This document shows, piece after piece, positions 1 through 43,207 of a stretch of DNA of 43,207 nt. The notes below the pieces were generated by a model. It did no database searches. It was not told the DNA's origin and saw only the letters and a program-made list of their open reading frames with translations. The stretch covers positions 1 to 43,207 of the forward strand of contig SVSK01000014.1 in assembly GCA_015064345.1 (NCBI GenBank), in the 5' to 3' direction. The stretch comes from Oscillospiraceae bacterium (GTDB taxonomy: Bacteria > Bacillota > Clostridia > Oscillospirales > CAG-272). Each line of letters opens with the position of its first letter. The stretch's first letter is position 1. The translations under genes and the position numbers were made by a program.

Positions 1-712
1 TAAGACCGTAAATGTCGTATGCCTTGATGCCCAGCTTCTGTTCGATATCGCGGCGCATCTCTTCTGTCCAGGCTTCCGCACCGAAGATACCTGCCTTCAG
101 CTTGATCTGATCTCTGATTCCCTTTTCGTAAATGGATTCAGCAAGATAAGCCGCGTAGGAAGGTGTGCAGCAGAGGATAGTCGCCTCAAGGTCAGTCATA
201 AACTGAAGCTGACGCTCTGTATTACCGGAGGACATGGGGAGTGTGAGGCAGCCAACCTTATGTGAGCCGCCGTTGAGTCCGGGACCGCCTGTGAACAGAC
301 CGTAACCGTAGCACACCTGCACAACGTCATCCTTTGTTCCGCCTACCGCCATGATCGCACGGGCACAGCAGTCTTCCCAAAGCTCGATATCTTCCTGTGT
401 GTAGAACGCAACAACACGCTTACCGGTCGTGCCGCTGGTGGACTGGATTCTCACGCAGTCGGACAGGGGCGCTGACATAAGTCCGTAAGGATATGCCTCG
501 CGGAGGTCATCTTTTGTAAGGAAAGGCAGCTTCCAAAGGTCGTCAACAGACTTAATATCCCCTACAAGGACGCCGCGGTCGATCATTTTCTTTCTATAGT
601 ATGCATTGTTGTCCCATACATGCTGCAGGGTCTTGAGCAAGCGTTCGTTTTGCCATGCTCTGATCTGCTCAGGTGAGGCGGTTTCTATTTCCTTTTGATA
701 ATAGTTTGCCAT
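1..712 (-). CDS. paaK: Phenylacetate-CoA ligase, C-terminus cut by window edge
   Basis: Adenylate-forming enzyme that activates phenylacetate (or a related aryl acid) to its CoA thioester using ATP. About 237 N-terminal codons are visible on the minus strand and the frame runs off position 1. The translation begins MANYYQKEIETAS and contains the AMP-binding P-loop IQSTSGTTGK and the DIYGL segment typical of PaaK-type ligases; DCVR and YGYGLFTGG stretches also fit. The ATG at 712 is preceded by a GAAAGGA ribosome site at suitable spacing and by a near-consensus promoter at 772-800. It is divergent from the TerB cassette. In gut anaerobes such genes often serve indolepyruvate or aryl-acid metabolism, but no partner gene is visible here. 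The family call is firm; the substrate is not. Confidence 0.93.
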   Translation of the reverse strand, partial: MANYYQKEIETASPEQIRAWQNERLLKTLQHVWDNNAYYRKKMIDRGVLVGDIKSVDDLWKLPFLTKDDLREAYPYGLMSAPLSDCVRIQSTSGTTGKRVVAFYTQEDIELWEDCCARAIMAVGGTKDDVVQVCYGYGLFTGGPGLNGGSHKVGCLTLPMSSGNTERQLQFMTDLEATILCCTPSYAAYLAESIYEKGIRDQIKLKAGIFGAEAWTEEMRRDIEQKLGIKAYDIYGL

Positions 713-771
713 AAGATATGTTTCCTTTCGGTTTGGCTTCCGGATTGAGAATGTAAGATTTTTGCACTAAT

Positions 772-800
772 ATTTTATCACGTTAAAACGTATATGTCAA
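772..800 (-). promoter_or_regulatory. Promoter of phenylacetate-CoA ligase
   Basis: On the minus strand TTGACA (795-800) is followed after 17 bases by TAAAAT (772-777), about 60 bases upstream of the ATG at 712. This is a near-perfect housekeeping sigma promoter. Confidence 0.8.
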
Positions 801-916
801 GGTATATATACAACAATCTCGACTTTTTCGCTGTTTTTATGCATAAAACGCGCATATTTTGTCTCTGCAGAACATCCGCGAAATACACAAGAATAATATT
901 TAGTGATCCGAAATTA

Positions 917-945
917 TTGACATAAGAAAAATTATGTGATATAAT
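917..945 (+). promoter_or_regulatory. Promoter of the TerB-ATPase-helicase cassette
   Basis: TTGACA at 917-922, a 17-base spacer, then TATAAT at 940-945: consensus on both hexamers. The -10 box overlaps the ATG at 944 of the longest possible reading frame, which argues that translation starts downstream at 992. The 713-991 gap holds this promoter and the divergent one for the ligase; nothing else is seen. Confidence 0.88.
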
Positions 946-991
946 GATGTATTCAAAACATTTGTTTGTTTTTCGGGAAAGGAGGGCGGAT

Positions 992-2941
992 ATGGCAGAG
1001 AAAAAGCCTGAGGCGATCATCGCAGAGCTTGGAATGAAGATAGCTCGCTTGTCGGGAAAGATCTTCGGCGCAACCGAGGAAGAAGCGGCAAAGCTGAAAG
1101 AAGAGATCGCACAGTTGTCGGCAGAAATGCGCAGAGAGGCACAGGAAGCGGCAAGAGCAGCAGTCAGCCAAGTGAAAAAGCACGCAGACACGGACGGCTT
1201 CTGGGATCTTGGTGAGCCGAAGCCGAGGATGTACAAGAAGCCCGACTTTGACGGCCACACCATCGACACCACGGTTGTCCACAGTGAGAACGAATATGAC
1301 GGCACAAAAGCTGCGTCTGCCGAAAAAATACCCCCTCGGTCAGCATATGTGGGAAGAAACACCGAGAGACGCACAACGACCGCTTCTTACCGAAGAAATA
1401 TGCCGCAAGTGGGAAATTATGCCCGATTCAGCGGCAATAGTAGCAAAATCGAGAGCAAAACCGTATGTGAATACTCCCCCGGCGGCACTCTTATCAACCA
1501 TATAGCAGTACGCACATGGGAAAGCGGGAGCGAGTTTTACGGACGGTTTACCAAGGACGCGCTGACCAGTCACAAGTCAGTTTGCCGCACCGATCCCGAC
1601 TCGGATATGCCCCCCGTACCCTTTACATCATATGTACCCCAGTACGCTCACATGAGCAGCAAGCAAATGGAGTATTACCGCTGGGTGAGAGAAAACATCC
1701 GCCGAGGACGCTTCCCCGACTGTGACCTTGGGTACATTCAGCTTTACATTTACGAGATATTCAACCTGCCTGACGTTATCTCCCCCGAAAACGGCGCGAA
1801 GATAATCGGCAATATCTGGCTATCATACAGAGGCAGGCATCCCCGCCTTGACGGATACCTATGCGAGTGGTTTGCGGACTACTGCATGATAAACAAGTGT
1901 TCTCCGCCTCAGGAGCTTCAATCCATTTTCCATGAGATCACGCCAAAGGCACAGTTCAAAGAGTTTTATCTTGACCCCATAGTTACCCGTGCACTGAACA
2001 GCGGAGACAGCGATTCCGTAGTCTCCCTCGGCAAGACGGTCATTGAGGTGTCCTCCGATTACGACTACACCTCATCCCGATACTACAGCGATAACCGCGA
2101 AATTTTCGAGCACCATATACCCACCGCGGTTGGTCGCGCCATATGTGCCGCCATCAGTGCTAAAGAATCGCCTTTCTCCCTGGAGCGAGTTTATAAGATG
2201 ACCCGAGACAGCTTCTGCGGTGCAATAATATCGTCAGCAGTAAAAAAGCGAGTGGATATTGAGTTTTCCTCGTTCACCCGCCGCGCAGACGTAAGAGAAG
2301 CCCTCACCCTCATTGCAAAGTACAGCGAAAACAAGGTGCGCGTAATGCTGGGTATTAAGTCGAAGCTGCGTGTTGAGGGTCTCTCCAAGGTTGCCGAGGG
2401 TGCAATTGACGAGTATTTCCGTCCCCATCTGCCCACCGTCACAACGGTTGACAAGGAAGACAGATACATGCCTGCGGATTACCTGAAGCTTTACGAATCC
2501 GAGGACAGCGGCTTTGATTTCTCGAAGGCTGAGGAAATAGAGCGTCAGTCCTGGGTGAATACCGAGCGTCTCACAGGCGAAGAATACGTAGAAAAGGAAG
2601 CGGAATACTCCCCCGATGTTGAAGTTGTGCTGGACGGCGAGATCACGGACACCGACGCTTTTGATACACCGGAGGAAATCATCTCCGAACCGGCTGACGC
2701 GGTAAGTGTCACAGACAAAGCAGATGACAGCGTAATAAAAGACGGGCTGGCTGCCGCAATAGGTGGTCACTTCCGTGAATACTGTCGCGAGAACTCCCTG
2801 TACGAAGGAGAGGCGGCAGACAGAATAAACACGCTGTTTATAGATATTATTGGAGATATCGTCCTTGAGGACACAGGGGCAGGATATCAGATCATTGAAG
2901 ACTATCGAGAGGAGATCGAAGATTGGTTACAAATGCAGTAA
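992..2941 (+). CDS. TerB-N/TerB-C domain protein of a predicted three-gene cassette
   Basis: 649 residues. The N-terminus (about 5-65) is highly charged and heptad-like, a probable coiled coil, followed by a low-complexity linker. Residues about 165-330 fit the TerB-N domain, with the hallmark WVRENIRRG (231-239) and LGYIQLYIYEIFNL (246-259). The last 60 residues fit the end of TerB-C (ADRINTLFIDIIGD). TerB-N/TerB-C proteins have been linked by comparative genomics to tellurite-type stress and phage-defence modules with ATPases and helicases. The biochemical role is unknown; it may be a scaffold or sensor. Start 992 is chosen because of AAAGGAGGG just upstream and because the promoter -10 overlaps the alternative ATG at 944. 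It overlaps the next gene by 19 bases. Confidence is good for the domains and low for function. Confidence 0.8.
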   Translation: MAEKKPEAIIAELGMKIARLSGKIFGATEEEAAKLKEEIAQLSAEMRREAQEAARAAVSQVKKHADTDGFWDLGEPKPRMYKKPDFDGHTIDTTVVHSENEYDGTKAASAEKIPPRSAYVGRNTERRTTTASYRRNMPQVGNYARFSGNSSKIESKTVCEYSPGGTLINHIAVRTWESGSEFYGRFTKDALTSHKSVCRTDPDSDMPPVPFTSYVPQYAHMSSKQMEYYRWVRENIRRGRFPDCDLGYIQLYIYEIFNLPDVISPENGAKIIGNIWLSYRGRHPRLDGYLCEWFADYCMINKCSPPQELQSIFHEITPKAQFKEFYLDPIVTRALNSGDSDSVVSLGKTVIEVSSDYDYTSSRYYSDNREIFEHHIPTAVGRAICAAISAKESPFSLERVYKMTRDSFCGAIISSAVKKRVDIEFSSFTRRADVREALTLIAKYSENKVRVMLGIKSKLRVEGLSKVAEGAIDEYFRPHLPTVTTVDKEDRYMPADYLKLYESEDSGFDFSKAEEIERQSWVNTERLTGEEYVEKEAEYSPDVEVVLDGEITDTDAFDTPEEIISEPADAVSVTDKADDSVIKDGLAAAIGGHFREYCRENSLYEGEAADRINTLFIDIIGDIVLEDTGAGYQIIEDYREEIEDWLQMQ

Positions 2942-4290
2942 ATAAAGTACCGAGAAGAATACTCGGCACACTTCTTTCCTCACTTTCGGGCGGTGTTGTG
3001 CCCAGAGTCGGTGCGCCTTACATCGCAATCGGCAGAAATGACGAGATAGAAGCGCTGACAAATTCCCTTGACCGTGTTGCAGACGGTGAGGGCTCCACCA
3101 AATTCATAATAGGCCGCTACGGCTCGGGTAAAAGCTTTCTTATACAGCTCTCCCGCGGATATGCCCTTGACCGTGGCTTTGTCACCGCGGACTGCGACCT
3201 CTCACCTGAGCGCAAGCTGACGGGCTCGGGCATGTACGGACTTGCCACATTCCGCGAGCTTATGAAGAATATCGCAGTCAAGTCCTCCCCCGACGGCGGT
3301 GCTCTTCCCGTAATTCTCGGCAAGTGGTTCACGGGCATCGGCGCAGTTCTTACCGAAGAAGGCTACAGCCGTGACAGCTCGGAGTACGATTCAGAGTTCG
3401 GCCGTCGCATTATGAAAAGTCTTCGTGAGCTTGAAGGAGACGTTGGCGGCTTTGACTTTGCCTCCGTGCTTCGTGAATATTACATCGCTTGGAGAAACGA
3501 CGACGACTTAAAGCAGTCTGCCTGTCTCAAGTGGTTCCGCGGTGAATACAACACCCGCACAGAAGCAAGAGGAGCAACGGGAATCCGTTCAATATCCATC
3601 ATCAACGACGACAACTGGTACGACTACCTCAAGCTGTTCACTGCGTTCGTGCGCCTTGTCGGATACAGCGGACTTTGCGTGTACATTGACGAGTGCGTGA
3701 ACCTTTACAAGATACCCAACCGCATTTCCCGCGAGAACAACTACGAGAAGATACTCGCCATGTTCAACGATACAATGCAGGGACGCGCTCCCGGGCTTAT
3801 GATCGTTTTCGGCGGCACACCACAGTTCCTCGAGGACAGCAGACGCGGTCTTTTCAGCTATGAGGCACTTCGAAGCCGACTTGCTGACTGCCGTTTCGGT
3901 GGTGGGGAGCTTCGTTCCCTGATGCAGCCCGTGCTCCGACTGAAGCGACTCTCCGACAGCGAGCTTCTCGCCCTTGTCATCCGTTTGGCTTCACTTCATG
4001 GGGAATATCACAAGTGGGACGTACGCATAACGGAAGAAAATATGCGTGATTTCCTCTCCGTTTCTCTCTCACGTGAGGGAGCGGACTCAATGATAACACC
4101 GCGAGAGATCATCCGCGATTTTGTCACAGTCCTCGACTTGCTTCTCACAAACCCCGACAAGTCGTTTGCGGAAATTGTGGGCACGGTTGAGCGCAGCACA
4201 GTATCATCCTCTGTAGATGAAGCTTTAGAGGAAGAAAAAAAGTCCACCGTACAAAAGCCGAAGATAACGCTGGACGATATACAGTTTTGA
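2923..4290 (+). CDS. BrxD-like (DUF2791) P-loop ATPase
   Basis: 455 residues from a TTG start at 2923; AGAGGAGA lies about 8 bases upstream and no ATG fits. It overlaps the end of the TerB gene, so translation is probably coupled. Walker A is GRYGSGKS (64-71), Walker B is LCVYIDE (251-257), and FGGTPQFLED (about 296-305) resembles the sensor-1 segment of this ATPase group. The arrangement matches the DUF2791/BrxD family, the ATPase paired with the Lhr-like helicase BrxHI in type 2 BREX systems. It would be a cytoplasmic ATPase, probably remodelling DNA or protein together with the flanking gene products. No PglZ, PglX, BrxC or PglW gene is present in the window, so this is not a standard BREX locus. 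The family call is strong; partnership is inferred from gene order. Confidence 0.82.
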   Translation: MVTNAVNKVPRRILGTLLSSLSGGVVPRVGAPYIAIGRNDEIEALTNSLDRVADGEGSTKFIIGRYGSGKSFLIQLSRGYALDRGFVTADCDLSPERKLTGSGMYGLATFRELMKNIAVKSSPDGGALPVILGKWFTGIGAVLTEEGYSRDSSEYDSEFGRRIMKSLRELEGDVGGFDFASVLREYYIAWRNDDDLKQSACLKWFRGEYNTRTEARGATGIRSISIINDDNWYDYLKLFTAFVRLVGYSGLCVYIDECVNLYKIPNRISRENNYEKILAMFNDTMQGRAPGLMIVFGGTPQFLEDSRRGLFSYEALRSRLADCRFGGGELRSLMQPVLRLKRLSDSELLALVIRLASLHGEYHKWDVRITEENMRDFLSVSLSREGADSMITPREIIRDFVTVLDLLLTNPDKSFAEIVGTVERSTVSSSVDEALEEEKKSTVQKPKITLDDIQF

Positions 4291-4353
4291 TGATGTTTCG
4301 TTGTCCGTCGAATAAAGTTAAGTTGACTACATCATCACAATCTGTGCTTTAGT

Positions 4354-4420
4354 CTCCTCATCCGTCAGACTTCGTCTGCCACCTTCTCCAACGCATTTAT
4401 TCTAAATGCTGGAGAAGGCT
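4354..4420. repeat. Dispersed palindromic repeat, family A copy 1
   Basis: Begins CTCCTCATCCGTCAGACTT, then CACCTTCTCC, then an internal insert, then GGAGAAGGC. Copies lie at 25096-25159 and, inverted, at 25351-25393. It sits in the 286-base gap between the ATPase and helicase genes. The rest of that gap (4421-4576) contains a GGGACTG/CAGTCC hairpin (about 4468-4507) and no reading frame I can support. Confidence 0.75.
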
Positions 4421-4576
4421 TTGTAAGATCCCACCGAACCCGCTGACGAAAAAACGAATTTCCCGTAGGGACTGGTTACGCAACTATGTTGCGTTGCTCG
4501 ACAGTCCGTCGTGAAAGATGGGATTTCGTTCCGTTCGACTCGTTCCATATTCAAAACACAACATTAAGGTGCTATT

Positions 4577-6784
4577 ATGTCTGTTTTTGATTCATACTCA
4601 CCGTTCATAAGAGAATACATCTACAGTCACGGATGGGAAGCGCTCAGCCCCGTGCAGGTTGCCGCCGCCGAGATCATCTTCGGTTCAGACTCCAACCTCC
4701 TGCTCCCCTCCCAGACTGCCTCGGGCAAAACGGAAGCCGCGTTCTTCCCTATTCTGTCGGAATTTTACGAGGATATGCCCGAGTCCTTTGGCGCGCTCTA
4801 TATTGCTCCGCTCAAGTCTCTTATCAATGACCAGTTCGGCCGCATATCCGAGCTGTGCGACGAAACAGGCATTCCCGTTTACCATTGGCACGGAGACGTG
4901 GCGCAATCACACAAATCAAAAGCGCTGAACACTCCCCGAGGTATTCTTCAGATAACCCCCGAATCACTTGAAGCCATGCTCATTAACCGATCCTCCGACC
5001 TTATCCGCCTGTTCGGGGATCTGCGGTACATCGTCATCGACGAGATCCACACTCTCACCGGAAGCGACAGAGGAAATCAGATAATCTGTCAGCTTGCAAG
5101 ACTCAGACAGAAGACGGGAGTATCTCCACGCCGCATCGGTCTCTCTGCAACTATAGGCGACATGGAAACAGCGGCAGAATGGCTCGGTTCAGGTAGCGGT
5201 CGCGATACAGCAGTTGCCGCGATTCCTCCGTCAAAGGTTCACTGGAAGCTGGGCATGGAGCATTTTTACATCGTCGACAAGGACGTAGCCACCGCAGTTA
5301 CTCCCGAAGGCAACCGTCGCGAGGAAACTATGCATCTGGACCCAGGCTACGAATATATTTACGAATCAACTATCGGCAAGAAAGCAATCGTTTTCTCCAA
5401 CTCCCGCGAGGAGACAGAGTACATCTGCGCCACACTTCGCGAGATAGCCGACTACAGAGGTGAAGCAGACCGATTCCTCATCCACCACGGATTCCTCTCC
5501 GCCGCCATACGAGAAGAGGCAGAGATGAAAATGAAGGATGACGACATCAGCGCTGTTGCATGTGCCACGGTTACAATGGAGCTGGGCATCGACATCGGCA
5601 AGCTCGAGCGCATCATTCAGCAGGGCTCGCCCAATTCCGTTTCATCATTTCTGCAGAGACTTGGACGAAGCGGCAGACGGGGAGATCCACCGGAGATGAT
5701 GATGGTGTTCCGCGAGGAAAATCCCCTCCCCAACACTCCCCTGCCCGACCTTATGCCGTGGGAGCTGCTCAAGGCTATTGCAATCGTTCAGCTCTACATT
5801 GAAGAGCGATTCATCGAGCCGCCGCTTATGCGAAAATGCCCGTTCTCCCTCCTGTTCCAGCAGACTTTGTCCACAGTTGCCTCAAGCGGTGCGCTGACTG
5901 CCAAGGCTCTTGCGGAGAAGATTCTCTCCCTGCCCCCATTCAGATATATCGAGGAAGAGGACTACAAGACCCTGCTTCTCTCCATGATAAACAACGACTG
6001 GCTTGAGATGACCGACGAGCGCGAGCTTATCGTAGGTCTCCGCGGTGAGAAGCTGGTCAACTCGTTCAAGTTCTACGCTGTGTTCAAGGACAGCGAGGAC
6101 TTCACCGTGCGCTGTGAGTCCGACGAGATCGGCGTTATCACCACTCCGCCTCCTGTAGGTGACAGATTCGCCCTGGCAGGTCGCGTTTGGGAGGTTGAAG
6201 AGCTTGACATACCGCGGCATCTCATCTACGTTAAGCCGGTAGCAGGCAAAATGGAAATCAGCTGGCCCGGTGACTATGGTGAAGTCCACACAAGAATACT
6301 TGAGCGAATGAGACAAGTGCTCCGCGAGGATACCGAATATCCATATCTCCGCGAGGGTGCGCTTGAACGACTCCGCGTTGCCCGTGCCGTTGCGAGAAAC
6401 ACGGGGTTGACAGAGAGCTGTATTCTACCTCTCGGCGGATACACATGGGCGCTGTTCCCTTGGCTCGGCACTCGCAGTTTCCGCACTCTACGCCGATATC
6501 TTGTGCGTAACGCAGGCAGATTTAAGCTCACAGGCATGGAGTTCGAGGGTTGCTATTACATGAAATTCAAGCTTGAAGGCGGTAGAGGGGATGCCATGAT
6601 GCGGATGATAGGTGAAAAGATCCGCCGTGAAGGCATTGATCTCGACTCCCTTATCTCCCCCGGCGAATCTCCGGTTTTCGAGAAATATGACGAATTCATC
6701 CCCTCGGAGCTTCTTCGTAAGGCATACAGAGCAGACAAGCTGCGGGCAGACGAGATAATAGGGAGAGTGGATAAGAGAGAATAA
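4577..6784 (+). CDS. Lhr/BrxHI-like SF2 DEAD/DEAH-box helicase
   Basis: 735 residues. Ordered helicase motifs are visible: SPVQ (24-27, Q motif), QTASGKT (46-52, motif I), APLKSL (77-82, Ia), TPESL (127-131, Ib), DEIH (155-158, II), SATIG (190-194, III), ATVTMELGIDIG (330-341, V) and QRLGRSGRRGD (360-370, VI). The long C-terminal half and the RSGRRGD form fit the Lhr-like branch that includes BrxHI of type 2 BREX. It probably translocates on nucleic acid using ATP. It lies 286 bases after the ATPase gene, with repeat family A between them; no strong promoter was found in that gap, so it may be read through from 917. The ATG at 4577 has a modest AAGG site. A stand-alone helicase is possible, but the same gene order is known from BrxD/BrxHI pairs. 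Confidence 0.85.
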   Translation: MSVFDSYSPFIREYIYSHGWEALSPVQVAAAEIIFGSDSNLLLPSQTASGKTEAAFFPILSEFYEDMPESFGALYIAPLKSLINDQFGRISELCDETGIPVYHWHGDVAQSHKSKALNTPRGILQITPESLEAMLINRSSDLIRLFGDLRYIVIDEIHTLTGSDRGNQIICQLARLRQKTGVSPRRIGLSATIGDMETAAEWLGSGSGRDTAVAAIPPSKVHWKLGMEHFYIVDKDVATAVTPEGNRREETMHLDPGYEYIYESTIGKKAIVFSNSREETEYICATLREIADYRGEADRFLIHHGFLSAAIREEAEMKMKDDDISAVACATVTMELGIDIGKLERIIQQGSPNSVSSFLQRLGRSGRRGDPPEMMMVFREENPLPNTPLPDLMPWELLKAIAIVQLYIEERFIEPPLMRKCPFSLLFQQTLSTVASSGALTAKALAEKILSLPPFRYIEEEDYKTLLLSMINNDWLEMTDERELIVGLRGEKLVNSFKFYAVFKDSEDFTVRCESDEIGVITTPPPVGDRFALAGRVWEVEELDIPRHLIYVKPVAGKMEISWPGDYGEVHTRILERMRQVLREDTEYPYLREGALERLRVARAVARNTGLTESCILPLGGYTWALFPWLGTRSFRTLRRYLVRNAGRFKLTGMEFEGCYYMKFKLEGGRGDAMMRMIGEKIRREGIDLDSLISPGESPVFEKYDEFIPSELLRKAYRADKLRADEIIGRVDKRE

Positions 6785-6823
6785 AGAAATATTAGCGAAA
6801 CTCCAACCAAGGCGGCCAAAGTC

Positions 6824-6969
6824 TGTCATCCTGAGTGGAAATTTTGGAAGAACATAAAGAGAACGAAGTTCTCGCGGGTAGGGTTGGCAAAAAGCATGGT
6901 TTTTGATATCATAATATCCTACCCAATCGAAGGATCTCTATTAGATTCTTCGACAGGCTCAGAATGACA
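6824..6969. repeat. MITE-like repeat, family B copy 1
   Basis: About 146 bases bounded by TGTCATCCTGAG and CTCAGAATGACA, i.e. imperfect terminal inverted repeats. Inside are GAACGAAGTTC (a small hairpin) and segments around GGGTAGGGTT and CCTACCCAATCGAAGGATC. In reverse complement it aligns along nearly its whole length with 27061-27221; a shorter copy is at 21967-22036. No transposase is present, so this would be a non-autonomous element. Confidence 0.8.
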
Positions 6970-6994
6970 ATGTGTGGCGGCTGACGGGTGTGCT

Positions 6995-7255
6995 TCACCC
7001 ATACATTGCTTCAAGCAGATATTTTGTTGCAAAACGTACGCCCGCAAAGAAATACTGTTTTCCGCATACGGCAGACAACTCATTTTGAGTGAGATTGTAT
7101 TCTTCAAATATCGGTTTCATGTCCTCGCCCAGAGAATCAAGCAATTTCTCCTCGTATTTCTCAAGGATATCCAAAATCCGTTCATCTTCGCCGCCATGCG
7201 CTAAATGAGTATCGGCAAGAGATGTTGCCCATATTTCTTCAAATATACTGTTCAT
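6995..7255 (-). CDS. Small DUF6809-like protein
   Basis: 86 residues, with no membrane segment. An acidic helical middle (KYEEKLLDSLGEDMK) and a C-terminal FFAGVRFATKYLLEAMYG resemble the DUF6809 family of small clostridial proteins, whose function is unknown. The ATG at 7255 follows a good GGAGG site. It is divergent from the XRE-uvrA genes and shares their 200-base regulatory gap, so it may be controlled by the XRE protein at 7455. The gene is probably real; the family name is tentative. Confidence 0.6.
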   Translation of the reverse strand: MNSIFEEIWATSLADTHLAHGGEDERILDILEKYEEKLLDSLGEDMKPIFEEYNLTQNELSAVCGKQYFFAGVRFATKYLLEAMYG

Positions 7256-7321
7256 ATAACCTCCAAGAGTAATAAGTGTTATTTCGCATTATACCACAAC
7301 AGTTTCAATAATTGCGATTTT

Positions 7322-7402
7322 AGTTCACATCTGGAATAAAAATTTTCGTACGTGTATATTATAGTTCATATATGAACTAAAGTCAATCTTTTTTAGTTCA
7401 TT
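7322..7402. promoter_or_regulatory. XRE operator cluster, perfect 18-base palindrome plus half sites
   Basis: TAGTTCATATATGAACTA (7362-7379) is a perfect palindrome. Further AGTTCA half sites are at 7322-7327 and about 7394-7399. The cluster is AT-rich and lies between the divergent gene at 6995-7255 and the XRE gene starting at 7455. This is the layout expected for autoregulation by that repressor. The assignment of this protein to this site is an inference. Confidence 0.7.
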
Positions 7403-7454
7403 TTTATAGTTTTTTCAAACAACATAATTTCAAACATTAATGGAGCCCGTTTTT

Positions 7455-7673
7455 ATGAAAGATTTGCCAAGGATAAAAGAATTGAGAAAACTCTCAAGCA
7501 AAAGCCAAGAAGAGATCGCCGAGATCATAGGCACAAGTCAGTCCTATTACGCGCAATACGAAAACGGCAAGCGTGATCTGCCATTCTCCCGTGCGATCGC
7601 ACTCGCCGAGTATTACAACGTATCTCTCGACTACATCGCAGGACTGACCGATACACCAAGAAAGATAAAATAA
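7455..7673 (+). CDS. XRE-family HTH regulator
   Basis: 72 residues, nearly all of it a helix-turn-helix domain: [25 protein letters not shown] forms the two recognition helices. It ends with the [12 protein letters not shown] tail usual for short Cro/C1-type repressors. Start 7455 is preferred over the in-frame ATG at 7440 because GGAG (7442-7445) lies 9 bases upstream of 7455, while 7440 has no ribosome site. It sits 16 bases upstream of uvrA and is probably co-transcribed with it. The palindrome at 7362-7379 is its likely target. It is similar in layout to the XRE protein at 41930-42169. Confidence 0.85.
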
Positions 7674-7689
7674 ATCCAAGGAGGCAAAG

Positions 7690-10524
7690 ATGCCTGAAAA
7701 GATAATCGTTCGCGGTGCGCGGATGAACAACCTGAAAAATATTGACGTTGAAGTACCCAGAGACAAGCTTGTGGTATTCACAGGGCTCTCGGGTTCGGGT
7801 AAGTCATCTCTCGCATTCGATACTATATACGCCGAGGGGCACAGACGGTTCGTTGAGTCGCTCTCATCATACGCGAGAATGTTCATCGGACAGCTCGACA
7901 AGCCCGACGTTGACTCCATCGAGGGTCTCTCCCCCGCAATTTCCATAGACCAGAAGACTACCTCAAAGAATCCACGATCAACGGTTGGCACGGTCACGGA
8001 GATATACGACTACCTCCGTCTTCTTTACGCGCGCCTTGGTGTGCCTCACTGCCCTGTTTGCGGACGTGAAATACGCCAGACCACCACGGACGTGATAATC
8101 GACAAGATCATGTCTCTGCCCGAGGGTGAGAGGTTTATGATCCTTTCCCCCGTTGTTCGCGGCAAAAAGGGACGTCAGGAGAAGATCCTCACCGACGCCA
8201 AGAAAAACGGCTACGTTCGAGCAAGAATTGACGGAATAATTTACGATCTTTCCGAGGATATCGAGCTTGACAAGAACCTCCGTCACACCGTTGAGCTGGT
8301 AATCGACCGACTGGTGATGAAGCCCGATCTCCGCGGACGTCTCTCCGACTCTGTGGAATGTGCGCTCCGTGAATCCGGCGGTGCTGTGACTATGGTGACC
8401 GTTCCCCGTGAGGGCGAGGCAAAGGAAGAGGAATTTTCAACCAACTATGCCTGCCCCGAGCACGGAATCAGCTTTGGTGAACTTGAACCGAGAATGTTCT
8501 CTTTCAATAATCCCTTTGGCGCCTGCCCGACATGTACAGGTCTGGGTGTGCTCCGCTCCGTTGACCCGAGAAAGATCATCCCTGACAAATCCCTTTCTCT
8601 TTCCGAGGGTGCTGTGGCGGTAAACGGTTTCAAATCTCTCACCGACGACAGCTGGAACGGCCCGCTTATTCAGTCCGCCATCGAAAGATACGGTGCGGAT
8701 CTGCAAATGCCCATCTGTGACTACCCCAAAGCGGCGTTTGATGTGCTGATGTACGGCTCTCCCGAGCTATTCACGGTAACACGCCACTTCGGCACTCGCT
8801 CACAGACGCAAACCGTCACCTTCGACGGACTGCTGAAGATAATCGAAAACCGCGCACAGCCCGGCTCATGGGACCACGAATATTACGAGCAGTTCCTCAC
8901 AGACCGCGAGTGTCCCGACTGCCACGGCGCAAAGCTGAACAAGGATGCGCTGGCGGTAACGGTTGGCGGGAAGAATATACACCAGTTCTGCTCAATGTCG
9001 GTAGCGGAATCTCTTGAGTTCACAAATTCTCTCGAGTTTTCCGAAACTGAGATGCAAATTGCCCGCGAGATCATAAAAGAGCTGAAGAGCCGACTGGGAT
9101 TCCTCGTATCTGTCGGGCTTGACTATCTGTCTCTTGCGAGAAAATCCTCAACTCTCTCGGGCGGTGAGGCACAGAGAATACGTCTTGCCACACAGATCGG
9201 CTCATCTCTCGCAGGAGTGCTGTATATCCTGGACGAGCCGTCCATTGGTCTGCACCAGCGTGACAACAGCAAGCTCATCGCAACGCTGAAGAATCTTCGC
9301 GACCTCGGCAACTCCGTAATCGTGGTGGAGCACGACGAAGAGACCATGCAGGAGGCGGACTACATCATTGACATAGGACCTCTCGCAGGCATCCACGGCG
9401 GTGAAGTCGTAGCCTCGGGAACACCAGACGAGGTAGCGGCAAACACCGACTCTATCACAGGCGACTTCCTCTCCGGCAGACGAAAAATTGAGGTTCCTAA
9501 AGTTCGCCGAGCAGGAAACGGAAACAAGCTGACCATCGTGGGGGCGAGAGAGAACAATCTGAAGAATATTAACGTGGATATCCCTCTCGGATGCCTTGTG
9601 GCTGTCACAGGCGTGTCGGGATCGGGTAAGTCATCACTTATTAACTCGATTCTCTACCGTTCTCTTGCGGCAAAGCTCAATCGCGCCATCACATTCCCCG
9701 GGGATCACGACAGAATCGACGGTGTAGAACATCTTGACAAGATCATCGCCATCGACCAGTCCCCCATCGGACGCACACCGCGCTCCAACCCTGCAACGTA
9801 CACGGGGCTGTTCACCGACATCCGCAATCTGTTCGCCTCCACTCCCGGAGCAAAGATGCGCGGTTATCAGAGCGGTCGATTCTCCTTCAACGTAAAGGGC
9901 GGTCGCTGTGAGGCTTGTGAAGGGGATGGCGTAAAGAAGATCGAGATGCATTTCCTCCCTGATGTGTACGTCACCTGCGACGTGTGCCACGGAAAGCGTT
10001 ACAACAGAGAGACGCTTGAGGTAAAATACAAGGACAAGAACATCTCCGACGTGCTTGAGATGACAGTTGACGAGGGCGTTGACTTCTTCTGCGACATTCC
10101 GAGAATTGCAAACCGACTGAAGCTGCTGCAGAAAGTGGGACTTGGATACATCAAGATCGGGCAGTCATCCACCACGCTCTCCGGCGGTGAGGCACAGCGA
10201 GTCAAGCTGGCTACGGAGCTGTCAAAACGCTCAACCGGACGCACCCTGTACGTGCTTGACGAGCCTACCACGGGGCTACACTCCGCGGACGTTGAAAAGC
10301 TTATCACCATTCTTCAGACTCTGGTTGAGGGAGGCAACTCCTGCGTGGTAATCGAGCACAATCTCGACGTGATAAAGTGCGCCGATCACATAATTGACAT
10401 GGGTCCCGAGGGTGGACACGGCGGCGGCACAGTCATCGCAGAGGGTACACCCGAAGAGGTTGCCGAGGTAGAAGCATCCCACACGGGAAGATACCTCAGA
10501 GGAAAAATAAAAGGTAATAAATAA
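7690..10524 (+). CDS. uvrA: Excinuclease ABC subunit A
   Basis: Damage-recognition ATPase of nucleotide excision repair; it loads UvrB at bulky lesions. 944 residues, the usual length. It has two ABC modules: Walker A GLSGSGKS (32-39) and GVSGSGKS (about 640), with signature motifs [12 protein letters not shown] and [12 protein letters not shown]. Zinc-binding cysteines are present: CPVCG near 120, a CPEHG/CPTC set near 255-280, and CEAC..CDVC near 740-768. Its start has AAGGAGGCAAAG upstream. Unusually it follows an XRE regulator by 16 bases and has no uvrB or uvrC beside it. A terminator follows at 10539-10575. Confidence 0.98.
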
Positions 10525-10538
10525 AAAAGAATAAAGAA

Positions 10539-10575
10539 AAAATACCGAGTGAGTAGTCATTCGGTATTTTCTTTT
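10539..10575. terminator. Bidirectional terminator between uvrA and barstar-like genes
   Basis: A perfect 10-base stem, AAAATACCGA (10539-10548) and TCGGTATTTT (10561-10570), a 12-base loop, T-rich on both strands. It serves the convergent uvrA and barstar-like transcripts. Confidence 0.85.
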
Positions 10576-10594
10576 GGTTATGTTTCTCCAAGCA

Positions 10595-10921
10595 TCACTT
10601 GATTTCTTCGCGCTCGTTTCCTCTGACTATTTCGATTTTTATATCGTTGATATATTTATCATTGCAGTAATGTTTAACATCTTTCAAAGTTTCAACAAAT
10701 TTGATTCCGTAGTCACCGAATTTCCTTTCAATAACATCAAATCCCAAGATCTCAATATGCATAGAGTCTCCCATCATATCAGTTATACAATCCCAAAAGG
10801 CATCCAAATTGCAACCGTAATAATCGGGAAAGTCAAGTGCTTTCTTGATTATTAGATGCATTTCAATATAATGCTGAACATCGGTAAAATCTATCGTGTA
10901 TTTGTCTTTGTATTTGTACAT
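10595..10921 (-). CDS. Barstar-like inhibitor protein, copy 2 of tandem pair
   Basis: 108 residues of the barstar (ribonuclease inhibitor) family. The core YYGCNLDAFWDCITDMM matches the family pattern YYG-NLDALWDCLT, which forms the barnase-binding helix. Classical barstar blocks a secreted ribonuclease by covering its active site; the partner here is unknown. It is nearly identical to the gene at 10937-11263 (342-base offset), differing mainly near residues 14-30 and at the C-terminus. Both run on the minus strand 15 bases apart. No barnase-type nuclease is seen anywhere in the window, so these are orphan immunity genes or regulators of a host enzyme. Confidence 0.85.
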   Translation of the reverse strand: MYKYKDKYTIDFTDVQHYIEMHLIIKKALDFPDYYGCNLDAFWDCITDMMGDSMHIEILGFDVIERKFGDYGIKFVETLKDVKHYCNDKYINDIKIEIVRGNEREEIK

Positions 10922-10936
10922 GTTAGCTCCTTAACG

Positions 10937-11263
10937 TCACTTGATCTCCGTGCGCTCGTTTCCTCTGACGATTTCGATTTTTATATCGTTGATATATTTG
11001 TCATTGCAGTAATGTTTAACATCTTTCAAAGTTTCAACAAATTTGATTCCGTAGTCACCGAATTTCCTTTCAATAACATCAAATCCCAAGATCTCAATAT
11101 GCATAGAGTCTCCCATCATATCAGTTATACAATCCCAAAAGGCATCCAAATTGCAACCGTAATAATCGGGAAAGTCAAGCGCTTCTTTGATTATGAGATG
11201 CATTTCTCTGTAGTATGTAATGTTCGTAAAATCTATCGTATATTTGTCTTTGTATTCGTACAT
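10937..11263 (-). CDS. Barstar-like inhibitor protein, copy 1 of tandem pair
   Basis: 108 residues and the first gene of the pair in transcription order. It has the same family core as its neighbour (YYGCNLDAFWDCITDMM) and the same acidic C-terminal region. A GGAGAAGC ribosome site precedes the ATG at 11263. Most of the gene is identical to copy 2 at the DNA level, which implies a recent duplication. Upstream (11264-11350) is an AT-rich stretch that may hold the promoter, though I see no clear consensus. The prophage-type terminator at 11354-11394 isolates it from the tail operon, so it is probably not a phage structural gene. Confidence 0.85.
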   Translation of the reverse strand: MYEYKDKYTIDFTNITYYREMHLIIKEALDFPDYYGCNLDAFWDCITDMMGDSMHIEILGFDVIERKFGDYGIKFVETLKDVKHYCNDKYINDIKIEIVRGNERTEIK

Positions 11264-11353
11264 AGCTTCTCCTTAGTGTGACTGCTCTACCATTCATTCT
11301 ACTTTATTATACAATATTTTCTGCTTCTCCGTCAACTGCGGAGTATTCCTCTC

Positions 11354-11394
11354 AAAAACAATGAGCATCAAAGCCGCGTGCCCCGATGCTCATT
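11354..11394 (-). terminator. Terminator of the phage-like structural operon
   Basis: A perfect 10-base stem, AATGAGCATC (11360-11369) and GATGCTCATT (11385-11394), a 15-base loop, and a T-run on the minus strand from 11358-11354. It ends the operon that starts near 21880. Confidence 0.85.
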
Positions 11395-11406
11395 TGTGAT
11401 TATCAC

Positions 11407-12429
11407 TTACCCCACGCTGAACAGTGAAGTGGTAGGTGTCGGTACTCCGTCCTTGCCGATGTAGACCGCCGCAGCCTGGTGTGGCTTTCCGTCAACGCAA
11501 ACGAAAACGTTGCAAAGTGCGGCATTGCAGGTCTCACCAACGGACCAGTAAGTGATACTTGTGCTGCTCACTACGCCGACTCGGTAAACGACCGTCAATG
11601 CGTCCTCGGGCAGGATGTCCGTGTAAACATTATTCCGGCCTTGGTAGATACGGCTGAACTCCTCGCCGTTGACAGAACGCTGCAGCTCGTAATACACACC
11701 CTTGTGCTTGCTGTCGTACAGTCTCGACCATCTGATCTCACCGCTACCGCCAGCACGGATGCCGCCATAGGACAAGCCGTGAGGGGCGTAAGGGCTGCCG
11801 TCTCCTACAACCTGAAACACAGGTGAGGAATATTTGTAAATGCCAACGTAGCCCTCTGCACCTGCCCTGTACGCGCCAAAGTATATGTCAAACTGGACCT
11901 TGTCCCAGTAATTATAACTGCTGTTGAGGGTTTGAGTGAAGCTTCCGCTTGAGCCTGAGCCGATATCATGGTTTCCTATGTACCAAGTCTGTCTTTCTTC
12001 ACTCCAAATATGTGCCACCGCACCGATAATGCTCACTGTATGACCGACGAGGCTATTGCAATCGTAAGTGATCTTGTATCGGTCGTAATGTCGGAAGCCT
12101 TCTATGCTCACGCTAGCCTTTGGGGTGGGATCACTTGCACCGCCCGCCCAGGTGAGAACTTTTGTCTCACCGTTGCCAAGCGTGAGGATCACAGACTTAA
12201 CACCCTCATCATATGGGAAGCTCGCTTTTCTCGTCCTGAACGGAGAGCTTGAGATATCACGTTCTTCACCGTTGTAAGAGAGGTAGACCTCTACTCCTTC
12301 CTCGGGCAGCTTTATATACTTCTCAGGGCTCACTGTCACGTACAGCCTCTCCCCGTCAGTCTCGATCTCAATGTCGGCAAGATATTTTTCAACGTAATAT
12401 CTGCCCGTGTTTGTATATAACAGCTTCAT
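11407..12429 (-). CDS. Phage tail appendage protein with fibronectin-like domain
   Basis: 340 residues and the last gene of the structural operon. The C-terminal half (about 213-305) reads as a fibronectin type III-like domain: PHGLSYGGIRAGGSGEIRWS, YELQRSVNGEEFSRIYQG and YRVGVVSS. The N-terminal half is rich in beta strands, glycine and serine. Such proteins decorate siphovirus tails or form receptor-binding fibres. An AAGGAGGTG ribosome site precedes the ATG at 12429, 12 bases after the upstream gene. The exact homologue is not recognised; the tail-fibre role follows from position and composition. Confidence 0.7.
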   Translation of the reverse strand: MKLLYTNTGRYYVEKYLADIEIETDGERLYVTVSPEKYIKLPEEGVEVYLSYNGEERDISSSPFRTRKASFPYDEGVKSVILTLGNGETKVLTWAGGASDPTPKASVSIEGFRHYDRYKITYDCNSLVGHTVSIIGAVAHIWSEERQTWYIGNHDIGSGSSGSFTQTLNSSYNYWDKVQFDIYFGAYRAGAEGYVGIYKYSSPVFQVVGDGSPYAPHGLSYGGIRAGGSGEIRWSRLYDSKHKGVYYELQRSVNGEEFSRIYQGRNNVYTDILPEDALTVVYRVGVVSSTSITYWSVGETCNAALCNVFVCVDGKPHQAAAVYIGKDGVPTPTTSLFSVG

Positions 12430-12441
12430 TTGTCCACCTCC

Positions 12442-13128
12442 TTAAGTGAGGAGAATGAACAAGTCACCGTCTGTCATAAAGTCGGGCAAAGTAGTGCCGT
12501 AGCCGATGTTTCGAACGACTGACATACCGCTGCCGTCAGACTTCGCACGCATATCTCCGTTCATTACACCGCCGCTTGTCTTCAGATACTCATCAGGTGA
12601 GAGTCCGCCAAGCTTTGCGGCATTTTGAGCGTTTTCCACCGTGGAAAGAGCATCCACTGTGCTTGTTACATACACTCGCTTGTCCGATATCATCTTGTCG
12701 CTTATGGCGGTTGCATTCGTGGGAATACTTACGGTAGCAAGGAGCAGCTCCTTTATATATTCCGAATCTTCAGGTGCTTCTGTGCCGTACTTTGCCACAA
12801 GACTGAACTCGCCGGCAAGTGTGTCAAGTCTCAATACGATACTGTATGCGCCGCTGCCCGCAAGAGTCATGGAAGTGTCGGCATTTCGCCATGCCATGTA
12901 GCCTCTGCACCAGGCAATACCGCCGCTTACCCATACAGCCATTCCTCCCGCGGGAGTTACCTTAAAGCTTTCCTCGCCCCACACACCGTCAGCGTAGAAG
13001 CAGGAGATCATCTTTGCAAAAAACGCAGAATCCACCGCCTTGTTGCCTCTCGGATATCCGTCTGTCGTTTCAACGATCTCGGTAGAATCAAACATCCCAC
13101 CCTCGATCAGTGTTTTTATTTCAGCCAT
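12442..13128 (-). CDS. Phage baseplate/tail-fibre N-terminal protein
   Basis: 228 residues. The opening TLIEGGMFDSTEIVETTDGYPRGNKAVD and the segment FYADGVWGEESFKVTPAGGMAVWVSGG are typical of clostridial prophage proteins that link the baseplate to the receptor-binding tip. The C-terminus ends in a small collagen-free tip (SVVRNIGYGTTLP). The start has AGGAGG eight bases upstream. It lies between the Gp37-like gene and the terminal fibre gene, as in siphovirus tail modules. The role is inferred from order and from the recognisable N-terminal segment. Confidence 0.7.
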   Translation of the reverse strand: MAEIKTLIEGGMFDSTEIVETTDGYPRGNKAVDSAFFAKMISCFYADGVWGEESFKVTPAGGMAVWVSGGIAWCRGYMAWRNADTSMTLAGSGAYSIVLRLDTLAGEFSLVAKYGTEAPEDSEYIKELLLATVSIPTNATAISDKMISDKRVYVTSTVDALSTVENAQNAAKLGGLSPDEYLKTSGGVMNGDMRAKSDGSGMSVVRNIGYGTTLPDFMTDGDLFILLT

Positions 13129-13140
13129 TGTTTCCTCCTG

Positions 13141-14193
13141 TTATTGTAGTTTTAATTGATTTTTCAGCTTGCCTATGTAGTCGCGCTCCTCGCCAAACAG
13201 AGGGAACACCGTTACACTGCCGTTTTCCCAGACCGTGTCAACACCGCTCACCCTGAGTTCAAATGAGAGTCCCGTTTCCGAGTCAGCCACATCGCAAATG
13301 TCGCCGAGAGCATAGTCTGCGCCGTACCTTGGAAGCGCGGTGACGTCACACTCTGCACTGACTGACAAGCTTTTTTTATACTTCGAGAGTACCGATCTTC
13401 CCCGCGCCGCAAGTGCTTCCTGATACAGCTCCGCAGTCAAATAAGCCGTAGGTGCGATATCCTTCGCGCTGTAGTACATCTCCCGTATCCTTATACCCTC
13501 GCTTTGGTCAACCGTGACAACAGTTCCGTCTTTACCCTCAACGTAAACAAAGTTCTTCATGCCGCCGGACTCCGTTTCAATATCAATGGAGCTGACGTTT
13601 TCAAAGGAGGAAGAAAAGATCGCAGGCTCAATTCCTGTTTCAAGGGAGCTCTCGACCGTTCTGTTCTTGCCGTTTACCACACGAAACACAGGCTTGCCAC
13701 TCTCCGGGTCAAGCTTTACTGTAAACGACGCGCCAAAGGGTCTGAGGATGGAGTATAACCATTCCGCGAGGTCATCCCAATCGTACATAACAGTTGTGTC
13801 TCCGCCCACAGATTCTGATTCACCGATAATGAAATCAAAATCCCTCATGTTTCTCTCTACAACGTAGGCTACGATCTCATCGATGTTTCCGCAAAGAGTT
13901 TCGCTGCCGTAGATGACTCTGTCGGAGAGTAGCGACTCAAGCATCCTGCCGCCTATTTCGCAGTCTCCGTCCTCTCCCGTGATGATGTAGTCGATCCTGC
14001 CGCACTTTATCTCTCCCTCAGCCGCGGAAGTGGAAACGTAGACCGCCTCCAAGACCTCGGGCAGGTGTACCCTTGGAAAATGCAAGGTGAACGTACCCAC
14101 TTCAAAATATCGCTCGCTCCACACAACGGAGGTGAAAAAATCCACAGGTCCGCTTATGTGAGAGAAGTTCTCATCCAGAAAATACAGTTCCAT
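13141..14193 (-). CDS. ReqiPepy6 Gp37-like tail protein
   Basis: 350 residues, matching the siphovirus Gp37-like family in length and pattern: MELYFLDENF start, VWSERYFEVGTFTLHFP, GDCEIGGRMLESLLSDRVI and the DYALGDICDV end segment. These proteins form part of the baseplate hub (Tal-type) after Dit. In this family the hub often carries no enzymatic domain, and none is visible here. A GAGGTGAGCT ribosome site precedes 14193, 8 bases after the Dit stop. A conventional siphovirus would place the tape-measure gene upstream of Dit, and that gene is absent. Confidence 0.82.
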   Translation of the reverse strand: MELYFLDENFSHISGPVDFFTSVVWSERYFEVGTFTLHFPRVHLPEVLEAVYVSTSAAEGEIKCGRIDYIITGEDGDCEIGGRMLESLLSDRVIYGSETLCGNIDEIVAYVVERNMRDFDFIIGESESVGGDTTVMYDWDDLAEWLYSILRPFGASFTVKLDPESGKPVFRVVNGKNRTVESSLETGIEPAIFSSSFENVSSIDIETESGGMKNFVYVEGKDGTVVTVDQSEGIRIREMYYSAKDIAPTAYLTAELYQEALAARGRSVLSKYKKSLSVSAECDVTALPRYGADYALGDICDVADSETGLSFELRVSGVDTVWENGSVTVFPLFGEERDYIGKLKNQLKLQ

Positions 14194-14201
14194 AGCTCAC
14201 C

Positions 14202-15059
14202 TCACACACCGTAGTACAGGGGCGAATATTCAAGACAGGCATCAATATATTCTCCACCTGAGTCCGCCCTGATGCTGACTGTTGATTCGCCTCTCGGCAG
14301 GGTGAAAAATACGCTGTCACGGGTAAACTTGAAGCATCTCTCGCCGCCCAGGGTGATGTTCTTTCTGCCACGCCTTGTGTCAATGGCCAGCACATCCCCG
14401 TCAGATAGCGTCAAGAGGCATTTAACCTGCTTTTCTCCAAGGCTGACCGAAGGATTTGATACGCTTCCACCGTGTGCCACGATCGTTAGCACAAATCCGC
14501 AATCCGTATCTCCGCCATTGTCAACCTCCTTACGGTCAGTCTTGCCGTACAGTCCCGCGGTAACACCCAATTCGGGCGTAAAATTCATCGGAAATGTGAG
14601 AAGCGGCATCGCACGGCAGAAATCCGCTTTCTTTTTTGCACCGTCGCTGAAGAATACCGCAGGGGAAACGAAATTGAGAGTCATCACAACAGGTCCGCTC
14701 GGCACAGGTCTCTCGAAAAGAGGTATACCGCATGGGATAACGGATATTCTTCTGTGCACGCCGAACAGACTGACATCAAGCACTCCCTCATACTTGGGGT
14801 CGAGCATTGATACTATTCTGCGTTTTTCTTCTTCCCCGGTTGCCGAGTCGATCTCTGCAGTAATCGACAGCTCCCTCTCGCCAAAGCGTCTGACTGAGGG
14901 ATACCCTCCATTAAGCGAGGCATACGGCGTGATCTTAACGTCAAATCCCGTAGAGTCAAAACCGCGGAGTCCCCCTGCAAGTAGCTTCACTGAGCTGTCC
15001 GGAGAAATCCGCAGTACCTTGCCGCATGCCTCGTAGGTAATAATATAATCCTCTGTCAT
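14202..15059 (-). CDS. Distal tail (Dit-like) protein
   Basis: 285 residues. The N-terminal half reads as the phage tail family fold: GFDVKITPYASLNGGYPSVRRFGERELSI and the later FVSPAVFF turn into a galectin-like C-terminal half. Dit forms the ring joining tube and baseplate. The start ATG at 15059 overlaps the stop of the 48-residue gene upstream (TAATG), which suggests coupled translation. It is followed by the Gp37-like gene, the usual order. The family call is good. Confidence 0.78.
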   Translation of the reverse strand: MTEDYIITYEACGKVLRISPDSSVKLLAGGLRGFDSTGFDVKITPYASLNGGYPSVRRFGERELSITAEIDSATGEEEKRRIVSMLDPKYEGVLDVSLFGVHRRISVIPCGIPLFERPVPSGPVVMTLNFVSPAVFFSDGAKKKADFCRAMPLLTFPMNFTPELGVTAGLYGKTDRKEVDNGGDTDCGFVLTIVAHGGSVSNPSVSLGEKQVKCLLTLSDGDVLAIDTRRGRKNITLGGERCFKFTRDSVFFTLPRGESTVSIRADSGGEYIDACLEYSPLYYGV

Positions 15060-15205
15060 TATCTGAACAACGCCTCGCTTTCTCGCTTTTTACGCTTTGC
15101 ATCACGGTAGTAGGACACCGTCTTTACTCGCACACTTTCCTTTCGCTTCTCTGTCGGTTGCTCTGCTCCGTAATACTTATTCTTTTTGTTATCTATATTA
15201 GTCAT
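15059..15205 (-). CDS. Small basic protein in tail operon
   Basis: 48 residues, rich in Lys/Arg (NKKNKYYG, EQPTEKRKES, RDAKRKKRES). The start at 15205 is chosen because its ATG overlaps the TGA of the upstream gene (ATGA) and the next gene starts on its stop. The position between the chaperone-like gene and Dit matches where the second tail-assembly chaperone and the tape-measure gene normally lie. It may be a remnant of either, or a minimal tail protein. No family is recognised. Confidence 0.6.
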   Translation of the reverse strand: MTNIDNKKNKYYGAEQPTEKRKESVRVKTVSYYRDAKRKKRESEALFR

Positions 15206-15519
15206 ACCCGCGCCGCCAATTCCTCTCTCATGCGTGAGTAAGCGTCGATCTCTGCACACAGAAATCCAATGAAGCTGATATATGCCGAAATATGCTTCTC
15301 CGCATTGTCTCCTTCACCGCAAATAGCCGTACCCTCACCATCGCCGAACAAGCTGTCGAAAAACACTCGGATAACGTCACAAAGTGATGCGCTGCCGATA
15401 GTCCCACAGCGAAGCGCATGGCTCAATTCTGCTATCCCGCGGCTGACAGAAAGAAAACAGCTCTCGCACATTATGTTTAGTGGGTAGCATCTCCCCATAT
15501 ATTCCCATTTCTTATTCAT
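15202..15519 (-). CDS. Possible tail-assembly chaperone
   Basis: 105 residues from ATG 15519 (AGGAGG 8 bases upstream; the TTG at 15525 is too close to it). The protein begins MNKKWEYMGRCYPLNIMCESC and is mostly alpha-helical with several cysteines. It directly follows the tail-tube gene, the usual place for the G-type tail-assembly chaperone, and ends in an ATGA overlap with a small gene where the frameshifted GT partner would be. I do not recognise the family by sequence; the chaperone call is positional. Confidence 0.5.
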   Translation of the reverse strand: MNKKWEYMGRCYPLNIMCESCFLSVSRGIAELSHALRCGTIGSASLCDVIRVFFDSLFGDGEGTAICGEGDNAEKHISAYISFIGFLCAEIDAYSRMREELAARV

Positions 15520-15540
15520 TCCCAATTCCTCCTATGAAAA

Positions 15541-16398
15541 TTATTCCTTGGGGACAAAAATTCCCGTGGACATAACAAATCTGCCGTCCCGTCCGTCACC
15601 TCGCGTGAGAAGCTTGCCGACAACAGTAAGCAAACCGCGCTCCTTGGAGAAGGATGATGGCAGAACCTCATACTCTCGGAGCACAGCAACAGGTGCACCC
15701 GGATAGTTTTTGTCCTCCCCGCACAAAACAGTCAGAATTTCCACTGCAGAATCCTCCCACAAAGGAAGCGCCTCGGATATTTCGCGCAGTCTCACAGCCG
15801 CAGCCGCCTCAGAAGCACGCCTGATCTCATAGCTGATTTCGCTTGAGAGCTCGGAAACGTCTGAGCGAGTCATATTCTCGTGGAAATAGCGGCGACTGAA
15901 TATCTCGCCGACTGTTTTCTCGTCAAACAGGAAGAAACCATCTCCCACAATACTCCACACAGGGCTTTCCTTACTGCCTGTGTTTATGTAATAGAGGTAT
16001 GCACTCTCTCCGTCTGAATGCTCGCAAATAAGGGAATATGCGGCTCTGTATTCAGCCATGCCGTTCTTCTCGCTTCTCACCTGCTTTATGCCGTGTGTAG
16101 GAACTATATATCCTCTTACACCGTCTGACCTGACATCACGGGCAGCAAAGTATTCTTCGATCTTTGAGAGACATCTTATCGCCGCGCCACGCTCTCCCGC
16201 AGTTTCACCGCATCTCACCGCCAGCTCAAAGCCGACAGATTGGCAAAACGTCTCGCGCTTCACCTCTCCCGTGAGGAATACTGCCCCACATCCGTCGCGC
16301 CACACCTCGGGCATGAACGGTGTCATATCAGCATCACGAAGAAGCGCGCAAATAATCTCGGGTATAGTTTTTTCTTCCATAGTCAATTCCATAGTCAC
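15541..16398 (-). CDS. Probable fusion of tail terminator (minor capsid) and tail tube protein
   Basis: 285 residues. Residues about 5-125 resemble the phage minor capsid/tail terminator group: a helix IPEIICALLRDA, then beta strands and a second helix around CLSKIEEYFA. From about 130 the pattern changes to that of major tail tube proteins: YLYYINTGSKESPVWSIVGDG, the conserved opening of tube subunits, then AVEILTVLCGEDKNYPGAPVAVLREYEVLP and a final strand. These are normally two genes. No frameshift is visible at the junction. The GTG at 16398 or the ATG at 16392 may start it; both fit the AGGAAAGG site. The call is inference from segment patterns. Confidence 0.6.
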   Translation of the reverse strand: MTMELTMEEKTIPEIICALLRDADMTPFMPEVWRDGCGAVFLTGEVKRETFCQSVGFELAVRCGETAGERGAAIRCLSKIEEYFAARDVRSDGVRGYIVPTHGIKQVRSEKNGMAEYRAAYSLICEHSDGESAYLYYINTGSKESPVWSIVGDGFFLFDEKTVGEIFSRRYFHENMTRSDVSELSSEISYEIRRASEAAAAVRLREISEALPLWEDSAVEILTVLCGEDKNYPGAPVAVLREYEVLPSSFSKERGLLTVVGKLLTRGDGRDGRFVMSTGIFVPKE

Positions 16399-16408
16399 CG
16401 CACCTTTC

Positions 16409-16756
16409 CTAAATCAGGGTAATACGAACGTGTCGCATCCCATCCCGTCCGTTATCGAAGTACTCTACTCGGGTCACTCTCGTCTCTCTGCCGTCAATTA
16501 TGCAAATATCTCCTCTGGCGCATCTCGGGAGCGGCACTTCCTCGCCCATTTCGTTGGCGCATCTGCTCTTTCCGATAAAATAGTACAGTCGAGATTCACC
16601 GATTTTTCCTCCATCACTGTCCCAGCGCTCACTCTCTTCTATGGCAACAGAGGAAAGTGTGAACTCATCGTAGCCTGCCGAGTATTCTCTGTCCTCTCCG
16701 TCTCCCAAAAAGTGTCTGTAGCGTGCACTGCGGCTTAAAAACATACCAAAGCTCAT
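16409..16756 (-). CDS. Minor capsid / head closure protein
   Basis: 115 residues. It has the pattern of putative minor capsid proteins that close the portal: an opening basic strand, GESRLYYFIGKS, then PRCARGDICIIDG and strands ending MRHVRITLI. It lies between the adaptor-like gene and the tail terminator, the usual spot for a head-closure protein. A GAGGTGATAGG ribosome site precedes the ATG at 16756. It is consistent with a siphovirus-type neck. Confidence 0.65.
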   Translation of the reverse strand: MSFGMFLSRSARYRHFLGDGEDREYSAGYDEFTLSSVAIEESERWDSDGGKIGESRLYYFIGKSRCANEMGEEVPLPRCARGDICIIDGRETRVTRVEYFDNGRDGMRHVRITLI

Positions 16757-16765
16757 CCTATCACC

Positions 16766-17050
16766 TCAGATCCATCTGGTGAGGAGTCCGCATTTCATGA
16801 GCTTTGAGACCGCCGCAGGACATACTGCCTGACCGCCGAGAGTAACTTCAAGAGGCTGTGCATAAGTAACCTTTGCGTCTCCCAGTGCTTCACTTTTCAC
16901 AGCCGCACCGCCGTTTTTTATGTACTCAAGCTGAAGCTCACAAGCCTCGGCAAACTCTGACTGCTGCTCACGGCTCATCTCCTCCACAGTAATCGGATAG
17001 ATGAGGGAAAGAAGAATATCTTCCCCTCGTCTGTCGTTCATAACGCTCAT
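16766..17050 (-). CDS. Head-tail adaptor-like protein
   Basis: 94 residues from ATG 17050 (GGTGG five bases upstream); an in-frame ATG at 17059 lies directly on that site and is less likely. The N-terminal half is helical (REQQSEFAEACELQLEYIKNGG), like gp6-type connector proteins. Directly downstream of the major capsid gene and upstream of head closure, it fits a portal adaptor. Identification rests on position and size. Confidence 0.55.
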   Translation of the reverse strand: MSVMNDRRGEDILLSLIYPITVEEMSREQQSEFAEACELQLEYIKNGGAAVKSEALGDAKVTYAQPLEVTLGGQAVCPAAVSKLMKCGLLTRWI

Positions 17051-17068
17051 CTCATCCACCCAAAGGGC

Positions 17069-18163
17069 TTAGCCCATGTAACGGACTGCAAGCTCAGGAT
17101 AAATGGTCTTGAATGCGTAAAGCACGTCCATAGACAGCATTTCTCTCTTGAACTTCATGTCGTAGCCTCTTACAACGCGAAGCGCAATGCCGTTGTATGT
17201 AGTAACGTAGGACTCAACGCCTGCAGGAGCCTGAAGAGGTCTTGTGATGAACGCAAATGCATCGGGATGGAACACAAGGTTAGCCGCGTGACTGCCAATA
17301 GCTGTTACTTCAGCAGATGCAGACGCAGTAACCTTCGGGTAAACGGATACTGTAACCTTTGTGCCGGATACTGTGCCGTCAGCTGTTGCAACGTAGTTCT
17401 TGCCACCGATCACAAGAACGTCACCCTTAATGATCTTGCCGTTACCTGTGAAGTTCATTGTAATGCTGCCTGCATCATTTGCCGCAGAAGCAAGAGTAAG
17501 GGAGAGTGCGTTTGCTGTGGTCTGATGGTTGCAAACAGCCTGAGACATATAGTTCTCAATGCCGAACACCTTACCGATAGCACCTGTGCGAAGTGCAGAG
17601 CTTGAGCCGCACTTTTCCGCGTTAACGATTGCGGGAACCTGCTTAAGCTGTGATGTTGCAAGGGGATTCCATACAGCGCGTCTTGTGCCTGCGGGAACCT
17701 TGTTCATGTCCAGCGCATAAGAAGCAGAAGCAATGTCGTTAAGACCTGCGGGAGTTGTACCTGCTTCACCTGCAACTGTGGGAATATCCTTGTAGAGTGC
17801 GAGACCCTCTGCGTTGATCTTTTCCGCAAGAGCAACAGCCGCAGGCTCAATGAACATTCTTACAACGGAGTCAAAATCGCACGCAGCCTCAATTGCGCCA
17901 ACCTGCATATCAACTGTTGCAAGATGGTCGAGGGTCACATCAATTGTGTCCTTCTGCATGTTCTCGGGAGCAACACCGGTAGATGCATCAAATTCTGTTG
18001 CGGTAAGCTTAACGGGGCAGCGTACAGAGACTGTGTCGCCCTGCTTTGCCGCGTTGCCTTCGATGTTCTCCTTATACACAAGATTCGGGAACACAAGATT
18101 GTCGATCAGTCTGGGCAGAGCCTCTCTTGCGATCTGCTTAACTGAAATATCAAATTTTGCCAC
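17069..18163 (-). CDS. Major capsid protein, P22 coat type
   Basis: 364 residues. It begins AKFDISVKQIAREALPRLIDNLVFPNLVYKE-like and contains FHPDAFAFITRPL, a segment recognisable from the P22 gene 5 coat family. An inserted beta-rich stretch (about 225-290, IKGDVLVIGGKNYVA) matches the extra domain of that family. It forms the HK97-fold shell without needing a maturation protease, which agrees with no protease gene being present. The start is GTG at 18163; the ribosome site is weak for an abundant protein, which is odd. A 96-base gap separates it from the scaffold gene. Confidence 0.85.
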   Translation of the reverse strand: MAKFDISVKQIAREALPRLIDNLVFPNLVYKENIEGNAAKQGDTVSVRCPVKLTATEFDASTGVAPENMQKDTIDVTLDHLATVDMQVGAIEAACDFDSVVRMFIEPAAVALAEKINAEGLALYKDIPTVAGEAGTTPAGLNDIASASYALDMNKVPAGTRRAVWNPLATSQLKQVPAIVNAEKCGSSSALRTGAIGKVFGIENYMSQAVCNHQTTANALSLTLASAANDAGSITMNFTGNGKIIKGDVLVIGGKNYVATADGTVSGTKVTVSVYPKVTASASAEVTAIGSHAANLVFHPDAFAFITRPLQAPAGVESYVTTYNGIALRVVRGYDMKFKREMLSMDVLYAFKTIYPELAVRYMG

Positions 18164-18259
18164 TTTCTTTACCTATCCTTTCTTTTTTCCATGACGGAGC
18201 GGCCTACCGAGGCTCATTTCATACGCTAACACGTCCGTTTCCTCATGCCGCTCACTTTG

Positions 18260-18694
18260 TCAAATTCGTTTGATCTGCTTGTAATAGTCCGCGTCGCTCA
18301 TGGTGTCGGGGTCAAGGCTCTCGCCTGTGTGGGAAAAGCCTGTTCTCATCCTGACGCCACCACCTGTAAGCGGCGCTTTTTCCTTTTGGCTAAAGAGATA
18401 CGGGTCACTCTCACGAAGCGCACTTATCTGCTCCGCGATGCCGTGTACACCGTCCTCATCAACCGTTACCGCACCCATGTCGATTATCTTTGACACAAGG
18501 TCGCGGTTTCTCACATCCGCCCTGTCAAGCTCCCTCTCAAGGGCAGAGGTGCATCTGATACCTCGTATCTGTTCCTCATAAGCACGGCGCATCTCACCTG
18601 TGTCACCAAACTCCAGTCCAAGCTCGCCCGCTTTTATGAGAAACTCGTCATAAGACAGCTTACCGCCGCCGAAAACCTCGGAAATATCAGCCAT
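18260..18694 (-). CDS. Probable capsid scaffolding protein
   Basis: 144 residues from ATG 18694, preceded by GGAGGGGATATTA and overlapping the portal stop by 8 bases. The protein begins MADISEVFGGGKLSYDEFL, is predominantly helical and charged (EEQIRGIRCTSALERELDRADVRNRDL) and has a flexible tail (DPDTMSDADYYKQ), as in phage scaffold proteins of the GP20/DUF4355 kind. Position between portal and coat supports the role. A longer in-frame ORF to 18808 lies inside the portal gene and is rejected. Confidence 0.65.
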   Translation of the reverse strand: MADISEVFGGGKLSYDEFLIKAGELGLEFGDTGEMRRAYEEQIRGIRCTSALERELDRADVRNRDLVSKIIDMGAVTVDEDGVHGIAEQISALRESDPYLFSQKEKAPLTGGGVRMRTGFSHTGESLDPDTMSDADYYKQIKRI

Positions 18695-20066
18695 TAATAT
18701 CCCCTCCGATCCACTTACTGCGATATTCATCCACGGTAATAATGCCCGCCTCAAGCTCACTGAGATCACGTGCCCTCTGACTCTCGCTGTCATTCCAGTA
18801 TGAGTCATCGAAGGTCACGTTCACAGCCGCATTCTTGTCAATGGGCAGTCCGCAGACCTCAGCCCCGCACCACAGGAGAGCTTCCACAACACCACGCAGG
18901 AACGATGCCACATTTTTCTGATGCTTTGACGCATTCTGTCGCATATCCTGTCTCTCTCCCATGTACTGCGTAGCGGTAAGTCTTACTCGGCCGCCAAGAT
19001 CTCCGAATGTGTAGTGATGTGTGCCAAGGCCGCATCTGAATGACAGATAGTTCAGCTGGCACTGTACAGCCTCGGCGTTTTCAGCGGTACGAAGCTCGGG
19101 ATTGTGCTCTGTTATCATGGGATGATCCGCAAGATCGGAGTCGCCAATGGTAACAAAGAGCTGCTGTGCCACGTCGTCCGGTGTGAAAACGTTGCCGTAC
19201 TCGTCTCGGTTTACAAGAGTCTGATTGATGAATACCTTTTTGCCGCCAAGCTTGATATCTCGGCAGAAATTGTTGAACGCCAGATCCACACCCTTGAGGC
19301 AGTCTGTTGCATCGGCAAATACCGACACGCCAAGTCCCACCGTGGGGTCAATGTTGTTCTGGATGCTCGGCGTGAGGATCGAGAACAGCGGAACGCGAGA
19401 CATGGTGTGTACCACCTCGGGACAGTTTCCAAGGGGTACGTCAGATCTCACCAGACGTCCGTCCACTCTTCTGTAGAACTCGTTTGAAATAACGTATCCG
19501 TCCTCCTCCAAACAGTGGATCTCAAGGTAGACGTATTCTTCCCCTCTGATCTTGCCTTCGGAGACAAACGCCGCTTCAACTATCTTGCCGTCTCTCACGC
19601 TGAGGGGGATGATGTGAGACGCATCCACAAACTCAAAAGCAAATGTTGCCTCAGAGGGGATGATCTCGCCGTCCTCACCGTATGCGCCTGAGATGCGAAG
19701 TATTGCCGCGCCCGTGCCCAGGGCAAATGCCTTCTCCACAAGTCGGTTTGCGTTGCTCATGAAGTCAGTTGTTGAGAGCACCTTGCCGACAAACTCCCCG
19801 CCCACCTCATCGCTGACAGAAATGGCTGTTCTGTCGTTGAGCAGGAGGGATGCCCAGTCCTCGGCAATCTTCTTCGCCATGTTCATTCGGTACAGCTCGC
19901 GGCGGATGAGTCTGCCACCTGCACCGTTTTCGGTAAACTCGTGGAATGAGCGATTGTAGCCCTTCCACCACGCTTCCCATTCGTCGATCTTTTTGTAGTA
20001 CAGAACGTTTGCCGCACCCTCACCGAATCTCTCGGCTATGACCGACAGAATTTCTTCTCCTATCAT
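18687..20066 (-). CDS. Phage portal protein (SPP1 gp6-like)
   Basis: 459 residues, the usual length. It forms the dodecameric DNA entry ring. Typical segments are ELYRMNMAKKIAEDWASLLLND near 55-78, NFCRDIKLGGKKVFIN and the clip/crown end LRGVVEALLWCGAEV. A GGGAGGAAAT ribosome site precedes ATG 20066. It follows terL by 15 bases, in normal packaging-module order. Confidence 0.88.
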   Translation of the reverse strand: MIGEEILSVIAERFGEGAANVLYYKKIDEWEAWWKGYNRSFHEFTENGAGGRLIRRELYRMNMAKKIAEDWASLLLNDRTAISVSDEVGGEFVGKVLSTTDFMSNANRLVEKAFALGTGAAILRISGAYGEDGEIIPSEATFAFEFVDASHIIPLSVRDGKIVEAAFVSEGKIRGEEYVYLEIHCLEEDGYVISNEFYRRVDGRLVRSDVPLGNCPEVVHTMSRVPLFSILTPSIQNNIDPTVGLGVSVFADATDCLKGVDLAFNNFCRDIKLGGKKVFINQTLVNRDEYGNVFTPDDVAQQLFVTIGDSDLADHPMITEHNPELRTAENAEAVQCQLNYLSFRCGLGTHHYTFGDLGGRVRLTATQYMGERQDMRQNASKHQKNVASFLRGVVEALLWCGAEVCGLPIDKNAAVNVTFDDSYWNDSESQRARDLSELEAGIITVDEYRSKWIGGDING

Positions 20067-20081
20067 ATTTCCTCCCTAAAA

Positions 20082-21461
20082 TCAATTGATCTTTCCCATG
20101 TACCGCTCAATGGAGTACTCCATGGCATCAAGTATGTCAATGTCGGAAGTGAAGTTGTCAAGTCGCTTGTCTCCCTCACTCTTTTCATCCCACACCGCGC
20201 ATGAGAGTCCGTCACAAAGCAGTTCACAGTCCTTCAGCAGATGAAATTTCCCTGCAGACATGAGGGAAACCACGAAGGCAATTCGGTCACAGATAGGACG
20301 CTTGGCAGAGTCAACCACAGTTACCGCGCAGTTGTCGGGATCTCTCGCTAAACTTCGTCTGAGCCCGTTTATCAAATACTGGGCCTCGCTGTCGGCAAAG
20401 ACGTATTTGATGTACACGCCCTGCCACCGCTTACGAATAGTCCCGAGAAAAGACGAAAGCTCGCCGTTGATGCGTCCCGAGTCGATCTCACCCTTGCCTC
20501 CCGCTACCGCACGCTCACCTATCACGGTAACACCGCGATAACTGCCCGCTTCTCCTCGAAGAAAAGCGGTTGCAACAAAGGTGGTTTTCGATCTGTTGCC
20601 GCCAAAATCCACTCCCACAGTCACAAAATCAATGTCTGACGCCGGGATATCATCAATGGTAAACAGTCGGGGATCATCCGCAAAGCTTCTGTAGATGAGT
20701 CCTTCTGCGGCGCACCGTTCACCGAGAATATCACGCCTGTACCAGACAGAATTTTTGTCGTACTGGGAGATGATCTCACGCATCCTCTCTTCACTCACCA
20801 CAGGATTGTCGCGAATGGTAAAGTGAGCGTAATTGTAGTAACTACCCTCCCCCGTATCGGCAAACCTATCAATGTAGTCGCGGTAAATGAAGTGATTTGG
20901 GGACGAGGGGTTTAGATCCCAAAAGATCCTCCTGTCTCTCGCGGCAAGCTGACGGTTGAACGCCTCTTTAATGAAGCTGTCCGAGTGGAGATTGATCTCC
21001 GTGGCTATCCACATGCCGTATGAGTTGCCGCGGATTCGCTTGAATGAGTCTGAATTCTTCCCACCCGAGAAGATCACTATCCGCTCTCCCACGGGAGTCT
21101 GTACCTTCAGCGCATCATTCCCGCGATATTTCACCCATGCGCACCGTCCCTCGAAGATGTGCTCAAGCCCAAGGCCATTGCAGTCTCCGATGTTCAGCTT
21201 CGCGTTACCGAGAGTTGATCCGCTGGCAAGGTGAAACTTGTCGGGTGAGGCGTCAAGAAGCGCCGCAAACACGAACACGTTGTCGATAGTCTTGCCCGCG
21301 CGGACTGCACCCTCCGCTATGTTGACCGTGGAGTGGTACGCTCGCCTCATGTACTCTCTGTGACGGGTTCCGAAGATATATCCGCCACAAGATCGCATCG
21401 CAGTATCGCCACCCGCCACATTCCCACCCGTGGAATACTGCATATTTTTATCAGTCATCAC
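20082..21461 (-). CDS. terL: Terminase large subunit, PBSX type
   Basis: 459 residues. It packages DNA: ATPase plus nuclease. Walker A is GAVRAGKT (51-58); the Walker B region is MWIATE (150-155), where the acidic residue before the catalytic Glu is replaced by Ala-Thr, as seen in some PBSX-type terminases. WDLNPSSPNHF (181-191) is a family hallmark. Nuclease acidic residues are in VGVDFGG (282-288), FADSEAQ (355-361) and DILDAMEYS (442-450), all present, so the enzyme looks intact. The start is GTG 21461 or ATG 21458; it overlaps terS by 11 bases. Confidence 0.93.
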   Translation of the reverse strand: MMTDKNMQYSTGGNVAGGDTAMRSCGGYIFGTRHREYMRRAYHSTVNIAEGAVRAGKTIDNVFVFAALLDASPDKFHLASGSTLGNAKLNIGDCNGLGLEHIFEGRCAWVKYRGNDALKVQTPVGERIVIFSGGKNSDSFKRIRGNSYGMWIATEINLHSDSFIKEAFNRQLAARDRRIFWDLNPSSPNHFIYRDYIDRFADTGEGSYYNYAHFTIRDNPVVSEERMREIISQYDKNSVWYRRDILGERCAAEGLIYRSFADDPRLFTIDDIPASDIDFVTVGVDFGGNRSKTTFVATAFLRGEAGSYRGVTVIGERAVAGGKGEIDSGRINGELSSFLGTIRKRWQGVYIKYVFADSEAQYLINGLRRSLARDPDNCAVTVVDSAKRPICDRIAFVVSLMSAGKFHLLKDCELLCDGLSCAVWDEKSEGDKRLDNFTSDIDILDAMEYSIERYMGKIN

Positions 21462-21849
21462 CGAATATCTCCGCGCGGATGGAATCGATCTCGGAATCTA
21501 CCGCCACAACACCACTGTCCTTTGGCTTTGCAGCCTGCATTTTGTTCCATATATCAAAGTAAAGCTTGATCGCCTGAATGTTGCCCTCTTTGGCACTGTC
21601 AAGCAATGAGCTCCAGATATACGGAGCATCAGCCCGTGCAAATCCTCTTGCCAGCTCGGATGCATATTCGGAAAAACTGCCCTCGCGTACCCATTCGGTG
21701 AACTCTTCTTCAGTCACACCGTATTGCGCGATGATCTCATCCGCCCGCTTTCCGTATCTCACCATTGCGTGAGCAATATCCGCCTGGCGCTTGGTTATGC
21801 CGTGCTGTGCGACACTTGCGTCTGTCTCACAAAAATCTGTTTCTTCCAC
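21451..21849 (-). CDS. terS: Terminase small subunit
   Basis: 132 residues. It recognises DNA and feeds it to the large subunit. It starts at GTG 21849 with AAAGGAGG six bases upstream. The N-terminal half holds a helix-turn-helix (ITKRQADIAHAMVRYGKRADEIIAQYGVTEEEFTEWV); the rest is an oligomerisation helix region. It is the first gene of the structural operon and overlaps terL, as usual. Confidence 0.85.
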   Translation of the reverse strand: MEETDFCETDASVAQHGITKRQADIAHAMVRYGKRADEIIAQYGVTEEEFTEWVREGSFSEYASELARGFARADAPYIWSSLLDSAKEGNIQAIKLYFDIWNKMQAAKPKDSGVVAVDSEIDSIRAEIFGDD

Positions 21850-21880
21850 CGGATTCCTCCTTTCTCTCTGCCGTGAGCAT

Positions 21881-21910
21881 ATTGTAGCACAAGAACATCC
21901 GTTCTGTCAT
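21881..21910 (-). promoter_or_regulatory. Candidate promoter of the phage-like operon
   Basis: On the minus strand ATGACA (21905-21910) is separated by 18 bases from TACAAT (21881-21886), about 30 bases upstream of the terS start. It has five of six -35 and five of six -10 matches. It lies just outside repeat family B copy 2. Confidence 0.6.
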
Positions 21911-21966
21911 CCCGCCTTTTTCCCACGTTTTTCGCATGGGGATACGGGAGGATGACGACACCAAAT

Positions 21967-22036
21967 TGTCATCCTGAGCGAAGTAAAACGCAGTCGAAGG
22001 ATCTTCATTAGATTCTTCGACAGGCTCAGAATGACA
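21967..22036. repeat. MITE-like repeat, family B copy 2 (short form)
   Basis: 70 bases with TGTCATCCTGAG at one end and CTCAGAATGACA at the other, and CGAAGGATCTTCATTAGATTC between. It lacks the middle of copies 1 and 3. The remaining 22037-22252 holds no supported gene; it includes GGACGTCTGTCCCTACGG- and CGCCCCTACGG-like strings seen in clostridial spacers. Confidence 0.8.
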
Positions 22037-22252
22037 GGATTGGGGTGTAGTTGGCAGTGATAGAGAAAAGCGGTAATTGTCAGAACGGACAGCCGAGGAC
22101 GTCTGTCCCTACGGGTGAGTTGATAATTGAAACAAAGCGGCACGAATAGAGTGAAGCCTGACCATGCCCGACGGACGAACGACCATCGAACAAGTTCGAT
22201 AACGCCCCTACGGTTTTGGGTGTTGCGGTGGTGGAAGAAAAGCGGCATAAAA

Positions 22253-22276
22253 CAAAAAACCGCGGCGTACCGCGGT
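22253..22276 (-). terminator. Terminator after DUF1934/PHP genes
   Basis: ACCGCGG (22259-22265) pairs with CCGCGGT (22270-22276), loop CGTA; six A's at 22253-22258 give a T-run on the minus strand. Confidence 0.85.
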
Positions 22277-22322
22277 AAAATTACCACAGCACGTCACGGC
22301 TCGTGACACTATTCAGTTAAAC

Positions 22323-23093
22323 CTATGCCCTCACAGGCTCTACGTCAATCTTCAAAATCGTCCGCTGAAGATCGGCACCGCGAAGCTCAACAATGTAGTC
22401 AAGCTCCATAACACCGCCCATCGCGTAGGTAAATCCGCCTCTGCATTTTTTGGTGTAAAGGGCAATTTCAAAAGGAGCAACGGGAGTCTGATAAACGGTA
22501 ATATGCCTTACTCCCTCCTCGCATACAAGAGCACTCACAACGCTTCCCGTGTGATAAATTGACACCGAACCCTCGCGAGTCGGGTCGAATCTGATAACAG
22601 TGTTTGTGTCATCCATAGACTCGCCCTCGGTGTAGGATATCTCGATCACCTGCTTGCCGTCTTCAAGAAGCACCTTTTCTACAGCACCGAGAGTCTCGAA
22701 TACATAAGAATCATCTTCCGTACCCTCGTCGCTGTCAAGAAGCTTCAAAAACAGCTCCAGCTTCTCCGAAAAGCTCTGCATAGGGGAGAAATCCTGCTCA
22801 TCCTCTTCATCCTCCGAGCAGTAATCCATAAGCTCCTCCTCTGTGGGATAGCCTATCACACCGTTCTCACGCTCAAGCATCTCGGCAAGAGCATCATTCA
22901 TCTCCTCAGGATAGTCCTCGGGATCAATGGTGTCGCCGGATCTCTGCACAGGTGGCGGGTCAAACATTGTCATAAAGTTGCCGTAACGGGCAAATCTGTC
23001 CATGTCGTGCACTATGTGTCGGGAAGCCAGCTTTATCTTAACAGTCTGACGTTCAAGGACGATCGGCCCCGCTTCGTAGTTCATCTCGTTCAT
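22323..23093 (-). CDS. DUF1934 beta-barrel protein with acidic insert
   Basis: 256 residues. The ends match DUF1934 (YwiB-like, lipocalin-like barrel, function unknown): VIEISYTEGESMDDTNTVIRF, GVRHITVYQTPVAPFEIAL and GGVMELDYIVELRG. Between the first strand and the core is an extra acidic, probably disordered stretch (about 60-120; YCSEDEEDEQDFS), making it about 100 residues longer than the usual family member. The ATG at 23093 has GAGGAGAAATAAG upstream. It is co-directional with the PHP phosphatase 15 bases upstream and is probably in one operon with it. Confidence 0.75.
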   Translation of the reverse strand: MNEMNYEAGPIVLERQTVKIKLASRHIVHDMDRFARYGNFMTMFDPPPVQRSGDTIDPEDYPEEMNDALAEMLERENGVIGYPTEEELMDYCSEDEEDEQDFSPMQSFSEKLELFLKLLDSDEGTEDDSYVFETLGAVEKVLLEDGKQVIEISYTEGESMDDTNTVIRFDPTREGSVSIYHTGSVVSALVCEEGVRHITVYQTPVAPFEIALYTKKCRGGFTYAMGGVMELDYIVELRGADLQRTILKIDVEPVRA

Positions 23094-23108
23094 CTTATTT
23101 CTCCTCTG

Positions 23109-23885
23109 TCATCTCAGCGGTCGCAGGGTGGGACTTTCATTCAAAATAAGCCCGTATCGCTCCACCATTTCCATTGCCTTGACGTATGACACGCCGTCAT
23201 ATGCCACGTCAGCCGAGTGAGCATCACATCCAATGCAAACCTCAGCTCCTATCTCTCCGCACAGCTCCCAGAAAATATCGCTCGGATAGTGGCGGTTGTC
23301 TCGGATACCGAGCAGGTTTATCTCCAGCGGTACACCGTTTTCCTTGGCACAGCGGATAAGCCTGCCATAGTGTGCATTAAACACCTCGCGCGGTCCCTCG
23401 TAATACACCAGATCAGGATGGGCCACGTAGGTAAACAGACCCGTCTCAATGCCCTCGCATATTTCATCGACATATGTGGCAAGATAAGCCTCGTCAGACG
23501 TACGAACGCCCGAATACTTGCCCGTCAGCTCGTTTTCAATAAAATGCTGACCGAGGATCATATAGTCAAGGGGGTACTCGTTCAGTCTCTTCAGCGTTTC
23601 GGCAAAAAGTTCGGGATAGTACTCTGTCTCAAGCCCAAGCTTTATGTCGATCTTCCCCTTATATTCCTCTCTCAGCGCGAGAATCGTGTTAACATAATCT
23701 TCAAAAAGCTCCCATCTCATTCTGTAGCCTGAATAATAGTCTCCCGGGAATACGTACGGCGCGTGATCGGCAAAGCCAAATGTTTTCAGCCCACCTTGGA
23801 TCGCATTTTCTATATATTCACGTTCACTGCCTGAGGCATGATTGCATCTGGTGGTGTGCGTGTGTAAATTAACAGTCATAGCCAT
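23109..23885 (-). CDS. hisK: PHP-family histidinol-phosphatase
   Basis: 258 residues of the PHP metal-dependent phosphatase family; it dephosphorylates L-histidinol phosphate in histidine synthesis. Metal ligands are visible: HTH (8-10), H16, D40-H41, E86 in GLETEYY, H114 in LGQH, H156 in AHPD and DAH (221-223). No other his genes are nearby, which is common for this isozyme. The ATG at 23885 has GGAGGG six bases upstream. A relaxed-specificity phosphatase of the same family is the alternative. Confidence 0.82.
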   Translation of the reverse strand: MAMTVNLHTHTTRCNHASGSEREYIENAIQGGLKTFGFADHAPYVFPGDYYSGYRMRWELFEDYVNTILALREEYKGKIDIKLGLETEYYPELFAETLKRLNEYPLDYMILGQHFIENELTGKYSGVRTSDEAYLATYVDEICEGIETGLFTYVAHPDLVYYEGPREVFNAHYGRLIRCAKENGVPLEINLLGIRDNRHYPSDIFWELCGEIGAEVCIGCDAHSADVAYDGVSYVKAMEMVERYGLILNESPTLRPLR

Positions 23886-24002
23886 AATAGACCCTCCGTT
23901 TCATTCCAGTATATTCTATCACAAACCGCGGCGGGAAACAATACGAGAATGTAAATTATCCGATATTTTCAAAAAAGTATTTTTCCCTCGACAAAATACG
24001 CC

Positions 24003-24031
24003 TTGACAAACTATTTCCCGTATGCTATAAT
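24003..24031 (+). promoter_or_regulatory. Promoter of zinc-ribbon/sigma-like pair
   Basis: TTGACA (24003-24008), 17-base spacer, TATAAT (24026-24031): perfect consensus, about 60 bases upstream of ATG 24094. Confidence 0.88.
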
Positions 24032-24093
24032 ACAGCCAATCGAACATTTGTTCTTTCTCTCTGCCGTAAATTATTCAATAGGAGAATGATCAA

Positions 24094-24276
24094 ATGGAAA
24101 AAAGACCCATATCCGTCTGCGAGAGTTGCAAAGACGTGCTGTACGACGGAGACACTGCCTACAAGCTGGACGGCGCATACTACTGCCCCGGATGCGTCAC
24201 AGACTCAATGGTAATTTGCCGCGATGACGATTATTACGAATACCCACATGAGAAGTCAATGAGAGAGGATGATTAG
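24094..24276 (+). CDS. Small four-cysteine zinc-binding protein
   Basis: 60 residues with C9-x2-C12 and C31-x2-C34, the spacing of a LIM-like or zinc-ribbon fold, and an acidic tyrosine-rich tail (DDDYYEYPHE). Such small proteins are common in clostridial prophage regions next to a sigma-like regulator; the function is unknown. GGAGAATG precedes the ATG. It overlaps the next gene, so the two are coupled. Confidence 0.7.
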   Translation: MEKRPISVCESCKDVLYDGDTAYKLDGAYYCPGCVTDSMVICRDDDYYEYPHEKSMREDD

Positions 24277-24643
24277 CTTGACGAAGAATTATGCAATGAA
24301 AACTGCAGAAAAACTGCTGTGTGACCTGGAATTATACAGATCATCTTTGAATTTTTACAGGGGAATACTTGAGTGCGAATCCCTGCCTGAAGAGAAGTAC
24401 AAAACGGCCCAGAACAAGATAAAGTACATAGAGCATCTGCTCTCGTCAGCGGAAAATGCGCTTTGCCTCCTTGACGAGACGGAGCGGAAGGTAATAACCA
24501 ATATCTATCTCAACAAAGAAGAGCTGTATGACGTCTGCGAGGAATGTTCCCTTGAGCGGAGCAGCATATACAGATATCGCACAAGCGCACTTAAAAAGAT
24601 CGCCAAGGCTGTGTACGGCATAGACGACAGCCCTGCAGTCTGA
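24269..24643 (+). CDS. Sigma-70 region 4-like / DUF1492-ArpU-type regulator
   Basis: About 121-124 residues. The C-terminal part (LLDETERKVITNIYLNKEELYDVCEECSLERSSIYRYRTSALKKIAKAVYG) is a sigma region 4-like helix-turn-helix of the kind in phage late regulators (ArpU/RinA, DUF1492). These usually sit just upstream of terS; here the pair lies 2.2 kb from the phage-like operon with two host genes between. The start is ambiguous: ATG 24269, TTG 24278 (better spaced from GAGAGG) or ATG 24296. It could activate the terS promoter or be a relic. Confidence 0.7.
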   Translation: MISLTKNYAMKTAEKLLCDLELYRSSLNFYRGILECESLPEEKYKTAQNKIKYIEHLLSSAENALCLLDETERKVITNIYLNKEELYDVCEECSLERSSIYRYRTSALKKIAKAVYGIDDSPAV

Positions 24644-24715
24644 GACAAATAATGAAAAATGCGGCAAGATGCAAACCCATCCTGTCGCGTTTTTGTTTCA
24701 TACTGTTGTATTATC

Positions 24716-25087
24716 TTAATTAATCAGATTGCAAAAATCGATTCCCAAGTGTCTCATTATATCGTTGCATACAGCAGAAAAATTGTTATTTACATCATTA
24801 TTGCTATATCTCAGCACTGTAATCCCAAGGCTCTGCAAATACAAATCTCTCTTTTCATCTGCGATGCGATGCTCGTCCATTTTATGTTGTATGCCGTCTA
24901 TTTCAATTACAATTCTGTTCTTTGCGATGAAAAAATCAACAATATAGTCCCCGATGTTTTTCTGTCTATTCACAGTAACTGGCAACTTTTTCAAAAAATC
25001 ATACCATAGATGTTTTTCTTCTGTAGTCATGTTTTTTCGCAAGGTTTTGGCAATAGAAACATATTTTTTATTATATTTGTAAATCAT
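24716..25087 (-). CDS. DUF559 (Vsr-like) endonuclease-domain protein
   Basis: 123 residues. KTLRKNMTTEEKHLWYDFLK, then GDYIVDFFIAKNRIVIEIDGIQH and RDLYLQSLGITVLRYSN, match DUF559, related to the Vsr mismatch endonuclease fold; the D-x(n)-E-I-D core (VDFF, IEIDG) is kept. Cellular role is unknown; such genes are often lone and mobile among repeats. The ribosome site GGAG lies inside repeat family A copy 2, whose end is 8 bases from the ATG. Base composition is lower in GC than its neighbours, suggesting acquisition. Confidence 0.82.
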   Translation of the reverse strand: MIYKYNKKYVSIAKTLRKNMTTEEKHLWYDFLKKLPVTVNRQKNIGDYIVDFFIAKNRIVIEIDGIQHKMDEHRIADEKRDLYLQSLGITVLRYSNNDVNNNFSAVCNDIMRHLGIDFCNLIN

Positions 25088-25095
25088 GGAATACT

Positions 25096-25159
25096 CTCCT
25101 CATCCGTCACGGACATTGACTGTGTCAATTTCCGCGCCACCTTCTCCGCTGGAGAAGGC
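25096..25159. repeat. Dispersed palindromic repeat, family A copy 2
   Basis: CTCCTCATCCGTCACGGAC, an insert, then CACCTTCTCCGCTGGAGAAGG. It is in the opposite orientation to copy 3 at 25351-25393, so the two bracket 190 bases (25160-25350) that hold no gene I can support. Its end supplies the ribosome site of the DUF559 gene. Confidence 0.75.
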
Positions 25160-25350
25160 TTGTTTAACAATCACAAATACACAAGTACGTTTTAGCGGCT
25201 AATAATATCGGGCTTTTTCAAGTTTTGTTCTCCGTATTAACCGTCTTCAATTCAGACGAAATATTGCGTTTTTTCGTCATGCTCCCTTTTCAGCTCATTA
25301 TTGATTTGTTGATTTTGAATGGTACTTCTCCAGCTCTCCATCTCCCCATG

Positions 25351-25393
25351 CCTTCTCCAGCGGAGAAGGTGTCACGAAGTGACGGATGAGGAG
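25351..25393. repeat. Dispersed palindromic repeat, family A copy 3 (inverted)
   Basis: CCTTCTCCAGCGGAGAAGG (a near-perfect palindrome) followed by TGTCACGAAGTGACGGATGAGGAG. It is the reverse complement of the family A core without the central insert, and ends 20 bases from the stop of the membrane-protein gene. Confidence 0.78.
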
Positions 25394-25412
25394 AATACTG
25401 TTTCAACACACC

Positions 25413-25958
25413 TTACCCAACAACCTCAAAAAACCGCTTCATTGCCTCGTCAGCTTCGATAAGAACTCCAATATACTTTTCTCCATCCTCAAAGACAAGC
25501 AAAATTTCATCAGATGAGCACGGAGTCAACGAATAATCGTACACAACAAACCGCCCGCCGTTTTCAGCCTTGTATTTCTCACGTATCTCGCGCATCTTTC
25601 CCGCCTCGCCTGCCACAAAAAATGCTTCCTTCAGCTGCTCAAGTGACAGAACACACAACCCCACCGGCTCACCAAATGGGTACTTCCTCGTCACAGTCAA
25701 GTCGAGCATGTGATAAGGCATGTTCCCGATTCCACCGTAGCTTGCCGCAAGAGCAGATACCTCGTCCTCACCCCGCGGGCCGATAATATAGCAAAACTCA
25801 ATAAGGAGATACCGCGCGAGGACGTACATAAGAAGAAAAAGCGCAAGAAAAGCCACACCCCACAGGCGGAAATACACGCCTACCCCCGTCAAAAGAGCAA
25901 GAGCGATAATTGCCGCAAAAATGATCGGCTTTCTTTTCTGGCACGGTACACTTCCCAT
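25413..25958 (-). CDS. Hypothetical two-helix membrane protein
   Basis: 181 residues. A basic start (KRKP) is followed by two adjacent membrane helices (about 12-30 and 32-52; IIFAAIIALALLTGVGVYF, LWGVAFLALFLLMYVLARY). The rest is a soluble domain with strands such as LLVFEDGEKYIGVLIEAD and an end MKRFFEVVG. It reads like a small bacterial PH-like or stress-type membrane protein, but I recognise no family. GGAGGGGAATT precedes the ATG at 25958. It is separated from rpmF by about 70 bases. Confidence 0.65.
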   Translation of the reverse strand: MGSVPCQKRKPIIFAAIIALALLTGVGVYFRLWGVAFLALFLLMYVLARYLLIEFCYIIGPRGEDEVSALAASYGGIGNMPYHMLDLTVTRKYPFGEPVGLCVLSLEQLKEAFFVAGEAGKMREIREKYKAENGGRFVVYDYSLTPCSSDEILLVFEDGEKYIGVLIEADEAMKRFFEVVG

Positions 25959-26026
25959 AATTCCCCTCCGATAACCGAATAAAAAAAGCGTGCCCGTGTT
26001 ACCTCAACGATAGCACGGACCATAAC

Positions 26027-26215
26027 TTACGCTTCTTCAGTTGTCTTAATTACCTGCTCGCCGTCGTAATAACCGCAAGCCTTGCAAACACGGTGAGCAA
26101 GATTATATTCACCGCAGTGTGAGCACTTAACCATTCCGGGCAGTGCGAGCTTCCAAACGTTGGAACGTCTCTTGTCGCGTCTTGCCTTGGATGTTTTTCT
26201 CTTCGGTACAGCCAT
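26027..26215 (-). CDS. rpmF: 50S ribosomal protein L32
   Basis: 62 residues, the standard length. The start [17 protein letters not shown] is diagnostic of L32, and C31, C34, C44 and C47 form the zinc site (the C+ paralogue form). The ATG at 26215 follows GGGAGG. It lies downstream of the DUF177 gene, the conserved gene order. Confidence 0.98.
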
Positions 26216-26281
26216 TTGTCAAACCTCCCTCGGTATTATCAATCAGGTGTTATTTTACACGTACATTATATTATAACACAC

Positions 26282-26848
26282 TCATTCTTGATTTTCAAGT
26301 AGTTTTTGCAAAATTGCAAGCTTTGGATTAATATATTTTTCCTCTTTACAGCCGCAATCTCCGTCTTTCAGATGCTTTCCGCACTTAGGACACAGTCCCG
26401 GGCAGTCATCCTCACACAAAACGAAGCTGGGAAGTGAAAGAGAGATCTCCTCCATGATATCAGCATCCGGGATGATCCGCGCCTCGTTCACGCAGATAAC
26501 GTCCTCAGTCACGCCGTCCCACTCATCGTCATCCGACAGGTGAGAATCCGCCCCAAGAGAGGAGCGGTCGGTAATTACCAGGCGTTCAATATCAAATTCG
26601 AGGAGCGCGTCGATCTCGTCAAGACATCTCGCACAGGATGTTTTGTAGTTCACGGTAACGTGAGCCTTGAACATCATACTGCCGAGTGTGTCGTAAGCCT
26701 CACCGACTACTCTGATGCCACCGTCGCCGATTTCCACATCAGCAGGCATCTGCACACATTCCACATCGGTATGCATGGGGTCAAACGTGTAGTCAAACTT
26801 CACCGAGTCTGCACGGTGGTTCATCAGTTCAGTTACATCAATCTTCAT
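26282..26848 (-). CDS. DUF177 / YceD-family protein
   Basis: 188 residues from ATG 26848. The hallmark CARCL (about 97-101) opens the conserved block and CPGLCPKCG with a further CGC near the end gives a zinc cluster. YceD proteins are linked to 23S rRNA accumulation and are encoded just upstream of L32, as here (66-base gap). A longer frame to 26902 exists; 26848 is chosen because MKIDVTEL is the typical start and AAAGG lies 10 bases before. Confidence 0.9.
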   Translation of the reverse strand: MKIDVTELMNHRADSVKFDYTFDPMHTDVECVQMPADVEIGDGGIRVVGEAYDTLGSMMFKAHVTVNYKTSCARCLDEIDALLEFDIERLVITDRSSLGADSHLSDDDEWDGVTEDVICVNEARIIPDADIMEEISLSLPSFVLCEDDCPGLCPKCGKHLKDGDCGCKEEKYINPKLAILQKLLENQE

Positions 26849-27060
26849 AGCACACCAACCTTTTTGTGATCTCACAGAAGCGGGCGTTGGGTTCTGAAGC
26901 ACAGCATAAATACTTCAAACGCACACTATTCCATGGTAAGATATATTATATCGCAAGGCTTAATTCCTGTCAAGTTGTTTTTTTTACATTTTATTCGGGC
27001 ATTAACGAGTATTTTATGTAATATTGGCACAATCAATCAAAATGTCACAAGCAAAAAAAC

Positions 27061-27221
27061 TGTCATTCTGAGCGCAGTACGCAGTACGAAGTCGAAGAAT
27101 CTAATGGAGATCCTTCGATTGGGTAGGGTATTTAGAAAGCAAATCCCATACATTAAGCCAACCCTACCCGTGAGAACTTCGTTCTCATTTTGTTCGCCCG
27201 AAGTCTCCACTCAGGATGACA
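27061..27221. repeat. MITE-like repeat, family B copy 3
   Basis: 161 bases from TGTCATTCTGAG to CTCAGGATGACA. It aligns with the reverse complement of 6824-6969 across both ends and the inner GGGTAGGGTAT, CCAACCCTACCCG and GAGAACTTCGTTCTC parts. It fills most of the 26849-27243 gap between DUF177 and sfsA; I see no other feature there. Confidence 0.82.
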
Positions 27222-27243
27222 AAGCGACACCACAACCCATCAC

Positions 27244-27936
27244 TCACAACTCAACCCTCACCGTTCCGTCTGCCGCGATCGAGTCCGGCGTAACACAGCA
27301 TTCCACCGCAAGCACGTTCACGCCCAATCGAGCCGCAGTCCGCAATGCCTCACCAAACTCGGGATGAGTGGCATCGTTGGGCCTTACCTCACGCACTCCC
27401 TTCATCTGAACCACAAAGAGAACGTAAGCCTCATATCCCAGGTCCACCGCGCGGGTCAGCTCCCGTATATGCTTCACACCGCGCTCGGTAGGTGCATCGG
27501 GGAACATGGCAACGCCGTCATTCTCAAGAGTCACACCCTTTACTTCAAGAAACGCCCGCCTGTCTCCGTCCTCAATGTAGAAATCAAAGCGAGAATCGCC
27601 CCACTTCACCTCGCGACGGAGTTTTGCCTCACGGGAGAACAGTCCTCCACCTTTGAGCCACTCCTCTGCCACATCATTCGGCACCTGCGAGTCCATGTTT
27701 ATCATGAGAACACCGCGATCCGTCACCTTTTCAACCGCGACAAGGTCGTATTTTGTCTTTCTCGCAGGGTTATCCGACTCCGCAAGGTACACAGTACACC
27801 CCGGCACAAGCAGCTCCCTGCACCGACCTGTGTTCTTGACGTGCACAGTCTCTATTCTACCGTCTATCTCCACTCGGGCGATAAATCTGTTGGGCCTCTC
27901 GATAAACCTGCCTGATACTACTCTATCATACTTCAT
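27244..27936 (-). CDS. sfsA: SfsA family nuclease
   Basis: 230 residues. It contains VKNTGRC (33-39), WGDSRFDFY (112-120) and FLEVKGVTLEND (129-140), the active-site block D-(x)-E-x-K of this nuclease family, plus PTERGVKHIREL. SfsA was named as a sugar-fermentation stimulator but is now seen as a DNA/RNA nuclease or binding protein. Start ATG 27936 has AGAGGAAAAT upstream; an upstream start at 27969 lacks one. Confidence 0.93.
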   Translation of the reverse strand: MKYDRVVSGRFIERPNRFIARVEIDGRIETVHVKNTGRCRELLVPGCTVYLAESDNPARKTKYDLVAVEKVTDRGVLMINMDSQVPNDVAEEWLKGGGLFSREAKLRREVKWGDSRFDFYIEDGDRRAFLEVKGVTLENDGVAMFPDAPTERGVKHIRELTRAVDLGYEAYVLFVVQMKGVREVRPNDATHPEFGEALRTAARLGVNVLAVECCVTPDSIAADGTVRVEL

Positions 27937-28007
27937 ATTTTCCTCTAAAAGCAACCGTAACTCCGACATATATCTACATCGGAGTCACGAGTGTTATTAA
28001 GTTATTT

Positions 28008-29048
28008 TTATCCGATTATTTCAGCATCCGTTGACAGGAGCGCAGCCGCCTGAGAATCGCATCCTGCGACAAGATCCTTGTCCTTTTCTTCCTCACTTGC
28101 ATCGTAGCCATACCAGGTTATAAGCTCATAGCCGCGCTGTGTTTTGGAATAGGAACAATCCATGTGAGTATACTCTACACTCAAGCGCTCAATTACGTTG
28201 TTTGCGAGGCGATACTCAACGGTGCAGATTACCGCTTCCATCTCAATGACACTGCTGTCAGTTTCGCTGGTACTGTAAGTATACGTCCAGTTGGAGCATT
28301 TCAAAGTGTTTTCATCCCCCTCAGTGGGATACATATCGTAAAGCGCCAAATTGATAACGTCTTCAAATTCCACGGTAATATCGGCATACTTGTCCTTCAT
28401 TTTCTCCAGAGCAGCCGAAGCAGCCTGAGCAAATCTTTCGGGATTATCCTTGCCATATGTACTGTTTACCGCAGCCTCTCTGTAGAAGGTGTACTCCTCG
28501 CACTGTCTGCCGTTGATATAAAAGCTTCCGACGCAAAGGAAAAGACGACCCTGTTCATCTGCAGTCGCACCATCCAATGCTTTGGGCTCCGGTGTATTCG
28601 TGCCATCATTTCGGTCAATGACGTAGATTGCATAATCCACAGTAAAGGTATAAACGAGATTGGATAAGGTCGCAACGCAACCCTCGTTTAGGATCTTCAT
28701 GTCGCGAAGCTGTGCATAAGGAACCTCATATCCATTACTTGCAAATAAAGCGGCGCTTTCAGATACAGCTTCAGCGGCGTAGTACATCCATTCTGCATCG
28801 GGAATATTATTGTCAGGTTCAAATGTAAGCATTACATCAACAGCGCCGTCTCTGTATAAGTTTTCATCGGAGAAGTCGTTATCCTGCTCGTCATCATCAG
28901 TAATATTCACAGACGGCATATTTGATTCGGGAGTGTCTGTCTCAACATCGTCGTCAGCAGGCTTCTTCGCCTTATTGCATCCTGTTATCATCACAGCCAC
29001 TGCAATCATGATCGCGGCGAGTGTAATCAGTATTTTTTTGTTTCTCAT
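28008..29048 (-). CDS. Lipoprotein, single-domain paralogue of the 699-residue lipoprotein
   Basis: 346 residues. Signal peptide with a lipobox ending ITGC (lipidated Cys 24), then an acidic linker (PADDDVETDTPES, with DDDEQDNDFSD). The body carries the same domain as the first repeat unit of the neighbouring lipoprotein: EWMYYAAEAVSES, FVxxYAIYVIDR, GRLFLCVGSFYINGRQCEEYTFYRE and CSNWTYTYS. It would be anchored on the outer face of the membrane. AGGAGGATTAT precedes the ATG. Function is not recognised. Confidence 0.75.
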   Translation of the reverse strand: MRNKKILITLAAIMIAVAVMITGCNKAKKPADDDVETDTPESNMPSVNITDDDEQDNDFSDENLYRDGAVDVMLTFEPDNNIPDAEWMYYAAEAVSESAALFASNGYEVPYAQLRDMKILNEGCVATLSNLVYTFTVDYAIYVIDRNDGTNTPEPKALDGATADEQGRLFLCVGSFYINGRQCEEYTFYREAAVNSTYGKDNPERFAQAASAALEKMKDKYADITVEFEDVINLALYDMYPTEGDENTLKCSNWTYTYSTSETDSSVIEMEAVICTVEYRLANNVIERLSVEYTHMDCSYSKTQRGYELITWYGYDASEEEKDKDLVAGCDSQAAALLSTDAEIIG

Positions 29049-29230
29049 ATAATCCTCCTGTGCTTATTATGCCAATAGCTTTTTGCACAATTTTATTGTA
29101 TATTCATATGTATTTTACCATATCAGATGCCGTATGTGAAGTATATGAGATGATTTTTTACAATTTGTTGATAAAAACGCCCAAGCACATAGCATCTTAT
29201 CCCTTCGCCGTCACTCGCATTTCTGCTCCG

Positions 29231-29659
29231 TCAGTTCCAAAGATAGAATTCCGTCCATCTCCAACCGTCCTCGGTCAGCGAGTAGACGAATGTGTGATAC
29301 TCTGTTAATTCTGTAAGCCCGACCTCTTCTCTGAACTCTTCTCTCACCTCGGCAGTCAAGGTGTAGACGATCTCCGTATCCGTTCGGGATGTCACGTCAC
29401 GGCTGACCTCCTCCCAAAAGATATTTGTTCCTCTGCCGCCAATAAGACCGTATATGCCGCCCTCATATTCAACGTAAGTGTGGCGCGACAACAGCCTATC
29501 GGCAACCGTTTCACCGAATATTCCGCGGATGTAGCTTTCCCACTCATCAAAGGTGGTAAACACGGGATTTTCCATGTTGACGTAGTTCCACTGTCCTATC
29601 TGAACGTGCTCCTGCTCGGAGGAATATCCCTGTCTCTGTAAAGTCCGCCTGCGTTTATC
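29231..29659 (-). pseudogene. C-terminal portion of the 699-residue lipoprotein, cut off by an in-frame TGA
   Basis: The frame of the lipoprotein gene at 29660-31759 continues in the same phase past its TGA (29660-29662): 142 codons read DKRRRTLQRQGYSSEQ and onward through GRGTNIFWEEV to FYLWN. A start at ATG 29575 (114 residues) is possible but has no ribosome site. The stop lies within a 24-base unit bounded by a direct repeat of CGGACTTTA on the minus strand (plus-strand positions 29639-29647 and 29663-29671). It may represent a recent nonsense duplication or a phase-variable tail. Confidence 0.7.
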
Positions 29660-31759
29660 TCATAAAGTCCGAATACGTCGCGTGCTGCAATACGCGTCGT
29701 TCATGTATTCTCTAAGCTCATCATCACTCAGCGCAGTAACGTCCACAGGCTCGCGGAAGCCGAAATCACTGTAGAGATTATACTCGATCCACTGCTCAGG
29801 AGTGTACTTGCTGTTATAAAATTGGGCGAACAAGTCGTCCTGCGTAGTCCCGCTGTTCATATGATTTGCAAAGTGTGCCTCTGCCTTCTTGCGGCATTCT
29901 TCAATCAACGCAGGATCCTTTTCGTCCTCGTCTACCCTGCCACCCGATCTGGTGATAGTTGTGTATCCTGTTTCGTCAACTCTGAAAGGAAGACTGATCT
30001 CAAGATATCTGCCGCCATTTTCAACAATCTTGCCGTCAACAAGAGAGTACTCTCCCTCGTAAGCAATCACCTCAACAGACAAGTCACCGTATTCGTCCAC
30101 CTCGGAAGCTGTCATTGTGTAGGCATAACATTTGAGATAGTCCCACTCGGCAACAGTCGGATACATATCTGCCATCTCTAGATATACCACCTGCTCAAGG
30201 GTGTATTCTCTGTCGGGAATATATGCATCTTTGCTTTCCCTCATATACTGAGATGCGGCGCGTGTATATTTGTCGGGATTATTCTCACCGTAAAGCACGT
30301 TTATCTCAGCCTCGGTAATGAATTTGTGCATCACCACATCACCTGCATTCTTGCGATAGTTTGCAACCATGAGATACGCTTTTCCTTCGGTCTCGTCGCT
30401 GATAATGCCGTCAAAGGTCACGGTTTCACCTGTTACCTCGTCCGTTTCCTCTCCCCAAACGTTAATGTTGTAGGAAAGGTCCAAGGTCCACACGCCCTCC
30501 ATAAGTCCTGCCACACCGGTGCTGACTACATCCATTCCCAGAAGCTCAGCAGAGGAAACGTTGTAACCCGAGTAGAGAGCATTGGCGATTCTCTGCCACA
30601 CATACTCCTTGGCATAACCGACAAAGCCTGCCGTGTGATGGTTCTCTGAAGGGTCAAACCCTAAGTTAACATTTGTTTCCCTGGCTATGTGCAAATACGC
30701 CTCGGGAACTTTAGTCGTGTCGGACTGCATAAAATGCGTCTTCGCAGCCTCAAAGCATTCTTCAATCAATGCGGGATCTTTTTCGATCTCGGTATATCCA
30801 TACGAAGCCGAAGTTATCAGCTCATATCCGCGCGGTGTCTTTGAATAGACCCGGTACATGTAGGTATACTCTTCGCTCTCACACTCGATTCCGCTGTCCG
30901 TCATACGGTACTCCGCCGTGCATATTACAACGTTCGCAGTGACCACCGTGCTAACGTCAAGAGTCTCCTCTACGGTGTACGACCAAGCGGAGCACTTTAT
31001 ATAGTCCTCTCCTGTTTCTGTGGGATACGTTCCGTTAAGCGCGTTTGACATCACCTCGTCAAATTCAATGTCCCCGTCCGCATACTTATCCTTCATCGCG
31101 TCCATCTCGGAGAGCGCCGCCTTCTTGAATCTGTCGGGGTCATCCTCACCGTACTCTACGTTTATATGGGATTCTCTGCTGTAGGAGTATTCCTCATACT
31201 GCCTGCCGTTCACCTCAAATTCGGCAACGTGCAAAAACAGTCTGCCAAGCTCATCGAGAACAGCACCGTCCCAAGCATCCGCTTCACCTGTAGCAGGGTC
31301 AACGTCCTCACCCCAAACATAGATAACAAAATCCACGGTAAAGGTGTAAACAAGGTCAGAAAGTCCGCCGCCACATCCCTCGTGAAGGATCCTCATGCCG
31401 TGAATGTCAGCGATGGAAACATCGTAGCCCATGTCCCTGTATTTCGCCGCGATCTCCGACACAGCTTCAGCCGCATAATACACCCAGTCGTTGTCAGGGA
31501 TTAGTCCCGTGGGGTCAAAGGTTATCCTTACGTCCACTTCTCCGCTGTCATACACATCCCCCACAGGAAAATCTGTCTCGGGCACTTCCGTTTCGGGCAA
31601 ATCTGTCTCCGGCACATCCGTTTCAAACCCGTCAGCCTCCGGCAAATTCGTCTCGGGCACTTCCGTTTCAATCGGCTTTTTCCCGCCGCATCCCACAAGC
31701 GTCAAGGCAAGTATCAGTATCATTATCAAACTAACTTTTGTAAACAGACTACCTTTCAT
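29660..31759 (-). CDS. Large lipoprotein with duplicated domain, C-terminally truncated
   Basis: 699 residues. Signal peptide with lipobox LVGC (Cys 24). Residues about 30-68 form a repetitive linker of ETDVPETDLPET-type hexads. Two related units follow: about 75-345 (SDLVYTFTVDFVIYVWGED, AEFEVNGRQYEEYSYSRE, KCSAWSYTVEE) and about 365-650 (GLMEGVWTLDLSYNINVWGEE, KCYAYTMTASE). Each resembles the single domain of the 28008 gene, so a duplication made this protein. It is probably surface anchored; function unknown. The reading frame stops by TGA at 29660 but resumes in phase (see 29231-29659). AAGGAGGTCATAG precedes the ATG. Confidence 0.8.
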   Translation of the reverse strand: MKGSLFTKVSLIMILILALTLVGCGGKKPIETEVPETNLPEADGFETDVPETDLPETEVPETDFPVGDVYDSGEVDVRITFDPTGLIPDNDWVYYAAEAVSEIAAKYRDMGYDVSIADIHGMRILHEGCGGGLSDLVYTFTVDFVIYVWGEDVDPATGEADAWDGAVLDELGRLFLHVAEFEVNGRQYEEYSYSRESHINVEYGEDDPDRFKKAALSEMDAMKDKYADGDIEFDEVMSNALNGTYPTETGEDYIKCSAWSYTVEETLDVSTVVTANVVICTAEYRMTDSGIECESEEYTYMYRVYSKTPRGYELITSASYGYTEIEKDPALIEECFEAAKTHFMQSDTTKVPEAYLHIARETNVNLGFDPSENHHTAGFVGYAKEYVWQRIANALYSGYNVSSAELLGMDVVSTGVAGLMEGVWTLDLSYNINVWGEETDEVTGETVTFDGIISDETEGKAYLMVANYRKNAGDVVMHKFITEAEINVLYGENNPDKYTRAASQYMRESKDAYIPDREYTLEQVVYLEMADMYPTVAEWDYLKCYAYTMTASEVDEYGDLSVEVIAYEGEYSLVDGKIVENGGRYLEISLPFRVDETGYTTITRSGGRVDEDEKDPALIEECRKKAEAHFANHMNSGTTQDDLFAQFYNSKYTPEQWIEYNLYSDFGFREPVDVTALSDDELREYMNDAYCSTRRIRTL

Positions 31760-31878
31760 CTATGACCTCCTTAACGTCATTCTGTATATCTTATTCAGCC
31801 ACATAAACACTCTTACATATTAAGTCTACCATATAAGACGAATAAAGTGAAGCTTTAGTTCCGATTTTTTACAAAATA

Positions 31879-31908
31879 TTGAAACTTCCTCAAAAAATGT
31901 GCTATAAT
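31879..31908 (+). promoter_or_regulatory. Promoter of serine hydrolase gene
   Basis: TTGAAA (31879-31884), 18-base spacer, TATAAT (31903-31908), 28 bases before ATG 31937. Confidence 0.8.
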
Positions 31909-31936
31909 TAAGAAAACACTGCCAAAGGAGTCTGCC

Positions 31937-33334
31937 ATGAACTGCTACATTCACCCATCCGTATCGAGTGCCGCACTTAACGCATTCTTTAAGCGTAACA
32001 ACATAAGCGGCGAGGTACATTCAATAAAGCTTATCCACAAGGGTGAGACAATGATTCGCCTTGCCATCCCGCCTTACTCAACTGAAGACAAGCGGGAATC
32101 CTACTCCCTCTCAAAAAGCTTCACTTCCACTGCAATCGGCATGCTTGTAACCGAAGGAAAGCTCACCACGGATGCTCGTATAGTGGACCTCTTCCCAGAC
32201 AAATGCCCGGCGGAAATGTCTGAAAATCTCGCGAAAATGCGCCTGTCTCACGTACTTTCAATGAATACAGGCCATGAAAGCTGTGTAATGGACAAGATCT
32301 CGCAGGCAGACGACGCAGTAGCGGCATTCCTCGCACAGCCCGTAGTACATGAGCCGGGCACGCATTTTGCCTACAATACAGGTGCCACCTGCATCCTTGC
32401 GGCAATTGTGGAAAAGCTCACAGGCATGTCTCTCCTTGACTATATTACGGTGAAGCTGTTTATCCCCATGGGAATTTTCGGCACAACCTGGCACAGAGTA
32501 AGAAGCGGTATCCAGCAGGGCGGCACAGGCATATGCGTAAACTGCGACGACATTGCCGCGCTCGGTCAGCTTTATCTCAACAAAGGCGTGTTTGGCGGCA
32601 AGCGTTACCTCAGCGAAGAATGGGTAGAGACAGCAAGCTCAAAGATCTCCGACAACTCAAACAACGGCACAGCCGACTGGTGCGTAGGCTACGGCTATCA
32701 GCTCTGGCGCAACGCAAAGGAAGGATATCGAGGCGACGGCGCATTCGGACAGCTTATGATGGTATTCCCCGAGCGGGAAATGGTCGTTGCCATTCAGGGT
32801 ATGCTTGGTGACATGTGGGCTGAGGTTGAGTCAGTATATGACCTCATAGACAATCTCTACGATACAACAGATGAGCCGCTCGCACTCCCCGAATATGCGC
32901 CCCGAAAGTCATCCGACACCGCAAGCAGAATGGAAAACAAATTCTATAAGCTTGACCAAAATCCGACAGGGCTCACAGGACTTTACATCACCCGAACAGA
33001 TAACACCCTGTCCATCCATCTGACCGACGGTGCAAACTGCGAAACCATCACCGCAGGCAACGGCTACTGGGCAGACAGTACGGTTTTTGTTCCTGTAATC
33101 AAGCCGAATATGCCCGCATTCCAGTTCAATCCTCTACCTGCCAGAACGGAGATGTCGTCTTCTTTTACAACAGAAGAAGGCAAGATCACTCTCCACGTTC
33201 GCTTCCGCAACTGTCCGCACCATATGATATGGACATTCATAGGAGATGAGTCAAAAATCCAGCTTGATATCGAGGAACGGGGCTTCATGGCGGAGGGCGC
33301 CGGAACTATTACAGGTGTTGCATTGGGTGAGTAA
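31937..33334 (+). CDS. Serine hydrolase, beta-lactamase/6-aminohexanoate-dimer hydrolase type
   Basis: 465 residues of the class C beta-lactamase-like serine hydrolase fold. The active-site S57-x-x-K60 is in SYSLSKSFTS, the tyrosine motif is AYNTG (145-149), and the third region is GDGAFGQLMMVFP, of the G-x-x-GQ type used by esterase or hydrolase members in place of KTG. There is no signal peptide, so it is cytoplasmic; the start at ATG 31937 has AAAGGAG upstream. The last 130 residues form a beta-rich extra domain. The substrate is unknown; a true penicillin target is unlikely. Confidence 0.85.
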   Translation: MNCYIHPSVSSAALNAFFKRNNISGEVHSIKLIHKGETMIRLAIPPYSTEDKRESYSLSKSFTSTAIGMLVTEGKLTTDARIVDLFPDKCPAEMSENLAKMRLSHVLSMNTGHESCVMDKISQADDAVAAFLAQPVVHEPGTHFAYNTGATCILAAIVEKLTGMSLLDYITVKLFIPMGIFGTTWHRVRSGIQQGGTGICVNCDDIAALGQLYLNKGVFGGKRYLSEEWVETASSKISDNSNNGTADWCVGYGYQLWRNAKEGYRGDGAFGQLMMVFPEREMVVAIQGMLGDMWAEVESVYDLIDNLYDTTDEPLALPEYAPRKSSDTASRMENKFYKLDQNPTGLTGLYITRTDNTLSIHLTDGANCETITAGNGYWADSTVFVPVIKPNMPAFQFNPLPARTEMSSSFTTEEGKITLHVRFRNCPHHMIWTFIGDESKIQLDIEERGFMAEGAGTITGVALGE

Positions 33335-33454
33335 AAAAAGCAATAGACCAACCGCCGCACCTGTATGGAGAGCAATCGAACATGTAAAAGCAGTTCGATA
33401 ATAACTGAATTCGTTTTTCATAAATAATTTTTATTAAAGAGACGGGATTTCTTT

Positions 33455-34000
33455 ATGAGCAAAGCTATATTTTGGGATTTGCAAGGAACTTTGGGCGGTG
33501 ATGCGGTTACAAGCATTGAACTGTTTGAACCTTATTCATTTTCAAAGGAAGCATTAAAATTGGCACGCGATAACGGATACCACAATATTGTTATTACAAA
33601 TCAAAGTCGAATTGGCAAAGAAATGCTTTCTGTTGAAGCCTATAACCAAATGGTCGACCGTATACTCAATTACTTTAATTCAAATGAAATCTTAATTAAT
33701 GAGTTTCTCTGTTGCCCACATCAAAACAGCGATAACTGCGATTGTAAAAAGCCTAAAACCGGGTTGATACAGTTATGTATAAAAAAGTACAATCTAAATA
33801 TTAGAGATTGTTTTGTCATAGGTGATATGGGTAAAAATGAGATTGTGATGGCTCGAAATGCCGGTTGTAAAGGAGTTTTGGTATTAACAGGTGGAGGCAA
33901 AGGAAGCCTTAATGAATTTCGGCATACATGGGCAGATTACGAAGCTGATATAATTGCCGACAATGCCTTAGAAGCAATAAAAGCTATCTTAAAAGAGTAG
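33455..34000 (+). CDS. HAD-IIIA hydrolase, GmhB-like, with altered motif I
   Basis: 181 residues resembling the D,D-heptose-bisphosphate/histidinol phosphatase group. Motif I is D8-L-Q10-G-T instead of DxDxT: the second aspartate, the usual general acid, is Gln. Motif II is TNQS (48-51); the zinc loop CPHQ..C..CDCKKP (87-100) is kept; motif IV is GDMGKNE (123-129). Activity may be reduced or changed. The gene and the next one are visibly AT-rich compared with neighbours, suggesting recent transfer. Ribosome site GAGACGGGA is weak. The next gene follows in 54 bases. Confidence 0.78.
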   Translation: MSKAIFWDLQGTLGGDAVTSIELFEPYSFSKEALKLARDNGYHNIVITNQSRIGKEMLSVEAYNQMVDRILNYFNSNEILINEFLCCPHQNSDNCDCKKPKTGLIQLCIKKYNLNIRDCFVIGDMGKNEIVMARNAGCKGVLVLTGGGKGSLNEFRHTWADYEADIIADNALEAIKAILKE

Positions 34001-34054
34001 AAGTAGATTCCAGTTTGACAAAACAATGAGAACCACAGTCGGGAGGATTTGCAG

Positions 34055-34828
34055 ATGGAAAATAGGTGGGATTCCAAAAAATATTTGGAATTTGAGAAAG
34101 AGAGAACTCAGCCGGCGATTGATTTGGCCAGACGTATTGAAGATCGAAATATTTCGTCAGCTCTTGATGTTGGGTGCGGACCGGGAAACAGTTCGGTTGT
34201 AATAAAAAATATATTTCCAAACGCAGATATATTGGGAATTGACTTCTCTTCAGACATGATAGAAAGAGCAAGAAAAGATTATCCCAACATATCATTTGAA
34301 CAGTGGGACGCAGATGTATTTACAGAGAATACTAGCCAAAAATTCGACTTAATCTTTTCAAATGCTTGCCTTCAGTGGCTTCCGAATCCGCTTAATACCA
34401 TCAAAAATCTTTATAAGCTTTTGAATGATAGTGGAATTCTGGCAGTTCAGATTCCTTGTAATTTTGACGAACCAATTCACCGTTTGATCAGTAAAGTAGT
34501 TACTGGTGAAAAGTGGAAAGCGGTTATAAAGCATCAAAGAAATCATACTAACAGTAGCGTTGATGAATACTATAATGTTATTTCTGATTTATCTGATTAC
34601 TTTGATATTTGGACGATTACTTACCATCATATTATTCCGTCATATGAGGCTCTTTGGTCTTGGTATGAAGGAACAGGTTTAAGACCTTATCTTTCTCAAA
34701 TCGATGATTCAATGAAGGATGAATTTAAGAAAGACATTATGGAAGAGATCAAGAATAATTATCCTTTGCATAAAAATGGTAAAATAATCTTAAATTTCCC
34801 GCGTTTGTTTTTTACAGTTGAAAAATAA
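34055..34828 (+). CDS. SAM-dependent methyltransferase, trans-aconitate methyltransferase-like
   Basis: 257 residues. SAM-binding motif LDVGCGPGNSS (37-47), acidic GIDFSSDMI (motif II), and SNACLQWL with later TGLRPYL, a pair typical of the Tam-like group. Start 34055 is chosen for GGGAGG 8 bases upstream. Substrate specificity cannot be read here; trans-aconitate is only the closest pattern. AT-rich like the HAD gene. A terminator follows at 34891-34915. Confidence 0.8.
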   Translation: MENRWDSKKYLEFEKERTQPAIDLARRIEDRNISSALDVGCGPGNSSVVIKNIFPNADILGIDFSSDMIERARKDYPNISFEQWDADVFTENTSQKFDLIFSNACLQWLPNPLNTIKNLYKLLNDSGILAVQIPCNFDEPIHRLISKVVTGEKWKAVIKHQRNHTNSSVDEYYNVISDLSDYFDIWTITYHHIIPSYEALWSWYEGTGLRPYLSQIDDSMKDEFKKDIMEEIKNNYPLHKNGKIILNFPRLFFTVEK

Positions 34829-34890
34829 TTGCTCAATTCAGAAAAGAATAATAATGCCCATAAATTCATTTTCGTTCAAACAGTTAAGAA

Positions 34891-34915
34891 ACAGAGGTTT
34901 AGCCCTCTGTTTTTT
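34891..34915 (+). terminator. Terminator after methyltransferase
   Basis: ACAGAGG (34891-34897) and CCTCTGT (34904-34910), loop of six, followed by TTTTT. The rest of the 34829-35107 gap has no supported gene. Confidence 0.82.
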
Positions 34916-35107
34916 GATTGTAAGGCTTGACATGAAATCCCGTCACACCGTAGGCTCATCGCCTCACGCCAAGATGCACAATATGTCAATCGCTTCACAT
35001 CCGACACCACGACACTTTGCGGTATGGGAGAGCTGTCATCGAGTATCATGAAATAATGCGAAGATGACTGAGAGGGTATTCATCTGCGTCCTCATATTCC
35101 ACCTGAT

Positions 35108-35148
35108 AAAAAAACAAGCCATAGACCGAGCAAATCAGCCTATGGCTT
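35108..35148 (-). terminator. Terminator after glycerate kinase
   Basis: AAGCCATAG (35116-35124) and CTATGGCTT (35140-35148), 15-base loop; A's at 35108-35114 are a T-run on the minus strand. Confidence 0.85.
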
Positions 35149-35152
35149 TTTC

Positions 35153-36295
35153 TTATTTCATAAATGCACGTGCAAGTCTCATGGCCTGCTCGGCAGTAGC
35201 GGTCAGATTTTTTGCCGCAATTTTCGTATCCATTGCCACTTCAAGTGAAACAGGTGCGCGGAGTACGGGGAAAAACGCATCAATACCGTCGCTGTTTACC
35301 GCAACAGCATCCTCCGTAACGCATCCCGCAAAGGCAACTACAGGCTTTCCGTATTTTTTTGCCATACGCGCCACGCCAACGGGAGCCTTGCCCATAGCGG
35401 ACTGACCGTCCAACCGTCCTTCACCGGTTATAACGATGTCGGAAGCCTTAACGTACTCTTCAAGTCCTATGGCATCCATTACAAGCTCGATTCCCGATTC
35501 AAGTGTGCCGCCGAGATATGACATGAACGCAAAGCCGAGTCCACCCGCCGCACCTGAACCGGGGAAATTACGGTCAACGTGGGGGAGAACTTCTTTTGTC
35601 AGCTGTGCGTAATCCGCGAGCCAGCCGTCCATGGTTTCAACGATCTCAGGTGTAGCACCCTTCTGAGGACCGTACACCGCACTGCATCCCATAGGACCGC
35701 ACAGGGGATTTTTAACGTCACACGCAACGTGGAATCTGCACTCACGAAGAGCAGGCATAGCACCGCTTACGTCAATTCTGCGGATGCTTGAGAGCCCCTC
35801 GCCGTATATAGAAACTGGCGCACCGTTTTCATCATAAAATCCGAATCCAAGCGCGCTGAGCATACCGATACCGCCGTCATTTGTGGCACTTCCGCCGATT
35901 CCAACGATGAACTCGCGGCATCCCTTATTGATAGCATCCGCGATCATCTCGCCAACGCCGTAAGTGGTAGTCTTTCTCGGGTCACGAAGCTCGGGCGCAA
36001 CAAGAGTGATACCTGCAGCAGAGGACATCTCGATCACCGCAGTGTTCGTCTCGCGGATGATGCCGTATTCAGCCATAACAGGAGTGCCGAGGGGGCCTGT
36101 CACGCTGATCTTCCGCATCTCGCCACCGGTAGCACTGACGATTGCGGAAACCGTGCCCTCTCCACCGTCAGCAAGAGGGCAAATCTTCACCTCTGCCTCG
36201 GGAAACACCTTTTTTATACCAACTCGAGCCGCCTCACCTGCCTGAAATGTGGTAAGACTTCCCTTGAACGAATCTATTGCAACTGTTATCTTCAT
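35153..36295 (-). CDS. glxK: Glycerate kinase
   Basis: 380 residues, family-typical length. It phosphorylates D-glycerate with ATP, usually at O-2 for this family. Start MKITVAIDSFKGSLT and the LADGGEGT turn (43-50) are family hallmarks; later segments GIGGSATNDGGIGML and VITGEGRLDGQSAMGKAP fit the catalytic region. ATTAAGGAGAAAACT precedes the ATG. No tartronate or glyoxylate genes are beside it. Confidence 0.93.
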   Translation of the reverse strand: MKITVAIDSFKGSLTTFQAGEAARVGIKKVFPEAEVKICPLADGGEGTVSAIVSATGGEMRKISVTGPLGTPVMAEYGIIRETNTAVIEMSSAAGITLVAPELRDPRKTTTYGVGEMIADAINKGCREFIVGIGGSATNDGGIGMLSALGFGFYDENGAPVSIYGEGLSSIRRIDVSGAMPALRECRFHVACDVKNPLCGPMGCSAVYGPQKGATPEIVETMDGWLADYAQLTKEVLPHVDRNFPGSGAAGGLGFAFMSYLGGTLESGIELVMDAIGLEEYVKASDIVITGEGRLDGQSAMGKAPVGVARMAKKYGKPVVAFAGCVTEDAVAVNSDGIDAFFPVLRAPVSLEVAMDTKIAAKNLTATAEQAMRLARAFMK

Positions 36296-36406
36296 AGTTT
36301 TCTCCTTAATCTCGGATGTAAGTCAATTATACACCACCGATGCTAATGTGTCAACCGCATATATTTGCTCCTTTGCTCATATACTGTCACAAAGGTGGTG
36401 ATTATT

Positions 36407-36883
36407 ATGAAATCAAAGATACGCCCGTACATAGTTTCTGTCGCTGTCTCACTTGCGGTGGGTGCGCTATCGGCATTTTTCACGCGGAACACCATGGATA
36501 TCTACTCCACTCTGTCTACCCCGCCCCTTGCCCCGCCGTCATTTCTGTTTCCCATTGTGTGGACCGTACTGTACGTGCTCATGGGAATCAGCGCGGCGAT
36601 GATCTACAAGGACAGCATGGCAACGCAAAGAGCAAAGGAAGGTGCCCTGACAACCTATGCCGCAAGCCTCGTGTTCAACTTCACTTGGAGTATTATTTTC
36701 TTTAACCGCAGACTGTTTCTCTTCGCATTTGTGTGGCTTCTGGTGCTTCTTGCACTGATAATCAAAACTATCGTCGACTACGCAAAAATAAACAAAACCG
36801 CCGCATATCTGCAGATCCCCTACGCTCTTTGGGTAACCTTCGCAGGCTATCTCAACTTCGGCATCTGGTGGCTCAACAGATAA
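36407..36883 (+). CDS. tspO: TspO/MBR family membrane protein
   Basis: 158 residues with five membrane helices. PPLAPPSFLFPIVWTVLYVLMG (39-60) and NFTWSIIFF (91-99) with GYLNFGIWWLN (147-157) are family hallmarks. TspO proteins bind porphyrins and act in stress-linked signalling in some bacteria. Start ATG 36407 (AAAGGTGG upstream) is chosen over 36365. A terminator is at 36947-36982. Confidence 0.9.
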   Translation: MKSKIRPYIVSVAVSLAVGALSAFFTRNTMDIYSTLSTPPLAPPSFLFPIVWTVLYVLMGISAAMIYKDSMATQRAKEGALTTYAASLVFNFTWSIIFFNRRLFLFAFVWLLVLLALIIKTIVDYAKINKTAAYLQIPYALWVTFAGYLNFGIWWLNR

Positions 36884-36946
36884 CAAAAGAAAGACCCACT
36901 CAAAAGGATAACCTTCCATAGAGAAGATTTTTCAGGCAAAAAACAT

Positions 36947-36982
36947 AAGGAGTACGAGCTGACTTATTCGCACTCCTTTTTA
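36947..36982 (+). terminator. Terminator after tspO
   Basis: AAGGAGT (36947-36953) and ACTCCTT (36972-36978) with trailing T's. The loop is 18 bases. 36983-37094 holds nothing else that I can support. Confidence 0.7.
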
Positions 36983-37094
36983 ATTTGTCCGGCAATAAAA
37001 TCGCCTTTCGCCGAGAGAAAACCTCGGCTTTTGCTCCCACGAAGCTACCTCTATTTTTGCTGACAAGCTTGCTTTCAGGGACACAAATCCTGCA

Positions 37095-37301
37095 TTACTT
37101 TCCCATCAATTCGTCTATGGAAACATCAATCAGATCAGAAATTGCGGGGAGAAGAATGATATCGGGATAGCAAATCTCTCGCTCCCATTTAGATACAGCT
37201 TGGGTGCTGACTCCAAGGAGTTCTCCGAATTCCCCCTGTGTAATCCCGTGCTCCTTGCGGTAATTCAGTATGCATTCGCCTATACGGATTTTGTTTTTCA
37301 T
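37095..37301 (-). CDS. XRE-family HTH regulator
   Basis: 68 residues, all HTH: ILNYRKEHGITQGEFGELLGVSTQAVSKWEREICYP, with ISDLIDVSIDELMG after, the classic Cro/C1 pattern. The ATG overlaps the stop of the ArsR-like gene (ATGA), so translation is coupled and it is the last gene of a three-gene regulatory operon. Confidence 0.88.
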   Translation of the reverse strand: MKNKIRIGECILNYRKEHGITQGEFGELLGVSTQAVSKWEREICYPDIILLPAISDLIDVSIDELMGK

Positions 37302-37831
37302 TTCACTCGTCTGTATATTTCGTGATCACGCGTCATCATTCCGAATGCGATCATTTCACGCCTGATGGTACAAAAATCCTCGTGATATCGCAAAATGATC
37401 TCGTTCACCTCTTTTTCAGTGTACTCCCGGCGGGGATCAAATTGCTCAAGAATCTCGGCAAGCACGATCTCACGCTTTTTTCTCTGTGTCGGTATCTGTG
37501 TCAGGCGTCCGTATTTGAAAAAGTTTGATATGACCTCTTTTTTGTATTTTTCTTCGGTATTTACAATTTCCGCGTCCTTTTTTATGAGCTCGTAAAGGGG
37601 TTTATCGAAGATTTCGCGATTTAGTGAATAGATTATGTAGAATTGTGAGCGAGAGCAATTTACAACGCCTGCGGCTTCCATCTTTTTAAGGTGATAGCAG
37701 ATGGTGGCTGGAGTGAGAGACAGCTCGCAAGCTATCTTCTCTACGTAGGAATCTTCCTTCAAAAGAATATTGAGTATTTCAAGACGCGTTTCGTCAGCAA
37801 GGATCTTTAAGAGTGCAAGCTTTTCTTTCAT
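37298..37831 (-). CDS. ArsR-type HTH protein with DUF2087 domain
   Basis: 177 residues from ATG 37831 (GGAG seven bases upstream; a longer frame to 37897 is inside the gene upstream). Residues about 3-75 are a winged HTH: ILADETRLEILNILLKEDSYVEKIA, then LTPATICYHLKKMEAAGVV. The rest matches DUF2087: TQRKKREIVLAEILEQFDPRREYTEKEVNEIIL and YHEDFCTIRREMIAFGMMTRD. DUF2087 is a small helical domain often fused to HTHs; the ligand is unknown. It is a probable transcription factor. Confidence 0.85.
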   Translation of the reverse strand: MKEKLALLKILADETRLEILNILLKEDSYVEKIACELSLTPATICYHLKKMEAAGVVNCSRSQFYIIYSLNREIFDKPLYELIKKDAEIVNTEEKYKKEVISNFFKYGRLTQIPTQRKKREIVLAEILEQFDPRREYTEKEVNEIILRYHEDFCTIRREMIAFGMMTRDHEIYRRVK

Positions 37832-37835
37832 TCCA

Positions 37836-38330
37836 TCACTCCTCGAACATATGGGGATAAACGCCATTTTCGACTCTCCAAGCTTCCCACAGATCAAACA
37901 TATTTTTGGCCGCTCCGACTTTTATCCTGAGCTCAAACACCTTTTTGTTATCTCCCGATCTTTCCGCAGCGTTTAGCTCCTCATATTGCTTAACGAGCCA
38001 CTGATCACGAAGATAAAATTCTGCTTGCAGAGCCGCCATAAAGCGCAGCTTTTCTTCCTCATTGAGTGTTTGATAAACAGAATTAAGCCGAGGATATTTG
38101 TTCAGCTGATTTTCGATAAAACCTCGTCTGATATGTATAATTTTTCTCTCTCCCGTTGTGTTGAACAGCAAGCCGCAATTTCCACAGAAGGTATACATTC
38201 CGTATTCAAGCTGCAGAGCTTTTCTTTCAGTAACATTTTCTTTCGCTACGGCATCAAGTCTACTTTTGCATTCAGCACATTTTTGGTGGGTAATTTCAAC
38301 CATTGCTTTATCAATTTCTAAATAAGTCAT
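37836..38330 (-). CDS. Hypothetical zinc-ribbon protein of regulatory operon
   Basis: 164 residues. The N-terminal half has CAEC (18-21) and CGNC (49-52), a zinc-ribbon pattern; the C-terminal half is helical and charged (LNAAERSGDNKKVFELRI, then FDLWEAW). The stop is 4 bases from the next start. No family is recognised. It may act with the ArsR-like and XRE proteins encoded downstream. Confidence 0.7.
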   Translation of the reverse strand: MTYLEIDKAMVEITHQKCAECKSRLDAVAKENVTERKALQLEYGMYTFCGNCGLLFNTTGERKIIHIRRGFIENQLNKYPRLNSVYQTLNEEEKLRFMAALQAEFYLRDQWLVKQYEELNAAERSGDNKKVFELRIKVGAAKNMFDLWEAWRVENGVYPHMFEE

Positions 38331-38376
38331 GTCACGTTCTCCTTTAATGGCTTATGTATTATGTGACCACACTGAT

Positions 38377-38405
38377 ATTATACACATCTAATCACTTTTC
38401 GTCAA
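38377..38405 (-). promoter_or_regulatory. Promoter of the regulatory operon
   Basis: On the minus strand TTGACG (38400-38405), 17-base spacer, TATAAT (38377-38382), about 45 bases upstream of ATG 38330. Confidence 0.85.
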
Positions 38406-38447
38406 TAGTGTTTCGATAGATTTCTAATCAATTAAACCAATGGTTGA

Positions 38448-38489
38448 AAAAAGAGGAGAGGAACCAAAACTGATTTCTCTCCCCTTTTG
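38448..38489. terminator. Terminator after DUF2079 gene
   Basis: AAAGAGGAGAG (38450-38460) and CTCTCCCCTTT (38477-38487), one G:T-type mismatch, 16-base loop; T-rich on the minus strand. It ends the membrane-protein gene that stops at 38560. Confidence 0.65.
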
Positions 38490-38559
38490 TGGAATACATT
38501 TTTTATGTCTTCTCTACTGCAGGTACGCAGACCGAGGATTTTTTCTTTTTTTGTTAGCC

Positions 38560-40422
38560 TCACTCCACAGACTCGCCCCGTTCAAGTATCATAACCAGCT
38601 TCGGGTATTCCTCTCGCACGGTATAGCCTGCATTCAGATAAGCGTTAAGAGTTTTCTCGTCTACCTTTGTGCGGATATCAAGGACCACGATATCCACATC
38701 CGCCTCGTTGCCGTGGTAGTTGAGGGCATATATCTCGTCTCGGTTCGCAAGATGCGCAACAAACATGGAGGGCGCAACGACCGATTTGTCCTCGGGAATT
38801 GTCTCGAGCACCTCTTCAAGCTTTGCGTAGGTATCCTTTCCCTTTTCATATCGCTTCACATAGGAAGACACGGTCGGCATAACCGTCACAACGTACAGGC
38901 AGAGACAGGATGCCGCGGCAACGGTGAGAAGCGTCTTTCTCGCAGGAGATTTCATCTCGGGGAGGTTCACAATTGATGCATAAATCAGGAACGCGGAGAT
39001 GCCGAAATGGTACTGGTAGCCGATGTCGTACTGGTATTTGTACATGGTAAGCAGATTTGTCAGCACGGGAACGACAAGCAGCCAGCGTGAGGGCTTCTTC
39101 GAGCAAAGGGGCAAAAATCCCAAGGGCAGGAGTATCTCGAGCACGTAAACGATCTTCGCCCAGCCTCCGTCAGAGGTGGTGAAAAGCTGGGTTAGAAGAT
39201 ATCCCGGGTTAACAAGAGCTGTCTTTACCGCACCGCCCAGTCCTTCTTCCTTGCTTGCCATGAGGTTGTCAAATCTGTTCACCATAGGTCCGGCAATGGC
39301 AGGCTTCGCGCTCACTCCTGCGTAAAGCTCCGCATAGCTTGCGCTGACTGACTCAAGAATCTGCAGGGCAATAACGAAATATGCCGCAGATATCACAGCC
39401 AAAATAACGCCGTGGGCGAACTTTTTCCGCGCAAAGATCACGTACAGCGCGAAAAGGATTATGTAAACTGCCGCGTCCTCCTTTACAGCGAGAACAAGAA
39501 CGGCAAAAACGTACATCAGCGGATAGTTTCCCCGCTCAAAGAAGTAGAATACCCAGAGAAGAAGAGGCGCGAGGAAGCAGTTTTCGTGCAGATCATAGAA
39601 GCATCCCGTTGAAAGTGCGGGATAAAGTGCGTAAATCAGCGACATAACCACCGTCACCTTGCCCGAGAGCTTGAAGTGTCGGCACAAGAGCATCACGGGA
39701 ATCACACCAGAGGCAATGATCACCGCCTGCCCGATCTGCAGAGTAAGGGGAGTTGGGAAAATAAAGTAAAACGGAAGAAGCACGTAGTAGATCGGGGAAA
39801 GATGCACCGCAAAGTGTGACATCAGCACGTCTCTCTCCGAGGAAACGATGGGAAGTCCCGTCTCCTTCATGTGGTAGAACATATTGCAGAACAGACCGAA
39901 ATCGAAGTTGGGCGCGGCAAAGGTGATATATCTGAGGCAGGTCACCACCCCGATAACAGCGCCGCTGAATATGCCGATGATAATAACAGTCGCCCACACC
40001 GTGCCTTTTTTCAGCTTAAGTGATGCAAAAAGCGCATCATTACGGTTCACAAAGTAAACGGCAAACAGCACGTACGCCACAGCCACTGCCAGAGCAAAGA
40101 GTAAAGAGTTGCCCGTGCCCGTGTATTTCACAAGCCAGCGGATCACACACACCGTGGCGGCTCCCATAAGGAACCATGTATCCGTTTCAAAATGCACGAG
40201 GAGAACATTCACAACCGAATATGCGGCAAAAAGCAGCACTATCCAAAGAAGCATTACGCCAAGTGAGGTGTCACGAGCAAAGGTGATATCGTAGAAATTC
40301 CCCTCACCAAAAGTTGTGACAGCGGCAAAGGTACACCAGGCGGCAAAAATGCGGCAGATAAAACGCTCCCACGATAATGCTGACTTGATGCTGCTCAGTG
40401 ATAACAGCTTGTTCTTTTCCAT
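38560..40422 (-). CDS. DUF2079 polytopic membrane protein
   Basis: 620 residues with about ten or more membrane helices (for example LGVMLLWIVLLFAAYSVV, LLFALAVAVAYVLFAVYF). The early soluble segment AAPNFDFGLFCNMFYHM and VLMSHFAVHLSPIYYVLLPFYF, followed by FYDLHENCF, are DUF2079 hallmarks. The C-terminal soluble part begins after the last helix (CLCLYVVTVM) with IPEDKSVVAPSM. DUF2079 resembles GT-C-type glycosyltransferases; substrate and activity are unknown. Start ATG 40422 has GGAGG upstream; the longer frame to 40521 lacks one. Confidence 0.85.
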   Translation of the reverse strand: MEKNKLLSLSSIKSALSWERFICRIFAAWCTFAAVTTFGEGNFYDITFARDTSLGVMLLWIVLLFAAYSVVNVLLVHFETDTWFLMGAATVCVIRWLVKYTGTGNSLLFALAVAVAYVLFAVYFVNRNDALFASLKLKKGTVWATVIIIGIFSGAVIGVVTCLRYITFAAPNFDFGLFCNMFYHMKETGLPIVSSERDVLMSHFAVHLSPIYYVLLPFYFIFPTPLTLQIGQAVIIASGVIPVMLLCRHFKLSGKVTVVMSLIYALYPALSTGCFYDLHENCFLAPLLLWVFYFFERGNYPLMYVFAVLVLAVKEDAAVYIILFALYVIFARKKFAHGVILAVISAAYFVIALQILESVSASYAELYAGVSAKPAIAGPMVNRFDNLMASKEEGLGGAVKTALVNPGYLLTQLFTTSDGGWAKIVYVLEILLPLGFLPLCSKKPSRWLLVVPVLTNLLTMYKYQYDIGYQYHFGISAFLIYASIVNLPEMKSPARKTLLTVAAASCLCLYVVTVMPTVSSYVKRYEKGKDTYAKLEEVLETIPEDKSVVAPSMFVAHLANRDEIYALNYHGNEADVDIVVLDIRTKVDEKTLNAYLNAGYTVREEYPKLVMILERGESVE

Positions 40423-40514
40423 ATCCGTCCTCCACGATGTTATAGGACTATTATAAAGTAAAACAGGCTCGGTGTCAAGGTGGAAGAATAACAGCAACAG
40501 GTGGATTCTGCCTA

Positions 40515-40543
40515 TTGACAAGCATAATTATTCCATGTAAAAT
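40515..40543 (+). promoter_or_regulatory. Promoter of GH4 glycosidase gene
   Basis: TTGACA (40515-40520), 17-base spacer, TAAAAT (40538-40543), 35 bases before ATG 40579. Confidence 0.85.
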
Positions 40544-40578
40544 TGAGTTAAATATAAATCCTCAAAGGAGATATCACT

Positions 40579-41898
40579 ATGAAACTTACATTTATGGGTG
40601 CGGGAAGTACCGTTTTCTCAAAAAATGTCATTGGTGACACAATGCTTTGCGAGCCTTTCCACGATATGGAGATCGCCCTTTACGACATCGACTCTCACAG
40701 ACTTGAGGAGTCATATCTGCTCATCTCAAAAATGAACGAGTCCGTCAACCGGGGCAGAGCAAAAATCAAGAAGTATCTTGGCGTTGAGCAGAGAAAGGAC
40801 GCACTTCGCGGTGCTGATTTCGTGGTTGACGCAATTCAGGTAGGACTTTATGACCCCTGCACCATCATCGACTTCGAGATCCCGAAGAAATACGGCCTCC
40901 GTCAGACAATCGGTGATACACTGGGCATCGGTGGTATCTTCCGTGCACTTCGTACCATCAATGTTCTCAAGGGCTTTGCTCGCGACATGGAAGAGGTGTG
41001 CCCGAACGCATGGTTCCTCAACTACACAAACCCCATGGCAATGCTTACGGGATATATGCTCCGTCACACAGGCGTAAAGACCATCGGTCTCTGCCACAGC
41101 GTACAGGTTTGCACAGAATGGTTGCTGAAGGGTCTCGGCATGGAGGACAAGTTTGAAGGATGCCACGAAAAGATCGCAGGTATCAACCACATGGCATGGC
41201 TCCTTGAGATCAAGGACAAGAACGGTGTTGACCTGTATCCCGAGATCAAGCGCCGTGCTAAGGAAAAGAACGCAACCGAAAAGCACTGGGATATGGTGCG
41301 CTACGATTACATAGACAAGCTCGGCTACTATTGCACCGAATCCAGCGAGCACAACGCAGAGTACAACCCCTTCTACATCAAGCAGGGCAGAAATGACCTC
41401 ATTGAAAAGTTCAACATCCCGCTGGACGAATATCCCCGCCGCTGTGTAAACCAGATCGCAGGCTGGCAGAAGCAGTACACCGATCTTATGGCCGGCGGTA
41501 AGGTAGAGCACACACGCTCCCGTGAGTACGCATCCCGCATTATGACCTCGATCTATACCAACACACCGGACAAGATCGGCGGCAACGTACTCAACCGCGG
41601 CGTGATCACTAACCTGCCTTATGACGCATGCGTTGAAGTTCCCTGCCTCGTAGACGGCGAAGGAATCCATCCTACATTCGTTGGCGAGCTTCCTCTTCAG
41701 CTTGCGGCAATGAACTCCACCAACATCTACACACAGATGCTGACAATCGAAGCTGCTCATACAATGAAGAAGGAAAAGATCTACCAGGCGGCAATGATGG
41801 ATCCCCTCACTGGTGCAAATCTCTCAACTGACGAGATCGTGTCCCTCTGCGATGAGCTGTTCGAGGCTCACACCAACGCAGGATACCCCATCTTCTAA
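40579..41898 (+). CDS. melA: GH4 alpha-galactosidase-type glycosidase
   Basis: 439 residues of glycoside hydrolase family 4, which uses NAD and a divalent metal by an elimination mechanism. The NAD-binding start is TFMGAGSTVF (4-13); NYTNPM (148-153), the metal-binding CHSVQ (172-176) and GINHMAW (201-207) are diagnostic. The CHS form favours MelA-type alpha-galactosidase or alpha-glucosidase over maltose-6-phosphate hydrolases, but the sugar is not certain. AAAGGAGATATCACT precedes the ATG. No transporter gene is visible beside it. Confidence 0.93.
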   Translation: MKLTFMGAGSTVFSKNVIGDTMLCEPFHDMEIALYDIDSHRLEESYLLISKMNESVNRGRAKIKKYLGVEQRKDALRGADFVVDAIQVGLYDPCTIIDFEIPKKYGLRQTIGDTLGIGGIFRALRTINVLKGFARDMEEVCPNAWFLNYTNPMAMLTGYMLRHTGVKTIGLCHSVQVCTEWLLKGLGMEDKFEGCHEKIAGINHMAWLLEIKDKNGVDLYPEIKRRAKEKNATEKHWDMVRYDYIDKLGYYCTESSEHNAEYNPFYIKQGRNDLIEKFNIPLDEYPRRCVNQIAGWQKQYTDLMAGGKVEHTRSREYASRIMTSIYTNTPDKIGGNVLNRGVITNLPYDACVEVPCLVDGEGIHPTFVGELPLQLAAMNSTNIYTQMLTIEAAHTMKKEKIYQAAMMDPLTGANLSTDEIVSLCDELFEAHTNAGYPIF

Positions 41899-41910
41899 AA
41901 TAATCAAAAT

Positions 41911-41945
41911 AAAAATGGCGTAGTGTTTGCTACGTCATTTTTTTG
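41911..41945. terminator. Bidirectional terminator between GH4 and XRE genes
   Basis: AAATGGCGTAG (41913-41923) and CTACGTCATTT (41930-41940) with one G/A mismatch, T's on both sides. Its sequence is closely similar to the terminator at 42701-42734. Confidence 0.8.
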
Positions 41946-42169
41946 TTTTGTTTCTTATTCGGATTATCTTCAAATCCCAAAATATAATCGGCAGACACAC
42001 CATAGTACTCACACAGGGTAATAAGATGATGTATGGGAAGCTCATTTGCACCGCGCTCATACCTCGCATACATGGTTTGAGAGGTACCCAGTATCTCTGC
42101 TATCTCTACTTGCGTTTTGTCGTGATCCTCGCGGAGATCGCGTATTCTTTTTATATACCGCATCTCCAT
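41930..42169 (-). CDS. XRE-family HTH regulator (divergent repressor)
   Basis: 79 residues from ATG 42169 (GGAG seven bases upstream; a TTG at 42172 is unlikely). HTH: DKTQVEIAEILGTSQTMYARYERGANELP, followed by YYGVSADYILGFEDNP, as in the XRE protein at 7455. The C-terminus is basic. It is divergent from the gene at 42286; the shared operator at 42216-42242 is its likely target, giving autoregulation and control of that gene. Confidence 0.87.
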   Translation of the reverse strand: MEMRYIKRIRDLREDHDKTQVEIAEILGTSQTMYARYERGANELPIHHLITLCEYYGVSADYILGFEDNPNKKQNKKMT

Positions 42170-42215
42170 CAAATCACTCCCTAACGTAATATTTATATTA
42201 TTATATCAAATAAAG

Positions 42216-42242
42216 ATATTTACTATTGACTTTAGTAAATAT
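42216..42242. promoter_or_regulatory. Operator: 10-base perfect inverted repeat over the -35 box
   Basis: ATATTTACTA (42216-42225), seven bases, TAGTAAATAT (42233-42242). The TTGACT -35 (42226-42231) lies inside the repeat. A repressor bound here would block the promoter of the gene at 42286. Confidence 0.8.
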
Positions 42243-42254
42243 ATGTACTATAAT
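42226..42254 (+). promoter_or_regulatory. Promoter of membrane-anchored protein gene
   Basis: TTGACT (42226-42231), 17-base spacer, TATAAT (42249-42254). It overlaps the inverted repeat. Confidence 0.85.
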
Positions 42255-42285
42255 TAATATAAATCAGGATTAAGGAGGGCAAATT

Positions 42286-42693
42286 ATGCCATATATTGTT
42301 GTAAACGTAATGGGTAACGCCAGTAAAACCGGCAATGGATCACTATGGATCGACGGTCATGCATTTCCGCTTATCAAGGACGGTCAGGTAATTAATATTG
42401 GAACGGGAGTTCACAGCGTAAAATATGTGCCGACATTAAAAAAATCGGAGTGGGCAACTACGGTAACCTTTGACTCAAACACGGTGTTGGTCGCAAACGT
42501 TCTTGATGAAGATTTTGCCCCACCGAAGTTTGAAACATTAGAAGTCACAGATGAAAAAATCGCAGAGTTGAGCGAATTGACAAACAAACAGAAAACTGAA
42601 AATGATCAGAATAGCTCTGGCTTTGGGCTTGGAGGAGTTATTGTTGCCGCAATAATAGTCGGAATAATCGCAGCGGCTTGCGGGTTTATTTAA
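42286..42693 (+). CDS. Hypothetical protein with C-terminal membrane anchor
   Basis: 135 residues. Strand-rich N-terminal domain (IVVNVMGNASKTGNGSLWIDG, VHSVKYVPT, WATTVTFDSNTVLVANVLD), a charged linker (LTNKQKTENDQNSS), then a glycine-rich membrane helix (VIVAAIIVGIIAAACGF). It looks like a tail-anchored protein with its domain in the cytoplasm. AAGGAGGGCAAATT precedes the ATG. Tight repression by the neighbouring XRE protein is likely. No family recognised. Confidence 0.75.
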   Translation: MPYIVVNVMGNASKTGNGSLWIDGHAFPLIKDGQVINIGTGVHSVKYVPTLKKSEWATTVTFDSNTVLVANVLDEDFAPPKFETLEVTDEKIAELSELTNKQKTENDQNSSGFGLGGVIVAAIIVGIIAAACGFI

Positions 42694-42700
42694 TAAAACA

Positions 42701-42734
42701 AAAATGGCGAAGTACAATACTTCGTCATTTTTTT
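42701..42734 (+). terminator. Terminator after membrane-anchored protein gene
   Basis: AAAATGGCGAAGTA (42701-42714) and TACTTCGTCATTTT (42718-42731), one mismatch, three-base loop, T-run. Confidence 0.85.
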
Positions 42735-42753
42735 GTTAGTCTTACAATGAAAC

Positions 42754-42779
42754 AAAAGAGACCTGCTAATGCAAGTCTC
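42754..42779 (-). terminator. rRNA-type terminator, unit 3
   Basis: On the minus strand GAGACTTGC, loop ATTA, GCAGGTCTC, TTTT (stem arms 42758-42766 and 42771-42779). Third copy counted away from the 5S gene. Confidence 0.8.
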
Positions 42780-43002
42780 TTTGTTGTGTGCCCGCGAATA
42801 CTGAGTGTCACCTGCGGTGAACTCACGAGATTTCCATGACAAGGGGTAAATCTCGGCACACTTAAGTTCTTCGGCACGACCTTTGAAATGCGTAAAAGAA
42901 AAGAGACCTGCTAATGCAAGTCCCCTTGTTGTGTGCCCGCGAATACTGAGTGTCACTGACGGTGACACTCGCGAGATTTCCATGACAAAGGGGAAATCTC
43001 GC
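42780..43002 (-). repeat. Two degenerate repeat units of the rRNA 3' trailer
   Basis: Two related units (about 42751-42893 and 42897-43021) each hold a terminator stem, a CGAATACTGAGTGTCAC segment and an inverted repeat of CGAGATTT (42836 region and 42971-43002). The CGCGAATAC string resembles the 3' end of the 5S gene, and TCTTCGGCACGAC (42868-42880) is an exact 13-base match to 43103-43115 inside 5S. They look like decayed duplicates of the 5S end plus terminator. Confidence 0.65.
42901..42924 (-). terminator. rRNA-type terminator, unit 2
   Basis: Stem arms 42903-42911 and 42916-42924 with T's on the minus strand, the same design as the other two units. Confidence 0.75.
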
Positions 43003-43024
43003 AAGATATCTCCTCTAATACAAC

Positions 43025-43050
43025 AAAAGAGACCTGCTGAAGCAAGTCTC
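43025..43050 (-). terminator. Terminator directly after 5S rRNA
   Basis: GAGACTTGC, loop TTCA, GCAGGTCTC, TTTT on the minus strand, 10 bases after the 5S 3' end. Arms 43029-43037 and 43042-43050. Confidence 0.85.
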
Positions 43051-43060
43051 CTTGTTGTAT

Positions 43061-43176
43061 GTTGGCGAATACCTATTTTTCCGGAGCGTCGCCACTCAAG
43101 TATCTTCGGCACGACAGAGCTTAACTTCTGTGTTCGGGATGGGAACAGGTGGACCCTCTGCGTAAACCTCACCAAC
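43061..43176 (-). rRNA. rrf: 5S ribosomal RNA
   Basis: About 116 bases. The reverse complement has the conserved CCACCTGTTCCCATCCCG, AACACAGAAGTTAAG and GCCGAAGATACTTG blocks, and the ends (GTTGGTGAG with TTCGCCAAC) pair as the terminal stem. It is the last gene of an rRNA operon that continues beyond the right edge; 43177-43207 is the spacer toward 23S. Confidence 0.96.
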
Positions 43177-43207
43177 TATTAAGTTTAGCTTACTATGTTG
43201 CGAATGT

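Follow-up and report, generated by a model that had tools for sequence, protein, structure and literature searches.

Three adjacent genes at positions 992 to 6784 are, by their best-fitting models, an intact copy of the known anti-phage system Shango (SngABC), not a new system. They lie in a window of 43,207 nucleotides, the whole stretch of DNA that was analyzed. This Shango looks like a resident, near-core, and vertically inherited lineage in its family of gut Clostridia. The identity of the system is already known; its evolution in this family is the unusual part. Among the literature matches listed, we found no printed account of a resident, vertically inherited Shango.

The first-pass annotation had described three co-directional genes behind a consensus promoter, the first two overlapping. 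That layout was confirmed and the coordinates are exact. The locus contains the following features:

917..945, forward strand: sigma-70-type promoter, TTGACA-17-TATAAT, with TG before the -10 (12/12 consensus).
992..2941, forward strand: sngA, encoding a TerB_N/TerB_C protein of 649 aa (PADLOC SngA, Pfam TerB_N).
1007..1171, forward strand: N-terminal helical hairpin of SngA, residues 6 to 60 (model m9fb9c815f8f6, alignment A3).
1454..2431, forward strand: core of SngA, residues 155 to 480, mostly helical with two beta pairs, containing TerB_N.
2714..2938, forward strand: C-terminal TerB_C domain of SngA, residues 575 to 649, winged-helix-like.
2923..4290, forward strand: sngB, encoding a BrxC/BrxD-type AAA+ P-loop ATPase of 455 aa (PF10923, PADLOC SngB).
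4291..4576, forward strand: sngB-sngC gap of 286 bases with pieces of genome-dispersed repeats.
4577..6784, forward strand: sngC, encoding an SF2 helicase of 735 aa related to BrxHI, Lhr, and MrfA/YprA (PADLOC SngC, Pfam).

The region from 700 to 7700 contained 19 promoter-like sites against 6.5 expected from shuffles, and 917 to 945 was the sole 12/12 site. The promoter is visible upstream of sngA in four of five aligned related stretches (L079, L081, L082, and L084) and not in the fifth (L080). The start of sngA was taken as 992, where a ribosome-binding site was read directly from the sequence; the mechanical open reading frame begins at 944. The sngB gene has a TTG start and overlaps sngA by 19 bases. 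The repeat pieces in the gap have 14 further matches in the genome (31 to 53 bases, 84 to 94% identical). Across this gap, the coupling of sngC to sngB is not tight.

All three proteins fit the PADLOC models for Shango best. SngA matched PADLOC SngA at 1.6e-42 over residues 156 to 646. SngB matched PADLOC SngB at 3.5e-154 versus 1.8e-47 for BrxD, and SngC matched PADLOC SngC at 2e-240 versus 1.5e-120 for BrxHI. As expected of Shango, the three homologues lie side by side and in order, and the first protein has a TerB-type domain. TerB_N was over its Pfam cut-off (49.2 bits, cut-off 25; 7.1e-13), and TerB_C was under it (21.2 bits, cut-off 26.3; 3.6e-4). An excerpt of PMC10952713 assigns the TerB core PF05099 to Shango; it had no Pfam match in the window proteins at E values up to 1. 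SngB contains BrxC_BrxD (PF10923; 480 bits, 7.8e-144). SngC contains DEAD (97.9 bits, 7e-28) and Helicase_C (56.2 bits, 4.9e-15). The AAA+ ATPase and SF2 helicase motifs expected of Shango are intact in SngB and SngC of the window. The catalytic residues of Walker A/B and helicase motifs I, II, and VI were 97 to 100% conserved in 44 rows from families f1, f6, f16, and f17.

The Shango systems of Paenibacillus and Cetobacterium plasmids have the same three families in the same order as the window. The Cetobacterium copy is flanked by a restriction specificity subunit on one side and a recombinase on the other. Unlike known Shango, the lineage of the window is vertically inherited and near-core in its family, with genes often apart. 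Anti-phage activity is reported in an excerpt of PMC10250203 for Pseudomonas and E. coli versions, which are distant from the present copy. With the identity settled, the triad need not be pursued as a new system. The overall reading of the first-pass annotation held in part: the genes form a self-contained, recurring module, but the system does have a known identity. A BREX derivative was not supported, and neither was placement in a defense island, since uvrA is the next long gene and the flanks closest to the operon in relatives showed no clear defense signal.

The triad recurs as a unit across the order. Among 394 genomes, any of the three genes was found in 90 and all three in 83. SngB and SngC were both present in 85, and two and two genomes had only one of them. 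Thresholds in this count were 1e-10 for SngA and 1e-100 for SngC, and 87 of 90 SngB genomes entered it; the weak SngB genomes G105, G162, and G317 (E value of 1.5e-10 or worse) were dropped. In the genome searches overall, a few counted matches contain internal stops that were read through (SngB of G072, SngA of G369, and SngC of G215 and G485).

Within the family of the window (185 genomes), SngB was found in 138. Both SngB and SngC were present in 136 genomes and neither in 43. SngC occurred without SngB in four genomes and SngB without SngC in two, which counts against the explanation favored below. In genus g13, no member was among the family SngB or SngC matches, and SngA was not found in the two g13 genomes searched. 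In 36 of the 136 genomes with both, SngB and SngC were separated by more than 6 kb or fell on separate contigs. In 25 of these 36, all genes lay at least 2.5 kb from the start of their contig (only starts were considered). SngB and SngC are thus jointly retained even where they are unlinked, and their retention in the family is near-core. Distance correlations among SngA, SngB, and SngC were 0.89 to 0.94 in 16 split genomes, values also expected from shared descent alone. This set left out G140 and G215, in which sngA or sngB is at a contig start. The sngA and sngB genes were still linked in 15 of the 16.

The lineage of the window tracks GyrB, and a second Shango lineage appears to be transferred. 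In the window lineage, SngB was at least as similar as GyrB in 0 of 95 cross-family pairs, compared with 193 of 444 in the second lineage. The GyrB comparison included a hand-chosen subset of 18 genomes, with roughly one genome for each genus; when the set is not thinned, a correlation with GyrB is seen in the second clade too (r of 0.50 for SngB, 28 genomes). Of 60 genomes, 59 yielded GyrB, the one marker used. The SngB tree (FastTree; 79 of 87 SngB genomes) was counted as support for vertical inheritance. The nearest named relatives of the family are Oscillospiraceae MAGs. The next open reading frame of at least 100 aa behind sngC is uvrA in the window, in its six closest named relatives (L079 to L084), and in L057. 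The SngB tree, the GyrB control, and uvrA behind sngC in relatives together argue for vertical inheritance. Agreement with GyrB and near-core presence in the family point to a resident Shango.

The three proteins evolve at different rates. Between the window and L079 to L084, dN was 0.08 to 0.17 for SngB, 0.06 to 0.11 for SngC, and 0.32 to 0.49 for SngA. For SngB, dS was 1.1 to 2.3 or saturated; it was estimated by NG86 and is near saturation. These values indicate strong selection on SngB and SngC. Mean identity was 30% for SngA versus 63% for SngB, 65% for SngC, and 71% for GyrB, and the fast divergence of SngA was seen in both lineages. It could reflect relaxed constraint rather than conflict. 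In the structural model of SngA (m9fb9c815f8f6), the hairpin is followed by a long low-confidence linker. The hairpin is missing from many SngA rows of alignment A3. The rows most like the window lack the short beta insert (Y-x-C ... W) of other rows, and many of them have an N-terminal extension. This comparison covered every second row of A3 and grouped its rows without reference to the SngB tree. Comparison of the modeled core with a set of PDB chains gave no clear match.

The explanation we consider probable is that an intact, vertically inherited Shango acts in this family as a DNA-surveillance machine, with a mechanism that we infer as follows. SngC, as an ATP-driven SF2 helicase, and SngB, as an AAA+ protein of the BrxC/D group, would be loaded onto DNA or travel along it. 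SngA, with its conserved helical core and winged-helix-like C-terminal domain, may be a fast-changing sensor or adaptor. Its target may be the DNA or a protein of the phage, or an intermediate of replication. Upon recognition, the machine would stall or remodel phage DNA replication. Since no nuclease domain was recognized in SngA, SngB, or SngC, the block would result from halted replication or a recruited host enzyme and not from cleavage by Shango itself. Joint retention despite unlinking argues for a joint requirement for all three proteins. The contrast between a fast-diverging SngA and its slowly diverging partners suggests that SngA may be the component in contact with the phage.

SngABC may instead serve mainly in chromosome maintenance in this family (repair or replication restart), with defense a by-product or confined to the mobile lineage. 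The dispersed genes, near-core prevalence, and housekeeping neighbors are unlike typical mobile defense and fit genome maintenance as well. The neighbor here is uvrA, and in some relatives sngAB is followed by alaS, rny, and Sua5-CoaE; SngB also agrees with GyrB. The nearest solved relatives of SngC are YprA (MrfA; PDB 6znp, 2.5e-29) and Lhr-type helicases, which have repair roles. SngC shares the SF2 core with both, and an Lhr-type winged helix is weakly detected in it (Pfam WH_Lhr, 6.6e-5, below cut-off); it differs in fitting its own model, in being shorter than full-length Lhr (735 aa versus 1,508 aa in 7lhl), and in traveling with SngA and SngB. The nearest flanks also gave no clear defense signal. 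In a PADLOC search at 1e-25 of 117 of the 139 prepared flanking proteins of the relatives, each family was matched by one or two proteins; the families listed (25 of 30) include the UvrA/ABC-like mad3 and mad8, a GajB-like UvrD, DinG, RTasHel, and PD-T4-2_B. The flanks of the other group (116 of 182 proteins) gave three mad3 matches and single matches to DpdF, PDC-S01, PsyrT, and others. Against maintenance as the main role, SngA diverges as expected of a conflict protein, genus g13 does without SngB and SngC altogether, and a homologous operon protects against phages (excerpt of PMC10250203). We regard a mainly maintenance role as rather unlikely.

A reduced BREX, with BrxD and BrxHI retained and TerB replacing PglZ, BrxC, and the methylase, is very improbable and was already disfavored. 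SngB has homology to BrxD of type 2 BREX and SngC to BrxHI, and an excerpt of PMC12278908 groups SngC, BrxHI, DruE, and DpdJ as a potentially distinct helicase clade. However, the Shango models win by a wide margin, and SngB scored 159.3 bits against the NCBIfam BrxD equivalog (cut-off 350). The check for BREX genes targeted PglZ, and none was found in the genome of the window (79% complete). Elsewhere, PglZ matches occurred in 8 of 80 Shango-bearing genomes searched; 5 were over cut-off, and 75 of the 80 had none over cut-off. The search took 80 of 85 genomes, leaving out G205, G215, G220, G284, and G314. The triad thus recurs mostly without BREX, and replacement of PglZ by TerB, as first suggested, is not supported. 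Bunzi and Dionysus, likened here by description, each have a TerB-type protein, as Shango does (excerpts of PMC10952713 and PMC12926258).

A recently acquired defense island, brought in together with the phage-like genes at 11.4 to 21.5 kb, was likewise already disfavored and is the least probable reading: a phage structural cluster starts 4.6 kb downstream of sngC and Shango occurs on plasmids elsewhere, but uvrA lies between sngC and the phage genes and has the same place behind sngC in L079 to L084, SngB tracks GyrB, and SngB had no match in 50,697 phage records.

The mechanism of Shango is given as unknown in an excerpt of a 2026 review (PMC12926258). Roughly three quarters of the genomes in this family carry the resident lineage, which makes the family natural material for work on it. 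It also raises the question of whether near-core cellular functions can arise from defense systems. We suggest, tentatively, that SngABC may have long served these Clostridia as a chromosomal complex for DNA surveillance, near-core and with scatterable genes, and that the mobile Shango islands may be exported or parallel versions. If so, the copies in this family would be the sign of a resident function in immunity or genome integrity and not of an accessory island.

The triad in the window is Shango, to judge by profile matches, and a complete member of that known system. The first-pass annotation had placed three co-directional genes behind a consensus promoter, and its positions are exact.

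992-2941, plus strand: sngA, TerB_N/TerB_C protein
2923-4290, plus strand: sngB, BrxC/BrxD-type AAA+ ATPase, overlapping sngA by 19 bases
4577-6784, plus strand: sngC, SF2 helicase

The best PADLOC-DB models were SngA (1.6e-42), SngB (3.5e-154; runner-up BrxD, 1.8e-47) and SngC (2e-240; runner-up BrxHI, 1.5e-120). Pfam placed TerB_N above the cut-off and TerB_C below it, scored BrxC_BrxD at 480 bits and found DEAD/Helicase_C. The window's SngB falls far short of the NCBIfam BrxD equivalog. A BREX identity was rejected: no PglZ was found in the window's own genome (79% complete), and PglZ is rare in Shango-bearing genomes (matches in 8 of 80 searched, above the cut-off in 5 of these).

The promoter also held up. 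It is sigma-70-type and matches the consensus at 12/12 positions with 17-base spacing (917-945); four of five related stretches show a counterpart 5' of sngA. Between sngB and sngC lie 286 bases that include repeat pieces matching 14 other sites in the same genome. An apparent repeat-like stretch lies 3' of sngC (6795-6990). Such stretches are frequent in gut Clostridia. A short XRE-like helix-turn-helix ORF, called by eye from the sequence, lies between sngC and uvrA (about 7440-7673, plus strand).

Farther along, two near-identical (by eye) 108-aa ORFs lie in tandem on the minus strand (10595-10921 and 10937-11263). A phage structural cluster, identified with PHROGs, occupies 11407-21461 (minus strand) and is probably part of a prophage. 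It contains head proteins, a minor tail protein, Dit and the following.

17069-18163, minus strand: major head protein
18687-20066, minus strand: portal
20082-21461, minus strand: large terminase

Two further minus-strand ORFs (29660-31759, 699 aa; 28008-29048, 346 aa) had zero Pfam matches at E up to 0.01.

The triad recurs as a unit, as had been anticipated. All three genes were present in 83 of 394 genomes of the order and any of them in 90 (SngA, 86; SngB, 87; SngC, 87). Neighbours were at most 3 kb apart in 62 of the 83; sngC was elsewhere in 17, sngA in 3, and all were apart in 1. Assembly may explain the split in G140 and G215, two of the 17, since sngA or sngB stands at a contig start. 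The own-family sample held 185 genomes, with completeness of at least 90% requested for all except the window's own. It encodes SngB in 138 genomes (47 of 58 genera), SngC in 140 and both in 136, at most 6 kb apart in 100 and farther, or on different contigs, in 36. In 25 of these 36, no gene was <2.5 kb from a contig start, the only contig boundary considered. The next gene at sngAB loci without adjoining sngC was housekeeping or transport in 6 of 6 scanned. Pairwise SngA, SngB and SngC distances correlate at 0.89-0.94 in 16 split genomes, which common descent alone could yield. Even where its genes are scattered, the triad forms a unit.

Five f20 genomes (G116, G270, G284, G296 and G368) have two tandem SngC genes beside sngB by coordinates, possibly a variant of Shango with four genes. 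Three SngC matches occur in G441, two of them in tandem.

In a FastTree phylogeny of 79 SngB sequences, a single supported clade gathers 23 of the 26 rows from the window's family. Families f17 (12/12 rows) and f6 (3/3) stand beside it, each as one group. Many families are intermixed in the other half, yet f16 (6/6), f7 (4/4) and f10 (5/5) are single groups. GyrB served as the control. In the resident lineage (the window's clade), SngB and GyrB distances correlate (r 0.62 for 23 family members; 0.71 for 27, adding f6 and f17 rows), and not one of 95 cross-family pairs shows SngB similarity equal to or above that of GyrB. In the second set (three strays from the window's family added to 29 other-family genomes), 193 of 444 such pairs do (e.g., SngB 0.90 versus GyrB 0.62), with r 0.50 (28 genomes) or -0.02 (18, thinned by hand). 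These comparisons place the window's copy in a resident lineage passed on vertically; the other lineage is transferred between families.

In agreement with vertical inheritance, uvrA is the next ORF of at least 100 aa 3' of sngC in the window, its six closest named relatives (L079-L084) and the related locus L057. At L123 a uvrA-like ORF is on the opposite side. The six relatives come from Oscillospiraceae, Clostridia and Ruminococcus MAGs, including goat colon and buffalo cecum. SngB was present in 7/7 genomes of the window's genus and 12/22 of f17.

Plasmids of Paenibacillus cellulositrophicus and Cetobacterium somerae carry Shango in the window's gene order, the latter with a restriction specificity subunit on one side and a recombinase on the other. 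SngC-like proteins, perhaps including BrxHI, were in 699 of 72,556 plasmid records (E up to 1e-40). SngB had zero matches among 50,697 phage records.

The motors are intact, with catalytic residues conserved across 44 rows (f1, f6, f16 and f17), and SngA changes fast. Against L079-L084, dN was 0.32-0.49 for SngA; for SngB and SngC it was 0.08-0.17 and 0.06-0.11, with dS 1.1-2.4 where computable. Mean identities of SngA, SngB, SngC and GyrB were 0.30, 0.63, 0.65 and 0.71 in 23 resident genomes and 0.29, 0.62, 0.57 and 0.64 in 28 second-set genomes. In the SngA alignment, a short beta insert found in other rows is missing from those closest to the window, and many window-like rows have a variable N-terminal extension.

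SngC and SngB may form an ATP-driven DNA machine, with SngA as sensor or recruiter. Phage replication would be stalled, Shango itself not cleaving; we propose this because Pfam and PADLOC-DB recognised no nuclease domain in SngA, SngB or SngC. Shango of Pseudomonas aeruginosa PA14 (TerB-like protein, ATPase and DEAD/DEAH helicase) is described as changing plating 10-100-fold for many, not all, tested phages and protecting strongly in liquid culture, and Escherichia coli Shango is likewise reported (PMC10250203). This published protection favours defence, as do the fast divergence of SngA and genus g13, which lacks SngB and SngC. The chief alternative is still a maintenance role in the window's family, since the triad there has the prevalence, gene neighbours and dispersal of a near-core function.

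A 2026 review puts Shango, mechanism unknown, within systems of 0.2-8.6% prevalence (PMC12926258), whereas SngB is in 138 of 185 genomes here. Shango itself is already known. No account of it as resident, near-core and often dispersed in the window's family was found in the literature searched, a limited library.
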